From assembly GCA_024275165.1 (NCBI GenBank), contig JAJRZQ010000037.1, positions 62,001 through 126,000 on the forward strand: 64,000 bases of DNA. The letters are read 5' to 3'. A model generated the notes under the pieces. The model worked only from the letters and a program-made list of their open reading frames with translations, was not told the DNA's origin and ran no database searches. The position numbers were made by a program, and so were the translations under genes. Below, piece by piece: positions 1-64,000 of this stretch. How positions within the stretch are numbered: position 1 is the first letter of the stretch; each line of letters opens with the position of its first letter. The DNA is from a bacterium. Its GTDB lineage: Bacteria > SAR324 > XYD2-FULL-50-16.

Positions 1-1821
1 ATTCACCATGGGAATCACCCCTCCCCCAGAGAGCTTTTTCCACATGACCAGGCTAAAGGCAGGTTCTACCCCGGTGGTGGAACAATCCATCAAAAGGCCA
101 ATGGTGCCGGTCGGGGCCAAGACCGTGGTCTGGGCGTTGCGATAACCCTGTCGCTTTCCCTTCAGCAAGGCGGCATCCCAGATCTCGCGGGCCTTTTCTT
201 TTAAAGGGGCCAAGGCGGGCGCCCGCTCTTCTAAGGCGAAGTCTTCTCGTTCGATTGCCTCGCGGTGTTTTTGCATGACCCGCAGCATGGGCTCTTTGTT
301 TTTTTCGTATTGGACAAAAGGCCCTTTGGCCTCGGCCAGTTCCGCGCTCATTTCATAAGCCGAACCGGTCATGATGGCGGTCACCATTCCGGCAAGGGCT
401 CGCCCCTCCTCGCTGTCATAGGGGTAGCCCATCATCATCAACAGGGTGCCCAAATTGGCGTAACCTAAACCCAAGGGGCGGAACTCGTGACTGTTGCGGG
501 TGATTTTTTCCGTGGGATAACTGGCGAGATCCACCAAAATCTCTTGAGCGGTTAAAAAGAGTCGGCAAGCCTTGCGGTAATCCTCGATTTGAAATTCCCC
601 CTTTTGATAAAACTTCACCAAATTCAAACTGGCTAAGTTGCAGGCCGTATCGTCTACAAACATGAACTCGCTGCAGGGGTTGGAAGCGCGAATGGGGGCC
701 GAGGCCGAACAGGTGTGCCAGTCGTTGATGGTCGTATCATATTGTACCCCTGGGTCGGCGCAGGCCCAAGTGGCTTCGCAAATCTTTTGGAACAGGTCTC
801 GGGCCTTGTAGGTCTTATAGGGCTCGTGGTTGACCCGGTTGAGGGTTTGCCAATCGCCGTCGGCTTCCACGGCCGCCAAAAACTCGTCGCTCAGGCGCAC
901 GCTGTTGTTGCTGTTCTGCCCTGAAACCGTGGCGTAGGCCTCGCCGTTAAAGTCGGGGTCATAACCCTGGGCCACCAAGGCGCGCACCTTTTCTTCTTCT
1001 TTGACCTTCCACTCAATGAAGTCTTCCACTTCAGGGTGGTCGATATCCAAGCAGCGCATCACCGCGGCCCGGCGGGTGGTCCCCCCTGATTTAATCGCCC
1101 CTGCCGCCGCGTCCAACACCTTTAGAAAGCTCAACAGCCCACTCGATTGCCCCCCGCCGGAAAGCCGCTCATTCACCCCCCGCAAACGGCTCATGTTGGA
1201 GCCCGTGCCACTGCCGTATTTAAAGAGACGGGCCTCGTTTTTAACGAGGTCGAAAATCGAAGAGAGGGTATCGTCTACCGATTGGATAAAACAAGCCGAG
1301 CCCTGAGGCCGCGCGTACTGGTTTTGAATCGCTTCGTATTGATCTCCCTCTTTCCAGGCGAAGTTTTCCCCGCTGCCGCTGATCCCGTATTCGTGGTAGA
1401 GACCGACATTAAACCATACGGGACTATTAAAGGCGCCGTATTGGTGCAGGCAAAGCCATTTTAAGTCATTTTCAAAGGTAAGCGCGTCGTCATCGCTGTC
1501 GAAATATCCCTCCTCGCGGCCCCGGTCGGCAATGGTGCGGCAAACCCGATGAATCAACTGCCTTACACTGGTCTCCCTCCCCTCAACGCCCGGCACCCCG
1601 GCTTTTCTAAAGTACTTGCTCGCTACGATATCGGTGGCCAACTGGCTCCAAAAAGAGGGCACCTCGACCTGCTTCATCTCAAAAATCACTTCCCCGGTGC
1701 TGCTGGTGATCTTGGATTCTCTTTTTTCATACTGAACCGTATCCCAGACCTCTGGAGTTTCTGGGGTCGCCTTGAAAAACTGGGGCGCGAATTTCAGGTT
1801 TTTAGCGTTAGGCTTATTCAT
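1..1821 (-). CDS. nrdJ: Adenosylcobalamin-dependent (class II) ribonucleotide reductase, 3' end outside window
   Basis: Reduces ribonucleotides to deoxyribonucleotides with B12 radical chemistry, in the cytoplasm. The frame is open for 607 codons from ATG (protein begins MNKPNAKNL) and runs off the left edge, so the C-terminus is missing. Visible class II landmarks are a substrate-site segment GSACFIQSVDDT near residue 170, the active-site motif NPCSEF near residue 380, and APTGTIGLLMDCSTTGVEP near residue 575. Family members are about 750 residues or longer, so perhaps the last fifth is lost. The start is the first in-frame ATG before the conserved region; its ribosome site is weak. No NrdR-type repeat or B12 riboswitch was found in the 217 bp upstream, so regulation is unclear. 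Confidence 0.95.
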   Translation of the reverse strand, partial: MNKPNAKNLKFAPQFFKATPETPEVWDTVQYEKRESKITSSTGEVIFEMKQVEVPSFWSQLATDIVASKYFRKAGVPGVEGRETSVRQLIHRVCRTIADRGREEGYFDSDDDALTFENDLKWLCLHQYGAFNSPVWFNVGLYHEYGISGSGENFAWKEGDQYEAIQNQYARPQGSACFIQSVDDTLSSIFDLVKNEARLFKYGSGTGSNMSRLRGVNERLSGGGQSSGLLSFLKVLDAAAGAIKSGGTTRRAAVMRCLDIDHPEVEDFIEWKVKEEEKVRALVAQGYDPDFNGEAYATVSGQNSNNSVRLSDEFLAAVEADGDWQTLNRVNHEPYKTYKARDLFQKICEATWACADPGVQYDTTINDWHTCSASAPIRASNPCSEFMFVDDTACNLASLNLVKFYQKGEFQIEDYRKACRLFLTAQEILVDLASYPTEKITRNSHEFRPLGLGYANLGTLLMMMGYPYDSEEGRALAGMVTAIMTGSAYEMSAELAEAKGPFVQYEKNKEPMLRVMQKHREAIEREDFALEERAPALAPLKEKAREIWDAALLKGKRQGYRNAQTTVLAPTGTIGLLMDCSTTGVEPAFSLVMWKKLSGGGVIPMVN

Positions 1822-1881
1822 AGTCGGGTTCTCAGGCTGGGCAAGAAGGAATGCATAGAAAATTTTGGGTTTGGGATCAAA

Positions 1882-1910
1882 TTATGATAGAAAAATTCAA
1901 GTTCGTACAA
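1882..1910 (-). promoter_or_regulatory. Candidate sigma70 promoter for nrdJ
   Basis: On the minus strand, TTGTAC (-35, 1905-1910) is separated by 17 nt from TCATAA (-10, 1882-1887); TATCAT two bases upstream is an alternative -10. The site lies about 65 nt before the nrdJ ATG. The match is moderate and judged by eye. The rest of the 1822-2038 gap is AT-rich and shows no other element. Confidence 0.35.
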
Positions 1911-2038
1911 GTTGTTTTTTTTTCCACAGGCCTAGAATTTGAGCCGCAGCCCCTCCCTGATTGAACCTTGCCAACGGGAATTTTTTTCATTTAAAACAGG
2001 CTGTGATTTATTTTTTATTTATCTTTATTTTCAATTAA

Positions 2039-3163
2039 TTAAATAGCAGAGGCTTGAAGCATTGTCGTTTTTGCCTGTTGCTCTTTCCAAACCAGATCCA
2101 CCTCATTGCAGGCGAGAAACAACAGGGTGACCCAAGTCTTTTTAGCCTCTGCCCAGGAAACCAAAAAGACCCCTGAGGGCAATTCAAGCTTACTCCAATC
2201 CGGTGGATGGATCAAAGTGAGTTTACGCAAAACCAACAACTCAGAGCCCCTCAGCCGCTGTTTCCACTCTAAAGCCATGCGGCCCATGGTCCAACGGGCG
2301 TTGATTTCCAGCAGACGCGGGTGATCGCTGAAGCCGTACAGCAAATCCAACCCCAAGGGCCCTTGATACCCCAGCTCATGAATCCGCAGCAGCAGCGGGG
2401 TCAGCCCTTCCAAAAAAGAACAGGGCCTGTCCTGGTCCACCCGGCTCCCTAAATAGCCCCCCTCAGCAGTGGAATGCAACTCCACCCGCCCCCGATAGAC
2501 CCAGCCCTGAGCTTGAAAATCAAAATGGAGGCTTTCTTCCCTCCGCTTTTCCAGTTTTTGCTCAAAAAGCAGCCCGCCCGACTGCTTTGCCCAAGCCCAA
2601 AGCCGAGCCAAGTCACTAGGCCCCGGCTGGTAACAAAGAAAAGCTCCGCTGCTGCCAAAGGGGTCTTTGACCAGCAGGGGCCCCTGCTCCTGCTCGAACT
2701 CCAGCAGCGCCCGCTCTAAATCGGCAGGGCCTTGCCCCTTGGCCTCAAACCAACGGGCGGGAACGCGGTACTCTCGCCCCAGCAACTCCTCCCTCGCCTG
2801 ATAGCTAAAGGCCTTGGAATTGATATGCCTCATCAGGCCCAAGGGCTCGGGCTGCCCCCACAGGCCCAGGGAGTGGGCCGCTTGCAAAAAGGGATCTAAA
2901 TCCTTTAAGGGACTGTTGGTTTCGATTTTTGGCGGACAAACCAACAAGCTAGGGACAAAGCCCAATAAATGGCCTAAATGCTCCAGCAACAAGGGGGGCG
3001 GAGATTGGTAGACCAACAACAAGTCCTCAACAGCCAGTAAGGGCGCCATCCACCAAGAGGAGCGATTGAGCAGGGCCCAGGGCTTATGCCTGGATAGCTT
3101 TTCTGCCGCTCGGCCCGCCAGGGAAAACTCATAATCGTAATTAAAAACCCAGAGGCGACTCAT
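2039..3163 (-). CDS. ATP-grasp-like protein
   Basis: 374-aa protein starting MSRLWVFNYDYEF. The middle and C-terminal parts look like an ATP-grasp fold: a phosphate/nucleotide segment LLVKDPFGSSGAFL near residue 165 and a metal-site segment LGLDLLYGF...LLEINARWTMGRM near residue 275. ATP-grasp enzymes ligate a carboxylate to an amine or similar group; the substrate here is unknown. The start is ATG 3163, which overlaps the stop of the upstream GT9 gene as ATGA, a strong sign of translational coupling. An upstream in-frame start exists but would lie inside the GT9 gene. The context suggests a role in cell-envelope or lipopolysaccharide modification, an inference from its neighbour only. Confidence 0.7.
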   Translation of the reverse strand: MSRLWVFNYDYEFSLAGRAAEKLSRHKPWALLNRSSWWMAPLLAVEDLLLVYQSPPPLLLEHLGHLLGFVPSLLVCPPKIETNSPLKDLDPFLQAAHSLGLWGQPEPLGLMRHINSKAFSYQAREELLGREYRVPARWFEAKGQGPADLERALLEFEQEQGPLLVKDPFGSSGAFLCYQPGPSDLARLWAWAKQSGGLLFEQKLEKRREESLHFDFQAQGWVYRGRVELHSTAEGGYLGSRVDQDRPCSFLEGLTPLLLRIHELGYQGPLGLDLLYGFSDHPRLLEINARWTMGRMALEWKQRLRGSELLVLRKLTLIHPPDWSKLELPSGVFLVSWAEAKKTWVTLLFLACNEVDLVWKEQQAKTTMLQASAI

Positions 3164-4224
3164 TCGCCTTGCCCCCAAAAAGCCTCTATTGCTTGTAAGA
3201 CTTCGCTCACCGCAATCTGCTCCATGCAATTAAAGTGAGAGCAGGCGGTTTCGGCGCAAGCGTAGGTTTGAGGGCAACCAGTCTGGGGGCTGAAAATTTT
3301 GCCCGCGGCCATAAAGGGAGCCCATCGCCTTGCAGATTGCACTAAAATCGGAGGATAAAAACCGATCACCGGACAACCGGCCCCATTAGCCACATGAGTG
3401 GGGCCGGTGGAAGGCCCAATGAACAGTTCCGCGCCACTCGCCAAAAGGCCCAATTCGCGCAATGTCAATTGATCGGTGAGGTTCCAAATGAGTTGAGGGT
3501 TCATTGCCGCCAAGGTTTGATTGCGTTCTGCCTCCTGCGGCCCCATCCCCGTCAAGACCAACTGCCGCCCTGATTGAACCAGGCTGGTGGCCAACTCGCA
3601 ATAAGCAGCAAAGGGCCAGTTCAAGGCCGAGCCGCTCATCCCCGAATGCAGGATCGCGTACCCCGCCTCTCGTTGCAGTTGGGGCAACAAATCACCGAGC
3701 TTTTCTGCGAAGCGCCCCACTTCCTCCTCTTTAAAATAAAGCTGGGGCCGCTTGGCCCTCACCTCTTGCCTGGTTAAGGCGGCAACCAGTTCCAGATTGT
3801 ATTCCGCCTCGTTCAAGCGACACTTTGATCTTTTTTGCAGAACCGGATAGTTGTAATGGAATAACATCTTGGGCTTACTCAAAGGCCCCATGCGCACCGG
3901 AATGGAATGCAAATGGGGTATGAGGCCCTGAATCAAAGCATCATTAACCATCACCAAAAGGGCGTCGAACTGAAATCGCAAAATCAAGCCCGCGCTTTTT
4001 TTAAATTTTGCCCGAGAGCTTAAAGCAATAATCTCATCCACAAAGGGATTGTTTTTTAATAAGGGCGCGGTCGCCTCTTGGCACAATACCGAGACCGGGC
4101 GCCCGATGGCCTTCGCCGCCGCCTCAATAGCGGGCAGGGTCTGCATGACATCTCCGATCCGGTCGGTGCGCGCGAGCAAAAGGCGTTGGGGTGATTTTTT
4201 AGGTGAACGAGGAAACAGAGCCAT
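3160..4224 (-). CDS. Glycosyltransferase family 9 (heptosyltransferase-like)
   Basis: GT9 enzymes transfer heptose from ADP-heptose onto lipopolysaccharide core at the inner face of the cytoplasmic membrane. The sequence has the N-terminal nucleotide-fold strand LLLARTDRIGDVMQTLP and the C-terminal donor-site segment ELFIGPSTGPTHVANGAGCPVIGFY, followed by a Cys-rich tail (CPQTYACAETACSHFNCM) common in this family. The chosen start is ATG 4224, giving 354 aa with the first strand about 13 residues in, as usual. A GTG at 4278 with a nearby purine tract is possible. With the ATG start, the start codon shares bases with the start of the divergent GT9 gene. It is followed by the ATP-grasp gene with an ATGA overlap. 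Confidence 0.85.
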   Translation of the reverse strand: MALFPRSPKKSPQRLLLARTDRIGDVMQTLPAIEAAAKAIGRPVSVLCQEATAPLLKNNPFVDEIIALSSRAKFKKSAGLILRFQFDALLVMVNDALIQGLIPHLHSIPVRMGPLSKPKMLFHYNYPVLQKRSKCRLNEAEYNLELVAALTRQEVRAKRPQLYFKEEEVGRFAEKLGDLLPQLQREAGYAILHSGMSGSALNWPFAAYCELATSLVQSGRQLVLTGMGPQEAERNQTLAAMNPQLIWNLTDQLTLRELGLLASGAELFIGPSTGPTHVANGAGCPVIGFYPPILVQSARRWAPFMAAGKIFSPQTGCPQTYACAETACSHFNCMEQIAVSEVLQAIEAFWGQGE

Positions 4225-5290
4225 GACAAAAATTTTAATCCTTCGCTTTAGTTCTTTAGGCGATTTAATCTTAACCACTCCCTTTTACCGGGAGTTGAAA
4301 CGACTCAATCCCTCTGCGGAGTTGCATCTAGCTACCAGCACCAATTTTGCCCCCCTCTTGGAAAACAACCCGCATCTGACCAAAATCCACGCGCTGAATC
4401 GCCAAGGAGGCCAACCCGCCTTAAGGCAACTGGTGAAGCGGCTCCAAGCCCACAAATGGGATCAGGTTTTTGACCTGCATCGCTCTTTGCGCAGTCGGTT
4501 GCTTTTATTCCAACTCTTTGGCCTTTTTCCCGCTTGGAAAACCCAACTCTATCGCCTGGATAAGCGGAGTTGGCAGCGGGTTTTATTGCTCCGCTTCAAA
4601 CGCAATGTCCTTCAGAGATTCCCCGCCCAGCGGGAGGCTTATCTCCAGCTGATCGGCCAAGCCTACCCCGGGGCCAAGCTGCAAAGCCATACCGAGCTGT
4701 TCCCCTCCAACAAACAAGCAGAGGCTGTAACCCGCATCCTGACCGAATCGGGGATAAATGAAAAGCCCCTGATCGGCTTCGGGGCCGGGGCGAGCTTTCC
4801 CTTAAAGCGTTGGCCCAAGGAATCCTTTCTTTTTGTGGCCCGGGAATTGGCGAAACAGGGCTACCAACCGATTTTTTTAGGTGGCGGAGGGGAGGAAGAG
4901 CCCGATTGGATCGCAAAGCAAGGCGGCTTTCCCAACTGGAGTGGTCGCTTGGATTTTTTAGAGACCGCGGCCCTACTGGCTCGTTGCTCCTTAGCCGTCA
5001 GCAACGACTCGGCAATCGTGCATTTTGCCGAGGCCATGGGAACCCCCGCCTTGGCTCTTTTTGGGCCAACGGTGAAAGAATTTGGCTTTGGGCCCTTTTT
5101 AAAACACAGCCTCTTGGTGGAAAAAGACCTGCCCTGCCGCCCCTGTAGCCGCAACGGCAAGGGAAGCTGTTCCAACCAAGAAGAGTTGGCCTGCTTGCGA
5201 CAGATCACCGCTGAAGAGGTCTTGCAACTGGCTTTGGAAAGACTGAAAAAAGCAGCGTCAAAGGACTGGGCAAAAAAAGAGGGACCATGA
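4223..5290 (+). CDS. Glycosyltransferase family 9 (ADP-heptose:LPS heptosyltransferase-like)
   Basis: 355-aa GT9 enzyme, divergent from and partly similar to the neighbouring minus-strand GT9. It begins MTKILILRFSSLGDLILTTP, the classic N-terminus, and carries IGFGAGASFPLKRWPKESF (acceptor/donor cleft) and SNDSAIVHFAEAMGTPALAL (ADP-heptose-binding region). The family attaches heptose to lipid A-core in the cytoplasm. The start ATG 4223 follows GGAAACAG and fits the family; longer upstream versions would run through the opposite gene. The downstream cytochrome c gene overlaps by ATGA, so both are probably co-transcribed. Acceptor specificity (first, second or later heptose) cannot be told from the sequence. 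Confidence 0.9.
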   Translation: MTKILILRFSSLGDLILTTPFYRELKRLNPSAELHLATSTNFAPLLENNPHLTKIHALNRQGGQPALRQLVKRLQAHKWDQVFDLHRSLRSRLLLFQLFGLFPAWKTQLYRLDKRSWQRVLLLRFKRNVLQRFPAQREAYLQLIGQAYPGAKLQSHTELFPSNKQAEAVTRILTESGINEKPLIGFGAGASFPLKRWPKESFLFVARELAKQGYQPIFLGGGGEEEPDWIAKQGGFPNWSGRLDFLETAALLARCSLAVSNDSAIVHFAEAMGTPALALFGPTVKEFGFGPFLKHSLLVEKDLPCRPCSRNGKGSCSNQEELACLRQITAEEVLQLALERLKKAASKDWAKKEGP

Positions 5291-5697
5291 AAAATCGTCT
5301 TTTACTCCTTCTCCTCCTCTTCCTTTGTTGGGGCTCGACCGCCTCCGCCATGGAGATATCGGGATTTAAAAACCTGATGAGGCAACTCCAGCAGGATTTT
5401 TCAACCTTGCAAGCGGCATTACTCAGCGGGGACCTAAACCAAGCCGCGCAAGCAGCCGACGCGATAGCCCATCACCAGCCACCGCCCCTCGAAGAACGAA
5501 AGTGGATCATGACCCGCCTAGGCAAGCAGGCCTTGAAGTTTAAAGAGTGGGACCAACAGGTACACCAGGCCACCAAGCGATTGGCTGAGGCGGCACAGGC
5601 CAAGGACCGGAAAAAAGCGCAAGAGCTGTACCAGCAAGCCCTTCAAGGCTGCTTTGGTTGCCACCATCAATTCAGAAAGCGGCTCCGGCAACCCTGA
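5287..5697 (+). CDS. Periplasmic class II (c'-type-like) cytochrome c
   Basis: 136-aa exported haem protein. A signal peptide (residues 1-21, ending TASA) precedes a helical, Gln/Ala-rich body, and a single CXXCH haem site (CFGCH) sits close to the C-terminus, near residue 122. A haem site at the end of a four-helix bundle is the arrangement of cytochrome c' relatives. It probably carries electrons or binds small ligands in the periplasm. The start ATG overlaps the heptosyltransferase stop (ATGA), although no functional link is obvious. A GGCCC/GGGCC hairpin without a U-tract (5698-5714) follows the stop. Confidence 0.8.
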   Translation: MKNRLLLLLLLFLCWGSTASAMEISGFKNLMRQLQQDFSTLQAALLSGDLNQAAQAADAIAHHQPPPLEERKWIMTRLGKQALKFKEWDQQVHQATKRLAEAAQAKDRKKAQELYQQALQGCFGCHHQFRKRLRQP

Positions 5698-5773
5698 GGC
5701 CCTGTAAAAGGGCCAACAAACCAGCAACATAAAATAAGATATCGAGATTTTACCAAGGGGAACCAGCCCCAGG

Positions 5774-6277
5774 TCAAAGGTGATTGGTTTGCACCTCGTC
5801 CACCAGGGCGTCAAAAAGCAAAATCACATCATCATTGACATGGCGTAAACGATCAATCAGCATTTTATTGATTTTACGGGTAATGGGCAGACCGATATCG
5901 GGAAATTTATTCCCCAATTCCGTAAAGTCAGCTCGATTGAGTACCATGAAATCGGAGTTTTCCAAAAGTAAAATACTGGCACTGCGAACATCTTGATCCA
6001 TCAAGGCCATCTCCCCAAAAAAAACATTATAGGAAGCTTCCAAATCTACAATCGTGTATTCCTCGTTTTGCTTGGTATGCTTGATGACCCTGACCTTCCC
6101 CTTTAAGAGCAAAAAAAGTTCATCCCCTTCATCGCCCTCGTTCAACAGGTATTCGCCCATCTTGCCCGAGCGGAACTTCATGACGCTCGCCACCTGCCGC
6201 AAGCGAATCTCATCCTCTGCGATATCGGCAAAAAGGCTAAATTGCTTGAGTCGTTCTAAAATTTTACTGTCAATCAT
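5774..6277 (-). CDS. Cyclic-nucleotide-binding domain protein (Crp-like sensor domain only)
   Basis: 167-aa cytoplasmic protein made of one cNMP-binding beta-roll: LNEGDEGDELFLLLKGKVRV near residue 45 and VFFGEMALMDQDVRSASILL near residue 85, where the FGEMALM...RSAS segment is the phosphate-binding cassette. A C-terminal helical stretch follows, but there is no helix-turn-helix, so it is probably not a DNA-binding regulator. It may report cAMP or c-di-GMP state to a partner. It stands alone in a short minus-strand unit; the ATG has a modest AGGT site upstream. Confidence 0.8.
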   Translation of the reverse strand: MIDSKILERLKQFSLFADIAEDEIRLRQVASVMKFRSGKMGEYLLNEGDEGDELFLLLKGKVRVIKHTKQNEEYTIVDLEASYNVFFGEMALMDQDVRSASILLLENSDFMVLNRADFTELGNKFPDIGLPITRKINKMLIDRLRHVNDDVILLFDALVDEVQTNHL

Positions 6278-6320
6278 CGAACCTATCTGAATTGAAAAAA
6301 TCTAAAAACACCTGCCCCCT

Positions 6321-7115
6321 TTAAGCATAAAAAGCGGCATAACCCACGCTATCGGGACCAGCGGATTTTTCAGAGGAGCTGCCGTAAGCTTTGAGGGTCA
6401 AACCCGCCCCGCCCCAATATTGCAACAAATACAAGGATACCAAAATCGGCAAGGCACCGCAAACCGTCGCCTTGTATTGGGTCACCAAGGCTCGAAACCG
6501 GCCCGGGCTACCCGCGCAAATCGCGTCGGCGATTTTTAAATCCAACTCCTTGCCGGTCATTCCCGGGGGTTCATAGCCAAAGCGAGGGCCGCAATGGTTA
6601 AAATCAGAAGAAACAACCAAAAGGGCGCTGGGGTCCATTGCTTTTAACCGCTCCGCAATCGCCTTGGCCTCGCCCATTCCGCCCGAAAGCAACAGGGGGG
6701 TCAACTCGGCTTGGGACAAGAGGACCTGTAAAAAAGGCAATTGCACCTCTAAACTATGTTCGGGCGCATGGTAAGGGTTGTTGATGGGTACGCCTTCCAA
6801 ACAACGCAAGGGGCTACGGCCTAGAGGGGTTTGCCAAGAGGCGTAATCGGTTCCCGCCATAAAGGAAAAGCCAAAATGATGCGAAGGGCCTAAAAGGTAG
6901 ACCTGTTCGTAATCCCACCCCTCCAACTCCTGGTAAGCTTCGGCGGCAACCGCCCCGCTATAATAATAACCGGCATGGGGCACGATGAGAACGCGCGGGC
7001 GCGGCCCTTGCGCCGCGCCCGCGGCCCGCAAAAACCCCTCGACCTCGGCCCGCAAGGCCTGTTCCTCCGCGGGATAAAACTGACCCGCCACGGCGGGGCT
7101 ACGGACTTGGCTCAC
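6321..7115 (-). CDS. amrB: MEMO1-family protein (AmmeMemoRadiSam protein B)
   Basis: 264-aa member of the MEMO1/LigB-like dioxygenase fold. Motifs seen: RSPAVAGQFYP at the N-terminus, VPHAGYYYSG, LLGPSHH, EHSLEVQLPFLQVL, VVSSDFNHCG and a C-terminal DSVGYAAF. The His residues correspond to the metal pocket of LigB-type enzymes; a catalytic role for MEMO1 proteins is not settled. In many genomes amrB neighbours amrA and a radical SAM partner, but neither lies nearby here. I chose GTG 7115 because AGGGG sits about six bases upstream; a TTG at 7133 is the alternative. The gene overlaps the end of the exported-protein gene by 17 bp, suggesting one transcript with the metallo-beta-lactamase gene. 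Confidence 0.85.
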   Translation of the reverse strand: MSQVRSPAVAGQFYPAEEQALRAEVEGFLRAAGAAQGPRPRVLIVPHAGYYYSGAVAAEAYQELEGWDYEQVYLLGPSHHFGFSFMAGTDYASWQTPLGRSPLRCLEGVPINNPYHAPEHSLEVQLPFLQVLLSQAELTPLLLSGGMGEAKAIAERLKAMDPSALLVVSSDFNHCGPRFGYEPPGMTGKELDLKIADAICAGSPGRFRALVTQYKATVCGALPILVSLYLLQYWGGAGLTLKAYGSSSEKSAGPDSVGYAAFYA

Positions 7116-7587
7116 TTTTTTTCCCCTCTTCAAGATAGAGTTTCAACAAAAAACCGGCCACCCCAACAGCGCAGACCCGAGGCCAGGCGATACACTTGGT
7201 CGAGCCCGCTCTTTTGCCATCTAAAGTATAAACATAAGAATAGGTTGGAGTCCAAAAATAACTCCCTCTCGGCTTGTCTTTCCGATCATAAATGACCCCT
7301 TGATGAGCAGAACCCAGAATCACTCTTCCCCCCCCCTCTTGCACGATATAGACCCGGGCCTTACCCTTTTCCACCAAAATGCCGACCCGGGTTAAGAACT
7401 GACCCTCTCCATTAAAAATCTCGACATAGCGCGGGTAGACCTTCGCCTGAGCGATTTCTTCCCCCTCGGGGCCGTAGATCGGGCCTGTTAGGGGAAAAGG
7501 CCCAATGCTTCTCGGGTTGACCTCTTGAGCCCCAACTGCCCCGCGAAACAAGACCAGCAGCCCAAAAATCAGCAGGCTCGCCCTCAT
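7099..7587 (-). CDS. Exported protein of unknown function
   Basis: 162-aa protein with a clear signal peptide (MRASLLIFGLLVLFRGAVGA, then QEV). The mature part is beta-rich, with repeated GP-containing turns (IGPFPLTGPIYGPEGE) and a KARVYIVQEGGGRVILGSAH segment; two Cys near the C-terminus (TKCIAWPRVC) could form a disulfide. I do not recognise the family. It begins four bases after the upstream metallo-beta-lactamase stop and overlaps amrB, so it belongs to a three-gene unit. There is no convincing Shine-Dalgarno of its own, which fits translational coupling. Confidence 0.65.
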   Translation of the reverse strand: MRASLLIFGLLVLFRGAVGAQEVNPRSIGPFPLTGPIYGPEGEEIAQAKVYPRYVEIFNGEGQFLTRVGILVEKGKARVYIVQEGGGRVILGSAHQGVIYDRKDKPRGSYFWTPTYSYVYTLDGKRAGSTKCIAWPRVCAVGVAGFLLKLYLEEGKKSEPSP

Positions 7588-7590
7588 GGA

Positions 7591-9024
7591 TTAAGAATGG
7601 AGTTGAAAACGGTGCCCCGCCTTCACTTGTTTGTGATGTGGAGGCAAGTCCTTTAACTGTTTGCCCCTGTGCATGTAATTGACCGGATTGGGGTTGTCAA
7701 ATTGATCTTGCGGATCCCCATGAATCATTCCCGAACCGGAATCCACCAAAACCAAATCATATTTTTCCCTTGCCGGATCATAGGCCTGTACCTCTCGAAT
7801 TCGCGCCTCACCCAATACCTTTGCCTCTTTCAAGGTGTTGATCATCCGTTTGGGTAGGTGGTCCCCACTAATATAAAGTCTCTTTTCCCCCGCTTTAGTG
7901 GGCACGCTCAAGCGAAAACCCAAGGCGGGAATGGCATGCAGGCTGTTGAACACTTCCGCCTTGGCCCCAAAAAGGTCAAAGGGCTGGTTCGGCAAAACGG
8001 GGTGATACTCATAATGCTTTGCCGCCTCAAGGTAACTGCAATTTTTCAAGGCCATGACCTTTAAAAGCATGGAATGAAAGATATCCGGACTGGTATAAAG
8101 CGGGGTTTGATACCCCTCTTCCAAGGTCTGGGCGGCATCGAGGTGATCTTCATGCACATGGGAGATAAACAGGGCATCCAACTCTTGAAAGTCCAACCCC
8201 AGGTAAGCTAAATGACTGCGGAAAAAAGCGGGACTATCCCACATGACCCATTTCCCCTTAAAATGCAGTAAAACCCCATTGGCGGGCTGCATGGGATCAA
8301 ACCCCTCGGAGTTGCCCAAAATCCGCGCAGAAAAAGCGCGGCTGGAGGCCCGCTCTGTCGTACTGACCCGCACCCCTTTGATCTCGTAGACCGGTCGCAA
8401 GGGCTCGGTGAGTTCCAGCTTACAGGTTACCTCCCCCCCCGCGCTCACCGTAAATTGATCCTTTTCTTGCCGATGAATGAAAACAGCCGGGTCCCCGTTC
8501 AGTTTTTCATACAATTTAATTTCATCCCCCACCTCAAAGGGAATAAATTCGATTAATTCTTTGATTTCCAACACCTGGCCCTGCTTGTTTTTCAAGGCCA
8601 AAAAGCGGCATTCTTGGTGTATTTGCTCTAGATGAGCCCGGTCCATGCCTTGACGCAAGGCCAGCTTTTTCTCCGCCTCTAAGACCTCGGCAACTTCCGG
8701 CCCCAAAAGGGTAACCCGCATCATATCAGAGAGCTTATCCACCACCTCTCGCGTTGCCAACACCCGAAATTTTCTTCCCTGCGCCAACCCCTGTTGGATA
8801 AAAAGAAAGTGGTAAAAGGGGAACTCCAAACAAGCGAGTGAAGAATACCGCTGAATCGCCCGCGAGGGAATCACCACCGTATCGGGTAAGGGCAAGTGCT
8901 TTTGCAAAAGCAATTTCAGCACTTCGGGGGGACAGCCAATCAGCAGATTCCCCAGGCTCGCTGAAAAAAGATGCCCTCCCTCATTGAGAGGAAAATGTTT
9001 AATGTGGGTTTCGGCCTTTGCCAT
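7591..9024 (-). CDS. Metallo-beta-lactamase-fold hydrolase
   Basis: 477-aa cytoplasmic protein. The C-terminal half is a metallo-beta-lactamase fold with HVHEDHLD near residue 300, GVLLHFKGKWVMWDSP before it, and later metal-ligand candidates FNSLHAIPALGF and YISGDHLPK. The first ~200 residues form an extra domain that does not match the usual MBL core. The reaction is unknown. The start ATG 9024 has AAGG eight bases upstream; an earlier in-frame TTG (9051) is less likely. It is the first gene of the unit MBL - exported protein - amrB and is divergent from an outer-membrane protein gene. Confidence 0.75.
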   Translation of the reverse strand: MAKAETHIKHFPLNEGGHLFSASLGNLLIGCPPEVLKLLLQKHLPLPDTVVIPSRAIQRYSSLACLEFPFYHFLFIQQGLAQGRKFRVLATREVVDKLSDMMRVTLLGPEVAEVLEAEKKLALRQGMDRAHLEQIHQECRFLALKNKQGQVLEIKELIEFIPFEVGDEIKLYEKLNGDPAVFIHRQEKDQFTVSAGGEVTCKLELTEPLRPVYEIKGVRVSTTERASSRAFSARILGNSEGFDPMQPANGVLLHFKGKWVMWDSPAFFRSHLAYLGLDFQELDALFISHVHEDHLDAAQTLEEGYQTPLYTSPDIFHSMLLKVMALKNCSYLEAAKHYEYHPVLPNQPFDLFGAKAEVFNSLHAIPALGFRLSVPTKAGEKRLYISGDHLPKRMINTLKEAKVLGEARIREVQAYDPAREKYDLVLVDSGSGMIHGDPQDQFDNPNPVNYMHRGKQLKDLPPHHKQVKAGHRFQLHS

Positions 9025-9350
9025 GGCACAACCTTGTATAAAATGCTGCAATATTTCACCGATTCCAATAGCGGATTCGGCTGCACATGAAAAGCAAACC
9101 CCATGCCAAGTCTAGGCTAAAGACTGAAAAACAGGGCCTGCGGCAGAGCCGGATTTCCCTTGTTTTATTGGCTCAGCGCAAGAGCGAAAATCGAACCTAC
9201 CCCCCTCGCCCCTAGAGCCAAAACCCCCAAGTGACTCAGGCGATTTGGCCCCCATCCTGGATTTTAGATTGGCCCATTGAAAGAATCAACCGAATGGGAT
9301 ATAGCCAATAAAGTCGCCAACAACAAGACCACACCCAGGGATAAATTTTC
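9025..9350. other. Divergent intergenic region (326 bp)
   Basis: It separates the minus-strand metallo-beta-lactamase gene from the plus-strand outer-membrane protein gene and so must hold promoters for both. I see a plausible plus-strand promoter (listed separately). I find no open frame with coding character, no tRNA and no repeat. Confidence 0.5.
9277..9305 (+). promoter_or_regulatory. Candidate sigma70 promoter for outer-membrane protein/hemL
   Basis: TTGAAA (9277-9282), 17-nt spacer, TATAGC (9300-9305). Five of six and four of six consensus bases match. It lies about 45 bp before the ATG at 9351. Confidence 0.5.
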
Positions 9351-10826
9351 ATGCCGATTCTTGTTTTTTTCTTGCTCTCCTTCTTGTTGAGCCATTCCGC
9401 CTTGGCTCAGTTCAACTTCACCCCCTTAAAAGAAGGGGAATACGAACAGCTTGACAAGCGGGGCACCCCCCCGAGCAATGTCACTTTACGGGGGTCCTAC
9501 GAAGCGAGCCACTTGAGCCAAAAAAGCGGTTTGACCGGCAGCCGCGTTGGCCCGGGAGAAACCAACCAAGAGATGATCCTTAAGTTTAAAAGCAGCTTTA
9601 ATGAAAATCTCTCGCTGAATGCGAATATCTCAAACCAGCGCACCGAGTTGGAGTTACAGCGCAAAGGCTTTACCAGCGAGCGCCCTAGCCAAGAGGGAAA
9701 CAGCCGCGCCCCAACGGGGATGAACCTCTACTTTAGAGAGGCTTATTTAGAATACAACCCCAACCCCAATGCCGCGCTCAAAATCGGATACCAACGAGCC
9801 TCGATTGCCGACCGCCTAGGCCTGGTTTATGAAGGAATCGGCAACGCCATTACCCAATCTTGCAGAATGGGAACCTGGTGTTATTATATCGGAGCGATTC
9901 AATTAGGTCAGGGAGAAAATGACGCTCTTTTTTGGGGGCAAATCAATTACCCTGTTTTTGAAGCGGGCACCTTTTTTACCGATCCTTGGGCCAAGGGGGG
10001 AGAGCGCCAAGCCCAAAGCCTAGACATTGAACTCTTTCGCGTCTTTTACAACGCCAATCGCGTTCCCTTAGGCAAGCAGGGCGGTTGGATCGGGGAATAC
10101 AGCGCCTACCACCAAAAAGACGACGCGGGCCGCTATGTCTATTTCGACAATCAAAAAACGGAATATGTGGGCTTTAACCTCACCTGGAACGCCAATGCCC
10201 TGCAGAGCAAACTCCATATCATCCGTTTAGGGGGGCATCGGGATTACTGGTCGGAAACAGCCGGCTCCAGCGAACGCACCAAGCTCGCTCAACGAGGTCA
10301 GGGGGCCCTCTTAACCCTCATTGATTTTAACTACCTGCTAACCCCTCGGTGGAAGTTGGCCGCCAGCGCCCTCCAATCACCGGGAACCAAACAAACCTCG
10401 GCAAAACAAAACTACTGGGATCAAGACGCGACCGGCTTTCAAGAAGTACAACCCGGTTACTTTGGAAAGGCCCTCATCTACTTAAACGGGATGCAAAAAA
10501 GCGGCGACGGCCACTCGGTAAACAACCTGAAATACAACCATATCGGATTGTATTATACCGATCAAATTCAATTTTTTAGCTTTGAAAGCGATTATTACGA
10601 TTTCCGCAACAGCGAAGATGTTTTTGATATCCAGGGCATTAAAAGAAGTAGCATTGGGCGGGAAGTGGATTTAAAATTCCGCTGGAAGTTAGAGCGGAAC
10701 CTAACCACGACCGTCTATACCGCTTTTTTCACCCCTACCGGGGGATACAGCCCGGATGAAACTCCCCCTGATCCGACCATCGAAAATTTCTCCCGTTGGG
10801 GGCTCCACCTACTTTACGACTTTTAA
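9351..10826 (+). CDS. Outer-membrane beta-barrel protein
   Basis: 491-aa protein with a signal peptide (residues 1-19, ending SALA) and a mature body of alternating amphipathic strands rich in Tyr, Asn and Gly. It ends GLHLLYDF, the C-terminal aromatic residue that BAM recognises. Segments such as AYLEYNPNPNAALKIGYQ and YVGFNLTWNANALQSKLHI look like transmembrane strands and turns; one CxxxxC pair (CRMGTWC) is present. The overall look is that of alginate-export or porin-like barrels, but I cannot name a substrate. It stops nine bases before hemL, so the two are probably co-transcribed, with no obvious functional link. Confidence 0.75.
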   Translation: MPILVFFLLSFLLSHSALAQFNFTPLKEGEYEQLDKRGTPPSNVTLRGSYEASHLSQKSGLTGSRVGPGETNQEMILKFKSSFNENLSLNANISNQRTELELQRKGFTSERPSQEGNSRAPTGMNLYFREAYLEYNPNPNAALKIGYQRASIADRLGLVYEGIGNAITQSCRMGTWCYYIGAIQLGQGENDALFWGQINYPVFEAGTFFTDPWAKGGERQAQSLDIELFRVFYNANRVPLGKQGGWIGEYSAYHQKDDAGRYVYFDNQKTEYVGFNLTWNANALQSKLHIIRLGGHRDYWSETAGSSERTKLAQRGQGALLTLIDFNYLLTPRWKLAASALQSPGTKQTSAKQNYWDQDATGFQEVQPGYFGKALIYLNGMQKSGDGHSVNNLKYNHIGLYYTDQIQFFSFESDYYDFRNSEDVFDIQGIKRSSIGREVDLKFRWKLERNLTTTVYTAFFTPTGGYSPDETPPDPTIENFSRWGLHLLYDF

Positions 10827-10834
10827 AAACAACC

Positions 10835-12118
10835 ATGCAAAACCAACAATCCAATCGACTTTTCGCGCGCGCTCAGGCCTCCATTCCCGGTGGAGTCAAC
10901 AGCCCGGTGCGCGCCTTTCAATCCGTCGGCGGCAACCCCCTCTTTATTGCTTCGGGCAAGGGGAGCCAGCTTACCGATGTGGACGGCAATCGCTTCTTAG
11001 ACTATGTAGGCAGTTGGGGACCCTTGATCTTAGGTCACGCCCATGAGCCCACCTTAAAACGCATCGCAAGCGTCATGGCTCGGGGTTTGAGCTTTGGGGC
11101 GCCCACCGAGTTAGAGGTTTTACTCGCTGAAAAGATTAAAGAACTCATGCCCAACATTGAAATGATCCGCATGGTCAACAGCGGTACCGAGGCGACCATG
11201 AGCGCTATTCGCGCCGCGCGCGGTTATACGGGGAGAGATAAAATCATCAAGTTTACCGGTTGTTATCACGGTCATGCCGACTACCTTTTGGTTCAGGCCG
11301 GTAGCGGGGCCACCACCTTAGGGGCCCCGAACAGCCCCGGAGTGCCCGCCTCCTTCGTGGCCGAGACTCTGCTGGCCAAACTCAACGATATTGCGGGGGC
11401 GCGCCGGTTGGCAGAGGAATACGAGGGGGAAATCGCCGCCATCATCATCGAGCCGGTCGCAGGCAATATGGGCGTTGTCCCCCCAAAGGGCGATTTTTTG
11501 GCTGAACTGCGTTCCCTCTGTGATTTGCATGGCATTGTCTTGATCTTCGATGAGGTGATGTGCGGCTTTCGCGTCGGCTTGGGCGGAGCGCAGGGGCTCT
11601 ATCATGTTCAGCCCGACCTCACCGCTTTAGGCAAGGTGATCGGCGGGGGGATGCCCGTGGGGGCCTATGGTGGAAAAAAAGCGATTATGGAGCAAATCAG
11701 CCCCTCGGGCAAAATCTATCAAGCAGGTACCTTGAGCGGGAACCCCGTGGCCATGGCAGCCGGATTAGCGACTCTAGAAGAGGTTTCCCAACCTGGTTTT
11801 TATGAGGAATTGGGCCGCAAAGTGAGTTGGTTGACCAATGAGATGAAAGATGCGCTCCAGGCCTCGGGCCGCCCCTATTGCCTCAACGCCGTGGGAAGTA
11901 TGTTCGGTTTTTGGTTTATTGAAGAAGAGGTGCATGACTATGAAACCGCCTTAAGGTGCGATACCGTCTTATACGGCAAATACTTTAGGGAAATGTTGCT
12001 CCGAGGGGTCTACATGGCGCCTTCGGCCTTTGAGGCCGCTTTTATGTCCGCCGCGCATAGCGACGCAGACTTGGAAGAAACGGCCAAAGCCTTTCAAGGC
12101 GCCTTGCGGGCTCTATAA
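10835..12118 (+). CDS. hemL: Glutamate-1-semialdehyde 2,1-aminomutase
   Basis: PLP enzyme converting glutamate-1-semialdehyde to 5-aminolevulinate, the first dedicated tetrapyrrole precursor of the C5 pathway, in the cytoplasm. The 427-aa length is normal for the family. Seen motifs: SIPGGVNSPVRAF at the start, MVNSGTEATMSAIRAARG, FDEVMCGFRVG, the PLP-lysine segment GKVIGGGMPVGAYGG and GTLSGNPVAMAAG. The start is ATG 10835. It is probably transcribed with the upstream barrel gene. Tetrapyrrole supply fits the presence here of a B12-dependent reductase and a cytochrome c. Confidence 0.97.
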   Translation: MQNQQSNRLFARAQASIPGGVNSPVRAFQSVGGNPLFIASGKGSQLTDVDGNRFLDYVGSWGPLILGHAHEPTLKRIASVMARGLSFGAPTELEVLLAEKIKELMPNIEMIRMVNSGTEATMSAIRAARGYTGRDKIIKFTGCYHGHADYLLVQAGSGATTLGAPNSPGVPASFVAETLLAKLNDIAGARRLAEEYEGEIAAIIIEPVAGNMGVVPPKGDFLAELRSLCDLHGIVLIFDEVMCGFRVGLGGAQGLYHVQPDLTALGKVIGGGMPVGAYGGKKAIMEQISPSGKIYQAGTLSGNPVAMAAGLATLEEVSQPGFYEELGRKVSWLTNEMKDALQASGRPYCLNAVGSMFGFWFIEEEVHDYETALRCDTVLYGKYFREMLLRGVYMAPSAFEAAFMSAAHSDADLEETAKAFQGALRAL

Positions 12119-12211
12119 ACCAAAACCATGGGTGAACATTTGTATATTCTTCTTGCTTCCTGAAGCTTCTTGCGCTAGATTCAAGTTCTCAATCTATCTT
12201 TAAGGACCCTC

Positions 12212-12619
12212 ATGCTAGCCCATTCCACCTTTAAGGTCACCCGTTGGGACGAATCCCCCTCCCCCGTGGGGGCCTCTGCCTGCCCTTGGTCGAAAACCTC
12301 CATCGAGTTCGCCCTCTCCGGACAGCTGGAGGGAACCGCTTGGGTCGAATACCTGATGCATTACCATCACTTCAACCCCCAGGCCCCTTTAGAAAGCCAT
12401 GCGCATTATGTAGGTTTGATCCGTTTTGAAGGAACTTTAGAAGGGAAACAAGGCGCCTTTACCCTTTGTGACCAGGGTACTTTTTTCCAGGGGTCGGCAG
12501 AATCCAAATTTGAAATCTTGAAAGATTCAGGCACAGGGGAATTGCAAGGCATACGGGGCGCGGGCCAATATCACTCGACCCCCAAAGCAAGCCGCCTGAC
12601 TCTAGACTACAACTTATAG
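12212..12619 (+). CDS. DUF3224 family protein
   Basis: 135-aa single-domain protein resembling the DUF3224 beta-barrel family (related in fold to allene oxide cyclase). Typical segments are a start near HSTFKVTRWDE, then LSGQLEGTAWVEYLMHY, HYVGLIRFEGTLEGKQGAF and a final GTGELQGIRGAG. No biochemical role is established. A good ribosome site (AAGGA, five bases before ATG) supports the start. Its stop abuts the stop of the convergent PAS-SpoIIE gene with no intervening base. Confidence 0.8.
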   Translation: MLAHSTFKVTRWDESPSPVGASACPWSKTSIEFALSGQLEGTAWVEYLMHYHHFNPQAPLESHAHYVGLIRFEGTLEGKQGAFTLCDQGTFFQGSAESKFEILKDSGTGELQGIRGAGQYHSTPKASRLTLDYNL

Positions 12620-13828
12620 CTAGGGTAGACGAAAGCCCAACAGGGTGATGTCGTCACGGCGTTCAAAGTCGCCTTGATACTCCTTTAGGTTGCGCAAAAA
12701 GTACTCTTTTTGCGCTTTCATGTCTTGCCCACTTTGTTGGGAAATGAGTTCATGCAAGCGTTTTCGACCAAAACAAAACCCCTTCTCTCCCCCCACCTGA
12801 TCTAAAAAACCATCGGTGTAGAGGTAAAAGGTTTGGTTTTTATTGATCACCACCCGGTGATCTGTAAAGGGTTGATCTGGTTGATGGGTACGATACCCCA
12901 AAGAGCAACGATTCCCCGAAATGACCTGCACCGCACCCTGCTCCACCACCAACAAGGGCAGCCTGGCACCGGCAAAAACGACCTCGCCCAGTTCCGGGTC
13001 GATTAAACACAAGGCCAAATCCAAGCCATCATCCGAGAGGGTTTGTTGCGAGTCTTGACCATATAAGGAGTCATGAATCGCGGCACTCAACTCCCCTAAA
13101 ATTTTCCCCGGGCTTTCATATTGCCCACTTTTGATAATCTGCTTGAGCAGGATGCCGGCGATCATGGTCATCAAAGCCCCGGGAACCCCGTGCCCCGTGC
13201 AATCGCTTAAAGCGAGCAGAAACTTATCGCCGATCTTTTCCATAAGGTAAAAATCGCCCCCAACCAAATCACGGGGCTCCCAGATCACGAAATGATCCGG
13301 CATCACGCTTTCTAAAAGACGCTCAGAAGGCAATAAGGAAGACTGGATCGTCTGGGCGTATTCTAAGCTTTTGACAATCATCCGATTTTTATTGCGGATC
13401 TCTTCTTCCATCATCTTGCGGTCTGTAATATTGCGCGCGACCCCTTCCACACAATAGGGGACCCCCTTATTATTGACCCGAATCTTCGCGTTGGTAGAGA
13501 CCCAGATAATCCGCCCATCCTTATGGCGAATCGCCGCTTCCACATGCTGGGCTTGCCCTCCGCCGGCACGAATCGCCTCAATCAGTTTGCCTCGTTCTTC
13601 AGGATGATAATAAAAATCCACCATGGGACGGCCTAACATTTCTTCTGGTTCATAACCGACCGCTTCTTTACAAAAAGAAGAGATCAGGGTGATTTCACCC
13701 TGCATATTGGTCTGATAAAACACATCGGGCAAGCGGTCTAAAATAGATTGAATATCCTCTTTTAACCGTTCTACCTCGTTTAACAACTCTTGTGTTTGCG
13801 CGTTCATGGGTTCAGGGGAATTAGGCAT
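12620..13828 (-). CDS. PAS-domain SpoIIE-type (PP2C) serine phosphatase
   Basis: 402-aa cytoplasmic signalling protein. A short coiled coil (residues ~8-30) precedes a PAS/PAC module (DVFYQTNMQGEITLIS to VEGVARNITDRK, ~31-150) and a SpoIIE phosphatase domain (~180-400) with the metal-binding segments VGGDFYLMEKIGDKFLLALSDCTGHG and ERRDDITLLGFRL. These enzymes usually dephosphorylate an anti-sigma-factor antagonist in partner-switching systems; no such partner lies next to it. The start ATG 13828 lacks a clear Shine-Dalgarno; ATG 13807 (MNAQTQEL) is a possible alternative. The 205-bp gap upstream shows no gene. Confidence 0.9.
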   Translation of the reverse strand: MPNSPEPMNAQTQELLNEVERLKEDIQSILDRLPDVFYQTNMQGEITLISSFCKEAVGYEPEEMLGRPMVDFYYHPEERGKLIEAIRAGGGQAQHVEAAIRHKDGRIIWVSTNAKIRVNNKGVPYCVEGVARNITDRKMMEEEIRNKNRMIVKSLEYAQTIQSSLLPSERLLESVMPDHFVIWEPRDLVGGDFYLMEKIGDKFLLALSDCTGHGVPGALMTMIAGILLKQIIKSGQYESPGKILGELSAAIHDSLYGQDSQQTLSDDGLDLALCLIDPELGEVVFAGARLPLLVVEQGAVQVISGNRCSLGYRTHQPDQPFTDHRVVINKNQTFYLYTDGFLDQVGGEKGFCFGRKRLHELISQQSGQDMKAQKEYFLRNLKEYQGDFERRDDITLLGFRLP

Positions 13829-14033
13829 TCGTCAAATCTGATATTTGATACAAGGGAATTTAAGGTTATTTTTTTAGCTAGGTTAACCTGAAAAAAAAGA
13901 AAGGCCAAGTTTTCTAATTAAGTTTTTCATTTCCCTCCCCCGGCAAAACTACAGAGCGGCCTGAGGGTCAGGGGTGGCCCATCCATCACGGGCCGCGGCA
14001 ACTTGATTGATTTTGGGGCTCGGTTGAAGCTGC

Positions 14034-14894
14034 CTAATTTAAGGTTACAATCTCCCAGGCATCGGTTCTCTCTTGCAGTAGATATTTCAAAAAGGCCAAG
14101 TGGCTCGCGTGACCGGAACGATGACTGAAGAAATTGCCCAAAATCCTTAAGTTGTCGGCTAAAAAAAAGTCCCCGATTTGGTCTAGAATCTTGTGCAGGT
14201 TTGGCTCGTTGAGCCAAGTTAGGTTTTCGATATTTTGAAAGCCCCCTTGCTTGCCTAAAATAATCGCGTTTTTTTCACTCCCCCCCTTGATCAGGCAGGC
14301 GGCCCGCATTTTGGGAATGTCTTCTTCCCTACAAAAGGTTTTTGCCCGCACAATTTGCTCTGCGTAATTCGCCGGGGTAAAGTGAAATTGAAACTCCTGC
14401 CGACCAATTTGATCATGTTCAAAGTCAATCGAAAAGGTGAAATTCGTCTCCTCCGAAGGGGTCGCCGCAATTTGGATTTCCCCTTGACTCCATTGGATGG
14501 GTTTAAGGACGCGCAGGGCTTTTTTTGCGCCTTCTAGTTCCGCCAGCCCCACTTGACTGAATTTTTCATAAAAAACCCACCCCGAACCGTCATAAATGGG
14601 AACCTCATCCGCTGCCAGCTCGATTAAGAGGTTGTCAATCCCCATGCCACTGCATACGCTGAGCAGGTGCTCGACCGTATTAAGCTTCACCCCGGCCTCT
14701 TCCAAGGTCGTACAGAGGGGGCTGGAGCGGGCATATTGCCAGGTCGCCGGAATTTTGACATTTTGATCCCTCCGGTAGAAAATAATCCCATGATCCGCTG
14801 GAGCCGGGTGAAAGGCGAGTTGGGTCTTCAATCCCGAATGCAGCCCCTGCCCCCCTGAGAGCAGACAGCTTTCCTTGATGGTCATTTGATTCAT
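14034..14894 (-). CDS. lpxC: UDP-3-O-acyl-N-acetylglucosamine deacetylase
   Basis: Zinc deacetylase that commits UDP-3-O-acyl-GlcNAc to lipid A synthesis. Family landmarks: LLSGGQGLHSG near the N-terminus; LNTVEHLLS (Glu plus first zinc His); ADEVPIYDGSGWVF; LHKILDQIGDFFL (second His and the Asp ligand); HRSGHASH (catalytic His). The predicted length of 286 aa is slightly below E. coli LpxC (305). I chose ATG 14894; TTG 14900 and ATG 14885 are alternatives, none with a strong ribosome site. It is divergent from two rhodanese lipoprotein genes. It shows the organism makes lipopolysaccharide. Confidence 0.95.
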   Translation of the reverse strand: MNQMTIKESCLLSGGQGLHSGLKTQLAFHPAPADHGIIFYRRDQNVKIPATWQYARSSPLCTTLEEAGVKLNTVEHLLSVCSGMGIDNLLIELAADEVPIYDGSGWVFYEKFSQVGLAELEGAKKALRVLKPIQWSQGEIQIAATPSEETNFTFSIDFEHDQIGRQEFQFHFTPANYAEQIVRAKTFCREEDIPKMRAACLIKGGSEKNAIILGKQGGFQNIENLTWLNEPNLHKILDQIGDFFLADNLRILGNFFSHRSGHASHLAFLKYLLQERTDAWEIVTLN

Positions 14895-14918
14895 AGACAA
14901 TTTTTTTCAGGAAGAAAC

Positions 14919-15395
14919 ATGAAAACCAGGTTTGCCCTTGGCTTTGCCTTTTTTAGCCTGACCGCTTTAATGGCTTGCGACCAGCCCATGGAGGCGGATC
15001 AACCCCTTCCCAGCCCGGACTACCGCATCATCAATTTAACTCACCCCATGGCCGGTCGTTTTTTACACCAGCAAAAAGACAACCCTGATTTGGTTATTTT
15101 GGATGTACGGCCCCCCGAAGAATTCGCCCAAGGGCACCTCAAAAACGCCTTCTTAATCAATTTTAGTAACCCCGGCTTTGAAAGGGAAGTGAAAAAACTC
15201 GACAAAAAGAAAATCTATTTTATTTACAGCCAACGGGGAGAACAATCCCTGCTCATGGCTCAATTCATGGCCAAAAAGGGCTTTACCCATCTTTACAACC
15301 TGCAACGAGGGCTTGTTTTAGGATTCCCCCAGCCCCCAGAACGCCCCGAAAAGCAACTTAAAACCCCGGGGGGGTTTAAGTTTTTAGAAGGATGA
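14919..15395 (+). CDS. Rhodanese-like lipoprotein with Ser in place of the catalytic Cys
   Basis: 158-aa lipoprotein: signal peptide with lipobox LMAC, then a rhodanese fold (DLVILDVRPPEEFAQGHL; KKIYFIYSQRGEQS). In active rhodaneses the loop after the YFVY-like strand starts with Cys (compare YCQSGYRS in the next gene); here it is Ser, so sulfur transfer by the classic persulfide is not expected. It could be a binding or structural protein. The start ATG 14919 has AGGAAG six bases upstream. The paralogous gene follows 31 bp downstream; the pair looks like a tandem duplication followed by divergence. Confidence 0.8.
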   Translation: MKTRFALGFAFFSLTALMACDQPMEADQPLPSPDYRIINLTHPMAGRFLHQQKDNPDLVILDVRPPEEFAQGHLKNAFLINFSNPGFEREVKKLDKKKIYFIYSQRGEQSLLMAQFMAKKGFTHLYNLQRGLVLGFPQPPERPEKQLKTPGGFKFLEG

Positions 15396-15426
15396 ACCCA
15401 CCTTGCAAGGCGCAAAAAAGAGCAGA

Positions 15427-15855
15427 ATGAAAAAATACCTCCCCCTCTTCTTCTTCAGCCTGCTGGGGTTGACCGCCTGTGACGCCTTGCGACAAGGGAT
15501 GAACTCAGAGGTGGAATACACCCAGCTCAACTACGCCGAGGCCGAGGAGCTGCTTTATGCCAAGCAGGGCCAGCCCGATTTCCTCATCTTAGATGTCAGA
15601 ACACCGGCTGAAGCGGCTCAAGGCCAAGTCCCCGAAGCCGTCAACCTCGATTTCCACCGCTCCGATTTTATGGCCCAAATAAAGCGACTGGACCGCCATC
15701 AAACCTATTTCGTTTATTGCCAAAGCGGCTACCGTTCCGCTAAAACAGCGAGCCGCATGGTACAACTCGGCTTTACCGAGGTGTTCAACTTAACCGCTGG
15801 CCTTGCCCAAGGCATCCCCCATCCTAAGGCAAAAGCGACAAAGACAACCCCTTGA
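15427..15855 (+). CDS. Rhodanese lipoprotein, catalytic Cys present
   Basis: 142-aa lipoprotein with signal peptide and lipobox LTAC, then one rhodanese domain. DFLILDVRTPAEAAQGQVP carries the conserved Asp-Arg region, and YFVYCQSGYRS is an active-site loop with Cys, so it can in principle form a persulfide. It is expected to face the periplasm, anchored in the inner or outer membrane. I chose ATG 15427 because the signal peptide starts there; TTG 15403 would add a charged extension. It is the second of two tandem rhodanese lipoproteins, probably in one operon. Confidence 0.85.
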   Translation: MKKYLPLFFFSLLGLTACDALRQGMNSEVEYTQLNYAEAEELLYAKQGQPDFLILDVRTPAEAAQGQVPEAVNLDFHRSDFMAQIKRLDRHQTYFVYCQSGYRSAKTASRMVQLGFTEVFNLTAGLAQGIPHPKAKATKTTP

Positions 15856-15891
15856 TTTTTTTTGTGCTTAAAAATTTACGCCTCGGCTCCA

Positions 15892-16779
15892 TCAGCTTTT
15901 GCAATGCCCCCCCTTAGGAAACAGGGTCGACTTGATCATCAAGGCACCGGCCACAGGCTGAATGACCTCGTCCTGCTGCGCCTTATCTAAGCCAAAGCTA
16001 CGCCCCGCCTCTTGAATATAAGCCGATTCCTGCGAATCGAATTCCTCATCGCACATCACAATCTCCACCATATATTTATAGAGGTAGAGCATGTAATCTT
16101 CCGGCAAAAACACCCGAGGGAGCGGCTCACCTTGACCAACCAGCTTCTCGATATCCATCAGCTTGGCTTGGTCATGATGCAGGAGTTGGTTGATATTTTC
16201 GATATATTTAAACTCCGCTGGATGCACCACCCCATCAGCGCGAATGGCCATCAGCAAAAGCACAGAGCATTGAAAGGCTTGCTCTTCATCCAGCTCACGG
16301 GCCAAGGTATCAAAAAAATCCCGGCGAATCTCGTATTGGGCTTGCTCGATAATCTTTAAGGCGTGGCTGGGGTCTAACTCCAAGGCATGGGTCACATCAC
16401 CGATAAAATAATAGTCATGTTCAGAAAAATCTCGCCCGGTGGTAAAAATATGCACTAAAGAGCTTAAAAGGTGTTTGGCCACGATCAGCGGCAAACGAAT
16501 AGGCTCGCCGCTATATCCCCCCCCCTCCTGGTTGGCGGAAACCGCAATCGCTTGACTCAAAGTTTGGTGCACCCACAGCTTGATCTGCCTGAGTTTAAAG
16601 TTGAGTACCGCGTTCGCTTCACTGGCCTGCTCTCGCCCTTTTGGTCGCATCATCGCTTGCGGAAACAGGGTGTTAAACAGATTTTTGCCATGATTCAAAA
16701 AAGTGAACACCTCTCTTTCACATTGGCGCATCAGACTTTTTTGAATCCGGGTAATCTCTTGTTCGCTCAAACTTAACAT
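15892..16779 (-). CDS. TerB-like domain protein
   Basis: 295-aa cytoplasmic helical protein. The C-terminal part resembles the TerB/DjlA-type acidic metal-binding helical domain: LLLMAIRADGVVHPAEFKYI near residue 175 and YMVEIVMCDEEFDSQESAYI near residue 240 have the paired DG...E and DEEFD...E pattern of these proteins. The N-terminal 150 residues have no match that I recognise. Function unknown; TerB domains occur in stress and envelope systems. GAGG upstream of ATG supports the start. It is divergent from the 758-aa coiled-coil gene. Confidence 0.65.
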   Translation of the reverse strand: MLSLSEQEITRIQKSLMRQCEREVFTFLNHGKNLFNTLFPQAMMRPKGREQASEANAVLNFKLRQIKLWVHQTLSQAIAVSANQEGGGYSGEPIRLPLIVAKHLLSSLVHIFTTGRDFSEHDYYFIGDVTHALELDPSHALKIIEQAQYEIRRDFFDTLARELDEEQAFQCSVLLLMAIRADGVVHPAEFKYIENINQLLHHDQAKLMDIEKLVGQGEPLPRVFLPEDYMLYLYKYMVEIVMCDEEFDSQESAYIQEAGRSFGLDKAQQDEVIQPVAGALMIKSTLFPKGGHCKS

Positions 16780-17031
16780 AGAACCTCAACAATTTTATTC
16801 CATCTTTCTTTATCAGGCTCTGCGACAAAGTGCAAAGATCAGGACAAACGAGAAAAAAACTAGCATTTTATCCCTGCTGGGGCTAAACTGGCACTGTTAG
16901 AAATGGGTCAAAGACCATGTTTGCCCCTATTTTTTGTAGCAGGGCACAAATGCTGCATTTGCCTTTGGCGAGACCCTTTTAAGTCCTTCAGACTAAAAGG
17001 AACAGATAGAATTTGCCGCATTGAGGAAAGA

Positions 17032-19308
17032 ATGCTCGACATCTTTACCCATAAAAAAACTCTGGAGCAGCAGCTTCCAGAAGATAAAATGGTCATTTTA
17101 AAGGCCATCGCCACAAGAAAATTGGGCTCCAAATGGGAATATTTTCGTAAAATCAAGCATGCGGGGGAAAAGTTTGAATTTTTAAAAGAAGCAAGCCTGA
17201 TGGAGCAGATGAAAGCCACCCAGGCGGCCCTAAAATTCACGGCGCGCAATACCAGAAAAACCTATTGGAACCTGTATAAAGAGACCCTCCAAACCATTAA
17301 ACGAAACACGGGATTAAAAACCCTGCCCGAACTGCCGGAGATTCCAGAAGGCAAGGAGACCCCTACCCTAAAGCCCATGCATGACGGTTTGGTCATCCAA
17401 TGGTGCCCGATCAAGTTCATGCTGCCGGCTAAGTATATCCGCGAAAAGGGGATTGCCACCCAAAGACATTCAGAGGGGTTAGTCGCTAAATTGATGTTCA
17501 AGGTTGTAGGCTACTATGCGGACCCGGCAAACTGGAACCGAAAAAAACTCAGCAATTACCTGTGGAAGATTGACGAGCAAATGGCCTATAAAGATGTCGT
17601 GCCTATTTTGGAACCCCTAAAAAAAGACTTGCTTAAATTTGCCGAGGTCTATGAGACCTTTAAATTCGGCAAAGCGAGCTTGCAAAAAGACGCGACCCAA
17701 GACTCGGACGCCTTTGAGGACGCCTTTGGTTTAGAGTCCTTCCAAGACGAAATCAGAACCCTCTACTGGTATCACTTCATCTACCAGGGAATGGAACAGT
17801 TTTTAATGCGCTACTTCATTACCTTGATTACCAGCACCAACAATACCAACGCCATTCGTTATCTGCAAAACATCTTCGAGCCCGCTTTATCCAAAGCCAT
17901 TGAAAATAAAAACCTCTTTATCGGTAGTTTTGAAACCGACAGCAGCAAAAAACGCTACCTCAAGCCCTACGAGACCTATAAAAAAGAGCAGGCTAACGAA
18001 GGGGTAAAAAAACAAATTCTGAAAACCAAAAAATACGAATACGAGACTTGGGTCTACAACTTGCCGATGCAAGACCTGCTCGGCATCCGCTTTGACTTGG
18101 CTCAAGTGCTCAACGCCCAGTCAGAATGGGCGCATTTTTTACGCCAACAATTTATGGGGGTAGAGCCGGAACTGCAAGACCCGATTTTAGAAGGCGACCT
18201 CCCCTGGCCCGCGGGAGAGCCTCACCCCGATGAGGAGACCCTAGAACCCGCGGCCCTGTACCAACTGCCGACCTTAAGCCCCGAAGCACGCAAATACGCT
18301 TTTATGGAGCTTTTAAACACCTTAATCGCAGCCAGCGAAGCCCGCATGACCGCTCGGCACAAGATTTTGGAAATGTTTAAAATGCGGGTTAAATCCGATA
18401 AAGAAGCAGCGCAACGGCGCATTGCCGAGATTCGTAAAGACGCAGAAAAGAAAATCCGCAACATGGAGCGAAAAAAGGCAAAGCTCTTGCGCATGAAACA
18501 GGAAAAAGCGGTGGAAAGCTTCGAGGCCGATATCGAGAAGTTCAAACAGATGATCGCTACCAAATGCAACACCATCATCGAAGATAGCAAATATCTCTTA
18601 AGCCAGCAAAAAATTCGCCTGCAAAAACTCTTTGACGAAATCAGCCGCGAGAGCCAAATCCCTGCCGGCCTGGCGGGAAAGCAAATTATGAGCATGGCGA
18701 AAGATCTAGAGCCCGATACAAAAGAAGAAGGACTCACCAAGAACTTTGTGCGCTTTGTGACCCAGCAAGTCGTTACCGAGTACAGAAAGGATTTAGAGCC
18801 CTTTTACGCGAATTTGTTTGAGGTTTTACAACCCACCACCCAAGAAAAAATGATGCTCGCCCAGGCAATGGATCGCGCCGGGGGAGAAGGCGGGGTCAAG
18901 TTGTCGTTAAGCGAAGCGGAATTAGCCCAAATTGCCGATACGGTGACCAAGCTAAAAAGCAAAATCGCCGCTGCGGACCCGGGAATTTTTCAAGCAAAGA
19001 TCATCTTTTTGTCTACCGTCATTCCCTTAAATGATCTTTTTGAGCTCGGCTTGGAAAACAAAAGCCTAGGCCAGTTGTTAAAACTCAAGATCACCAGCCC
19101 CAAACAGCCTCGGGCCAACTTTATTCGCCCCGCGACCGTGAAGGCCTTGATGGTGCTCAACATGGTCAAAAACCCGATCCCCCATTACAATCTCTTGCAA
19201 GAGGGGAAGGAGCACCTCGACGACCCCACTCGAGTCATCAACATTGGAATGCTCAACCGCCTCTTAGCGGATTTGCACACCCAAAGCCGCCAGCAAGCAA
19301 GCCCCTAA
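17032..19308 (+). CDS. Large cytoplasmic protein with central coiled coil, unknown function
   Basis: 758-aa protein without signal peptide or membrane segments. The first ~460 residues are mixed helical. A long, Lys/Glu/Arg-rich coiled coil follows (about residues 455-540, e.g. RRIAEIRKDAEKKIRNMERK), then a helical C-terminal domain. I do not recognise the family; a structural or cytoskeleton-like role is possible but is inference. I chose ATG 17032 because GAGGAAAG lies just upstream; a longer frame from 16903 has an unlikely Cys-rich N-terminus. It ends in a 4-bp convergent overlap with argH. Confidence 0.6.
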   Translation: MLDIFTHKKTLEQQLPEDKMVILKAIATRKLGSKWEYFRKIKHAGEKFEFLKEASLMEQMKATQAALKFTARNTRKTYWNLYKETLQTIKRNTGLKTLPELPEIPEGKETPTLKPMHDGLVIQWCPIKFMLPAKYIREKGIATQRHSEGLVAKLMFKVVGYYADPANWNRKKLSNYLWKIDEQMAYKDVVPILEPLKKDLLKFAEVYETFKFGKASLQKDATQDSDAFEDAFGLESFQDEIRTLYWYHFIYQGMEQFLMRYFITLITSTNNTNAIRYLQNIFEPALSKAIENKNLFIGSFETDSSKKRYLKPYETYKKEQANEGVKKQILKTKKYEYETWVYNLPMQDLLGIRFDLAQVLNAQSEWAHFLRQQFMGVEPELQDPILEGDLPWPAGEPHPDEETLEPAALYQLPTLSPEARKYAFMELLNTLIAASEARMTARHKILEMFKMRVKSDKEAAQRRIAEIRKDAEKKIRNMERKKAKLLRMKQEKAVESFEADIEKFKQMIATKCNTIIEDSKYLLSQQKIRLQKLFDEISRESQIPAGLAGKQIMSMAKDLEPDTKEEGLTKNFVRFVTQQVVTEYRKDLEPFYANLFEVLQPTTQEKMMLAQAMDRAGGEGGVKLSLSEAELAQIADTVTKLKSKIAAADPGIFQAKIIFLSTVIPLNDLFELGLENKSLGQLLKLKITSPKQPRANFIRPATVKALMVLNMVKNPIPHYNLLQEGKEHLDDPTRVINIGMLNRLLADLHTQSRQQASP

Positions 19309-20795
19309 GGCGCGAAGGCCTTGGCCCGCGCTTGCTCAATGCGCTCTTTGCGCTCCACCCATTCTTGATTCAACCGAGTTAGGCTCTGGCTCAATTGGGC
19401 TAAGTTTTCTCTCACCGCGCTCGGCGCCGGAGCGCCGGTATGTCTTTTTTCCCCCAAGAGGGTTAAGGGGTCATTGAGGGCGTCGACCTCTCGCTGCGTA
19501 ACCTGAAAACCTAAGTTCAACTGCCCGCAGGCTTGATTGAGAGCCTCTAGGGTCAATTCGCCGGAAGCTTCGGCGTACTTCACCGCCAAAGAAAGGGCCT
19601 CGTAACCCTGACGAAAACTCACCCCCTTTTCTCTCGCCAGCCAGTCGGCCACATCCGCGGCATTCATAAAACCCTGCTGGGCCTTTTTCGCCATCTCGTC
19701 GGGGTGAAAGGTCAAAGAAACTACAACCTGAGCCATCAAAGGGGCTGCTTGGCGAATTTCATCCAGCACATCCATGACGATGCTTTTACTCTGTTGGCTG
19801 TCTCGATTGTAGCCGCTCATCGCCCCCTTTTGCACCCCTAAAAGACTGCTTAAGGCGCCTTGGGTCTGGGCTGCCTTGGCACGCAGCACCTCGGCGAAAT
19901 CGGGATTTCTCTTCTGCGGCATGATCGAACTCCCGGTCACAAAGGCATCGTGAATCGTCACAAAGCCAAAATAGGGATGCGACCATAAAATCAAGTCCTG
20001 CCCCATTTGCCCCAAGCGGTTCAGCAGCACCGCCAAGGCCCCGACAATGCGGGTTTCGGCCTCGCCACGGCTGGCAATGCAGTCCAGGCTGTTTTCCTCT
20101 ACCCCAGAAAAACCGAGCAATTCCGCGCTGCGTTCTCGCTGCAGGGGCCAGGAGGTACCAAAACCGGCAGCGGCCCCCAAGGGGCTTTTATCCAGCATCG
20201 CATAAACCTGGCCCAGGGCGACCAAATCACGCGAGAGCCCCTGCCCCCAACTCGCCAGCCAATGGCCCATTGTGGTGATCATCGCGGGCTGGTAATGCGT
20301 AAATCCGGGCATCACCCAATCCAGCCCCTGTTGCGCTTGTTTTAAAACCGCCGCGATTAAACTTGCCAAGCCCCCAGCCAGTTCCAGCAACTCCTCTCGC
20401 AAATAAAGCCGCATATCGGTGGAAACCTGATCATTGCGGCTCCTCCCCGAATGGATTTTTTTTGCCGCCCCAATTCCCTTTTCAAAGGTGAGCCAATGCT
20501 CCACATTGATATGCACATCCTCTTTGGCGGGGTTGAGTTTAAAACCCCCGGTTTGATCCAAACGAGCCAACTCGCTCAAGCCTTGGTGAATATCCCGCCA
20601 TTCTTGGTTGGACAGCACCCCCACCTCGGTCAGCATGCGAGCGTGGGCGAGATTGGTCCGGATATCAAAGGGCACCAGGCGTTGGTCGCAGGGAGGTAGT
20701 TCCCGCACATCTCGCCCAGCGCAAAAGGCAAGATTGAGTTCACTGGGAGGGGCGTTCAACCGCCCCCCCCAAATTTGATTTTTCTCTTTAGGCAT
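19305..20795 (-). CDS. argH: Argininosuccinate lyase
   Basis: Last step of arginine synthesis: argininosuccinate to arginine and fumarate. The 496-aa protein has the N-terminal WGGRL motif, VHINVEHWL, IHSGRSRNDQVSTDMRLY, and the fumarase-superfamily signature GSSIMPQKRNPD with its catalytic Ser. The length is slightly above the usual ~460 because of a C-terminal extension (LNQEWVERKERIEQARAK). The start ATG 20795 has AGGGGAG eight bases upstream. It is a single-gene unit; no other arginine genes lie in the window. Confidence 0.96.
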   Translation of the reverse strand: MPKEKNQIWGGRLNAPPSELNLAFCAGRDVRELPPCDQRLVPFDIRTNLAHARMLTEVGVLSNQEWRDIHQGLSELARLDQTGGFKLNPAKEDVHINVEHWLTFEKGIGAAKKIHSGRSRNDQVSTDMRLYLREELLELAGGLASLIAAVLKQAQQGLDWVMPGFTHYQPAMITTMGHWLASWGQGLSRDLVALGQVYAMLDKSPLGAAAGFGTSWPLQRERSAELLGFSGVEENSLDCIASRGEAETRIVGALAVLLNRLGQMGQDLILWSHPYFGFVTIHDAFVTGSSIMPQKRNPDFAEVLRAKAAQTQGALSSLLGVQKGAMSGYNRDSQQSKSIVMDVLDEIRQAAPLMAQVVVSLTFHPDEMAKKAQQGFMNAADVADWLAREKGVSFRQGYEALSLAVKYAEASGELTLEALNQACGQLNLGFQVTQREVDALNDPLTLLGEKRHTGAPAPSAVRENLAQLSQSLTRLNQEWVERKERIEQARAKAFAP

Positions 20796-20893
20796 AAGGC
20801 TCCCCTGGTGGGATAGGGATTTTTTTAAAAGAAGGCTGGAATTTGTTGCCGTAAAAGTATTATGATTTGTTTAGCTTGACAAGCCCTTTACCT

Positions 20894-21598
20894 ATGCTGA
20901 AAAAAATCCTCATTATATTGACTCTGCTGGCAGTTTCTCCGACTGCTTACCTCCTGTCAAAACCTCTTAGCCGCACCCAACTTGCCGCAATCGAGGAACG
21001 GCTGCCCAAAGCGAGCCTGGATGAACGAGTCAAACTCGTCTTGCTGCTGATCCAAGACGGAACGAAAAAAAAAGATCGCCCTAAAGAAATCGCCGCTCGC
21101 AACAAGTTGGAATCCCTCCTCGTCAAGGAGTCGAGTTACGCCAAGTTAAGGCAGACCAACCTCTACCAACTCGGTACGCTCTATTACAGCACCAAAGCCT
21201 ATACTCAAGCCTTCGACAGCTTTGAGCGGTTTTTTAAATCCCTCAAGCCCAAACAAACAGCCTACCGCAATCTCGTGCTCCAGTCCTTGGTTCGAGTGGC
21301 CCAAGCCTTAAATAAACCCAAGCTGGAAGAAAAGTATTTAGGGATTTTTGTCTTGGGCCTCGCCCAAACCTCGGCGTTTTACAAAACCTCTGGCGGGTTT
21401 ACCCAGTTGATTGCCCTCAGTGAAGCGCAAAAAAACGGCAACACCAAAGAATACTACCCAAAATGGCTGGCAGCGGCCAAAAAAAACGGCACCACAAAAA
21501 ACCAAAAAACCGTACTCACCGCCTGGGTCAACCATGCCAGCCAGCCGGGGAAATACAACCCAAAGCCCTTTGAAACCTATCTCGCTTTTTTGCGTTAA
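20894..21598 (+). CDS. Exported TPR-like protein, in frame with the downstream CHAT protease
   Basis: 234-aa protein starting MLKKILIILTLLAVSPTAYL, a signal peptide or N-terminal anchor, followed by helical repeats resembling TPRs (LYQLGTLYYSTKAYTQAFDSFERFF). It ends at TAA 21596-21598. The next 27 bases keep the same frame without another stop and lead directly into the 1587-aa TPR-CHAT protein. The upstream part would supply the signal peptide that the CHAT part lacks. It may therefore be the N-terminal portion of one ~1830-aa protein, split by mutation or read through. As a stand-alone gene it would be an exported TPR adaptor. The start is ATG 20894; a TTG at 20867 is unlikely. Confidence 0.7.
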   Translation: MLKKILIILTLLAVSPTAYLLSKPLSRTQLAAIEERLPKASLDERVKLVLLLIQDGTKKKDRPKEIAARNKLESLLVKESSYAKLRQTNLYQLGTLYYSTKAYTQAFDSFERFFKSLKPKQTAYRNLVLQSLVRVAQALNKPKLEEKYLGIFVLGLAQTSAFYKTSGGFTQLIALSEAQKNGNTKEYYPKWLAAAKKNGTTKNQKTVLTAWVNHASQPGKYNPKPFETYLAFLR

Positions 21599-21600
21599 CA

Positions 21601-21618
21601 GGGCGGGGATACCCGCCC
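21601..21618 (+). repeat. Perfect GC hairpin directly after the stop codon
   Basis: GGGCGGG (21601-21607), loop GATA, CCCGCCC (21612-21618): a 7-bp all-GC stem beginning two bases after TAA 21596-21598. There is no U-tract, so it is not a normal terminator. TTAA occurs on both sides (21595-21598 and 21623-21626), which could be a target duplication of a small palindromic insertion. It separates two same-frame parts of a TPR/CHAT gene. Confidence 0.7.
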
Positions 21619-21625
21619 TATCTTA

Positions 21626-24600
21626 ATGCTCTACGCCCAAGCCACTACCGAGAAAAAAGAAAAAATCGCCATCTATGAGCAGGTCTTAGCCCTCGATAAA
21701 AAAGAACAACGCCAACCCGACCTCGGGATGTTGACCTTTTTATATTCCGCCTACCAAAAAAGGGGGAAAAAAGCCGATACGGATCGTGGAAAAGAGCTCG
21801 ATGTCTTAAAAATCTTAGCCTACCGAACCGATTACCCGGGCCGCAAAAACGCCTTAAAAATACTCGGCTCCCTGGCTTTGGAGCGACAAGACTGGCTGGT
21901 TGCCCTGCAAGCCCATGAAGAATTGCTCAAATTAGAGCCTTTAGGCAGTTCCAAAGATTCGGTGATCTACCTCGACAACGCGGTCTTTATTGCCGAGAAA
22001 CTGCAAAAAGACCAGCAAGCCTATCAACTGCTCCGCTCCAAGCTGCGGGTTAAATCGACCCACATCCCGGATGCGGATCGCCTTGCCGCGTACCGCCGCG
22101 CTATGGCTATCTTAAGAACCAAAAAAGATGTCAAAGGCGCTGAGAAGTTATATCGACAAGCCCTCAAGGCCCCTTTTCAGGCGCAGCCCTACCCCCAAAA
22201 AGATCAACTTCACCTGTTCGCGGCCCTCAACTTTGAAGAGGCCCGGCAACCTAAAAAAGCCCTCACCCTGTACCAAAAAAGCCTCGACCTCGACTTGGCA
22301 AAGCTCACCGCGAAAAATCCCCCCAAAAACCTAAAAAAAGCGGCTCGCGAGCGCGCTGAGTTGGCAAAAAAAATCCTCGCCTTGACCCAACGCGCCAAAG
22401 GGGACGAAATCGCGGCGCAAAAACAACTCCTCGCCCAATTAAAAGCGGCCCAGGACAAGCCGGCTCAAGCGAAATGGAACCTCATCCTCGCCCAAAAACT
22501 AGCAAAGAAAAAAAGTAAGAAAAAGGCCTTACCCTATTACCAAAAGTCCTTAAAGCTCTACCAAAGTTTAGAGGACTCAGAAAAGGTGCGGCAACTCTTG
22601 ACCCTCATCGCCAACCTTTCTGAGGGGGGAAAAGAAAAGCTAAAAAACCTGTTGGCCTTAGAAAGCAAACAATCTTCCTCCGCCGACCTCGCCCCCTTGA
22701 TTGCCACTCGGGTAGAAATCGGCAACCTCTACCGCCAGCAAGGCCAGCTCTCCAAAGCGGAAGACTACTACCGCGACGCCTTTTTGGGCAAAGACCTCCC
22801 ACCCACCAAAGATCGCTTATGGGCTGGTTATTATTTGGCGGGAATGCGCCTGGCCCAGGGGGCTTTAAAGGAGGCCCTCACCCATTTAGACCAAGCCTTA
22901 AAGCTTTCAGGCTCCATTCAAAAGGCCAAAGAGGTCAAGGCGCGCCTGCACCAAAGCAAAGCCAAGGTTTTAACCCAACAAGGTCAGCACGATGCCGCTT
23001 TGGCCGAGATTGATTTAGGCCTGAAGCTGGCCCCGCAAGCGAATTCGGCCAGCCTCTTGGAGGCGAAAGCCTCCATTTTAGTCAACGCCGGGCGCAATCA
23101 AGCGGCGGAAAACCTACTCCGCAAGGCCGCCAAGGGGCAAAGCGCGGGCCAACAAATTTCTTCCTTGATCCTCTTAGCTCGCGCCCAGGCAGCGCAAAAC
23201 CGCTTTACCCCCGCCTTGAGCAGCATCAACAAGGCGATTCGACTCAAAGGGGGCGAGGTTGACCCGCAAACCGTACAGACCTTCAGCTTAAAAGCTTACA
23301 TCCTGCACAATTCCGGCAAGACCGAAAAAGCGATTCAAACCATGGAAGAGCTGATCCAAAAGCTTCAGCTCGCCGAGGATAAAAACTCACTTGCCAAGGC
23401 CTACCTTCAGGTCGCGGGGTATCAAATCAATCAGGGGAACCTGGATCAAGCAGACCAAAACAACCAAAACGCGGCCCAATGGGCCGGAGAAAATGACGAA
23501 ACCCTAGCCCGCATCCGGCTCAACGCAGGCAAAATCGCGATCAAGCAAGAAAAATTCAACGAGGCCTTGACCCGCTTAGAAGAGGAAGAGCCTCAACCTA
23601 CAAGCCCGCAAGACCTACGGGCAGAGTACTACTACCAAAGGGGCTACGCGCGCCTCCAACTCTCGAAATTCGATGAGGCCAAACAGGACTTCGAGATGGC
23701 CCAGCAACTCTACCAAGAGCTGGGGCGCAAGGCCCAGGCCACTCAAGCCCAGATGGCCCAGGCCAATGTATTGCTCCAGCTAGGTAAGATGACCGAAGCC
23801 GAAGACCTTTACAAAGAGCTCCTCGAACAAGCCGAAAAAGAAACTCAAGGAGATATTCAAAACGCCATGGCCTTTCTGTACGCGGAGATGGGTCAATACG
23901 AAAAGGCGCAAAAGCTTTCTCTGGCAGCGGAGAAAAACTACCAAAGCGCGGGGCAAATCAACCGCATCCCCGAGGTCCTCAACGCGAGAGGCTTAACTTT
24001 TTTAAAAATGAATGACTTCGCCCAGGCGGAATTATCCTTTAAGGCAGCTCTAAAAAAGAATGAATCCTACCAAAACCCCCTCTTGGATTCTGAGCTTTAC
24101 AACAACTTAGGCGGCCTCTATAAATCCAAAGGAGACCTGGACCGAGCGCAAGAACAGCTTTTACAGGCGGCGCAACTGCAAAAAAAGCTGGGTTTTGAAT
24201 CCCAACTCGCCTTGACCTACAACAATATCGGCAGTGTTTACCTCGCAGCGGGAAAGGAGCGAGAAGCATTGGATTTTTTAAAAAAATCCCGTAATTTCTC
24301 CAAAAAATTTGGTTTAAAAAAAGAACTGGCCACCAGTTGGAACAACGAGGGGATTCTCTATTTTAAAAAGAATCAATTGGGCAACGCGGAGTCCGCCTTT
24401 CAAGAGGCGATGAAGCTGCAACGAGAGTTGGAACTCCGTTTAGACCTTGCCCGCACCCTCAATAACCTTTCGATCATCCAAAGCCGAAAAAAGAACCTCA
24501 AAAAAGCGCTCAAGTTGGTGCAGGAAGCCGTCGCCGCCTTAGCGACCAAACCCTTAAAGGGAAAAGCGTACCCCAACCCCCCTGCCGATGGCCTGCTCGC

Positions 24601-26389
24601 CCCGGATATGCTGAAAGGTTTTTTGATGAACAAGGGGGGATTCTTAAAAGCTCTGGCAGCAAAATCCAGCGGAGGCGCGAGGCGCGACTACCTTGAGGCG
24701 GCCTATTTAAGCTTTGCCCTCTCCATTGATTTAATCGAGTCCTTGCGCAGCCAGATCAAGGGGGAAGAATCCCAGCAGATGCTGATGCAATCGAATATCG
24801 ATATCTACCAGCAATTGATCTCTATTCTTTTTGACTTAGGGGAACTCGACCCAACAGGCGGCTTTCACGAAAAAGCCTTTTACTACGCCGAGGCTTCTCG
24901 GGCGAGAAGCTTCCTCGACCGCTTAGCCGAACAAGCGGCCAAGGCGGCAGCCAACCTGCCTCCAAAAATCCGCCAGAAAGAAAAAAACCTAAAAGATCGG
25001 GTCACGGCCTTGGATCAAAAGATTTTCGTAGAATTGAAAAAACCGAAGGAGCAGCGTAAAGAGTCTCTGATTGAGGAATGGCAGACCCAAAAAACAGGGC
25101 TGCAAATCGAGTATAAAAAGTTTACCGAAGAGTTGGAAAAAAAATTCCCGGAATTCGCCGCCTTGAAATATCCGAAGGTTTATGGGGTTAAGGATGTGCA
25201 AGCGAAGCTATTGAGTCCCAAAGCCGAGATTTTGCTCTATTTTTTAGGTGAAGATCGCTCCTATGGGTTTCTGGTCAGCCTCAAAAAATTTAAAATGCTC
25301 CGTCTCCCCCCCAATGGGGATATCGACGCCTTGATTCGCAAGTACCGCACCACCCTCAAAGACCCCCTTATTTCAGAAGACCCCGAAGACGAAGATTTAA
25401 TCGTGGACTCAACCCAAAGCCATGTGGCAACGGGGTTGCAAATTTTTCGCACCCTGTTGGAGCCCTTGTTGCAAGTAGGCGACCCCAACACCGAAGAATT
25501 GGCAATCATTCCCGATGGGGTTTTATATTACCTTCCCTTTGAAACCGTGGTCATCGCGATCCATCCGCAAGAGTCAGAAAAATTCGCTCAGGGCCGAGAG
25601 TACATGCTCCATCGTTATGCGATCAGCTACTCCCCCTCCGCTTCGGTCTTAGGCAACTTGCAGGCTCAAGTGGCCCGGCGCGACCCCGCTGAAATGCGCG
25701 CGCGCAAGGCCTTTATCGGTTTTGGAGACCCGCAATACAAACCCAAAGCAAGCCAAAGCGACAGCTTTCACTACAACCCCACCTTACAGCAGCAAGGCTT
25801 TTACGATTTATCGCGTCTCTTTAACACCATCAAGGAGTTAAAGGCCATCTCCAGCGTGTTCCCTAATTCAAATAAAATCTTTTTGCGCGACACGGCGACC
25901 GAAAGCGCGGTCAAAAAAAACCTAAAGGGTTATAAGTATATCCACTTTGCCACCCACGGAATTTTAGACGAACGAAACCCGGAATTTAGCGGGGTCGTGA
26001 TGAACTTGGTCAAAATAAAGAAACCGCAAGACGGCTTTTTGCAAGCTTCGGAAATCTTTGACCTGAACCTCAATTCCGACATGGTCGTGCTCTCCGCCTG
26101 CGAAACCGGACTGGGAAAGGTAATCAAGGGAGAGGGCATGGTGGGCCTAACCCGTGCCTTTTTGTATGCGGGAACCCCATCGATTGTGGTGAGTTTATGG
26201 ACCGTTGCCGATGATTCCACCAGCAAATTAATGATTTACTTCTACCAACAACTTGCCAAGGGCCTCCCTCGCGATCAGGCAATGCGCCAAGCCAAACTGC
26301 AACTGATGAACGAGACCCAAGGAGAAAGCTACATCTACAGCGACCCCTTTTACTGGGGGCCCTTTATTCTCAACGGAACCCGTTCTTAG
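21626..26389 (+). CDS. Giant TPR-CHAT protease (caspase-like)
   Basis: 1587 aa. Residues ~1-1010 are stacked TPR repeats, clearest in LYNNLGGLYKSKGDLDRAQE and LTYNNIGSVYLAAGKEREAL. A coiled-coil linker leads into a CHAT peptidase domain (~1200-1585) with the catalytic dyad in HFATHG (His 1444) and LSACETGLG (Cys 1492), and the late segments GTPSIVVSLWTVAD and DPFYWGPFIL. CHAT proteases are Cys peptidases of the caspase/separase clan that cleave partner proteins. No Shine-Dalgarno precedes ATG 21626 (the ten bases upstream are pyrimidine-rich), so translation probably depends on the upstream gene or on readthrough of TAA 21596. The target is unknown; the adjacent 801-aa lipoprotein is only a neighbour. 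Confidence 0.9.
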   Translation: MLYAQATTEKKEKIAIYEQVLALDKKEQRQPDLGMLTFLYSAYQKRGKKADTDRGKELDVLKILAYRTDYPGRKNALKILGSLALERQDWLVALQAHEELLKLEPLGSSKDSVIYLDNAVFIAEKLQKDQQAYQLLRSKLRVKSTHIPDADRLAAYRRAMAILRTKKDVKGAEKLYRQALKAPFQAQPYPQKDQLHLFAALNFEEARQPKKALTLYQKSLDLDLAKLTAKNPPKNLKKAARERAELAKKILALTQRAKGDEIAAQKQLLAQLKAAQDKPAQAKWNLILAQKLAKKKSKKKALPYYQKSLKLYQSLEDSEKVRQLLTLIANLSEGGKEKLKNLLALESKQSSSADLAPLIATRVEIGNLYRQQGQLSKAEDYYRDAFLGKDLPPTKDRLWAGYYLAGMRLAQGALKEALTHLDQALKLSGSIQKAKEVKARLHQSKAKVLTQQGQHDAALAEIDLGLKLAPQANSASLLEAKASILVNAGRNQAAENLLRKAAKGQSAGQQISSLILLARAQAAQNRFTPALSSINKAIRLKGGEVDPQTVQTFSLKAYILHNSGKTEKAIQTMEELIQKLQLAEDKNSLAKAYLQVAGYQINQGNLDQADQNNQNAAQWAGENDETLARIRLNAGKIAIKQEKFNEALTRLEEEEPQPTSPQDLRAEYYYQRGYARLQLSKFDEAKQDFEMAQQLYQELGRKAQATQAQMAQANVLLQLGKMTEAEDLYKELLEQAEKETQGDIQNAMAFLYAEMGQYEKAQKLSLAAEKNYQSAGQINRIPEVLNARGLTFLKMNDFAQAELSFKAALKKNESYQNPLLDSELYNNLGGLYKSKGDLDRAQEQLLQAAQLQKKLGFESQLALTYNNIGSVYLAAGKEREALDFLKKSRNFSKKFGLKKELATSWNNEGILYFKKNQLGNAESAFQEAMKLQRELELRLDLARTLNNLSIIQSRKKNLKKALKLVQEAVAALATKPLKGKAYPNPPADGLLAPDMLKGFLMNKGGFLKALAAKSSGGARRDYLEAAYLSFALSIDLIESLRSQIKGEESQQMLMQSNIDIYQQLISILFDLGELDPTGGFHEKAFYYAEASRARSFLDRLAEQAAKAAANLPPKIRQKEKNLKDRVTALDQKIFVELKKPKEQRKESLIEEWQTQKTGLQIEYKKFTEELEKKFPEFAALKYPKVYGVKDVQAKLLSPKAEILLYFLGEDRSYGFLVSLKKFKMLRLPPNGDIDALIRKYRTTLKDPLISEDPEDEDLIVDSTQSHVATGLQIFRTLLEPLLQVGDPNTEELAIIPDGVLYYLPFETVVIAIHPQESEKFAQGREYMLHRYAISYSPSASVLGNLQAQVARRDPAEMRARKAFIGFGDPQYKPKASQSDSFHYNPTLQQQGFYDLSRLFNTIKELKAISSVFPNSNKIFLRDTATESAVKKNLKGYKYIHFATHGILDERNPEFSGVVMNLVKIKKPQDGFLQASEIFDLNLNSDMVVLSACETGLGKVIKGEGMVGLTRAFLYAGTPSIVVSLWTVADDSTSKLMIYFYQQLAKGLPRDQAMRQAKLQLMNETQGESYIYSDPFYWGPFILNGTRS

Positions 26390-26425
26390 GCTCTTCTCCC
26401 GACCAGACCGATTCATGAAAAAATA

Positions 26426-26455
26426 TTGACTACTTCTTGCAAATGGTGAGATTAT
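26426..26455 (+). promoter_or_regulatory. Candidate promoter for the 801-aa lipoprotein
   Basis: TTGACT (26426-26431), 18-nt spacer, GATTAT (26450-26455). It is followed by a run of nine C and a good ribosome site (AGGAGAG) before ATG 26517. This suggests the lipoprotein is transcribed separately from the CHAT gene. Confidence 0.4.
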
Positions 26456-26516
26456 GTAACTAGATGTAAAAATCGAGTTACCACCCCCCCCCCTTCATAT
26501 CTAGGAGAGTCTCACC

Positions 26517-28922
26517 ATGTTGCATAAAAAATCATTGCTGCTCATTCTACTGGCATTCATAGCCCTGTTGGGCGTTGAAAGCTGCAAAAAGAAATCGAGC
26601 GATTCAGATACAACGACAGCGACAACGACCCCAACCTACCCCACTACGGTCACAGGGGTAGCTTTGAGCAGCAAGGTCAGCGTAGTTGACCCGAAAGATT
26701 CCAAAGTTCAGGCCCAAACCTTCAATGTTGGCTTTACGGAGTTGCAGGCCGCTATTGATGTCAACGCCTTTGCCGCAGACGCGGAATACAACAAAGATCA
26801 AACCGAAATTTTCGTCCATGAAAAATCGGCAGAAGGCCTCAACACCGTCAATATGATTCTTTGTTATATGGGGCAATTAAAGTTCGCCGATGCCACCAAT
26901 AAAGAATATGGTTATGGCGCCGGAATTTACCGTGCCCAAGTCGATGAACAAAAATGCGAGTCCAAAGGCGGCGCTGAAAAAGGAAAATCCAAAGGCGGCG
27001 GCGGTGTCACCTATACTGATTGGATCGTCAAATCTCTCCGAGCGGCGGGTACAGATACCCCCCAAGAAGTAAACTTCTGGCGCGCCGACGCCCCGGGTGG
27101 TGAAGATTCTCAATACATTACCGGGAAACTTTCCATTGCCGCAGGCCCCTCTGCCACCAACCCCTTTGGCCTTTTCACCCTACAGTTTAAAGGCACAAAT
27201 GTGAACGCGGACGGTACCGAAGGTACCAGCGTCTTGATGAAGGGTTATATTACGACAAAAACCGCCAGCAATGGGGGTGTCGATATCACCTATTTCAATG
27301 AAATGGATGGCGCCCAATTTGGCTTAAGCACCCCTTTGCATGAAAAAGTAGCCTTCAACTGGACAAAAGCAGCCGGTTCAGGAACCACTACGGGCATTGA
27401 GGGCAGTCAGGCCGCTGACGGCACCTTTACCCTTAAGGAGGCCCCCTTTAATTTCGCCTTCAACGATGCCTATTTTTACCGAGAAAACCCGGATGCGACC
27501 AAGGTTTGCTTGGATCGAAACAGCTTTAACGAAATGGCTTGGGCTTACGGCATGTACGACAGCGCCGGCAAGCGGGTTTCGATCAACTCTGGATTCCCCA
27601 TCAAAGCTTCTTCAGGGGGAAAAGAGGTCAACGGCTATGTAGGTTATTGGGGGCTTTGGGTTGAAGACGGAGTGAAACTCTCTAATGGAGATACCGTGAC
27701 CAAAGTCTCTTGGGATCCCAATGTAGCAGAAGTGAACTATAAACTCTTCATTGCCAATGGGCGCTTGGAAAAGAAAACCAAGGTGACCACAACCTTAGCC
27801 GATATTGCGAATATCCCTCTTTCTGCCTATGATTTTAGCGCTGGTGGCGAAAGTCGGGTGCATTGGGACAACAGCAAATCCGTCTTTGTTAAGGACGCAA
27901 CCAGGAGTGAAAGCACCAATTGGGTTTGGAAAGACCTAGCCACTCCCGTTAATCTCACCTTTTCGTCTAACGACTTTGCCTTCTTCTTCTACTCCCAAGC
28001 CTTGGGTGGAGACGGCATGGTGAAATTGATCAACGAGGCGACCAACACCGCTCTAACCTTATCTGGAACCAGTTCGGTCATCTTTCATACCAGCGATTTG
28101 GTCTACCCTGGGGATACCACCATCCCCTCCAGCCTCGTTTGTTTTGAAAACTGCCCCGACCCCTCGAGCTTCGCAAGCGGAAGCGGTACCTTTACCACTA
28201 CTTATCCACAAACGGCGCCAACCCATACTTATACCTGGGATTCCACGACGAATATGCTGAAAACCAGCACCGGCACCGCCGTGGATGCCAGTGCCGCAAA
28301 AAGCAGTTCTTGGTCCGGCGCTTTGGTGGATAGCTCCACCGCTTCAACCTTAAAATGCCCTTGGGACAGCACACAATATTGTGGTTTCCTCGCTTGGGAG
28401 AAGGCAACGACCTTTTACACCTGGTCAACGGGACCAGAAGACTGGAACCGCTTTACGGCACTTACCGATACGGCCGGCAAAGGGGTAGCCTTTGACGAAC
28501 CCTTGATGGTCAAAGCCAAGTATGTCAATACGGCAAGCAAGTACAACGGGACCACCTTCTATTTAGAGTACGGCGGATTCGGCAACCTCTGGGGCCTGCC
28601 CACCAAATGCGTAGATCCCAGTAGCGGAAACGATACCTCTTGCAGTGAGGACGCCTTTTGGATTCCCGAAGTGATCTTGAAAAACGGAACCCAAGTCACC
28701 GATGTGGTGGATGCAACCAAAGAATATGTGGTGAAGGCCTTAGAGATGGAACAGCAAATGAAATCCGTTGCTGAATCCACCTGTACCGGAGCCGGCTTAA
28801 CCCTGAGCGCTGCTACCTTGCCTGATATCTCGGGCTGGACAGATCCCGCTTTGGGAACTGCGCCCAGCATTACCGGTGTCGCCGCCGTTGTGGGTGGAGA
28901 AATTAAAGTAGCTGGAAAGTAG
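26517..28922 (+). CDS. Large secreted lipoprotein, unknown function
   Basis: 801-aa lipoprotein: signal peptide with lipobox VESC (Cys 23), a Thr/Ser-rich spacer (SSDSDTTTATTTPTYPTT), then a long beta-rich body with many Thr, Gly, Asn and Trp and few charged residues, typical of secreted surface proteins. Scattered Cys may form disulfides. A Gly/Lys-rich loop (GGAEKGKSKGGGG) stands out near residue 155. I recognise no catalytic motif. It has a strong Shine-Dalgarno (AGGAGAG) and a rho-independent terminator, so it is a one-gene transcript and probably well expressed. It stands beside the CHAT protease gene. Confidence 0.75.
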   Translation: MLHKKSLLLILLAFIALLGVESCKKKSSDSDTTTATTTPTYPTTVTGVALSSKVSVVDPKDSKVQAQTFNVGFTELQAAIDVNAFAADAEYNKDQTEIFVHEKSAEGLNTVNMILCYMGQLKFADATNKEYGYGAGIYRAQVDEQKCESKGGAEKGKSKGGGGVTYTDWIVKSLRAAGTDTPQEVNFWRADAPGGEDSQYITGKLSIAAGPSATNPFGLFTLQFKGTNVNADGTEGTSVLMKGYITTKTASNGGVDITYFNEMDGAQFGLSTPLHEKVAFNWTKAAGSGTTTGIEGSQAADGTFTLKEAPFNFAFNDAYFYRENPDATKVCLDRNSFNEMAWAYGMYDSAGKRVSINSGFPIKASSGGKEVNGYVGYWGLWVEDGVKLSNGDTVTKVSWDPNVAEVNYKLFIANGRLEKKTKVTTTLADIANIPLSAYDFSAGGESRVHWDNSKSVFVKDATRSESTNWVWKDLATPVNLTFSSNDFAFFFYSQALGGDGMVKLINEATNTALTLSGTSSVIFHTSDLVYPGDTTIPSSLVCFENCPDPSSFASGSGTFTTTYPQTAPTHTYTWDSTTNMLKTSTGTAVDASAAKSSSWSGALVDSSTASTLKCPWDSTQYCGFLAWEKATTFYTWSTGPEDWNRFTALTDTAGKGVAFDEPLMVKAKYVNTASKYNGTTFYLEYGGFGNLWGLPTKCVDPSSGNDTSCSEDAFWIPEVILKNGTQVTDVVDATKEYVVKALEMEQQMKSVAESTCTGAGLTLSAATLPDISGWTDPALGTAPSITGVAAVVGGEIKVAGK

Positions 28923-28936
28923 TTTGAATTTCAGTT

Positions 28937-28970
28937 AAAAAAAAAGGGGGTTTCGACCTCCTTTTTTTTT
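28937..28970 (+). terminator. Rho-independent terminator after the lipoprotein gene
   Basis: A-run plus GGGGG, loop TTTCGA, then CCTCC and nine T. The A/T flanks extend the stem and the T-run gives the U-tract. It ends the 801-aa lipoprotein transcript. Confidence 0.85.
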
Positions 28971-28989
28971 GACCCTTAAAGGAGCAACC

Positions 28990-29316
28990 TTGAAAGAACG
29001 AATCTTGGTTTTAGTACTCATCGAAACCCACGGCGGGGAAACCAACAAACTGAGGAACTATGAAAAGGCTATTTTGCCGATTCTACAACGGCATGGAGGG
29101 GAGTTTATCAGCATCATGCAACCCATTATTGGTACCAGTGGGGCCGAGACCCATGTGGATGAAATGCATCTTTTATCCTTTGACCACATTGCGGGATTCG
29201 GTAATTTTCAAGCTGATCCGGAATTGGCACAACATCACCCGTTACGAGAAGAAGCGGTGAAATCCCTTCGCTTTATTCAGGGGAAGCCCTTTGATTTAAA
29301 AGAATATTTCTCTTAA
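28990..29316 (+). CDS. DUF1330-like small protein
   Basis: 108-aa cytoplasmic protein with a ferredoxin-like dimeric alpha/beta-barrel pattern, closest to DUF1330: YEKAILPILQRHGGEFIS, then MHLLSFDHIAGFGNFQADPE and a basic C-terminal helix. The function of the family is not established. Start chosen as TTG 28990, because AAAGGAG lies five bases upstream; no ATG precedes the conserved region. It lies just after the lipoprotein terminator and converges on the SPOR-like gene with a 4-bp overlap. Confidence 0.6.
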   Translation: MKERILVLVLIETHGGETNKLRNYEKAILPILQRHGGEFISIMQPIIGTSGAETHVDEMHLLSFDHIAGFGNFQADPELAQHHPLREEAVKSLRFIQGKPFDLKEYFS

Positions 29317-30176
29317 AAGCGGTTTGTTACCCAGGCCTCTTGCAGCCCTTCGGCTTCCAGCAGAGTTTGCCTTTTCTTTTCCGCCTTTAATTTACTCAAG
29401 TAAGGGCCGGCAAAAACAGCAACCGATTTGCTGTTAATCTTTTGGGGCTTTACTAAAAAAGTTGTCCCCGTATCCAGATAAAGCCCTGAGAGATAATCTC
29501 GGGCCTTTTCCGCCCGATATTTTTCTGGAAAACTACCAAAACTAACCCTCCAGCCGCCATGAGCTTTTTGTAAAAAAGCCCGGATACTCGTTTCGTTCAG
29601 GCTCTCGATGAGTTCCAGCTTGGCCTCTGCCTCTTGCAAAAAAAATGTTTCTTCGCTTAAAACTTCATAATAGGTGAGCCTTTCAACCCATTTTTTTTGC
29701 AGCGGCTTGATTCCCAACTTACTCAAAGTCTGACGAAGTTGCTTGACGCAGGTGGTTTTTAAGCAACGGCCCACTCGAATATAATATAACCTTTGTCCAG
29801 GACGAGGTCGCAAGGGTTGGGGTTTTATTTTTATAGGGGGGGGTGGCAGCAACTTTTGCAATTGCTTTACCACAGGCTTTTGGGCTGGTTCAAAATTCCA
29901 AAAATAAACCCATTGGGGTAAATTGAATTTCAAATCCCAATCTAAACCGAGGGTGAGGTCACTTAAGGTAGCAAAAGAAAAATTCTCCCACTCCAATTGT
30001 TGCGCTCGCTCGCTCAACAGGGCAAAGTTCTTTTCAAAATTCTTCCGTGGTTTTTTTGGAATGCTCTCCCAATTCATCTGGATTACCACCCCTACCAGAA
30101 CAAGGAGCAGCGTCAACCACAAAAAGGCCTTACTAAAAAAACGAGTTTTCTTTTTTTTGGATCTTGCCTGAGCCAT
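29313..30176 (-). CDS. Inner-membrane protein with C-terminal SPOR-like domain
   Basis: 287 aa. A basic N-terminus (SKKKKTR) and one membrane helix (AFLWLTLLLVLVGVVIQM) anchor it in the inner membrane with the rest in the periplasm. A Pro-rich linker (LPPPPIKIKPQPLRPRP) leads to two related beta-alpha-beta units; the last 75 residues (VSFGSFPEKYRAEKARDYL; SVAVFAGPYLSKLKAEKKR) resemble a SPOR domain, which binds denuded peptidoglycan at division sites. A role in septation is plausible but inferred. It is divergent from the gene at 30497. Confidence 0.7.
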   Translation of the reverse strand: MAQARSKKKKTRFFSKAFLWLTLLLVLVGVVIQMNWESIPKKPRKNFEKNFALLSERAQQLEWENFSFATLSDLTLGLDWDLKFNLPQWVYFWNFEPAQKPVVKQLQKLLPPPPIKIKPQPLRPRPGQRLYYIRVGRCLKTTCVKQLRQTLSKLGIKPLQKKWVERLTYYEVLSEETFFLQEAEAKLELIESLNETSIRAFLQKAHGGWRVSFGSFPEKYRAEKARDYLSGLYLDTGTTFLVKPQKINSKSVAVFAGPYLSKLKAEKKRQTLLEAEGLQEAWVTNRF

Positions 30177-30496
30177 CGCTAGAGAATCAAAAAGGCGTAA
30201 CTGTAAGGTTCAAATCGTTATAACCTCTCAGGCCCAATTCAGCAAGGTTTATTCCTAAAGGGAAAAGGCTTCTTAAAACAACTTTGAGCATGTAGAGCCT
30301 CCGCTATTAGAGCCGTCAAACCCAATCCAGGTACCTTATTCATTTAAGTTAGGGTTTTAATTCATAGCTGAAGCTTGGAACCTTACCCTTTCAAGACAAT
30401 AAAAAAAATGTAAAAATCTTGTATTCGGTTGACAGGGCTTTAGTTTTCGCCCCCCCTGCCGATAAGAAGGTAGAACCAACCTTGGAGAGTGAAACA
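30177..30496. other. Divergent intergenic region (320 bp)
   Basis: It lies between the SPOR-like gene (minus) and the two-helix membrane protein (plus). A candidate plus promoter is TTGGAA (30375-30380), 17 nt, AATAAA (30398-30403). A TTGACA at 30429-30434 has no good -10 partner. I see no RNA gene or repeat here. Confidence 0.45.
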
Positions 30497-31231
30497 ATGA
30501 AATCGACACGAGCAGCCCGACTCTTTATGTTTTCCCTGTTGCTGCTGATTGGAGGGAGCTTAGTGGGCACCTACCATTTCTTTTCCCGACTGAATGAGAA
30601 TTACATTCTCTTAAGCAGCGGGTACGAACCGGAAAAAAAGATTATTGACCCCTATAAGTACACGCAATCCAAAAAGGGGCTGATTTTCGCCCTTAGCGCG
30701 GTGGCCGCCTGCGGCAGCTTTTTTTTGATGGTTATTTTACCGGAAGAGGGCAAACAAAAACGCAAAGAAGCGGCCCCTGCCCAACCCAGCGCGGTTTTAG
30801 CGACTGAAGTCTCCGCTCCGGTGAAACCGCAGCCCGCGCTTGCAGAAGCCCCTGTCAGCCAAAAAGAAGAAGAGGTGGAACATATTGACGCTGATGCTAT
30901 CGAAGCCTTTGAAGAAGGGCTCACCGAGGTAACCGAGGGGGAAGAAGATGTTGTCTACGGCACGGCAGACATTACCACCGCGGCAATCGTTGATTTTGTG
31001 CATAAGTTTCCCGATTCGGCGTTAAAGTTTTTATACCGCAAGCAGCTTGACGGCAAACCCTTAACCACGGAAGAAGAAGAGATCTATCACTCTTGGGAAA
31101 AACGAGGCATGACCAGGGGCAAGGTCAAGGCCTACATTCTCACCATGATGGATTGGGACAATATCCCCAAAGAAGCCATGTACGATATTTGGAAAAAATT
31201 ACGGGATCACATTTACGAAAATCTTTCTTAG
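30497..31231 (+). CDS. Two-helix membrane protein, unknown function
   Basis: 244 aa. Two membrane helices (LFMFSLLLLIGGSLVGTYHF near residue 11 and LIFALSAVAACGSFFLMVIL near residue 59) are joined by a short extracytoplasmic loop. They are followed by an Ala/Pro linker, an acidic stretch (QKEEEVEHIDADAIEAFEE) and a folded helical C-terminus (SALKFLYRKQLDGKPLTTEE). The C-terminus should be cytoplasmic. I do not recognise the family. The start ATG 30497 follows GGAGAG; an in-frame start at 30419 would put 26 polar residues ahead of the first helix. It ends at a strong terminator shared with lexA. Confidence 0.6.
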   Translation: MKSTRAARLFMFSLLLLIGGSLVGTYHFFSRLNENYILLSSGYEPEKKIIDPYKYTQSKKGLIFALSAVAACGSFFLMVILPEEGKQKRKEAAPAQPSAVLATEVSAPVKPQPALAEAPVSQKEEEVEHIDADAIEAFEEGLTEVTEGEEDVVYGTADITTAAIVDFVHKFPDSALKFLYRKQLDGKPLTTEEEEIYHSWEKRGMTRGKVKAYILTMMDWDNIPKEAMYDIWKKLRDHIYENLS

Positions 31232-31233
31232 TC

Positions 31234-31266
31234 AAAAAAAAGCCGGCATCAACCGGCTTTTTTTCT
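31234..31266. terminator. Bidirectional rho-independent terminator
   Basis: A-run, GCCGG, loop CATCAA, CCGGC, T-run. The A/T flanks let it serve both the plus-strand membrane-protein gene and the convergent lexA gene. Confidence 0.9.
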
Positions 31267-31278
31267 TTTTCATCCGGC

Positions 31279-31890
31279 TCAATAACGCCGATAAACCCCA
31301 ACCACCACCCCTTGCAAGCTGACTCGTTCCGCCGCGACAATGATGGGCTCCATCGCTTGGTTTGAAGGTTGCAAGCGCACCTGAGCGCCTTCTTTAAAAA
31401 AGCGTTTTAAGGTCGCCTCTTCCCCATCGAGCAGAGCCACCACCATTTCGCCATTGTCGGCCACCTCGCGGGACTCGACAATAACATAGTCCCCGCTTTG
31501 AATGTATTCATCAATCATGGAATCGCCCTGGACCTGCAACACAAAAGAGCGGTCCGCCCGCCGCACCATGTATTCGGGAAAGGCCAAGGTCTCGTTGTCC
31601 AATTGAAAGCTAATGGGCTTGCCGGCGGCGACCTTTCCTTTCAAGGGCAGTTCAACCACCGCAATGGGGGGGGGAGCCTCGTTGTTTAAAACCCGAATCC
31701 CCCGAGAAATATTGGAGTCCAGGGCTAAAAACCCTCTTTCCTCTAGGTTTTTTAAATGCTTATGCACCCCGCCGGCGCTGGCTAAGTTGAAGTGCGCGGC
31801 AATATCTCGCACACTGGGAGGATAACTGTGATCTTGGATGTAGCTTTTAATATAGGCTAAGATCGCCTGCTGCTTTTTCGTCAGGTCCAT
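31279..31890 (-). CDS. lexA: LexA SOS repressor/self-cleaving peptidase
   Basis: 203-aa repressor of the DNA-damage response. The N-terminal winged helix-turn-helix (MDLTKKQQAILAYI; PPSVRDIAAHFNLASAGGVHKHL) binds operators. The C-terminal peptidase domain has the cleavage site KVAAGKPI (Ala-Gly), the catalytic Ser in VQGDSMIDEYI and the catalytic Lys in EEATLKRFF. The start ATG 31890 has GGAGAAGG upstream; longer frames add a non-conserved leader. It is likely autoregulated through a box overlapping its own -10 (31924-31935). It is divergent from the MoxR/VWA operon. Confidence 0.96.
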   Translation of the reverse strand: MDLTKKQQAILAYIKSYIQDHSYPPSVRDIAAHFNLASAGGVHKHLKNLEERGFLALDSNISRGIRVLNNEAPPPIAVVELPLKGKVAAGKPISFQLDNETLAFPEYMVRRADRSFVLQVQGDSMIDEYIQSGDYVIVESREVADNGEMVVALLDGEEATLKRFFKEGAQVRLQPSNQAMEPIIVAAERVSLQGVVVGVYRRY

Positions 31891-31923
31891 GCCTTCTCCA
31901 GGTGGGGATCGTTTTTGATATAT

Positions 31924-31956
31924 AAACATTTGTACTCTTTTTTTTTAAGTTGTCAA
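31924..31956 (-). promoter_or_regulatory. lexA promoter with candidate LexA operator
   Basis: On the minus strand TTGACA (31951-31956), 17 nt, ACAAAT (31928-31933). Overlapping the -10 is GTACAAATGTTT (31924-31935), which differs in one core base from the Gram-positive-type SOS box (GAAC-N4-GTTY). The position is where an autoregulatory operator should sit. Confidence 0.45.
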
Positions 31957-32036
31957 GTAAATTCTCCTCGGCCCGCTCTTGCCCATTAGGATTCAACCGC
32001 TTATAATTCAGCTATCCAACTGAGCAACAAGGGAAA

Positions 32037-33029
32037 ATGAACGAAGATATCCAAGCAATTGAAGAAAACATCGCCCACTGGCAACCTCGGCTCAATAGCC
32101 TTTTCAATTCCTTAAAAGAAGCGGTGATCGGTCAGGAAAAAATGATTGAGGGGTTGGTCATCGGGCTTATCTCAGGGGGGCACATCCTCTTAGAGGGCTT
32201 GCCGGGGCTGGCTAAGACCCGTACCGTCACCCGCTTGGCCCAATCCTTGGATTTACATTTTTCCCGCATTCAATTCACCCCCGACATGCTGCCCGCCGAC
32301 TTAGTGGGGACCCAGGTCTTTAACCCCAAAGAAGCGAGCTTTTCAGCGGAAAAGGGGCCCCTCTTTGCTCAAATCGTTTTAGCCGATGAGATCAATCGAG
32401 CCCCGGCCAAGGTGCAGGCGGCACTCTTAGAGGTCATGCAGGAAAAACAAATCACCTTAGCGAAAACCACCTACCCCTTGAAACCGCCTTTTTTTGTACT
32501 CGCCACCCAAAACCCGATTGAGCAAGAGGGCACCTACCCCCTCCCCGAAGCTCAAATCGACCGCTTCATGCTGAAGTTAAAGGTTCCCTACCCCACCAAA
32601 GCCGAAGAACGAAAAATCTTAGACTTGGTGGAAAACTTTCGCGTCCCCGAGCCGGTGCAACCCGTTTTAAACGCGAAAGAAATTTTAGAAATGGGCCGGG
32701 ATATGGATCAAATCTACTTAGACCCAAAAATCAAAGATTACATTGTTGATCTTGTCCAGGCAACGAGATCGCCCGCAAAATACGGCATGGCGCACCTCGA
32801 ATCCTTAATCGAAATCGGGGCAAGCCCTCGCGCCAGTATCACCCTCGCTATCGCGGCCCGAGCCAAAGCCTTTTTGGCGGGAAAGGGCTACATCACCCCA
32901 GAGATGGTCAAGAGCATCGCCCCGGCGGTATTGCGCCACCGGATTTTACTCAGCTACGAAGCAGAAGCAGAAGAGATGGACAGCGACGACTTGATTCGCA
33001 CCTTGCTGGCCACCGTACCCATTCCTTAA
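32037..33029 (+). CDS. MoxR-family AAA+ ATPase
   Basis: 330-aa AAA+ chaperone-like ATPase that works with VWA-domain proteins. Walker A is degenerate in the MoxR manner (EGLPGLAKTRTV), Walker B is LADEINRAP, sensor 1 is VLATQNPIEQEGTYPLPEAQ, and IDRFMLKLKVPYP follows. The start ATG 32037 has AAGGG seven bases upstream. It is the first gene of a compact unit running to about 40 kb and is almost contiguous with the DUF58 gene (1-bp gap). Confidence 0.93.
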   Translation: MNEDIQAIEENIAHWQPRLNSLFNSLKEAVIGQEKMIEGLVIGLISGGHILLEGLPGLAKTRTVTRLAQSLDLHFSRIQFTPDMLPADLVGTQVFNPKEASFSAEKGPLFAQIVLADEINRAPAKVQAALLEVMQEKQITLAKTTYPLKPPFFVLATQNPIEQEGTYPLPEAQIDRFMLKLKVPYPTKAEERKILDLVENFRVPEPVQPVLNAKEILEMGRDMDQIYLDPKIKDYIVDLVQATRSPAKYGMAHLESLIEIGASPRASITLAIAARAKAFLAGKGYITPEMVKSIAPAVLRHRILLSYEAEAEEMDSDDLIRTLLATVPIP

Positions 33030-33030
33030 G

Positions 33031-33918
33031 ATGCTCCACTCCACCCCCGAACAGGCAAGGGAACTGTTTCGCAAGATCAGAAAAATGCGTTTGCAAACCC
33101 ACAAACTTGCCACCGACCTCATGGCCGGAGAGTATCAAAGTGCTTTTAAGGGCCAGGGGATGGAGTTCGACCAGGTGCGTGAATTCGTGGTGGGGGATGA
33201 GCCAAGGCAGATCGACTGGAATGTGACCGCCCGCTTTGGCAAGCCTTTTGTCAAAAGCTTTGTGGAAGAGCGTTCCCTAACCCTGCTTTTTATGGCCGAT
33301 ACCTCTGCTTCCTTGCTCTTTGGTACTGAAGACAACGACAAACGCGGCGGCCTTGCCGAAATAGCGGCGGCCCTGGCCTTGAACGCGGCGCAAAAAAGCG
33401 ACCGCGTGGGGCTTTTGCTTTTCGGAGAGGAAGTCGAACAATACCTCCCCCCTAAAAAAGGGAACAAACAAGCCTTGCGCATCCTGCGCACCTGGCTGGC
33501 CCAGCCTCACCAGGGGCGGGGCGACCCGCGCAAAGCCCTAGCCCATGCCAATCGGGTTGTTAAGGGGCGCGCGGTTATCTTTCTCATGAGCGATTTTTTG
33601 GATTTAGATTTCCAAAGCCCCCTACAGATTCCCACCCATCGGCATGATTTTGTGGCGATTGAAGTTGTAGACCCCTTGGAAGAAGAACCCTTCAACCTCG
33701 GTCTAATCGAGCTCAAAGACCTAGAGACCGGTCACCGCCAATGGGTGGATACCGATCACCTCGGTTGGCAACAGAGCTATCGGGCCCAACGCCAAGCTTG
33801 GCGTAGCGAGTTGACGGCCTTTTTTAAAAAATACAGGATAGATCATCTGCAACTTACCCTAGGCTACCCCTTTGCCGATCCCTTGCGTCGCTTCTTGCGC
33901 CAGCGGAGGGGGCGATGA
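33031..33918 (+). CDS. DUF58 protein with VWA-like MIDAS
   Basis: 295 aa, the standard DUF58 partner of MoxR ATPases. The DUF58 core is visible in FDQVREFVVGDEPRQIDWNV and in the following segment. A VWA-like strand with MIDAS DTSAS (LLFMADTSASLLFG) follows, then AVIFLMSDFLDLDF. It is probably membrane-associated or cytoplasmic. No separate ribosome site stands out, so it is likely coupled to moxR translation. It overlaps the next gene by ATGA. Confidence 0.88.
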   Translation: MLHSTPEQARELFRKIRKMRLQTHKLATDLMAGEYQSAFKGQGMEFDQVREFVVGDEPRQIDWNVTARFGKPFVKSFVEERSLTLLFMADTSASLLFGTEDNDKRGGLAEIAAALALNAAQKSDRVGLLLFGEEVEQYLPPKKGNKQALRILRTWLAQPHQGRGDPRKALAHANRVVKGRAVIFLMSDFLDLDFQSPLQIPTHRHDFVAIEVVDPLEEEPFNLGLIELKDLETGHRQWVDTDHLGWQQSYRAQRQAWRSELTAFFKKYRIDHLQLTLGYPFADPLRRFLRQRRGR

Positions 33919-34754
33919 AAATCATGGGTTTGCTGCTTTGTTTTTTTCTGCCAAGCCTCGCTGGAGCGGCAAGCCTAAATTGGGTTGCCCCCGCGCGAAC
34001 CGCTCAGGTGGGCCAGCCTTTGAACCTGACTTTAGAGCTGCTGCGCCCTGAGGGCGCAAGCGCCCTCCCCCCTCTTTTGACCGAGCGACAGCTCGCGGGG
34101 CGTTTTTTACTGCTCTCTTCAGGGCAAAAACCCACAAAAAAAATAGGCTCCGAAGAATCCCTCCAGGTGGAGTATCGCCTGCTGCCTTTAAAAGAAGGGG
34201 CACAAATCCTACCGAGCCTCAACAGCGCTTGGGGGAAAACCGATCCTCTAAAGCTAAAAGTAGCCCCGGGCAAGCTCCCCCAACCCCAAAAACCTCAGCC
34301 CCTCTCTGCCCCCTGGTCGCCCTGGCCCCTGCTGGGGGCCTTGCTGTTGTTTTTGGGTTTTGCTTTTTGGCGGCTCCGCCCCGGCAAAAAACTTGCAACG
34401 CTACCCCCCCGTCTAAGCCCGCTAGAGCAACTTCAAGCTGATTTAGAACAACTGCGCTCGCAACTCCCCCAGGCCAGCGGGGAATGGATCGTGCGGCGCC
34501 TCTCTTGGATTTTGCGCCAATATTTAACGGAGATAAAAAACATCCCCGCCTTGGCTCACAGCACAGAGGAGTTTTTAAACTCCATTCAAACCCTGCCGAG
34601 CCTTACCACAGAACAACTCGGGTTGCTTGCTGGGTTTTTCAGCTTCGCGGATCAGGTTAAATTCGCCAAAACCCAACCCGATCCCGGCCAAACCCAAGAA
34701 GCCTTCAACACAATCCGGCGTTTTATTACGCCTCAGGAGGCCCATGGAATTTGA
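33915..34754 (+). CDS. Single-pass membrane protein of the Bat operon
   Basis: 279 aa. A signal peptide (ends SLAGA) and a periplasmic beta-rich segment with RPEGASALPP and VEYRLLPLKEGAQILP come first. A membrane helix (WPLLGALLLFLGFAFWRL) follows near residue 138, then a cytoplasmic helical tail (VRRLSWILRQYLTEIKNIP). This layout (beta domain, helix, small helical tail) is that of BatD/DUF4381-type proteins that sit between DUF58 and VWA genes. ATGA overlaps the DUF58 stop; a second ATG at 33924 is an alternative start. It overlaps the next gene by 11 bp. Confidence 0.7.
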   Translation: MKIMGLLLCFFLPSLAGAASLNWVAPARTAQVGQPLNLTLELLRPEGASALPPLLTERQLAGRFLLLSSGQKPTKKIGSEESLQVEYRLLPLKEGAQILPSLNSAWGKTDPLKLKVAPGKLPQPQKPQPLSAPWSPWPLLGALLLFLGFAFWRLRPGKKLATLPPRLSPLEQLQADLEQLRSQLPQASGEWIVRRLSWILRQYLTEIKNIPALAHSTEEFLNSIQTLPSLTTEQLGLLAGFFSFADQVKFAKTQPDPGQTQEAFNTIRRFITPQEAHGI

Positions 34755-35763
34755 ATGGCCTCGGGTGCTGCTGCTCATCCCCTTGCTTTTACTTTTTTGG
34801 CTCTTGACGCGTCTTCGGCCAGGGCGGGCCTTTTGCTTCTCCGCTTCCAGCCTCTTGCCTCGCCATAGCGGGCTGAGGCCCTTGCTGCTGCCGCTACTGC
34901 CTTGGCTCCGCCTAGCTGCCTTGATCTTACTGCTGATCGCCCTCGCCCGTCCTCGCACCGGACTCGAAAAGGCGCGCGTCCAAGAAAGCGGAATTGTCAT
35001 GGAAATGCTTTTAGATCGCAGCTCTTCCATGACCGAAACCATGACTTTTCAAGGCCGGGAAACCAACCGCTTAGGCGCCGCGGTCGAGGTTTTTACCCGT
35101 TTTTTGTTGGGGGATGGAAAAAAATTAGAGGGCCGGGGCGCAGATCGAATCGGATTGATCGCCTTTGCCGGGTTTGTCGATGAAATCGCCCCCTTGAGCA
35201 TGGATCACCTCACCCTAGCCCATTTAGCCCAAACGCTTCGTCCCGCAGAACGAAGCGAAGACGGCACCATGATCGGCGACGCCTTGCGCTACGCGGTGCT
35301 GCGGCTGGCGGCAGCGCAAAACTACCTGCAAGAGGACGGGCGCCCTATCCAAAGCAAGGTGATCTTGCTGTTAACCGATGGCCAGCAAACCCAAGGAGGG
35401 CTTGATCCCATCGCGGCAGCCCAATTGGCCGCCAAAGAGGGGATTAAGATTTACGCTGTTGCCCTAGCCCCTGAGCCCCGCTCTCCTTTTGGAGGGAGGT
35501 TGTTTAATTTCATCTTGCCCCAGCTCGATACCCGCCTCATCGAAGAGGCGGCACAAATCACCGGAGGTGGATTTTTTAAAGCCGCGGATGGGGAGGAGCT
35601 GTTAGAGATTTACCGACAAATCAACGAACTGGAAAAAACACGGTTTGCGGAGACCTTTACCCTCTATGAGGAATCCTTTACCCTCTTTGTATGGCCCGGC
35701 TTGTTTTTGCTCTTTGTTGAGCTTGTTTTGGGCCGTCTTTACCTTCAACCGAGGCAGGCATGA
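34744..35763 (+). CDS. VWA-domain membrane protein (BatA-like)
   Basis: 339 aa. Two N-terminal membrane helices (VLLLIPLLLLFWLL; LRLAALILLLIALARP), a VWA domain (~85-300) with intact MIDAS DRSSS in MLLDRSSSMTET and the second-site segment KVILLLTDGQQ, and a C-terminal helix (LFVWPGLFLLFVELVL). It is a typical BatA-type aerotolerance-operon protein, with the VWA domain on the periplasmic side in usual models. The start ATG 34744 has AGGAGG a few bases upstream, inside the preceding gene. Confidence 0.88.
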   Translation: MEFEWPRVLLLIPLLLLFWLLTRLRPGRAFCFSASSLLPRHSGLRPLLLPLLPWLRLAALILLLIALARPRTGLEKARVQESGIVMEMLLDRSSSMTETMTFQGRETNRLGAAVEVFTRFLLGDGKKLEGRGADRIGLIAFAGFVDEIAPLSMDHLTLAHLAQTLRPAERSEDGTMIGDALRYAVLRLAAAQNYLQEDGRPIQSKVILLLTDGQQTQGGLDPIAAAQLAAKEGIKIYAVALAPEPRSPFGGRLFNFILPQLDTRLIEEAAQITGGGFFKAADGEELLEIYRQINELEKTRFAETFTLYEESFTLFVWPGLFLLFVELVLGRLYLQPRQA

Positions 35764-36143
35764 CCCAAGTTTTATTTGTCGGCATTGGCGGCTTTATCGG
35801 CAGCGTGTTGCGCTATCTCACTACGGGCTGGGTGCTGCGCAGTTACCCCAACCTGCTCCACGGATTGGGAACCGTAATGGTGAACCTTCTGGGATGTTTT
35901 TTGATCGGCCTCGCTGCCGGGCTTTTTAGCGTCAGGGGCCACCTCCCCCAAGAATACCGCCTGCTGGCCATTACCGGGGTGTTGGGTGGTTTTACCACCT
36001 TTTCCGCCTTTGGTTTGGAGGCCGATTACCTCTTGCGCCAAGGGGATTTTATCCAATTGGGGCAGTATGTAGGGCTCAACCTCATCGGGGGAATCTTCTT
36101 GGTTGGCCTAGGATTATTTATCTCCCACCAACTCTTGCGATGA
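35760..36143 (+). CDS. crcB: Fluoride channel CrcB/FluC
   Basis: 127-aa four-helix membrane protein that exports fluoride as a dual-topology dimer. Visible family motifs: VGIGGFIGSVLRY at the N-terminus, GTVMVNLLGCFLIG and GGFTTFSAFGLE (the sodium/Phe-box region). The length and helix number are normal. It is joined by ATGA overlaps on both sides to VWA genes, so it is embedded in the Bat-type operon rather than controlled by its own promoter; no fluoride riboswitch precedes it. Confidence 0.95.
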   Translation: MTQVLFVGIGGFIGSVLRYLTTGWVLRSYPNLLHGLGTVMVNLLGCFLIGLAAGLFSVRGHLPQEYRLLAITGVLGGFTTFSAFGLEADYLLRQGDFIQLGQYVGLNLIGGIFLVGLGLFISHQLLR

Positions 36144-37150
36144 CCTTTCACGACCCCTATTGGCTTGTTTTATTGCTGGTTCCCCTGGGGGTGACTTGGC
36201 TTGCTTCTCGCCGCCGAGCCCAGGGCTACCCTTTACCCCCTCGACTCTGGGCGGGGGGCTTGCTCTCTACCCGCCTGCGCCCCCTGGGCTTGTTGGGGCT
36301 CATCTTGGTGATTGTCGCTCTTGCCCGCCCCCAAGGGGAGCGAGTCCAAACCCAAGCCTTTGATTCAGGCCGCGACCTGATCATTCTCTTAGATGTAAGC
36401 CGCAGCATGCTTGCCCAAGACCTTAAACCAAACCGCTTGGAACGAACCAAAGAGATGTTGGCAGACTTGGTGGCGGGATTAAAGGGGGAGCGGGTCGGCC
36501 TGGTGCTTTTCAGCGGCGGGGCGCAAATCGCCTCCCCCCTGACCCGCGATTACGGTTTTTTTTTAAAGGTTTTGGCAGAGGCGAATCCCGAAGCGGTTCA
36601 GGCCGGAGGCACCGCCTTCGCCAAGGCCATTGAGCTTTCCTTAGAGCAGCTTTTTTTTGACGGGACCCGGGTTAAAGATATGCTTTTAATCAGCGATGGG
36701 GGGGATCAACTAGGCGGCTTGCTCGAAGTGGCCCAATTGGCGAAGCAAAAAGGGGTGCGCGTTCACTCTATGGGGGTGGGAACCTTAGAAGGGGCCTTGA
36801 TCCCCGATGGTCAGGGGGGAACCATCCAATACCAAGGCAATCCGGTCAAGGCCAAGCTGATGGAGGCCCCCTTGCGCCTCATCGCCGAACAAACCGAGGC
36901 GATTTATCTATCTGCCCAAGACAAACGAGTTGATTTAAGCGAGTTCTTTCATGAAATCGTGGAAAAATTACCCCTCCAAACCCAATCCAAGCAAAAACGA
37001 GAGGTTCGCTCTGAATTGTACTTTTGGTTGTTATGGCCTGGAGTCTTTTTCTTGACCCTAGAAGCCCTGGCAACGCGGGCGCAAAAATCTCTTTACTTCC
37101 CTCTTTGGGGGTCGCAAGCTAAGTGGAAACGCATTTGGAGAAGAACATGA
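36140..37150 (+). CDS. VWA-domain membrane protein (BatB/BatA-like)
   Basis: 336 aa, paralogue of the VWA gene at 34744. N-terminal helices (YWLVLLLVPLGVTWLA; LGLLGLILVIVALARP), VWA domain with MIDAS DVSRS in IILLDVSRSMLAQDL, DMLLISDGGDQLGG later, and a C-terminal helix (LYFWLLWPGVFFLTLEAL). Expected partner of the MoxR ATPase. ATGA overlaps on both flanks (crcB and the FKBP gene) imply tight co-expression. Confidence 0.88.
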   Translation: MTFHDPYWLVLLLVPLGVTWLASRRRAQGYPLPPRLWAGGLLSTRLRPLGLLGLILVIVALARPQGERVQTQAFDSGRDLIILLDVSRSMLAQDLKPNRLERTKEMLADLVAGLKGERVGLVLFSGGAQIASPLTRDYGFFLKVLAEANPEAVQAGGTAFAKAIELSLEQLFFDGTRVKDMLLISDGGDQLGGLLEVAQLAKQKGVRVHSMGVGTLEGALIPDGQGGTIQYQGNPVKAKLMEAPLRLIAEQTEAIYLSAQDKRVDLSEFFHEIVEKLPLQTQSKQKREVRSELYFWLLWPGVFFLTLEALATRAQKSLYFPLWGSQAKWKRIWRRT

Positions 37151-37839
37151 AAAAATTAATCCTATCCCTATCTTTTTTGGCTTTTTTATCGGCCTGTCAA
37201 GAGGGGCCGAAACGCCTGGACAAGCTCGCTGGAGATCAACAAGAAGCCTCTTATTCCATCGGCTTTTCCGTGGGGCAAAGCTTTAAAAATCAGGGTATGG
37301 AGGTGAGCCTTGATGCTTTGGTGACCGGCTTGATGGACGCCCTGGAAGAAAAAGAAGGGAAGCTGGATGAAAAAACCCGCCAAGAAACCCTGATGAACCT
37401 GCAAATGAGCCTGCGGGAAAAGGCGATGAAAAAGCATGAGAGCGAGGCAAAGAAAAACCACGAGAGCGAAGAAAAATTCTTAGCGGAATACGCGAAAAAA
37501 GAGGGCGTGAAAAAAACCGAGTCTGGAATCATGTACAAGGTGCTGAATCCCGGCAAGGGCAAAACCCCGAAAAAAAACGCGAAAGTCAAGGTGCATTACC
37601 AAGGCAGCTTGGCTGACGGCACGGTTTTCGATAGTTCCATTAAGCGTGGGCAGCCAGCCGAGTTCACCCTTAACGGCGTGATTCCCGGGTGGAGCGAAGC
37701 CTTACAACTCATGCAGACCGGCGCAAAGTGGGAAGTGGTCATTCCCTCTGCTTTGGCTTACGGGTCCAAGGGGGCAGGCAACCGCATTCCCCCCAATTCG
37801 CCGCTGGTGTTTGAAATTGAACTCCTTGCCATTTTATAA
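37147..37839 (+). CDS. FKBP-type peptidyl-prolyl isomerase lipoprotein (Mip/FkpA-like)
   Basis: 230-aa periplasmic or outer-membrane lipoprotein. Lipobox LSAC, an N-terminal dimerisation helix region (ASYSIGFSVGQSFKNQGMEV) as in Mip/FkpA, a long Lys/Glu helix, then an FKBP domain (~130-230) with VKVHYQGSLADGTVFDSS, IPGWSEALQLM and IPPNSPLVFEIELL. It catalyses cis-trans prolyl isomerisation and acts as a folding chaperone. Start ATG 37147 has GGAGAAG upstream and overlaps the previous stop as ATGA; an in-frame ATG at 37123 would spoil the signal peptide. Confidence 0.92.
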   Translation: MKKLILSLSFLAFLSACQEGPKRLDKLAGDQQEASYSIGFSVGQSFKNQGMEVSLDALVTGLMDALEEKEGKLDEKTRQETLMNLQMSLREKAMKKHESEAKKNHESEEKFLAEYAKKEGVKKTESGIMYKVLNPGKGKTPKKNAKVKVHYQGSLADGTVFDSSIKRGQPAEFTLNGVIPGWSEALQLMQTGAKWEVVIPSALAYGSKGAGNRIPPNSPLVFEIELLAIL

Positions 37840-37846
37840 ACACAAA

Positions 37847-37984
37847 ATGAAAAAACTCTTTTTGCTTGGGTTTCTGTTCGGCATCGCCTATTGGCTCTGG
37901 CAGCGTAATAGCTACTTCTCTACCCCTTGTGGAAGGGTGCGTACCGCTCCAGAGCAAGAGTACCCCAAAAAACAGACTGCCTAA
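37847..37984 (+). CDS. 45-residue single-helix membrane protein
   Basis: Small frame between the FKBP and YeeZ-like genes. MKKLFLLGFLFGIAYWLW forms one membrane helix or uncleaved signal, followed by a polar tail with one Cys (STPCGRVRTAPE). The gap to the FKBP stop is seven bases, and the next gene starts three bases after its stop, so it fits the operon spacing exactly. No ribosome site is obvious, so coupling is likely. Unknown function. Confidence 0.5.
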   Translation: MKKLFLLGFLFGIAYWLWQRNSYFSTPCGRVRTAPEQEYPKKQTA

Positions 37985-37987
37985 GGG

Positions 37988-38725
37988 ATGACCGCTTTTG
38001 GAATTTTAGGTCTTGGGTACCTGGGGCAACGACTCCTCCCCCAGGCAAAATGGGGTTTGAGCCAAGCACAGGGGTTTGATGTTTATGACCCTGCCTGCTG
38101 GAAGCAAATTCCGGCCCAGGGCAACCGCCTGCTTTTTACCATTCCCCCTGAGAGAACCGCAAACCAAGCGCGACTCTTAGAATGGGGGGCATGGATGCAA
38201 AGCCACCGCCCTCAATTTCAAGAGCTGATTTACATCTCTACCACCGCGGTCTACCCCCAAGCAGCGGGAGAGTATGACGAATCCTGTAAGCTTGCTCCAG
38301 ATACTCCCTCAGGGAAAATCCGCTTAGAAAGCGAGCAGGCCTTAGCGCAATCTTTTCAACTCTGCGCCCTGCGCTGCGGAGGGATTTACGGCCCAGGGCG
38401 CAACTTATTGACCCGTTTAAAGGAAGGCAAACCCTTGCGCAGCTTAGACGGCCCCACTCACCGCATTCAGGTGGAAGACCTAACCCGCTTGATTTTGCAG
38501 CTTTTAACCACAAAAAACCTACCCCCCAAGCTGACCGTGGTGGATTCTCATCCTGCCAGCGCGCGAGAGGTCATATTGTGGCTGCAAGCAAGAGGAAAGC
38601 TCCCTCAGCGCCCCTTGCCCGCTGCCGGGCCGGCGCGCCAAAGAACCCTGTCGAATGCCCAACTGCGGGGCCTACCCTTTTCATTGCGCTATCCCAGTTA
38701 TCAAGAAGGATACCAAACATTATGA
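37988..38725 (+). CDS. YeeZ-like NAD(P)-binding protein (SDR relative)
   Basis: 245 aa. N-terminal Rossmann motif FGILGLGYLGQRLL (GxGxxG), then ELIYISTTAVYPQAAGEYDE and a GIYGPGRN segment, as in the YeeZ-like atypical SDR group. The usual YxxxK catalytic pair is not conserved (the region reads PSGKIRLESEQ), so classic dehydrogenase activity is doubtful. It begins three bases after the small membrane gene and overlaps the radical SAM gene by ATGA. Confidence 0.78.
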   Translation: MTAFGILGLGYLGQRLLPQAKWGLSQAQGFDVYDPACWKQIPAQGNRLLFTIPPERTANQARLLEWGAWMQSHRPQFQELIYISTTAVYPQAAGEYDESCKLAPDTPSGKIRLESEQALAQSFQLCALRCGGIYGPGRNLLTRLKEGKPLRSLDGPTHRIQVEDLTRLILQLLTTKNLPPKLTVVDSHPASAREVILWLQARGKLPQRPLPAAGPARQRTLSNAQLRGLPFSLRYPSYQEGYQTL

Positions 38726-40011
38726 ATGTAAGCCCCCGACAAAAAGAGATCGAAACCTTGGCTCACCAGTTCCCCTCTATTCCCTTAGAGGCTCTGCTGA
38801 AGCAAGATGTACTCCGCCTAGGGGTGCGCTTTAGCCAAGACAGCCTCAAAATCGCTTCCGGCTACAAACCCAAAGACTACTTCATCTTTTCCTTTGATCT
38901 GGTCACGCTGGAGGAATTAGGTCAAACAGCCCAGGCTCATCAGCTCAGGGCACCCGAAGAGGTACGCCTTTCCGGCGGACCTTGGCGCCTGGCCCCCACC
39001 ATTTTCAATGTTCGCTTAAACCCCCAAAGCCCTTATTTAATCCAACTGGTGGAGGGGAAGCTCGCCTTAACCCTAAACGGGCAAGCTTTGGCCGACGCGG
39101 AGTATCACCCCGTTCCCGCTTTTTATGGGGAGCCTTTACAAAGCGGCAAGCAGATCAATGAGATTGCCCCTGTACTAGAATGGGGGTACCTCGTTTACCT
39201 CACCCTTTATCGACTGTGTCAATATTGGGGCAAGGATGAAGAATGCCAGTTCTGTGATATCAATGAGAATTATCGCCAGCAAAAAAAGGCGGGCAGAGAC
39301 TACACGGGGATCAAAAAACTCGGCGATATTTTAGAGGCGCTCTCTCATATTGAACGAAAAGATACGCTGTCTCAAGCTATTACCTTAACCGGAGGGGCCA
39401 TTACCGGCCAACTCAACGGAAAAAATGAGGTGGATTTTTATTTAGAATATGCCTCCGCCATCCATGAAAAATTTGGCCGCCGATGGATCATCAAGGCGGT
39501 TGTAGAAGCCTTTGAAAAAAAGGAATGCCAACGGCTTTATGACAGCGGGGTAGAAATCTACCACCCCAATTACGAGGTTTGGGATAAAAACCTATTTAGG
39601 CAGCTCTGCCCGGGCAAAGAACGCTTTATTGGCTACGAGAACTGGATGCGAAGGATTGTAGATTCCGCCGAGGTCTTTGGCCCCGAAAAGGTCATCCCGA
39701 ACTTTGTGGGCGGAGTAGAGATGTCGAGCCCATCGGGATTTAAAACAGCGGAAGCCGCGGTAGCCAGTACGGCCAAGGGCCTAGATTTTTTCATGTCGAA
39801 AGGCATTCTCCCCCGATTTACCACCTGGTGCCCCGAGCCCTTGGCCCACCTAAAAAATCAGCAGCCTGCCTCACTGGAATACTACACCCGTTTGCTCAGC
39901 GTTTATAAAGCAACAAAAGAGCGATACGGCCTGCCTAATCCGCCGGGATACGGCGAGGCGGGCAAAGGCAAGGCGGTGTTTTCGGTGAGCGCTTTTATGG
40001 ATGTGTTGTAA
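38722..40011 (+). CDS. Radical SAM protein with unusual CX8CX2C cluster motif
   Basis: 429 aa, cytoplasmic. A ~160-residue N-terminal domain precedes the Fe-S motif LCQYWGKDEECQFCDINEN, which spaces the cysteines C-X8-C-X2-C rather than CX3CX2C. Later segments AITLTGGAITGQL (a GGE-like SAM-binding strand) and IPNFVGGVEMSS fit a TIM-barrel radical SAM core. The reaction is unknown. The start ATG 38722 overlaps the YeeZ-like stop (ATGA). It is the last gene of the unit that begins with MoxR, so it may modify a component of that membrane system; this is inference. Confidence 0.8.
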   Translation: MNVSPRQKEIETLAHQFPSIPLEALLKQDVLRLGVRFSQDSLKIASGYKPKDYFIFSFDLVTLEELGQTAQAHQLRAPEEVRLSGGPWRLAPTIFNVRLNPQSPYLIQLVEGKLALTLNGQALADAEYHPVPAFYGEPLQSGKQINEIAPVLEWGYLVYLTLYRLCQYWGKDEECQFCDINENYRQQKKAGRDYTGIKKLGDILEALSHIERKDTLSQAITLTGGAITGQLNGKNEVDFYLEYASAIHEKFGRRWIIKAVVEAFEKKECQRLYDSGVEIYHPNYEVWDKNLFRQLCPGKERFIGYENWMRRIVDSAEVFGPEKVIPNFVGGVEMSSPSGFKTAEAAVASTAKGLDFFMSKGILPRFTTWCPEPLAHLKNQQPASLEYYTRLLSVYKATKERYGLPNPPGYGEAGKGKAVFSVSAFMDVL

Positions 40012-40045
40012 TTCCTGCCCAACCTATAAAGCTTAGACTCTATTA

Positions 40046-40063
40046 TGAGCCAGGCTAGGCTCA
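40046..40063. terminator. Weak hairpin between convergent genes
   Basis: TGAGCC, loop AGGCTA, GGCTCA: six perfect pairs, no T-run. It sits after the radical SAM gene at the end of the long operon and before the convergent glycosyltransferase gene. Possible terminator, low strength. Confidence 0.35.
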
Positions 40064-40129
40064 CAACCAAACCATAGCTTTTAAAAACCTGGTAACCCCT
40101 GCATCCACTCCGCTGAAGCAGCTCCTAGG

Positions 40130-41449
40130 CTATTGGGCTTCAGACTTTGAAAGAGCCTCAGAAGGGAAGGCGTCTAATTTCCCTGCCTGCCTTCTGCGAT
40201 TCGGGTGGGCCGCAAAATACAAATAGATAACCAAAAGCACATTAAACAGCGCTACCCATAGGGTTACATCAACGCCCCATTGAAACCGATCCATATTCCA
40301 AGAGAACGGTTGATTGAAAAACATAAATTTAGGGTACATAAACAAGCGCAGACCCATGATTTGTACGATGCCCAGGGCCAAATAAAGCCAGGTTTTTTTT
40401 GAATCTTCCATCGCCAATAACCCATAGAGAATCACAGCCAAGAAGATATGATTTTCATGCACTCCCACATTGAATGTCACAAAAAGTAAATAACCCAACC
40501 CGGCAAAGGTACAAAAGGTTTCAAAGGTTTTGGGTTCTCTTGCAAAACGAAGGAAGGTGATAATATAGGTGGAATAAAAAATCGTCGCGCCCATAAAAAG
40601 CACATGCCAATCCGTCACGATATATCTAATTTTAAGGCCTGCGGGCCAAGCTTCTAAATCGCCGAACAAGTGAGGCAGCTCGGCGCGCAAGAACCAAGTA
40701 AGAAGCCAGTTGAAATTTAAAGCATTTCCGCTTAAAAAATGATCTCGCGAGGCATGTAGCAAAGAATGAATAATCGGCATCCCGAAGTAGGAAAAGAGGG
40801 GGATGAAGGTGATCATGGTGCCTAGCATAACTTGAAAGGCCACTTTGAAGTTGACATGCCACCAGGCCTTTTCACGCTTATTCACAGCATAAAGCAAGCA
40901 AAAAGGAAGAATCACAATCGGCTGCCACTTCACCATCACCGCCATCGTGATCAAAAAGCCAAAAAGAATGTAGCGTTCCTTTTGCATGGCCCAAAGCCCC
41001 GCAATGAGAAAGGGGGCGAACAAGATATCGATCAGCCCAATCCCCACTGGATTCAAGAATAAAAACAAAAACAACAAGAGGGCTAAAAAGAAGTTTCTAG
41101 ACCAGAGGTAAAAAAGACTGCTGGTGATGGATAAAAAAACACAGAGTAGGAACTTAATGGATAAGAAAATGTCGGTTTCTGCAGGTATAAAGTAAAAATT
41201 CGGGTTGAACACCCCCCCAAAGAACGCGGCAAAAAGACGAGAAGAGACTGTCAGCAAGAGCCCAGCCAGCGGGGGGTAAAAGTCCTTCGCTTCGGCATAC
41301 CCATCTTGAATCCCATAAGAATTGGCATAATTGATCCAGCGAATCCAAGCGCCCATATCCGCGCTGCCATAGGAGCCGAGGAAGGAGAGGGAGCCGATCA
41401 GAAAACCTAAAGTCAGAAGGATCGCTTTAATAATAAATGGCTTCGGCAT
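40130..41449 (-). CDS. GT-C-type integral-membrane glycosyltransferase
   Basis: 439 aa with about ten membrane helices. The first extracytoplasmic loop (GSYGSADMGAWIRWINYANS) carries an Asp as in GT-C enzymes, and GVHENHIFLAVILYGLLAM matches the ENH segment of ALG-like and GT87-type transferases. Such enzymes use polyprenyl-phosphate sugars on the periplasmic side. It probably adds a sugar to a surface glycan. It stands 58 bp downstream of the paralogue-A gene on the same strand and likely shares its promoter. Confidence 0.75.
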   Translation of the reverse strand: MPKPFIIKAILLTLGFLIGSLSFLGSYGSADMGAWIRWINYANSYGIQDGYAEAKDFYPPLAGLLLTVSSRLFAAFFGGVFNPNFYFIPAETDIFLSIKFLLCVFLSITSSLFYLWSRNFFLALLLFLFLFLNPVGIGLIDILFAPFLIAGLWAMQKERYILFGFLITMAVMVKWQPIVILPFCLLYAVNKREKAWWHVNFKVAFQVMLGTMITFIPLFSYFGMPIIHSLLHASRDHFLSGNALNFNWLLTWFLRAELPHLFGDLEAWPAGLKIRYIVTDWHVLFMGATIFYSTYIITFLRFAREPKTFETFCTFAGLGYLLFVTFNVGVHENHIFLAVILYGLLAMEDSKKTWLYLALGIVQIMGLRLFMYPKFMFFNQPFSWNMDRFQWGVDVTLWVALFNVLLVIYLYFAAHPNRRRQAGKLDAFPSEALSKSEAQ

Positions 41450-41507
41450 TTTTATTTATCGAAATAAGGTCGGGCAAAAAAAACAAAGGAGGTCCGCCTG
41501 TAGATTG

Positions 41508-42671
41508 TTATGAAGTTTTTTTAAAGAGCCAGTTTTTAGTAAAGAACCGACCGAACGACAATAAAACTAGGTCTAACACAAATAGAAAACTGGCTAAGAG
41601 GGCAACATCCTTTTTAAAGGTTGGGATCTGGTCAAATTTATAAAGCAATCTTCCTAAAGGGCCTTGATTTTTAGACGCCCCTAGGGGAATGGGGTGGCTA
41701 AACAAAGAAATTCGTTTCAAAAAGAAGTTCCGATCCTCTCCTTCGATCATGGCATCATTGATGAAATTAATTTGAAATTGGTAATGTCCATCTTCATCAG
41801 CGGTAAAATCAATGTATTCTTCATCCCCTTTTTCTGAAGTGGAAAAGTAATTTCCGTAAGCAAGCCTCGCTGTATTCAAATTTAAAATATTCACTTTAAT
41901 TTTGGCAAATTCGCCACCGGCAGCGGTTCCACGACCTTTATATCGCAACTGGTATTGCCCCTTGGATAAAAAGTAGGAAAAAGCAATATACCCATCAGAA
42001 AGCATTTTTAATTCATTAAATTCCCATTCATAATATCGGTTGGAAACATACTCATTGTGAGGCACATCCCCTTGAGGGAAGCAGGATGAGGCCCCAGACA
42101 CCCTGAAAATGGTGAGTTCCTGGTCTGCCCTTCCTTTCCTCCACCGGAACTTGAAGTTGCTTTCAATTTTACCCCAATAAAAGGGCTCAGCGATCAAGGA
42201 TACAATATGGGTAACGGACTCTTCTACAACATCAGCGTTGCCAAATTGGGATAAGCGAGGGCCGGTCGGCAACACAATCGCTACCGAGCTAGCGGGGCTA
42301 ATCCCCTCTTGATTAGGGAAGCAGCGTGCAAGGGTTTCAATAGGCTGAATTTGATAGGGTTTTTGCAATACCTTCAAATCGCAGGCGGAAGGCCTCAACT
42401 CCGTAGGAAGAATGACCGACTCAATTTGCTCGGACTGGTTAATTTTTGTAAAGAGCGCGTGGAAGGGGTATTTGGTCGGATGGATTTGCGCGTCGCGGTT
42501 GAGCCCCTCAATTGACGCACCACATTCTCCCAGAATAAGATTATAATCCCTGCCCGTTATTACAGCGTTGCGGATGGACAATACGCGATAAACTACGAGA
42601 AATAAAAGAAGAATAAATATAAATAAAAGCAGCCGCTGGTGTTTTTCTAGCTTTAAAGAGAGGTTTTTCAT
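41508..42671 (-). CDS. Membrane-anchored CBM60-like protein, paralogue A
   Basis: 387 aa. N-terminal membrane helix (LLLFIFILLLFLVVYRVLSI), a large extracytoplasmic part, and a C-terminal helix (VALLASFLFVLDLVLLSF). Conserved with paralogue B (60034-61188): CFPxQEGISPxSS, RVSGASxCFPQG, and a beta-sandwich ending FINDAMIxGxDRN, which resembles the Ca-dependent xylan-binding CBM60/36 fold (ND...DRN). Two helices and the domain order suggest a periplasmic glycan-binding protein. The function is unknown; it flanks the glycan locus and may act in polymer export or modification. Confidence 0.7.
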   Translation of the reverse strand: MKNLSLKLEKHQRLLLFIFILLLFLVVYRVLSIRNAVITGRDYNLILGECGASIEGLNRDAQIHPTKYPFHALFTKINQSEQIESVILPTELRPSACDLKVLQKPYQIQPIETLARCFPNQEGISPASSVAIVLPTGPRLSQFGNADVVEESVTHIVSLIAEPFYWGKIESNFKFRWRKGRADQELTIFRVSGASSCFPQGDVPHNEYVSNRYYEWEFNELKMLSDGYIAFSYFLSKGQYQLRYKGRGTAAGGEFAKIKVNILNLNTARLAYGNYFSTSEKGDEEYIDFTADEDGHYQFQINFINDAMIEGEDRNFFLKRISLFSHPIPLGASKNQGPLGRLLYKFDQIPTFKKDVALLASFLFVLDLVLLSFGRFFTKNWLFKKTS

Positions 42672-42747
42672 GCAAAAGGTCGAATTGATCTACAAAAAAG
42701 GCGTGTTTTAACCATAGAGTGATTCAAAATACTCTGTCCAACATCAG

Positions 42748-42776
42748 AATATAGGAGCCTCTGAAAAATACTCCAA
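42748..42776 (-). promoter_or_regulatory. Promoter of paralogue A with shared 14-bp box
   Basis: Minus strand: TTGGAG (42771-42776), 17 nt, TATATT (42748-42753). Within the spacer and touching the -35 lies GTATTTTTCAGAGG (42758-42771), which occurs identically 65-80 bp upstream of paralogue B (61253-61266). It may be a shared control site. Confidence 0.45.
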
Positions 42777-43053
42777 CCATCTAGCAATCTCGCGCCGAAT
42801 ATTATAAACTGAGTCCAACTCAACCCTAGGTGAGGAATGCCATGAGCCAACTCAGTTTGATTTCCCTTAGCCCACGCAAAGAAAGAACTTAAACCAAAGA
42901 AGTTTCTCCAGCAAATGGATCAAGTCGTTCCCTGGCAAAGGCTATTTTCAGAGATTCCTTAAGTTAGCCCAATTATAGGGGGGCAGGTCAAGTCCAAGCA
43001 GAACGCTAGGTAAACTTTAAAAGAGGGCAAACAAGAGGATTTTGGCAAAACCC

Positions 43054-43082
43054 TTGACCAAGTGGTGCTGTAGTAGCAAAAT
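43054..43082 (+). promoter_or_regulatory. Candidate promoter of the plus-strand glycan block
   Basis: TTGACC (43054-43059), 17-nt spacer, CAAAAT (43077-43082): five of six and four of six consensus bases. It lies about 80 bp before the ThDP enzyme and could drive the block to 54.3 kb. Confidence 0.45.
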
Positions 43083-43159
43083 TCCCGTTAAAAGAAGTGG
43101 ATAGCTAACCGCGCTGAAAATCTAATCTGGCGCATCTTTATTAGGTGATTTTAGAATTA

Positions 43160-44110
43160 ATGAGGGTCTCTGATTATATTTTTCAGTACTTAGCTGATTA
43201 TGGCGTTAAACATGTTTTTTTGGTTACTGGTGGCGGAGCAATGCACCTCAACGACGCCTTAAAAAAAGAAAAACGCATCACCTATATTACCAATCACCAT
43301 GAACAAGGCTGTGCCATCGCCGCGGAAGGCTATGCGAGGACAAACAACCGCTTGGCTGTAGTTAATGTCACCTCAGGGCCGGGGGGAACCAATGCCCTTA
43401 CTGGCGTTTTGGGCCAATGGCTTGATTCGGTACCGGTCTTGTACCTCTCCGGCCAGGTTAAGTTTGAAACGACTTTAGCCTCTGTTCCCGGTAGCGGGCT
43501 ACGCCAACTAGGGGATCAAGAGATCAATATTGTAGATATCGTTGCCCCCATTACCAAATACGCCAAACTGGTCACTGACTCCAATCACATTAAAATCGAG
43601 TTAGAAAAAGCCATTCATATCGCCACTTCAGGGAGGCCCGGCCCCGTATGGCTTGATATCCCCCTTAATGTGCAAGGCGCTCCCATCGATGTGGGCAGCC
43701 TCCCTAGTGAAGCCCTTCCCGACCTCACTCCCTCGCCTGACCCCCACCAACTTGAGGCAAAAACCAAACAAGCCGGATCTGACCTGCAAGCGGCGAAGCG
43801 GCCTTTGATTGTCGCTGGCCATGGCATCACCATCGCCGGGGCCAAAAAAGACTTTTTACAGTTGATTGATCAACTTCAAATTCCTGTGGTGACGACCTTT
43901 AACGGGTACGACCTCCTCGATACCCACTCAGACCAATTTATCGGCAGAATTGGCACCCTCGGGAGTCGGGCCGGGAACTTTGCCTTGCAAAATGCGGATC
44001 TCGTGATTTTTATTGGCACCAGAAATAATATCCGTCAGGTTAGCTACAATTGGGGCACCTTTGCAAAAAACGCCAAAAAATCATCGTCGATATTGACGCG
44101 GCAGAGCTGA
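43160..44110 (+). CDS. ThDP-dependent acetolactate-synthase-like enzyme, N-terminal part (frame broken)
   Basis: N-terminal ~306 residues of a ThDP enzyme. VKHVFLVTGGGAMHLND and ITNHHEQGCAIAAEGYA (the catalytic Glu) mark the pyrimidine-binding domain; the central domain follows. The frame then leaves the homologous course after FAKNAKK and stops at 44110. The next frame resumes exactly with IIVDIDAAELNKH. One extra A in the A6 run 44075-44080 would restore one ~600-aa protein. The start ATG 43160 (MRVSDYIFQYLADYG) matches the family. Relatives include acetolactate synthases and YerE, which attaches a two-carbon unit to a CDP-3,6-dideoxy-4-ketohexose. Confidence 0.75.
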   Translation: MRVSDYIFQYLADYGVKHVFLVTGGGAMHLNDALKKEKRITYITNHHEQGCAIAAEGYARTNNRLAVVNVTSGPGGTNALTGVLGQWLDSVPVLYLSGQVKFETTLASVPGSGLRQLGDQEINIVDIVAPITKYAKLVTDSNHIKIELEKAIHIATSGRPGPVWLDIPLNVQGAPIDVGSLPSEALPDLTPSPDPHQLEAKTKQAGSDLQAAKRPLIVAGHGITIAGAKKDFLQLIDQLQIPVVTTFNGYDLLDTHSDQFIGRIGTLGSRAGNFALQNADLVIFIGTRNNIRQVSYNWGTFAKNAKKSSSILTRQS

Positions 44111-44964
44111 ACAAACATCTGGTACCGGCCGACCTAGCCATCCATGCCGACGCAAAGGCGTTTTTAAACCAATTGAGCGAATCTTTACCCCAAGGTTTTG
44201 CGGTGGATCCCCAATGGGCGCAATGGTGTTTATTGCGCAAACATAAATACCCCGTGGTCTTAGAAGAATATAAACAACCCCCGGGTACCCCCTCTACAGT
44301 ACACCCCTACTGGTTCATCGACCGCTTAACGGCAAAAACGCCCAAAAATACCATCACCGTCGCTGCCAACGGTACGGCCTGTGTGGTGTTATTCCAAGCG
44401 GGGATTGTGAAAAAGCATCAGCGCACCTTCTGGAACTCCGGTTGCGCGGGGATGGGCTATGCCTTGCCGGCGAGCATCGGGGCCGCCTTGGCAAGTAATA
44501 AAGAAGTGATCTGCCTCACCGGGGATGGGAGTATTCAAATGAATTTGCAAGAGTTGCAAACCATCAAAGAGTACAAATTACCCATTAAGATCATTATCTT
44601 AAATAATCAGGGCTATCAGTCGATCATTCAGACCCAGACAACCTATTTTCAGGCCGACTACATCGGTTGCAATTCGGAATCTCGGGTCTCCTTTCCAGAC
44701 TTTTCAAAACTGGCAGACCTCTACGACCTAAACTACTTTAAAATTGACTCTCTAGAGACCATGGAACAGCAGATTGAGCAAGTGCTTGCCCAAAGCGGCG
44801 GCCTGATTTGCGAGGTGATGCTCTGTGATTATGCCTTTTCCCCAAGGTTATCTTCTGAAAAACTACCCGATGGCACCATGGTCTCAAAACCCCTAGAGGA
44901 CTTGTTTCCCTTTTTAGACCGGGAGGAACTTGCCTCCAATATGATTGTAAAGCCCGCTCCTTGA
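44050..44964 (+). CDS. ThDP-dependent acetolactate-synthase-like enzyme, C-terminal part (frame broken)
   Basis: C-terminal part of the same enzyme; homologous sequence begins at IIVDIDAAELNKH (about 44081). The ThDP-binding motif is intact: GDGSIQMNLQELQTIKEYKL, ending ILNNQGYQS. NSGCAGMGYALPASIGAALA precedes it. Only 27 bp after the A6 run does the frame match the family. Whether the break is a real mutation, a programmed slip or an assembly error is not decided by the sequence. It is followed by the HAD gene with a short gap. Confidence 0.75.
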   Translation: MGHLCKKRQKIIVDIDAAELNKHLVPADLAIHADAKAFLNQLSESLPQGFAVDPQWAQWCLLRKHKYPVVLEEYKQPPGTPSTVHPYWFIDRLTAKTPKNTITVAANGTACVVLFQAGIVKKHQRTFWNSGCAGMGYALPASIGAALASNKEVICLTGDGSIQMNLQELQTIKEYKLPIKIIILNNQGYQSIIQTQTTYFQADYIGCNSESRVSFPDFSKLADLYDLNYFKIDSLETMEQQIEQVLAQSGGLICEVMLCDYAFSPRLSSEKLPDGTMVSKPLEDLFPFLDREELASNMIVKPAP

Positions 44965-44969
44965 ATTTC

Positions 44970-45743
44970 ATGCCGCTAACTTTACAAGAAAAGAAACTTT
45001 TTGCCTTTGATTTAGATGGCACCCTTTATTTTGGAGACAAGATTGCGGAGGGGGCGAGCGAACTTGTTTCTTCGCTCCAGCAGGTGGGTCAGGTCGTTTT
45101 TTTCACCAACAATTCCTCCAAAACGAACGCAGAAATCCACGCCAAACTGGTTAAATTGGGCATTGCTTGTAATTTAGAAGAAGTTTATGCCACCTCAACA
45201 ACCACAGCAATGTATTTGCATGACGAACAGATCAATAATGTGTATGTTGTAGGCTCAAAAGGGTTCAAAGAAGAAATTTCCGCTTGCGGCGTCCAGGTAG
45301 TTGAAAATGGCAACGCAGACCACCTCGTTGTCGGCTTAGATTTTGCCTTCAATTACGAAACAATCAGCCAGGCCCTAACCGTATTGCTCAAAGGGGGTAA
45401 ATTCATTGTTTGCAATGAAGACGCCTCCTTTCCCGTAGAAAACAATCAGTCTAAACCGGGTTGCGGCGCCATGGTCGGCGCGATCGCTTATGCGGCGCAG
45501 CGAAAACCGGATTTCATAGTTGGAAAACCAAATACATATATTTTGTCAAAAATAGCAAAAACCTACGGGGTGAACCAAGAGGCGATCGTCGTTGTAGGGG
45601 ATAGCTATGAAAGTGACATCCAAATGGCCTTAAATTTTCAATGTCAGTCCATTTTGATCGGGAAATCAGACCAATGCATAGATATGAGTGTCATGCAAGT
45701 CGATGTCCTCTCAGATATTCTTCAATTTATCACAGGAAATTAA
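44970..45743 (+). CDS. HAD-IIA (NagD-like) phosphatase
   Basis: 257-aa HAD hydrolase of the NagD type. Motif I FDLDGTLYFGD (nucleophile Asp and acid/base Asp), motif II FFTNNSSKT, cap domain, motif III Lys in FIVGKPNTYIL, motif IV GDSYESDIQM. It dephosphorylates small sugar or nucleotide phosphates; the substrate is unknown. The start is ATG 44970; an in-frame TTG at 44961 would add three residues. The next gene starts immediately after its stop. Confidence 0.9.
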   Translation: MPLTLQEKKLFAFDLDGTLYFGDKIAEGASELVSSLQQVGQVVFFTNNSSKTNAEIHAKLVKLGIACNLEEVYATSTTTAMYLHDEQINNVYVVGSKGFKEEISACGVQVVENGNADHLVVGLDFAFNYETISQALTVLLKGGKFIVCNEDASFPVENNQSKPGCGAMVGAIAYAAQRKPDFIVGKPNTYILSKIAKTYGVNQEAIVVVGDSYESDIQMALNFQCQSILIGKSDQCIDMSVMQVDVLSDILQFITGN

Positions 45744-46526
45744 ATGAATATTTTAGAATACGAAATGCTCGAAAAGTTAAAAAAACTACGAGATCAGTAT
45801 GGTGTCATTGAGATCAAGGCGGAATACGAAAATGAAGGTAGCCGTGAAACAGAGCTCCAACGCCTAAAGGATATTTCAGAAAAGGCCAATCTACCTATTA
45901 TCATTAAAATCGGCGGAGTGGAAGCCATTACCGACATGTACAACGCCCTAACCCTAGGGGTCAAAGGAATCATCGCCCCCATGGCCGAGACCGCCTTTGC
46001 GGCAGGAAAATTTCTTAGCGCCATCGAGACCTTTATCCCCGAAGACAATCGACCCGATATCGAGTTTGCCATCAATATTGAAACCATTACAGCCTATCAA
46101 AATCTGGACGACATCTTAAACCATGAAAAAATTGGCCTCTTAAACAGCATCACCATTGGTCGAGTCGACTTCACCGCTTCCATGGGGAAAGATCGAGGTT
46201 TCGCAGATGGCCCAGAAATGCTACAGTACTGCACAGATATCTTTGAAAAATCAAGAGCTAAGGGTTTGAAAACAGCTTTAGGCGGGGCCATTTCTTTGGA
46301 TTCAAAGGAATTTCTAGCTAACTTGATTTCGAAAAAATTAATCGATAAGTTTGAAACTAGAAAGTTGGTGTACAGTACCCGTGCGCTAGATAACATTTCC
46401 GACGCGCTATATGCTGGAATTGAATTTGAATTATCTTGGCTGAAAAGCAAACGCAGGTATTACCATCGTTTAAAAGACGAAGATGAAAAACGCATTGGCA
46501 TGCTGGAAAAAAGAGTGAAGGGTTAA
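45744..46526 (+). CDS. HpcH/HpaI aldolase/citrate lyase family protein
   Basis: 260-aa protein of the pyruvate/PEP TIM-barrel aldolase group. YGVIEIKAEYENEG at the N-terminus, ALTLGVKGIIAPMAETAFAA, FAINIETITAYQNL (metal-ligand Glu) and ITIGRVDFTASMGKD (second acidic ligand) are visible. It could cleave or form a C-C bond with a pyruvate-like donor. ATG directly follows the HAD stop (TAAATG) with AGGA upstream. Partner reactions in the same block are unknown. Confidence 0.85.
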   Translation: MNILEYEMLEKLKKLRDQYGVIEIKAEYENEGSRETELQRLKDISEKANLPIIIKIGGVEAITDMYNALTLGVKGIIAPMAETAFAAGKFLSAIETFIPEDNRPDIEFAINIETITAYQNLDDILNHEKIGLLNSITIGRVDFTASMGKDRGFADGPEMLQYCTDIFEKSRAKGLKTALGGAISLDSKEFLANLISKKLIDKFETRKLVYSTRALDNISDALYAGIEFELSWLKSKRRYYHRLKDEDEKRIGMLEKRVKG

Positions 46527-46530
46527 CATC

Positions 46531-47667
46531 ATGAGCGCATCAAACTGTAGGCTATGCGGCGGTAAGCTTTTTACTGAGCCGATCTTTGAGTTGGAGGGCA
46601 TGCCCAAAGCGGCGCAATATTACCCTACTGAAGAAGAGTTTGCTGAGGACAAAGGGATTCGGTTAAACATCTACCAATGCGAGGACTGCGGTTTGGTTCA
46701 AGCCGATATCGAGCCAGTTGACTACTTTAAAGAGGTCATCACCGCCGCCTCCTTTTCAGAAAAAACAGTGGCTTATCGCCTAGGGCAGATGAACGAATTG
46801 GTTGAGCGATTTAACCTGAAGGGGAAAAAAGCCCTGGAGATCGGGTGCGCCAAGGGGGACATGCTCGATGTCCTACAAACCGCTGGTATGCGGGCCACTG
46901 GCATCGAAGGCTCTTTAGGATCGGTAGAGATCGGTCGAGCCAAGAACCGCAACCTTATTCACGGCTATATTGGCGAGCAAGAGCAAATTGAAGGCGGCCC
47001 CTATGACTTTTTTGTTTGTCTCAACTATTTAGAGCATGTGCCCGACCCAGGCAAGATCATCAAGATAATCTATAACAACACCACCCCAGACGCCGTTGGT
47101 TTTGTCACCGTTCCCAATTTAGGTTATTTGCTCGAGAGTAAATGCTTTTATGAGTTCTTAGCCGACCACCTTTCTTATTTCACGGAAAAAACCCTGACCC
47201 ATGCCTTTGAAAGCAACGGGTTCGATGTGTTAGACTGCGGTTTGATCAATAACGATAATGATGTCGTGGTGGTCGTGCAAAAAAAGCAGCGGTTACAACT
47301 AGCTGGTCAATACAGCGAGGTAACCGCTTTAATTGAAAAACTGCAACAGTTGACTCAAGAGTATAAAGCACAAAACAAAAAGGTTGCCGTTTGGGGCGCT
47401 GGGCACCGAACTTTGGCCCTTTTAGCCTTAGCAGATTTAACAGATATTGCTTTTGTGGTTGACTCAGCCCCTTTCAAACAGGGAAAATTTACCCCTGTGA
47501 CGCATTTAGATATCGTTCCGCCAGATCGATTAAAGCAAGGGGATATTGATTTAATTCTCGTCATGGTTCCCGGAATTTACCCTGAAGAAGTATACAAGAC
47601 CCTAGTCAAGATGGAACTGACCGCTAAGATTGCCCTACAAAAAGGCAACGATATCGAGTTTAAGTAA
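46531..47667 (+). CDS. SAM-dependent C-methyltransferase with zinc-binding N-terminus and C-terminal Rossmann-like domain
   Basis: 378 aa. N-terminal zinc motif (CRLCGG...YQCEDCGLVQ) as in Methyltransf_13 sugar C-methyltransferases, SAM-binding core with KALEIGCAKGDMLDVL and LNYLEHVPDPG, and a C-terminal nucleotide-fold domain (KKVAVWGAGHRTLALLALA). Relatives methylate carbon 3 of 4-keto-deoxysugar nucleotides. The same kind of C-terminal domain recurs at the N-terminus of the radical SAM protein at 49803. It starts four bases after the aldolase stop. Confidence 0.88.
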   Translation: MSASNCRLCGGKLFTEPIFELEGMPKAAQYYPTEEEFAEDKGIRLNIYQCEDCGLVQADIEPVDYFKEVITAASFSEKTVAYRLGQMNELVERFNLKGKKALEIGCAKGDMLDVLQTAGMRATGIEGSLGSVEIGRAKNRNLIHGYIGEQEQIEGGPYDFFVCLNYLEHVPDPGKIIKIIYNNTTPDAVGFVTVPNLGYLLESKCFYEFLADHLSYFTEKTLTHAFESNGFDVLDCGLINNDNDVVVVVQKKQRLQLAGQYSEVTALIEKLQQLTQEYKAQNKKVAVWGAGHRTLALLALADLTDIAFVVDSAPFKQGKFTPVTHLDIVPPDRLKQGDIDLILVMVPGIYPEEVYKTLVKMELTAKIALQKGNDIEFK

Positions 47668-47689
47668 TTTCACAATCGGAGCAAACATT

Positions 47690-48775
47690 ATGGAAGCAAA
47701 AGTTCAGCCACGAATTTTTTCAGCAAAAAAAATAAAAATCTAAGAAGTAGCTCCCATCAAAACCCCTTTTTCCGCGCATATTGATATTTGCAGCGTCTGT
47801 AACTTCCTATGTAGTTTCTGTTTTCAAGCAGATAAACAGGGGATGAAAGAGGCGGGGCTAAAGCGGGGTTACATGGAAATGGGTCTCTTTAAAAAGATTG
47901 TGGACGATTTATCTGAATTTGAAGACAAATTTAAGAAAATCAAAATCGGCAACCACGGTGAGCCCACCATGCACCCGCTGCTTCCCGAGATGATCGCCTA
48001 TGCGAAACAAAAAGATGTCGCAGAAATCATCGAAGTCTTTACCAATGGTTCCAAATTATCCCCAAAACTCAATTTGGCCATGGTTGAGGCTGGTTTGGAT
48101 CGGATCAATATCTCCTTAGAAGGCCTGACCGTTGAAAGGTACAAAGAAGTCGCCGGGGTTAAAGTCGATCTGGATGAGATGATCGCCAACATGACTCATC
48201 TCTATGAAAACCGGGGGGATTGTAAGATCTATATTAAAATCGTGGATCAAACGAGCGCACTAAAAAAGAAACCAGACGATGCCCCCCATGTGATGACGCC
48301 TAAAGAGCGCAAATTGTTTTTCGATACCTATGGCAACATCTGCGATGAGATCTATATCGAAAAAATTGTTCCTCAATGGGCTTTGACTCAAGAAGAAGAG
48401 CAAAATGTCGTCGCCCTTACAGGAATGTATGACCAGCCGATTGAAAGGTACAAAGAGGTCTGCCCCTTTATTTTCATGTATCTACATTTCAACTGGGATG
48501 GCAAAACCAGCCCCTGCACTTTAGATTGGCCCAGAAAAGTCACGATTGGCGATGTCTCTAAAGAGAGCGCCATAAAGATTTGGGAAGGGCAGAGCTTACG
48601 AGACCTCCAAATTGCGCAACTCGAAGGAAAACGCTGCGATGTTGACTTTTGCAACGAATGTTCTGCCCCCATGGTTTGCTGCACCGAGAATTTTGATCCC
48701 TATATGGAAAGCATTTTGAAAAAAGTCGGCCCCCCAAGCAAAGGCCCAAACCCTTGGGTAGTGGTAAAATCATAA
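47690..48775 (+). pseudogene. Radical SAM/SPASM-like protein interrupted by an in-frame TAA
   Basis: From ATG 47690 the frame reads MEAKVQPRIFSAKKIKI and meets TAA at 47741. The same frame then continues without a stop: EVAPIKTPFSAHIDICSVCN, then FLCSFC, giving the CX3CX2C cluster (Cys codons at 47798, 47810, 47819), and on to 48775. After the TAA the first ATG is 47843, beyond all three cluster Cys, so a protein started there (310 aa) could not bind the Fe-S cluster. Later Cys (e.g. CDVDFCNECSAPMVCC) suit a SPASM-like accessory cluster. The gene is broken, or the TAA is read through, or the base is wrong. Confidence 0.75.
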
Positions 48776-48792
48776 CTTAACCAATTGAAAAA

Positions 48793-49644
48793 ATGAAAAT
48801 TCTGATTACTGGTACCAACGGCTTTGTTGGTCACAACATCCAAGACTATTTTACCCCAAGGTACAATGACCTGCATTGCCCAAAGAGGGCTGAACTCGAT
48901 TTAACCGATGCGGGCGCGGTCGAAAATTATCTTTCCAGGCATCAAATTGATGTCATTATCCATTGCGGGGTGACCCTCACCTCCGTAGAGCAAAACCTGA
49001 AGATGTATTTTAATCTTGAGCGTTGTTCAAAGTTTTTTGGCAAGATGATTTTAGTTGGTTCTGGCGCTGAGTACGACCCAAAGCATTACAAACCCATGAT
49101 GACCGAGAACTATTTTGGTCAGCATATCCCTAGCGATATCTATGGGTTTTCAAAGTATGTGATAGGCAAAGATGTGGAAAAAGACCCAAAAAATGTATTC
49201 AACCTCCGGGTTTTTGGAATCTACGGGAAATATGAAGATTATGGCCGTCGTTTCATCTCAAATAATATTTGTAGAGTTTTAGCCGGAAAAGACATTTCCA
49301 TGAATCGCAATATGAAGTTTGATTATCTCTATGTTGATGATTTCTGTAGAATTTTAGATATCTTTATCCAAAGCGAACCCAAACATAAAAGCTACAATGT
49401 GTGTACAGCTACACCCATTGATTTTTTAAAAATCGCCTCGATCATCAATGAAGTCGATGGCAATCAACGCCAGATCATGGTCAAGCAAGAGGGGATGAAT
49501 CCAGAATATTCTGGTGACAATTCGTTGTTGCTCAGCGAGTTTAAAGAGGTGCGCTTTACAGAGCCAAAAGCTGCGATCGCCGAATTGTACAACTGGTACA
49601 AAAATGAAAGCGGCATCGCCTTTGATGAAATGGAATTTGGCTAA
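48793..49644 (+). CDS. NAD-dependent nucleotide-sugar epimerase/dehydratase
   Basis: 283-aa extended SDR. MKILITGTNGFVGHNIQDYF carries the GxxGxxG nucleotide motif; DIYGFSKYVIGKD provides the YxxxK catalytic pair (Y-GFS-K); FGIYGKYEDYGRR follows. Likely oxidoreduction or epimerisation of a nucleotide sugar in the glycan pathway. It follows the radical SAM gene by 17 bp. Confidence 0.88.
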   Translation: MKILITGTNGFVGHNIQDYFTPRYNDLHCPKRAELDLTDAGAVENYLSRHQIDVIIHCGVTLTSVEQNLKMYFNLERCSKFFGKMILVGSGAEYDPKHYKPMMTENYFGQHIPSDIYGFSKYVIGKDVEKDPKNVFNLRVFGIYGKYEDYGRRFISNNICRVLAGKDISMNRNMKFDYLYVDDFCRILDIFIQSEPKHKSYNVCTATPIDFLKIASIINEVDGNQRQIMVKQEGMNPEYSGDNSLLLSEFKEVRFTEPKAAIAELYNWYKNESGIAFDEMEFG

Positions 49645-49802
49645 ACCATCGTCTCAACTCGGCCGGTTCATTCTCTTTGGAGGCAGGATTTGGGTCGGTT
49701 TCCTGCATAGCTCAAACCCACCTTGGACTTGATCAAAAAGCATCAAACCATAAAAAGGTATATATTTTAACATATTAGCCAGTGAAGGCTGCTAGGTAAC
49801 CT

Positions 49803-51116
49803 ATGAATGCGGTAGTTGAAGGCCTGATAAATAAAGTGGGCAATAAGCCCTTGGTAATTTGGGGCGCAAGAATGACGGGAATCGGTTTTTTACGATTCGC
49901 CAAAAAATATGAATTAAATCCCATTGGGTTTGTCGATTCGGACACTTCACTAACCGGAAGAAATATCAGTGGCCTACCGATTGGGCTGCCTAAAGAGATC
50001 CTCAGCTTAAAAAAACAGCATCAAGACTTAATCATTGTTGTCGCTGTATCGATTAAAGAAGATGAGATCATTAGCAGCCTTGCAAAAATGGGCGTCTCCG
50101 GGGCAGAAATTGTCAATTATCACGATCTGACAAAGACTTTTTTTACCATTGATATTGTCGGCAGTTGTAACCTCAAATGCCCCTCCTGCCCACAAAGTAT
50201 GACTGGCTTGGCCCCAAAGGGATTCATGTCTTTAGAGACCTATAAAAAGGTGACCGACAAGATTTTAAAAGAAGTGGATATTGCCAGCCATGTCAGTCTT
50301 TATAGCTGGGGCGAGCCTTTTTTACATTCCGAGCTGCCTGGAATTATTGAGCACACCCACTCCCTAGGGATTGCCACGGCCGTTTCGACCAATCTATCGA
50401 TTGTCTCGACCAAGCAAATCAAAGCGATCATGAAAACCGGCCCAGATTATCTAAAAATCTCGATTTCCGGTTTCTACCCCGAGGCTTATGACTCCACCCA
50501 TACTGGTGGGAATATCAATTTAGTGAAATCCAATCTATATCGGCTAAGGTATTTGATTGATAAATATAATGTTTCTGTCTTCGTTGAGGTAAATTATCAC
50601 CTCTATACCAACAACATCGGGGAAGATCTCATCCAAATCAAGAAACTCTGCAAGGATTTAGACTTTGCCCTTTCCCCCTGCTATTCTTTAGTCGCCCCTG
50701 TAGAACGCGTTGTGGACTATTGCGAGGGGAGAATAGATGAAGAGACCAAGCAACTCACCAATTTGCTTTTAGTGAGCATCGATAAAGGGTTAGAAATTGC
50801 CAAACCCTACAGTCACCTGCCTTGTCGATTTTTAACCAATCAATTAAACATCAATTGGGACCTCAGTGTGCCCCTTTGCTGCGTGGTTTTTGATCGGCAA
50901 ACCTCTTCAATCGTCGATAATTTTTTAGAGACCCCTTTAAAAAAAATCAACGAGAAAAAAATCGGTCACCCCCAATGCACCAAGTGCTTTGAGCATAACA
51001 TCCCCCACTATCAATTGGGGGTCAATCAACCAGAATGGGCCAAAGAAGCCGATCGCGTCATCAAAGAGCGACATTTGAATGATTCCGGCCTAAGGCTATC
51101 CATGGACAGGCTTTAA
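49803..51116 (+). CDS. Radical SAM/SPASM-like protein fused to an N-terminal Rossmann-like domain
   Basis: 437 aa. Residues ~1-110: nucleotide-fold domain (KPLVIWGARMTGIGFLRFA; GFVDSDTSLTGRNISGLPIG), as in sugar-modifying enzymes. Residues ~115-400: radical SAM core with IVGSCNLKCPSCPQS (CX3CX2C intact) and a C-terminal Cys set (LCCVVFD, CTKCFEH) resembling SPASM. The substrate is unknown. It is separated from the epimerase by 158 bp, which could hold a promoter (AT-rich, TATATT near 49760). Confidence 0.82.
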   Translation: MNAVVEGLINKVGNKPLVIWGARMTGIGFLRFAKKYELNPIGFVDSDTSLTGRNISGLPIGLPKEILSLKKQHQDLIIVVAVSIKEDEIISSLAKMGVSGAEIVNYHDLTKTFFTIDIVGSCNLKCPSCPQSMTGLAPKGFMSLETYKKVTDKILKEVDIASHVSLYSWGEPFLHSELPGIIEHTHSLGIATAVSTNLSIVSTKQIKAIMKTGPDYLKISISGFYPEAYDSTHTGGNINLVKSNLYRLRYLIDKYNVSVFVEVNYHLYTNNIGEDLIQIKKLCKDLDFALSPCYSLVAPVERVVDYCEGRIDEETKQLTNLLLVSIDKGLEIAKPYSHLPCRFLTNQLNINWDLSVPLCCVVFDRQTSSIVDNFLETPLKKINEKKIGHPQCTKCFEHNIPHYQLGVNQPEWAKEADRVIKERHLNDSGLRLSMDRL

Positions 51117-51125
51117 AGGGTAGAG

Positions 51126-52085
51126 ATGACGGGTAAAAAAAAGATCAGCATTGTAACCCCCTGTTACAATGAAGAAGAAAACATCAAAGATGTCTACGAA
51201 GCAGTCAAGACTATCCGAGATCAATTCCCCCATTACGCCTGGGAACACCTTTTCATCGATAACGCCTCCAAAGATGGAACCGTTGCCAAGCTGAAAGAAT
51301 TGGCGGCGATCGACAAAGATGTCAAAATCATTGTCAACCTCAAGAATTTTGGGCATATTCGCTCCCATGTCCACGGCTATCTTTCGGCTACGGGGGATGC
51401 GGTCATTGCCTTCTTTTGTGACCTGCAAGACCCCCCAGAGATGATCACCAAATTTATTCACAAGTGGGAAGAAGGTTATGATGTGGTCGTTGGAGTCAAG
51501 AGTTCGAGTGATGAAAATTTTCTTATGTTTACACTAAGGAAAATATTTTATATGATTATGTATAAAATTTCAGAGACGGATTCGATTAAGAATTTCACGG
51601 GTTTTGCACTATATGACAAATCTTTTTTTGACATCTATCGTACTCTAAAAGAACCCTATCCCTACTTTCGAGGGATCGTAGCGGAGTTTGGGCAAAATCG
51701 CTTTGAAATACCTTATGTGCAGAGAACAAGAAAAAAAGGGAAATCAAAAAACAATTTTTACACCCTCTATGACTCTGCCATGTTGGGATTTGTACAACAA
51801 TCCAAAATCCCTCTTAGATTGGCCAGTTTTATTGGCTTTGGTTCCGCTGTTCTGAGTTTTTTGTTTGCCATAGGGTACCTAGTGTATAAATTACTCTTCT
51901 GGGACAGTGTTCTGGTAGGCATGGCACCTTTGGGAATTGGCCTGTTTTTTTTCGGAGCCGTTCAATTATTTTTCATCGGCATTATTGGCGAGTATGTTGG
52001 CACGATTTTAACGGAAATTAAAAATCGACCCTTAGTGATAGAAAAGGAACGAATCAATTTTGAGGGCAACGACTCAATCAAATAG
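51126..52085 (+). CDS. GT2 glycosyltransferase with two C-terminal membrane helices (GtrB/DPM1-like)
   Basis: 319 aa. N-terminal GT2 fold: ISIVTPCYNEEENIKDVYEA, metal site CDLQDPPEMI, then YDVVVGVKSSSDENF. Two membrane helices near the C-terminus (ASFIGFGSAVLSFLFAIGYL; LGIGLFFFGAVQLFFIGIIG). Such enzymes make polyprenyl-phosphate sugars for membrane glycosylation. A GtrA-type flippase is encoded nearby at 54.4 kb. AAAGGG before ATG supports the start. Confidence 0.92.
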   Translation: MTGKKKISIVTPCYNEEENIKDVYEAVKTIRDQFPHYAWEHLFIDNASKDGTVAKLKELAAIDKDVKIIVNLKNFGHIRSHVHGYLSATGDAVIAFFCDLQDPPEMITKFIHKWEEGYDVVVGVKSSSDENFLMFTLRKIFYMIMYKISETDSIKNFTGFALYDKSFFDIYRTLKEPYPYFRGIVAEFGQNRFEIPYVQRTRKKGKSKNNFYTLYDSAMLGFVQQSKIPLRLASFIGFGSAVLSFLFAIGYLVYKLLFWDSVLVGMAPLGIGLFFFGAVQLFFIGIIGEYVGTILTEIKNRPLVIEKERINFEGNDSIK

Positions 52086-52094
52086 GAGAAATAC

Positions 52095-53762
52095 ATGGAA
52101 CGCATTTTGTTTATTGTACCCCCTTGCGTCCGCTTTAAAGATTTTAAAAATCCAAGCTACAATGTCAAAACCATTAAAAAAACAGATGGCGTTTATGGCA
52201 ATGTGGTGACCGATATGCCTTTGGGGGCCATGTCTTTAAGCTCCTATGTAAAAAAATATTTCGGCAAGGTTGAAACAAAACTCATTGATTTTACAACAGT
52301 TCTAAATAAAGTTCCTGCCTTTCCAGCTAAGTCCTTTCGAGAATTTTTCGATGAGTTTTTGGCACAAAATGAATATCGAAATTTTAATCCGACAATCATT
52401 GCCCTATCGGCCAACTTTACTCCCTCTTATCCAAGTGTTATCGATTTAGCGGAGTCGAGCACGGAAGTCTTTCCCGACGCGCTTCTAATTGCAGGAGGCG
52501 CCTTACCCCAAACCAACTATAAGTCGATCCTATCAGACAGTCCGCATATCGATGCGATCTGTTATGGCGAGGGGGAAAAACCTCTTTTAGAGTTATTGCA
52601 GGAGAAAGATCAACTAACATACTTGGCCGAAAGCAACTCTTGGATTACCCATAAAAAAATGGATCAAGGTTGTTTTACCCATAACTTCATCGAAGATTTA
52701 GATGAAATTCCCTTTTATGATTACGATATGTGCGAAGTCGAGGATTATTCCATTAATCCCGCGATCACCGCTTACGCAGCCGTTGGCACTCATCAAGCGA
52801 ACTTTCATATTATGACTTCTCGGGGCTGCCCCTTAAAATGTACCTTTTGTGCCTCTCATAATGTACACGGTCGAGAAATGCGCTATTTCAGCGTAGATCG
52901 AGTCAAGAAGGATTTTAGACGGTTAAAAGAGAAATTTGGCGCGGAAATCTTTGTGTTTCAAGATGATCACCTCATGTCTGACCCTAAAAGGGCTAAAGAG
53001 ATTATTCAATATGTTGGGGATTTAGGCCTAAAAGCGGTATTCCAAAACGGATTAGCCCTCTATGCCCTCAAACGCGATGTGCTTGAAGTCATCCGCGGGA
53101 TTGGGGTTGACCAATTAACTCTGCCAGTGGAATCAGGCAGTGATCGGGTCTTAAAAAAGCTCATGAAAAAGCCCTTGAATACTAAGATCATTGAAAGGGT
53201 GGTGAAAGATTGCCGAGAACTAGGCATTTATACCAACCTCAATATCTTAATTGGTATGCCCGGGGAAACGAAAGAAGACATTGAAGAGGCCATTGCTTTT
53301 TTTAAGAAAATCGCCCCTAATTGGTTTATTATCTTATTTGCTACCCCTTTGGCGGGAACCGAAATGTTGGAAGTCTGTATCGAAAACGACTATCTAATCG
53401 GCAGCTATATGGATACGGACTTTAAAAAAGCGATTGTAGAAACGGGCGATTTCTCGGCAGAATACATTGAAACCAAGGCCTATACCATGAACTTGGAACT
53501 CAACTTTGTAGAGAATGCCGATTTTCGCTTAGGAGAATACAAAAAAGCCTTAATCGGTTTTGAAAATGCCATTCGAGCCAAAAGTGATCATGCTATTGCC
53601 CATTATTACACTGGTCGAGCCTACGAAAAGTTAGGTGACTACAATAAGGCTTCAAAGCACTTACAATCGGCTAAAGAAATCTTTGAAACTCAGTCTTTTT
53701 GGGGTAACTTTGCTAAAATATTCAACATCCATGATTTTAAATTGGCAGAAGCGGTCAATTAA
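52095..53762 (+). CDS. B12-binding-type radical SAM protein with C-terminal TPR repeats
   Basis: 555 aa. Residues ~1-170: B12-binding-like Rossmann domain (IIALSANFTPSYPSVIDLAE; ICYGEGEKPLLELL); the DxHxxG motif is not seen, so cobalamin may not bind. Residues ~220-440: radical SAM core with SRGCPLKCTFCASHN (CX3CX2C), HLMSDPKRAKEI and LNILIGMPGETKEDIEEA. Residues ~475-550: two TPR repeats (YKKALIGFENAIRAKSDHAI). It may perform methylation or bond rearrangement on a glycan precursor. Strong ribosome site TAGGAGAAA. The TPR tail is unusual for the group. Confidence 0.87.
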   Translation: MERILFIVPPCVRFKDFKNPSYNVKTIKKTDGVYGNVVTDMPLGAMSLSSYVKKYFGKVETKLIDFTTVLNKVPAFPAKSFREFFDEFLAQNEYRNFNPTIIALSANFTPSYPSVIDLAESSTEVFPDALLIAGGALPQTNYKSILSDSPHIDAICYGEGEKPLLELLQEKDQLTYLAESNSWITHKKMDQGCFTHNFIEDLDEIPFYDYDMCEVEDYSINPAITAYAAVGTHQANFHIMTSRGCPLKCTFCASHNVHGREMRYFSVDRVKKDFRRLKEKFGAEIFVFQDDHLMSDPKRAKEIIQYVGDLGLKAVFQNGLALYALKRDVLEVIRGIGVDQLTLPVESGSDRVLKKLMKKPLNTKIIERVVKDCRELGIYTNLNILIGMPGETKEDIEEAIAFFKKIAPNWFIILFATPLAGTEMLEVCIENDYLIGSYMDTDFKKAIVETGDFSAEYIETKAYTMNLELNFVENADFRLGEYKKALIGFENAIRAKSDHAIAHYYTGRAYEKLGDYNKASKHLQSAKEIFETQSFWGNFAKIFNIHDFKLAEAVN

Positions 53763-53801
53763 TCATTTTTGCTACCGCAATTGAATTTGCCCCCCTCAAA
53801 A

Positions 53802-54296
53802 ATGAAACTATCCGAAGCGGTAAAAGCCCTAGATGATGCGGTACCTAACCCTAACCTAGGGCTTCCTGATGAGATTTTTTATTACATTAGTAAGACCACC
53901 CCCCTGATCAATGTTGATTTACTCATCAAGGATGAATTAGGGCGCACTCTCCTTACCTGGAGAGACGATCTCTTTGCGGGGAAGGGCTGGCATGTGCCTG
54001 GAGGGATTATCCGGTTTAAAGAAACCTTTGAAGATCGGATTCGGCAGGTCGCCTTATCAGAAATCGGGACGGAAGTTGAATATGATCTGACCCCCCTGGC
54101 GGTCAATCAGATCATTTGCCCGGATAAAGAATATCGGGCGCATTTTATTTCAATACTCTACGGCTGCAAACTACCATCGAGTTTTGTACCTGATAATAAA
54201 AACCTCACCCCAAGCGATGCAGGCTATATTCGTTGGAACCAAGGCAAACCGGATAATTTACTGAAATACCATGAGATCTATACTCAGTTTTTCTAA
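53802..54296 (+). CDS. Nudix hydrolase of the GDP-mannose mannosyl hydrolase type
   Basis: 164 aa. The Nudix box is atypical: GGIIRFKETFEDRIRQVALS, then EIG, where the normal REUXEEXGU has lost a Glu, as in GDP-mannose mannosyl hydrolases (Gmm/WcaH). INVDLLIKDELGRTLLTWRD precedes it. Such enzymes hydrolyse GDP-sugars with inversion rather than pyrophosphate cleavage, and often accompany O-antigen genes. The start is ATG 53802; earlier in-frame TTG codons (53769, 53781) are less likely. It is the last gene of the plus-strand block, followed by a hairpin terminator. Confidence 0.8.
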   Translation: MKLSEAVKALDDAVPNPNLGLPDEIFYYISKTTPLINVDLLIKDELGRTLLTWRDDLFAGKGWHVPGGIIRFKETFEDRIRQVALSEIGTEVEYDLTPLAVNQIICPDKEYRAHFISILYGCKLPSSFVPDNKNLTPSDAGYIRWNQGKPDNLLKYHEIYTQFF

Positions 54297-54303
54297 GAAA
54301 GCA

Positions 54304-54320
54304 GGGCTTGAAAAAAGCCC
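54304..54320 (+). terminator. Rho-independent terminator of the plus-strand glycan block
   Basis: GGGCTT, loop GAAAA, AAGCCC, then a T-rich tail (CTTGTTCTTTTCT). It is eight bases after the Nudix gene stop. Confidence 0.6.
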
Positions 54321-54430
54321 CTTGTTCTTTTCTGGCTCCCTTGACTCGCCCTGTGTTAGAGATCCTCTTCTTTAGCAACCTGTTTTTGCTCTCCTAAGTC
54401 GCTGCGGCAATCTACTATAACGATCTCACC

Positions 54431-54841
54431 TCAACTTTCTTTAGGTAGGACTTGAAAAACCAAGGTCTTTTGTAAAAAATAGGCTGTTACCGCCATAGGT
54501 AAGAGCAAGATAAACCCGCTGACTAAAGGTTTGACCTCAACCTGTTCAAAGGCCCAAATCCCAGCCATATTGAGCAAATAGGTAATCAGGTACACCGATG
54601 TAAAACGAAAAATCAAGCCCCATTTATTGCGTTTAAAAACCAGCCTGCCCGTCGTATTAAAGTTGAAGATGACCCCAGCGATGGTAGCCAAAAAACCGGC
54701 TAAGGTATAATGCAGCCCGATGAGGAGAAAGAGAGCAAAGATTCCATAGCCAAACAGGGTGTTTAAGCCTCCAACCAGCAAAAACCGGATGAAACGAATG
54801 GATAAACCATACTGAATCAGACTGATCAAACCCTTTGGCAT
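54431..54841 (-). CDS. GtrA-family flippase-like membrane protein
   Basis: 136 aa, four membrane helices: FIRFLLVGGLNTLFGYGIFA, then LAGFLATIAGVIFNFNTTGR, with NFNTTGRLVFKR as the family landmark, and two further helices. GtrA proteins are thought to flip polyprenyl-phosphate sugars across the membrane. I chose ATG 54841 because AGGAGG stands five bases upstream; ATG 54880 has no ribosome site. It pairs functionally with the GT2 at 51126, though on the opposite strand. Confidence 0.88.
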   Translation of the reverse strand: MPKGLISLIQYGLSIRFIRFLLVGGLNTLFGYGIFALFLLIGLHYTLAGFLATIAGVIFNFNTTGRLVFKRNKWGLIFRFTSVYLITYLLNMAGIWAFEQVEVKPLVSGFILLLPMAVTAYFLQKTLVFQVLPKES

Positions 54842-55002
54842 GGGGCCCTCCTGAGCTTTTTCTAAGGGGGGAGTCGTCATGCTTTGAAGCTTAAGAGAAG
54901 GGATCGCTCACCCTTTAGGAAGAACAACTGCGCTATTTTTTTATTCATAATTTAAGTTTGTATAAAAGAGTTTTAAAACAGGGTACCCGCAATGCCTGAC
55001 GG

Positions 55003-56307
55003 CTAAGCAAAGAACTCCTTGAGCTTAGCGGCTACAAAATCGAGCATCTCTTCTGTAAGTCCAGGGTAAATCCCCAACCAAAAAGCTTGATTCATCACCA
55101 AATCGGTATTTTTTAAATCCCCGACTTGGCGATAGTTCTGACCCGTAAAATAGGGCTGTCGGATCAAGTTCCCAGCAAAAATGAGGCGAGACCCGACCTT
55201 ATGACTATCGAGAAATTTTAAGAGGTCTACTCTTTTTTTATTGGATTCAGGGCGCAGACATATGGGAAAGCCAAACCAAGAAGGATCAGATTTCGGTGTG
55301 GCCTCAGGAAGGATAAAAAAGGCTTCTAAACCAGCTAACTTATTTTTCAGATATTGAAAATTATGTTTCCTCAAAGCGGTAAACCCCTCTAGGCGATCCA
55401 TTTGGGCCAAGGCGCAAGCGGCCTGCATATCACTGATCTTTAAATTAAAGCCCATATGAGAATAGGTGTATTTGTGATCATAGCCCTGGGGCAAGTTACC
55501 GAGCTGTTGATCAAAGCGTTTATTGCAGGTGTTGTCCTTTCCTGGGGGGCAATAGCAATCCCGACCCCAATCTCGAAAGGATTCTACGATGTTTTTTAAT
55601 TTCCGGTCTTGGGTAAATACAGCACCGCCTTCACCCATGGTGATATGGTGTGCCGGATAAAAACTTAAAGTTGCGATGTCTCCAAAGGTGCCTACGGCTT
55701 GACCGCCATAGGTAGTCCCTAAGGCATCGCAGCAGTCTTCAATCAGCCAGAGATGATGCTTTTTTGCAAAGGCCACTACGGCATCGAGATTAAAGCAATT
55801 GCCCAGCGTATGGGCGACCATGATCGCTTTGGTTTTATCTGATAAGGCGGCCTCTAACTGGGTCACATCCATGTTATAGGTACCCAATTCGACATCAATA
55901 AAGACTGGCACCATCCCCTGCTGCAAGAGTGGATTAACCGTGGTGGGGAACCCCGCGGCCACCGTAATCACTTCGTCCCCAGGCTTGAGGGCGCGCCCTT
56001 TTAATTGGGGGGAAGTCAAGGCAGAAAGGGCCAAGAGGTTTGCCGAAGAACCGGAGTTGGTGGTCAAGACATATTTCACCCCCAAGAATTCAGCTAATTT
56101 TTTTTCGAAGGCGTCGTTGAAGCGTCCCGTTGTCAACCATCCATCCAAAGAGGCCTCAACCATGTTTTTTAATTCGGTTGCCCCTAAAACTTTTCCCGAA
56201 GGAGGAACGAGGCTACTGCCCGGCTCAAAGATTTTGCTCTGATAAACTTGGTCAGCGTATTGTTCTACGAGTTTAGCAATCTCTTGGCGAATCTGTTCTG
56301 CGTTCAT
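55003..56307 (-). CDS. rfbH: CDP-4-keto-6-deoxyglucose 3-dehydrase
   Basis: 434-aa member of the DegT/DnrJ/EryC1 fold that uses PMP rather than an internal aldimine. The usual PLP-lysine is replaced by His: [17 protein letters not shown]. The [2Fe-2S]-binding Cys are present ([16 protein letters not shown]). It removes the 3-hydroxyl from CDP-4-keto-6-deoxyglucose, giving a 3,6-dideoxy intermediate that needs a reductase (E3) not encoded in the window. The start overlaps the rfbG stop by ATGA. Third gene of rfbF-rfbG-rfbH. Confidence 0.95.
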
Positions 56308-57398
56308 GAATATTCAGGGGAATTAGGACAATTTTTTTGATATTGTTGGAGTTGTTCTAAGCATAGGGCATGCATATCCTGCCCGACTTGATAGGCTTTG
56401 TACCAGGTTGTGATTTTTTCTAAGGCTTCGGCAAGGCTCCAGCGGGGCTGCCATTGCAACCGATTGCGAGCCTTGGAAATATCTAGTTTGAGATAATGAG
56501 CCTCATGGGGTTGCTCCCCCTGCTCCAACTCCCAGCTAGCCCCTTCCCCCCAGAGCTTGGTCATTTCTTCCACAATCCAGCCAACGGATTTGGCATCCTC
56601 ATCAAAGGGGCCAAAGTTCCAACCCTCCGCAAAGTCAACCCCCTCTTTGTAGAGCCGTTCTGCCAACTGCAAATATCCACCGAGAGGTTCTAAAACATGC
56701 TGCCAAGGGCGAATCGCCTTCGGGTTACGAATCCGTACCGCTTTGCCCGAGAGGATCGAGCGCATAAAATCGGGGATGAGCCGATCTGTAGCCCAGTCAC
56801 CCCCGCCAATCACATTCCCTGCTCGGCCAGAGGCCAAGGCCACGCCATGATGCCCGTAGTTTGCGGGGTTAAAAAAGGAGTCGCGAAAGGCGCTGGTGAT
56901 CAATTCAGAGCAGCCTTTAGAATTGCTATAAGGGTCATAGCCACCCATCGGGTCGTTTTCTCGGTATCCCCAATCCCACTCTTGATTTTCATAACATTTG
57001 TCGCTGGTCACATTGACCACCACTTTGACCTCGCCAACTTTCCTTAAAGATTCAAGTAGGTTGACAGTCCCCATCACATTCACCTCGTAAGTCTCCACAG
57101 GGTAATCATAGGAATAGCGTACCAAGGCTTGGGCAGCCAAGTGAAAGACAATTTCGGGCTGACAGCGGGCCACTACTGATTGCACCCAGGCTAGGTCACG
57201 GATGTCTCCAATCTCGGAACGCATCCCTTCACCGACTCTGGCGACCTCAAAGAGGTTTGGGCTAGACGGAGGGCTTAGGGCAACCCCCGTGACTTCGGCC
57301 CCCATCGATTGTAGCCATAAGGAAAGCCAACTGCCCTTAAAGCCGGTATGTCCGGTTAAGAGGACTTTTTTCCCCCTCCAAAAACCTGGAATTACCAT
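56304..57398 (-). CDS. rfbG: CDP-glucose 4,6-dehydratase
   Basis: 364-aa extended [21 protein letters not shown] at the N-terminus is diagnostic, with the NAD motif GxxGxx[14 protein letters not shown] provides the YxxxK pair; [16 protein letters not shown] and [15 protein letters not shown] follow. It converts CDP-glucose to CDP-4-keto-6-deoxyglucose. The start is ATG 57398; it overlaps rfbF by seven bases. A TTG at 57407 is possible. Confidence 0.96.
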
Positions 57399-58162
57399 TG
57401 CTTCCAAGGAGCTTGGTTTTGCTCCCAGAGGGATTCAAGGTGTTGTTTATCGCGCAGGGTGTCCATGGGCTGCCAAAATCCGTCATGCTTAAAAACAGAC
57501 AGTTGGCCGTCCGTCGCCAAACGCTCCATGGGATTACTTTCCCAAGCGGTGTGATCACCTTCAATATAATTAAAAACTTTAGGGGACAAAACAAAAAAAC
57601 CGCCGTTGATCCAACTGTTATCCCCTTGAGGCTTCTCTTGGAAACTGGTGATTCGATGCTGATGAATCGCAATGGCGCCGAATCGTCCAGGCGGTTGTGT
57701 CGCAGTCAAGGTAGCCAGGGTGCCTTGAGATTTGTGAAAGGCCATGAGAGCGGTGATGTTCAAATCGCTGACTCCATCGCCATAGGTTAGGCAAAAAGCC
57801 TCTTCATCTTTCAAATAAGCTTGCACCCGCTTGAGGCGGCCACCAGTCAAGGTCGAATCGCCAGTATCGACTAAGGTCACCCTCCAGGGCTCGGCCGTAT
57901 TTTGGTGTACCTCAGTGGTGTTATTGGATAGATCAAAGGTCACATTGGATTGATGCAAATAGTAATTCGAGAAGTACTCTTTGACCATGTACCCCTTGTA
58001 ACCGAGGCAAATGATAAACTCATGAATGCCATGGGCGGAATAACTTTTCATGATGTGCCAGAGGATCGGCTTACCCCCAATTTCAACCATCGGTTTGGGT
58101 CGAATACTGGTTTCCTCAGCGAGCCGGGTACCGAGTCCACCTGCTAATATAACTGCTTTCAT
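57392..58162 (-). CDS. rfbF: Glucose-1-phosphate cytidylyltransferase
   Basis: 256-aa nucleotidyltransferase: [20 protein letters not shown] (nucleotide-binding signature), [29 protein letters not shown] (metal Asp), [19 protein letters not shown]. It makes CDP-glucose from CTP and glucose-1-phosphate, the entry to CDP-dideoxysugars. First gene of the minus-strand CDP-sugar unit. The upstream region once held another gene, now a remnant (58256-58471). Confidence 0.96.
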
Positions 58163-58255
58163 AATATTGAATTATCAAGGGCAAGGATGCTAGAAAAAAT
58201 CTATTTAATAAATTTTTTACCATGCTCAGGCGGGTATGTCTAGGTTGCTTTCGGT

Positions 58256-58471
58256 TCAACTAAGCGAGAGCTTGGTTGTCACTGATTCTTCTCCAGGCAA
58301 AAGTTCGTCAAACTGGCTACTATCATGATCGGGATTGCTTTCGCACGCCCGTTCGGTCAGCCTGCGACTCATTAAATGCCCTACTATCGCATCAAAAACA
58401 ATCTTAGCCACAATTGCCGAAACAATGTAAGCGCCTAATAAACTCCACCTGTTTTTGATTGCTCGGCTTTG
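58256..58471 (-). pseudogene. 3' remnant of a membrane-protein gene next to the IS
   Basis: A frame open for 71 codons on the minus strand, ending TGA 58256-58258, reads like a protein C-terminus: a hydrophobic stretch LLGAYIVSAIVAKIVFDAIV, then LMSRRLTERACESNPDHDSS. It has no start codon before the membrane stretch and begins at TAG 58472-58474, where the IS fragment begins. Probably the tail of a gene that once preceded rfbF, cut off by the element. Identity unknown. Confidence 0.5.
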
Positions 58472-58507
58472 CTAAGGTCGATGTAGCAGGGCAGTAGGGC
58501 TTTTAAT

Positions 58508-59664
58508 ATGCTCATCGATGAACGAGTGGTTGAGAAATGGGTGGAAAATCCTTACTACCAGTATTTCTGCGGAGAATGGGAGTTCCCCCGCGACCCTAGT
58601 AACCTGGCGCGTTTTAGAAACAGGATCGGGGTTAAAGGGGTGGAGTGGATTTTTGCAATCAGCATTGCCATGCACCAAGAGGAATCTTTGGAGAAAGAGA
58701 TTCTGGTGGATACCACGGCGCGGGAGAAGAACATCACTTATCCCACCGATTCCAAGCTTCACGCGAAGATCGTCAAGCAATGCGTTGCCCTTGCAAAGAA
58801 GGAGGGCGTCAGTTTGTGAAGGAGCTACAGCCGGACGGTGAAAAAATTGCAATTGGCCCAGCGCTTTCGTAGGCACCCCAAGAGCCGGAAAAAGGCTATC
58901 AAAGCATCTCGACAGCTCAAGACCATCGCAGGCAGGTTAGTCCGTGAATTGGAGCGCAAACTCAGTAAAGAACAACTGGCAAGATTTGCGGAAAAGCTAG
59001 GGCTTTATAAGAATGTTCCGCAACAAAAACAGAAGGATAACAATAAGATTTACAGCTTGCGCGAGATCGAGGTGGCTTGCGTCTCCAAGGGGAAACCGCA
59101 CAAAAAACATGAATTTGGCGCCAAGGTATCCATCGTCATGACCAAAGATTCGGGCGTCATAATCGGGGCCTTGAGCTTTCGAGAACAGCCTGTAGGGCAC
59201 ATAAGGCACCGCGTAGCGGTGACCATGGCGCGAAAGCAATGCGTTCGCGCCCCTACGATGGGCCTACCCTGCCCGATGCGCTGGAGCGGGTCAGGCGTTT
59301 AAGGAGAGAGCTACCAGAAGTGGCGGTTTGCGACAGGGGGTATCGAGGCAAAAGCTGGGTCGAAGACACGGTCATCCTGATTCCAAGACCTCCCAAAAAA
59401 GATGCCACCGCTTATGAGAAACAGAAAATGAGAAAACGCCTCCGCCGCGGGGCGGCGATTGAGCCCATCATCGGGCATTTGAAATCGGACCACCGGATGA
59501 AGCGGAATTTTCTTAAAGGTATGGTTGGGGACGAGATCAATATCCTGTTGGCGGCGGCGGCCTTCAACTTCAAGAAGGCCATGAGGGCCTTGGCCCTTCT
59601 TTTTGCCTGGATTTGGATATTGCTTCTGGAGCAAATCGTTCCTCCAACCGATCAGCTTGCTTAG
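58508..59664 (+). pseudogene. IS5-family DDE transposase, inactivated
   Basis: Three pieces of one transposase. 58508-58819: VVEKWVENPYYQYFCGEWEF and LVDTTAREKNITYPTDSKLH (first catalytic Asp), interrupted by an in-frame TGA at 58817 where family members have Arg. 58838-59190: same frame, YSLREIEVACVSKGKPHKKH. 59254-59664: shifted frame, VAVCDRGYRGKSW (second Asp) and RRGAAIEPIIGHLKSDHRM (catalytic Glu). The shift is caused by a 62-bp insertion; deleting it restores REQPYDGPTLPDALERV. The N-terminal ~80 residues are missing. It cannot encode an active enzyme. Confidence 0.85.
59192..59253. repeat. 62-bp palindromic insertion inside the transposase
   Basis: It starts GTAGGG; CCCTAC straddles the right junction (59251-59256). 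It contains two hairpins: ACCGC-GTA-GCGGT and GGCGCGAA-N9-TTCGCGCC. Its exact removal joins ...CAGCCT to TACGATGG... and restores the transposase frame. It looks like a REP/MITE-type short mobile palindrome. Confidence 0.75.
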
Positions 59665-59689
59665 CTTTTGCTGGTTCTTAAGGGGCGAC

Positions 59690-59963
59690 TAGCTATTACA
59701 CGAAATATGATACGCAAGGCAAAAAGATGTTTGGAAAATGTTTTGTTTTTCTACCCGATGCCTATACTAACCCAGAGAAAACTGAGGCAAGAATTCAAGA
59801 AGGTTTAATCGGGCAGGCTCAAGACACAGAGGTCTGGTTTTGGTACGCCCATCTCACAGAGAAGAAAAGCGACCTCATGCGCAAAAGCGCGGAAAAATTT
59901 GGGAAGGTAACCGTGCATGTGGACGGGGTAATTGCTGGCTATTTTAATTTATACCTGAAGTAG
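59690..59963 (+). pseudogene. 3' remnant of an unidentified gene after the IS
   Basis: Directly at the right IS boundary the frame reads SYYTKYDTQGKK, then MFGKCFVFLPDAYTNPEKTE and on to VDGVIAGYFNLYLK at 59963, about 90 residues. If translation starts at ATG 59727 (AAGG eight bases upstream) a 78-aa product results. The absence of an N-terminus and the abrupt start at the IS edge suggest a truncated gene. I do not recognise the family. Confidence 0.5.
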
Positions 59964-60033
59964 TCCGATAGATCAATCTGCAAAAAGACTGATTCGGGGT
60001 ACCCCTTCTCCCGAACCTCAGCCTAAGTCGAGC

Positions 60034-61188
60034 CTATCGCTCATTCTTAAACCGATCAAGAAAAGATTCCAGGATAAGGCCTATAATAAATAAAAGACCA
60101 AAAAAGATAATTACTGCCTCTTTAATGGTGGGAATGGGGCTTAAATTATTCATGATCCGATTAAACCCCGGCGGATGATCTGGATTTGCTCCTAGAGGAA
60201 TGGGTAAAGTAAATAGGGAGACCTGTTTCAAGAAATAATTTCGATCCTGCCCATCGATCATAGCGTCATTGATAAAAGAAAGTTTGATTTGGTAATGTCC
60301 GTCATCAGGGGCTTCAAACTCTAATTTTTCCACTCCAAGGCTACCTGACGCAGTAAACTCATTCCCATAGGCTTGCCTTGCGGTATGCAAATTTAAGATC
60401 TGCACTCTAATCTGGGCGAATTGTCCGCCTGCTTCTGTTCCATAGCCTTCATATCGCAATTGATATAACCCCTTTTTTAAGGCGTATTTATAAGTCACAT
60501 CTCCATTTGAAAGCATGTTCAATTGCCCATTCGCCCAGCTATAATTTTGGCTGGTTAGATAGTCATTGAGAGGGATTTCCCCCTGAGGGAAACATGCTGA
60601 AGCTCCAGACACTCGCGAAACCGTGAGTTGCTGGTCTTTGATTCCATTACGCCAGTTCCGGTCACTAAAATCCACTTCCACTGTCGCAAAGTGAAAAGGT
60701 TCTTTGATTCGCGATGAAATATGCGCAACCGCCTTGGCTACGATATCTGAGTGAATGAATTGAGAAAAGGTCGGCCCCGTCGGTAAGATTATAGCCGTTG
60801 AGCTACCTGGACTGATGCCCTCTTGACTAGGAAAACAGCGCCCTAGATCTTCTAAGGGGTGAATTCGATAGGGTTTATTTAAAAATTTAATGTCGCAGGC
60901 ACTGACCTTCAATTCGAGGGGAAGAATCACATTTGTGATTTCTTCAGACTGGCTGATTTTTTCAAACAACTCTATCAGAGGATAGCTGGTAGGATTTTGC
61001 TGAGCAGCATTCTTGATTTCAGCAATGGACAGGTCACAGCCACCACGGATAATATTGTAATTATCAACTTTTTTGACTATTAAAAAAATTGACAATACTC
61101 TATATATTAAAATAATTAGAAAAAGTGTTAAACAAATTAACAAAACTCGTAAGAACCTATTTCTTCTAAAAATAGAAACATTTTTCAT
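60034..61188 (-). CDS. Membrane-anchored CBM60-like protein, paralogue B
   Basis: 384 aa, full-length paralogue of the 41508-42671 product. N-terminal helix (VLLICLTLFLIILIYRVLSI), shared core segments (CFPSQEGISPGSS, RVSGASACFPQG, ILNLHTARQAYGN) and the CBM-like FINDAMIDGQDRN, then a C-terminal helix (EAVIIFFGLLFIIGLILE). The conserved Cys in both copies (e.g. ACDIKFLNKPYRI; CFPSQEG) suggest disulfides in the periplasm. Same orientation as paralogue A. A 14-bp box upstream is identical between the two genes. Confidence 0.7.
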   Translation of the reverse strand: MKNVSIFRRNRFLRVLLICLTLFLIILIYRVLSIFLIVKKVDNYNIIRGGCDLSIAEIKNAAQQNPTSYPLIELFEKISQSEEITNVILPLELKVSACDIKFLNKPYRIHPLEDLGRCFPSQEGISPGSSTAIILPTGPTFSQFIHSDIVAKAVAHISSRIKEPFHFATVEVDFSDRNWRNGIKDQQLTVSRVSGASACFPQGEIPLNDYLTSQNYSWANGQLNMLSNGDVTYKYALKKGLYQLRYEGYGTEAGGQFAQIRVQILNLHTARQAYGNEFTASGSLGVEKLEFEAPDDGHYQIKLSFINDAMIDGQDRNYFLKQVSLFTLPIPLGANPDHPPGFNRIMNNLSPIPTIKEAVIIFFGLLFIIGLILESFLDRFKNER

Positions 61189-61488
61189 AAAATCGCCAAG
61201 CGAAATGGGTTGGATGCAAACTTTAAATCAGATCAATTACTAAGATAAAGCACCTCTGAAAAATACAGTGGTTCTGCTTGAGACTGCCTTGTCGACCTTA
61301 ACGCTAATTTGCCAGCAAAAGCCTTATCGGTCAACTAAACGACTGATTTTGCGTTTATAATGTATTCGACCCGATCACTTCTAACTTGAATGTCTCGACC
61401 TAAGGCAAAAGCCCCTTCCAATCGAGTTTCAGGGATAATCGACCAAGCAATCAACAACTCCAATGGATCACTCTCTTAGGCCTCACCC
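61189..61488. other. Intergenic region with a coding-like 46-codon fragment
   Basis: It holds the promoter region of paralogue B and, on the minus strand, a frame open from 61475 to TAG 61335-61337 that reads LLIAWSIIPETRLEGAFALG, then RDIQVRSDRVEYIINAKSVV. The composition looks like protein, but there is no good start. It may be a small gene or a remnant. Nothing else seen. Confidence 0.35.
61253..61266 (-). promoter_or_regulatory. Second copy of the 14-bp box, upstream of paralogue B
   Basis: GTATTTTTCAGAGG on the minus strand, 65-78 bp before ATG 61188; a -10-like TTATCT lies four bases downstream. The identical sequence stands at 42758-42771 upstream of paralogue A, with similar placement relative to the -10. 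Confidence 0.5.
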
Positions 61489-61722
61489 TTATAAACGAAG
61501 AAATCTCCTGATAAAATTCTTCACTTTCCCAGGTAAAAACCGTTGCGCAAGCCGACGCCGAGAAACTTTAGCGACAGGTTGAAGCCCTTTGGAAAAACCC
61601 GGATGAACTTGTCTGACGGACTGCAAGGTCGCGGTTAAGGCATGTTCATAAGCGTCATAGATCATCCCTGGCTCTGGGCATTCCGAGGTGTAAAAGGCAG
61701 AAAGTCGATCAAACCCTCCATT
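61489..61722 (-). pseudogene. Continuation of the GT8-like gene beyond an in-frame TAA
   Basis: After TAA 61723-61725 the same frame stays open for 77 codons to TAA 61489-61491: NGGFDRLSAFYTSECPEPGM, IYDAYEHALTATLQSVRQVH, and a basic tail. The IY-x2-Y-x2-AL pattern is usual at the end of this glycosyltransferase group after the YHFH segment. It is therefore probably the true C-terminus, cut off by a nonsense codon or reached by readthrough. Confidence 0.65.
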
Positions 61723-62475
61723 TTACAACAACTGAAATTGGTGAAAGTGATAAAAAACGAGTAACGCCCCCTCCACGGTAATCTGCCCCTCTTGATTGAC
61801 ATCAAAATGGTATTGAGAATAATTCCAGGGGGCAATCCCCGCCCCTGGATGCATTAAAATATGGCAGGAAGGATATAGGTCAGGCCATGCGTCGAGGTAC
61901 TTCTGATCCCCCATCTTCCCATCTTCCAAGCGGTAATAGCACCATTCAACGCACTGCCCCCGCCAGCGGGCTAGGCAGGCCATTCCCTCATCATCCCTGC
62001 GAAAACTGACCCATTCGACGCAAAACCTTCCATTGACCTCCCGATCTTGCAGCCGAGGGGAGAACCGATGCTCAATGATCGCAATCGAACTCTCTCCGAT
62101 TTCCTCAAAGAGGGGCTCAATTGAGGAATAAAACTGCAAATCCGCATCCAAGTAGGTAACGAAATCGATTTCTGGATTCAGCTCTAACACATATAAAGGG
62201 AGACAGGGCGAGAGGGTCCAGCAATATTCGGCGACGCCCCGATTTTTTTTAGCAGAGAGCAAATCTTCATCTTCTAGATCGGCTAAAAGAATACAGGTGA
62301 TGAAGGGCAGCTTGAGCTCGGTTAAGATCGCTTCGGTTTGCTCATCCATGCACAGCACATAGACCCGCGCGCCTGGGCAATGCTCATAGAGCGAGCGTAG
62401 CATGACTAAGCCTTTGAGTAGATAACCACTATCAAAAAGGGTACAAAAATATCGAGGTATTGGGCTAGTTACCAT
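61723..62475 (-). CDS. GT8-like glycosyltransferase, likely truncated at its C-terminus
   Basis: 250 aa. N-terminal YFCTLFDSGYLLKGLVMLRS and the metal site TYLDADLQFYSS (DxD as DAD) mark a GT-A, GT8-like enzyme; HPGAGIAPWNYSQYHF and LLVFYHFHQFQLL come near the end. Related enzymes continue ~70 residues past the YHFH segment. Here a TAA follows, and the missing part lies in frame just downstream (61489-61722). The start ATG 62475 overlaps the EpsG-like gene by 11 bp, so the two are co-transcribed. Confidence 0.8.
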   Translation of the reverse strand: MVTSPIPRYFCTLFDSGYLLKGLVMLRSLYEHCPGARVYVLCMDEQTEAILTELKLPFITCILLADLEDEDLLSAKKNRGVAEYCWTLSPCLPLYVLELNPEIDFVTYLDADLQFYSSIEPLFEEIGESSIAIIEHRFSPRLQDREVNGRFCVEWVSFRRDDEGMACLARWRGQCVEWCYYRLEDGKMGDQKYLDAWPDLYPSCHILMHPGAGIAPWNYSQYHFDVNQEGQITVEGALLVFYHFHQFQLL

Positions 62476-63511
62476 GGTTTATTGTCTTGTCGGGTTTGGC
62501 AGATGCGACTAACTGCTTGTAAAGTTTACGCCCCCATTGGGGAGCTAAGGTGACTAGAGAATAAGCGGCATAAGAGGTTGGAATAATCATCAATTGGCGA
62601 AAATAATGATAGATCCGGTGGGCGATGAGCTCGTTAAAAATAAAAAGCATATAAAGGGATAGGGTATAGATAGCCACCCCGATGAGTTGGCGTTTTGTTT
62701 CAGAACTTAATCGCAATAAACCAGCAGGAATCGCTAAAAATACCAATAAAACAACTAAAGACCCCCGTAAGCTTGATTGAGGATAAATTTGTTTTGAATA
62801 TTTAACTTGACTGTAAAGATCAAATTTATAGTTTAATGATTTTAAATATTCATTGTCCCAGGCTTCCCCCAAGACATTGATAAAATCAAAAAAGTCGCGC
62901 AATAAGAGCCACAGCCCGTCTCGTCCATCTAGATAAAAGGGGAGTAGGGCGATAGCAACAACTAGGGTATACCCTTTGTTGTATCTGTAAGCGACCACTA
63001 AAGGGAGAAACAACCAGGCAAAGCCATGGAATAAACTGGCAATAATTACATGGCCGATTCTCCAGCGCATGCTTTGAGACATGAGTCCTGCCACCAAGAA
63101 AGATACGGCGACATATTGTCGAACAAGGTGCTGCGTGATCGAGGGCTGGAGATAAACAAACCAAGCAAGGACTAAAAATATAGGGAAAAAAATCCATTGG
63201 CCGAGTCCCTTAGGCGCAATTTTGCGTAAAGCTAGATAGTTCACTACATAAATAAGGGCCATCCAAAAAGGGAGGTAATACTCTGGAGGGAATCGGAAGG
63301 CTTTTAAGAGGAGTGAGGTGCCGCAAAATATAGTTTCAAAGCCATAACAAACTCGTTTGTTGCTCAAAGATAAATTATCATACCAAGCAAGGTAAGCTAA
63401 ACCATCGCTGCTCGGGGTAATTCGATAAAATAAGGCGATTAAAATCAACAATCCAGTTGGGACAATAACTCCTAGCAGATGAAGCCAATCATGGTATTGG
63501 AATTTTTTCAT
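62465..63511 (-). CDS. EpsG/Wzy-like polysaccharide polymerase
   Basis: 348 aa, about nine membrane helices. The segment ITQHLVRQYVAVSFLVAGLM is the EpsG family landmark, and SSDGLAYLAWYDNLS resembles the first periplasmic loop of these proteins; HRIYHYFRQLMIIPTSYA is near the end. It is likely to polymerise repeat units of an exported glycan at the periplasmic face. It is followed by the GT8-like gene (11-bp overlap). Confidence 0.8.
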   Translation of the reverse strand: MKKFQYHDWLHLLGVIVPTGLLILIALFYRITPSSDGLAYLAWYDNLSLSNKRVCYGFETIFCGTSLLLKAFRFPPEYYLPFWMALIYVVNYLALRKIAPKGLGQWIFFPIFLVLAWFVYLQPSITQHLVRQYVAVSFLVAGLMSQSMRWRIGHVIIASLFHGFAWLFLPLVVAYRYNKGYTLVVAIALLPFYLDGRDGLWLLLRDFFDFINVLGEAWDNEYLKSLNYKFDLYSQVKYSKQIYPQSSLRGSLVVLLVFLAIPAGLLRLSSETKRQLIGVAIYTLSLYMLFIFNELIAHRIYHYFRQLMIIPTSYAAYSLVTLAPQWGRKLYKQLVASAKPDKTINHGN

Positions 63512-63581
63512 GGCAAGCCAAAGCGAGTACTCGATTTCAATAACCGACTCGATAAAAAACCCCTAGCTTGAATTTCTTTAA

Positions 63582-64000
63582 CTACCAACTTTTTATCCCC
63601 CTTGTTCTGGTCAGTTTTTCCATAGCCTCTGAGGTTTTTTCATAATAGATTCCTTGGGTTTTCGTAGGCGTATCTAATGTCACCTCATGAAAGCCAAATT
63701 TTTCAGGATGAAAACGATAGAGGCGATCAAAAACTTTGCAGCCCTGCAGACAAATGATCAAGTCCGGTTTAATCCGCTCTATCAAAGCATCCCCGTCGAT
63801 AGGGACTTCATCATGAAAAATACTGCGTTGAAGATGAGACCAAGCATCGATCTCCGAAACTTGTTTTAGACCCAGTTGGCGAACGGCAAGGTAGGAGTCT
63901 CCAGAGATGATCACGGTTTCCGCTTTGGCTTCCAGCACCCGTTCGCGCACCTCAGCAGTGATAGCGGTTCTTTCTTGATAGAGTGAATACAGCTTTTTAT
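63582..64000 (-). CDS. Unidentified protein, 5' end outside window
   Basis: Frame open to the right edge (KLYSLYQERTAITAEVRERV at the edge), ending TAG 63582; at least 139 residues visible. Features: a strand-loop TVIISGDSYLAVRQLGLKQV, then DLIICLQGCKVFDRLYRFHP. The alternating hydrophobic strands suggest an alpha/beta fold. Function unknown; it lies upstream of the EpsG-like gene on the same strand (70-bp gap) and probably belongs to the glycan locus. Confidence 0.6.
   Translation of the reverse strand, partial: KKLYSLYQERTAITAEVRERVLEAKAETVIISGDSYLAVRQLGLKQVSEIDAWSHLQRSIFHDEVPIDGDALIERIKPDLIICLQGCKVFDRLYRFHPEKFGFHEVTLDTPTKTQGIYYEKTSEAMEKLTRTRGIKSW

Follow-up and report, generated by a model that had tools for sequence, protein, structure and literature searches.

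YerE-like enzymes are a described class of ThDP enzymes that branch CDP-4-keto-3,6-dideoxyglucose, with ErwE (erwiniose) and MMAR_2332 (caryophyllose) among their members (PMC12247030). YerE takes pyruvate as its donor; for ErwE and MMAR_2332 the preferred substrates are 2-oxo acids that carry hydroxyl groups, and ErwE does not use pyruvate (PMC12247030). In Mycobacterium marinum the genes MMAR_2333-2332-2331 are all required for caryophyllose.

The window, that is, the whole 64,000-nucleotide stretch of DNA analysed here, carries on its plus strand an operon-like run of enzyme genes (43,160-54,296; Table 1). The families that the first-pass annotation had listed were all confirmed by Pfam, each in its place, including TPP_enzyme N/M followed by C in the ThDP enzyme and B12-binding, Radical_SAM and TPR domains in the last radical SAM protein. 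The run extends beyond the end noted earlier into a Nudix gene (53769-54296), whose product is 52-64% identical in 8 related loci and belongs to the same module as the block. Just downstream, on the minus strand, lie GtrA, RfbH, RfbG and RfbF (54431-58162). We estimate, at roughly three chances in four, that the block encodes the biosynthesis of a C-4-branched, higher-carbon 3,6-dideoxyhexose for a surface glycan, by the steps proposed below.

Table 1. Genes of the block and of the adjoining minus-strand group
Feature	Position	Strand	Basis or remark
YerE-like ThDP carboligase	43160..44964	+	TPP_enzyme_N/M/C; frames 43160-44110 + 44062-44964
HAD-IIA (NagD-type) phosphatase	44970..45743	+	Hydrolase_6 + TIGR01460 above cut-off
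Divergent HpcH/HpaI-type pyruvate aldolase (candidate)	45744..46526	+	HpcH_HpaI 1.7e-8 (weak)
Sugar C-methyltransferase, TylCIII type	46531..47667	+	Methyltransf_13/23/14
Radical SAM/SPASM protein rSAM1	47690..48775	+	Radical_SAM+SPASM; in-frame TAA 47741-47743
SDR-type epimerase/reductase	48793..49644	+	Epimerase PF01370
Radical SAM protein rSAM2	49803..51116	+	Radical_SAM, Rossmann-like domain at N-terminus
GT2, GtrB/ArnC type	51126..52085	+	best PDB match sll0501
B12-binding radical SAM protein, C-terminal TPRs	52095..53762	+	Pfam
Nudix protein	53769..54296	+	Pfam NUDIX just under cut-off
GtrA-type flippase	54431..54880	-	PF04138
RfbH, CDP-4-keto-6-deoxyglucose 3-dehydrase (E1)	55003..56307	-	DegT family, SFYPAHH motif
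RfbG, CDP-glucose 4,6-dehydratase	56304..57407	-	family match; related-locus identity
RfbF, glucose-1-phosphate cytidylyltransferase	57392..58162	-	NTP_transferase

The ThDP gene is split over two frames, residues 1-301 of its homologues aligning in the first and 301-592 in the next, and the frameshift consists of one A missing from an A-run at about 44,075-44,082; the single open reading frame seen in relatives is thus interrupted in the present assembly, and the genome has no second YerE-like copy. The two halves are 70% and 61% identical to the intact homologue of another locus (L009), whose best PDB match is JanthE (8rph, 4.6e-124; next match 8.1e-86). Judged by sequence, the window enzyme is YerE-like, nearest to JanthE, which stands well ahead of the acetolactate synthases. 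The frameshift touches function in this genome and leaves kinship to the YerE-like family unaffected. The genes for CDP-4-keto-3,6-dideoxyglucose are linked (RfbF/G/H, 55003-58162): RfbH has a His where the PLP lysine would stand (motif SFYPAHH), RfbG shows mostly 45-64% identity to aldolase neighbours in related loci, and RfbF 40-72%. A dedicated RfbH reductase (AscD-like) was not found in the genome, which counts against the pathway model.

In rSAM1 an in-frame TAA at 47741 interrupts a reading frame that homologues continue through (..KVALEDVVP..); the true start is ATG 47690; with a start at ATG 47843 the Fe-S cluster motif would be lost. Since two genes, ThDP and rSAM1, carry lesions, the pathway may be broken in this genome. 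It is conceivable, though we would not bet on it, that the block here is a decaying, recently acquired island that makes nothing, a reading with which the frameshift and the nonsense codon agree, as do a G+C content of mostly 0.41-0.47 against about 0.46-0.56 upstream, the presence of the aldolase in one of 52 genomes of the host phylum (the host itself) and, at 58,838-59,664, transposase-like sequence whose reading frame is broken. However, all remaining genes are open, the motifs checked in them are intact, and both lesions, each of a single base, might stem from misassembly or from variation between strains. Decay of this kind concerns the present assembly rather than the family, and does not compete with the assignment of the pathway.

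The aldolase is, from its sequence, a remote HpcH relative and a candidate pyruvate aldolase. Its predicted structure (pLDDT 95.5) has its best fold match in HpaI-Zn-pyruvate (7et9, 2.4e-8), and the model shows what defines HpcH/HpaI enzymes, a TIM barrel together with a Glu and an Asp that bind the metal; in an alignment of 47 sequences Glu113 and Asp142 are invariant, as are Lys55 and Arg140. The neighbouring HAD has intact DLDGT and GDSYESD motifs. In other loci its slot is filled by other HAD subfamilies, in one case (L026) by a KdsC-family protein; the substrate of KdsC is a 2-keto-3-deoxy acid phosphate.

With the aldolase as query, a scan of 84,980 genomes yielded 80 loci in at least 21 phyla. 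Among 57 relatives of the host no close aldolase homologue was found (best 4.4e-5). That the genes travel together, which the first-pass annotation had proposed to check, is borne out in many phyla: a ThDP enzyme is encoded near the aldolase in 71 of the 80 loci (within 3 kb in 64 of these), at least one of RfbF, G or H in 57, GT2 in 48, relatives of the epimerase in 37 and GtrA in 30. The block's own gene set was found again in six loci, in one of them (L009) in identical order, and since it recurs across unrelated phyla it is not a chance assembly. The clusters of L009 and L008 are intact, and the cultured Azonexus fungiphilus DSM 23841 (L087) has almost all of the set. Two kinds of partner adjoin the aldolase, either a DHQ-synthase-like gene with an SDR (37/80 loci; SDR in 36) or a HAD of one of several subfamilies (31 loci, 34 counting L018, L026 and L039). 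The two were never found together (0/80, Fisher 1e-12), and at least 14 switches between them can be placed on the aldolase tree. When 21 YerE-like loci of Pseudomonadota were chosen by their ThDP enzyme instead, seven had the aldolase, seven a NeuB relative and three DmpF+DmpG, and in four no donor enzyme was seen within the stretch read, which speaks against the pathway model. Three Mycobacterium loci have the order RfbF-GT2-ThDP-aldolase-SDR-DHQS-like, which fits MMAR_2333-2332-2331 and suggests that MMAR_2331 is the same aldolase. Against the pathway model, two cyanobacterial loci (L025, L060) and Ilyobacter have no ThDP or RfbF/RfbH genes nearby. The Ilyobacter homologue was rejected as the same system, its context (aconitase, hydroxyacid dehydrogenase) being unrelated. 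On Novosphingobium plasmids RfbF/RfbG adjoin the aldolase with no ThDP gene in 32 kb; DmpF/DmpG there were left uncounted as a donor module because they lie among apparently catabolic genes.

Because of these HAD or DHQ-synthase-like/SDR partners and the linkage to ThDP genes, the product of the aldolase is most likely a phosphorylated 2-keto-3-deoxy acid, from which the donor of the ThDP enzyme derives. The assay suggested in the first-pass annotation, with the aldolase acting on a CDP-ketosugar with pyruvate, is probably wrong. In such a scheme the aldolase would add pyruvate to the ketone of the CDP-4-ketosugar (or to an acyl branch), and the ThDP enzyme would add plain acetyl from pyruvate, as YerE does. 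Pyruvate is indeed used by YerE, and in Novosphingobium the aldolase keeps its link to RfbF/RfbG in the absence of a nearby ThDP gene, but the phosphatase or DHQ-synthase-like partner in 71/80 loci would be left unexplained, as would the replacement of the aldolase by NeuB and DmpF-DmpG, and we regard this scheme as improbable. Equally improbable is the suggestion that aldolase and HAD make a separate, independently activated Kdo-like sugar of ulosonic-acid type beside an ordinary yersiniose-type branch, the glycan locus being all they share: a KdsC-family HAD (L026) and NeuB relatives are typical of ulosonic acid pathways, but a CMP-sugar synthetase is no regular neighbour (KdsB-like cluster in 3/80 loci), the ThDP gene lies within 3 kb in 64 loci, and the characterised ThDP relatives need exactly such acids (PMC12247030). 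That the DHQ-synthase-like enzyme forms a carbocycle for the branch is conceivable but was set aside, since cyclisation would do away with the keto acid on which the ThDP enzyme is to act.

The keto-acid donor reading leads to a pathway whose reactions, order and substrates we infer from the families, their linkage, the predicted aldolase fold and the interchange of modules. RfbF, RfbG and RfbH would make CDP-4-keto-3,6-dideoxyglucose; the aldolase would join an aldose phosphate and pyruvate into a phosphorylated 2-keto-3-deoxy (4-hydroxy-2-oxo) acid, from which the HAD would strip the phosphate. The ThDP enzyme would then decarboxylate this acid and join the resulting acyl anion to the CDP-sugar at its C-4 ketone, which would become a tertiary alcohol bearing a polyhydroxyalkyl branch; the ketone of the branch may be reduced by the epimerase-family (SDR-type) protein. 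The C-methyltransferase and radical SAM proteins would tailor the sugar, and the GT2 would load it on undecaprenyl phosphate and, with GtrA, pass it on to the surface glycan. By its closest PDB entries (GtrB sll0501, 5e-45, followed by ArnC) the GT2 belongs to the polyprenyl-phosphate type, and the window thus holds both halves of a GtrAB pair.

The C-methyltransferase has the TylCIII-type layout of zinc-binding PF08421, methyltransferase PF13489 and C-terminal PF08484, and its best PDB match is D-mycarose 3-C-methyltransferase (4rv9, 1e-20). The C-terminal domain of this methyltransferase is related to the N-terminal domain of rSAM2 (hhalign probability 95.9%). rSAM1, with a radical SAM core and SPASM by Pfam, has BtrN and MoaA as sequence relatives, and its fold matches BtrN and DesII in a model (pLDDT 66.6) too uncertain for assigning a reaction. 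AprD4 is the nearest radical SAM structure in the PDB for the B12-type protein, which has homologues of 49-57% identity in four loci (L011, L012, L031, L032).

That the block may build an unusual sugar, branched or with an extended carbon chain, on a surface glycan had been suggested before; this holds in outline, although its core has YerE-like precedent (PMC12247030). The statement that no described pathway has this gene set fails for the core, a variant of the known erwiniose and caryophyllose routes, and stands for the variant in which the HAD is accompanied by the C-methyltransferase and radical SAM proteins. In the literature covered, which excludes Krug et al. 2024 and two M. marinum caryophyllose papers, neither the donor logic nor the tailoring by C-methylation and radical SAM enzymes seems to have been described, and the bradyrhizose genes there come with no mention of an aldolase or radical SAM. 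We lean, by a little, towards a broader reading, in which YerE-like clusters are modular, each with its own donor-making set (aldolase + HAD; aldolase + a non-cyclising DHQ-synthase-like enzyme + SDR; a NeuB relative; or DmpF-DmpG), the window type adding C-methylation and radical chemistry to give a kind of sugar so far undescribed. With one such set per cluster, branch structure could be read from the genome. If true, a rule that connects side chains with the donor-making genes beside them would allow branched sugars to be predicted. It would also offer a testable source of the hydroxylated keto acids that serve as donors for sugars of the erwiniose and caryophyllose types, and suggest a new function for the DHQ-synthase-like family at present named just "putative phospholyase".

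Among known systems, TylCIII-type C-methyltransferases and BtrN/DesII-type radical SAM enzymes share the domain layout of the window proteins and are their nearest solved structures, for the radical SAM enzymes tentatively so; we know of no characterised member of either from a comparable ThDP/aldolase context. The class II HpcH/HpaI aldolases (HpaI, YfaU, HKA) share the TIM-barrel fold and the metal-ligand Glu and Asp, whereas identity to the nearest HpaI-type structures is about 14-17%, no NCBIfam model covers the window aldolase, and the substrate-arginine segment of HpaI cannot be aligned, falling into a gap; this segment and the remoteness of the relationship weigh against the pathway model. 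TIGR04425 (AroB-related putative sugar phosphate phospholyase), which in 37 loci accompanies the aldolase instead, is absent from the window, where the HAD holds its place. The lipooligosaccharide sugar caryophyllose (MMAR_2331-2333) resembles our system in the GT2-ThDP-aldolase order of the three Mycobacterium loci and in its hydroxylated long acyl donor, but the mycobacterial loci pair the aldolase with an SDR and a DHQ-synthase-like protein and have no radical SAM module, whereas the window has the HAD instead of that pair. The yersiniose and erwiniose (ErwE) pathways share with the window RfbF/G/H-made CDP-4-keto-3,6-dideoxyglucose, a YerE-like ThDP enzyme and a reductase-like epimerase; in yersiniose, however, pyruvate is used directly, whereas the window has a dedicated aldolase with its phosphatase and, besides these, three radical SAM proteins and a C-methyltransferase.

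A single scan with the block's aldolase as the query, run over 84,980 species genomes, gave 80 homologous loci spread over at least 21 named phyla. Since these loci were picked by the aldolase alone, the genes that accompany it count as a result, but by descent the loci are not independent of one another. A ThDP enzyme is encoded in 71 of the 80 within the stretch examined (no more than 3 kb away in 64), and RfbF, RfbG or RfbH, which make the CDP-4-keto-3,6-dideoxyglucose that receives an acyl branch from YerE-like ThDP enzymes, in 57. Each enzyme family listed by the first-pass annotation was borne out by Pfam, and the proposed set does travel: it recurs nearly complete in six loci (L008, L009, L029, L030, L031 and L087). 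In L009, a gammaproteobacterial MAG, the order ThDP-HAD-aldolase-C-methyltransferase-rSAM1-epimerase-rSAM2 is identical to that of the window (rSAM1 and rSAM2 being the first and second radical SAM proteins), with RfbF/G/H preceding the run and a 72% identical GT2 following it. The aldolase frequency in whole-genome samples is about 2% (8/399 Pseudomonadota, 8/396 Bacteroidota, 4/199 Mycobacterium). The pathway is real and horizontally spread.

The aldolase matched no NCBIfam model; its predicted structure is confident (pLDDT 95.5) and has the fold of an HpaI-type pyruvate aldolase, and the metal-ligand Glu and Asp are kept. Tandem aldolase pairs occur in L042, L056, L064, L065 and L074, and on Novosphingobium humi plasmids (L005, 13992-16762) the gene stands directly behind rfbF-rfbG, with no ThDP or RfbH gene in 32 kb. 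When all ORFs of the 80 loci were clustered, two alternatives appeared beside the aldolase: an SDR together with a DHQ-synthase-like protein (PF01761/PF24621, NCBIfam TIGR04425), or a HAD phosphatase. Within 4.5 kb the former pair is found in 37 loci, the HAD in 31 and both in none (Fisher 1.1e-12, uncorrected for descent). Twelve loci have neither, and in three of these the slot is taken by other HADs, among them one of the KdsC family. The genome samples added seven loci that carry the SDR/DHQ-synthase pair without a HAD, and one divergent locus with neither. The aldolase tree requires at least 14 switches between the two partner states, sister pairs included. In all five DHQ-synthase-type genomes checked, the cluster gene is present alongside a housekeeping-like AroB, and the catalytic motifs of the cluster protein are conserved. 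Repeated interchange, next to a single aldolase, of two enzymes that both remove phosphate (the HAD phosphatase and the DHQ-synthase type) implies that the aldolase product is phosphorylated.

We propose that this product, once dephosphorylated, would be the keto-acid donor for the ThDP enzyme, which would build a C-branched surface sugar. ErwE does not use pyruvate and prefers 4-hydroxy-2-oxo acids, and MMAR_2332 of Mycobacterium marinum (caryophyllose) resembles it in donor preference (review PMC12247030). Caryophyllose is a 3,6-dideoxy-4-C-(1,3,4,5-tetrahydroxyhexyl)-hexose (PMC5706390). By known chemistry, its branch taken as the ketone plus CO2 would be 3,7-dideoxy-2-heptulosonate, a compound that pyruvate and erythrose 4-phosphate would also yield through AroB-type phosphate elimination and one reduction. 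The Mycobacterium gene order is RfbF-GT2-ThDP-aldolase-SDR-DHQ-synthase-like; mutants of MMAR_2331, MMAR_2332 and MMAR_2333 are each without caryophyllose, which fits the donor model if MMAR_2331 is the aldolase.

The reverse check, with the ThDP enzyme as query against 399 Pseudomonadota genomes, gave 21 YerE-like loci. For seven the genome has the aldolase, on the same contig and within about 13 kb, for seven a NeuB-family gene adjoins the ThDP gene, and three have DmpF-DmpG, whose product is 4-hydroxy-2-oxopentanoate. Thus 17 of the 21 encode a putative enzyme, judged by family, for a 2-keto-3-deoxy or 4-hydroxy-2-oxo acid; four have no aldolase, NeuB or DmpF-DmpG in the stretch examined. 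DmpF (acylating acetaldehyde dehydrogenase) and DmpG (4-hydroxy-2-oxovalerate aldolase) lie beside a YerE-like ThDP gene in L145, L156, L158 and L052, which fits an erwiniose-type donor; in L156 an ordinary HpcH aldolase adjoins the ThDP gene as well. The NeuB-family proteins adjoining such genes in L146, L147 and L151-L155 are mostly of about 500 residues, with a cupin domain in the two scanned, and are possible PEP-dependent makers of the keto-acid donor.

The tailoring genes are part of the sugar pathway yet not tied to the aldolase, because they are also present in the NeuB-type loci L147, L151, L153 and L155, where relatives of the C-methyltransferase are joined by different mixes of Nudix, radical SAM and B12 radical SAM genes. 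Among the 80 aldolase loci the C-methyltransferase is found in 12, all of the HAD type (L026 included) and none of the DHQ-synthase type, rSAM1 in six and rSAM2 in five. A divergent aldolase relative (34%) in L113 (9289-11084) adjoins a homologue of the window's B12 radical SAM protein (49%), with no Rfb or ThDP genes near and a NeuB-type cluster elsewhere in the genome (L151).

Against known structures, an intact ThDP homologue matches JanthE at 4.6e-124, followed by acetolactate synthase (8.1e-86), the C-methyltransferase matches D-mycarose 3-C-methyltransferase, and GT2 the GtrB enzyme sll0501 and ArnC. rSAM1 has weak matches to BtrN and MoaA, and its predicted model (pLDDT 66.6) is nearest in fold to BtrN and DesII; the nearest radical SAM structure for the B12 protein is AprD4. 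By hhalign (95.9%), the N-terminal domain of rSAM2 and the C-methyltransferase's C-terminal domain are related, which suggests that the two proteins may handle the same nucleotide sugar.

Gaps in the operon-like run are mostly below 25 bases, with a single one of 158, and the HAD stop TAA directly abuts the aldolase ATG; GtrA, RfbH, RfbG and RfbF are encoded downstream on the minus strand. Since G+C is lower in the block than upstream and the aldolase was not found in the other 51 genomes of the phylum examined, the block was probably acquired. Two of its genes are broken in the present assembly: the ThDP enzyme occupies two reading frames (homologue residues 1-301 align in the first, 301-592 in the second), and rSAM1, starting at 47690, meets a TAA at 47741 that five relatives read through. 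A search for a second YerE-like copy in the source genome found none, only more distant ThDP enzymes (26-32%), and the pathway may be inactive there. The two proteins with a predicted membrane anchor that bracket the block, one each side, had no Pfam match, nor did the first half of the transposase-like stretch, which looks like a decayed insertion sequence. No Pfam model matched the protein at 38719-40011, which looks like a radical SAM protein from its cysteine motif.

Features of the window by position
Feature	Position	Strand	Remark
Candidate radical SAM protein	38719-40011		CxxC-type cysteine motif (..ECQFCDIN..)
Membrane-anchored protein (predicted anchor)	41508-42671	minus	52% identical to 60034-61188
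Operon-like run	43,160-54,296	plus	
Transposase-like sequence	58838-59664		broken over two frames; adjoins rfbF
Membrane-anchored protein (predicted anchor)	60034-61188	minus	52% identical to 41508-42671

In the literature searched, with Krug et al. 2024 outside it, we found no description of the modular donor supply or of the tailoring set; the ThDP core is already known.
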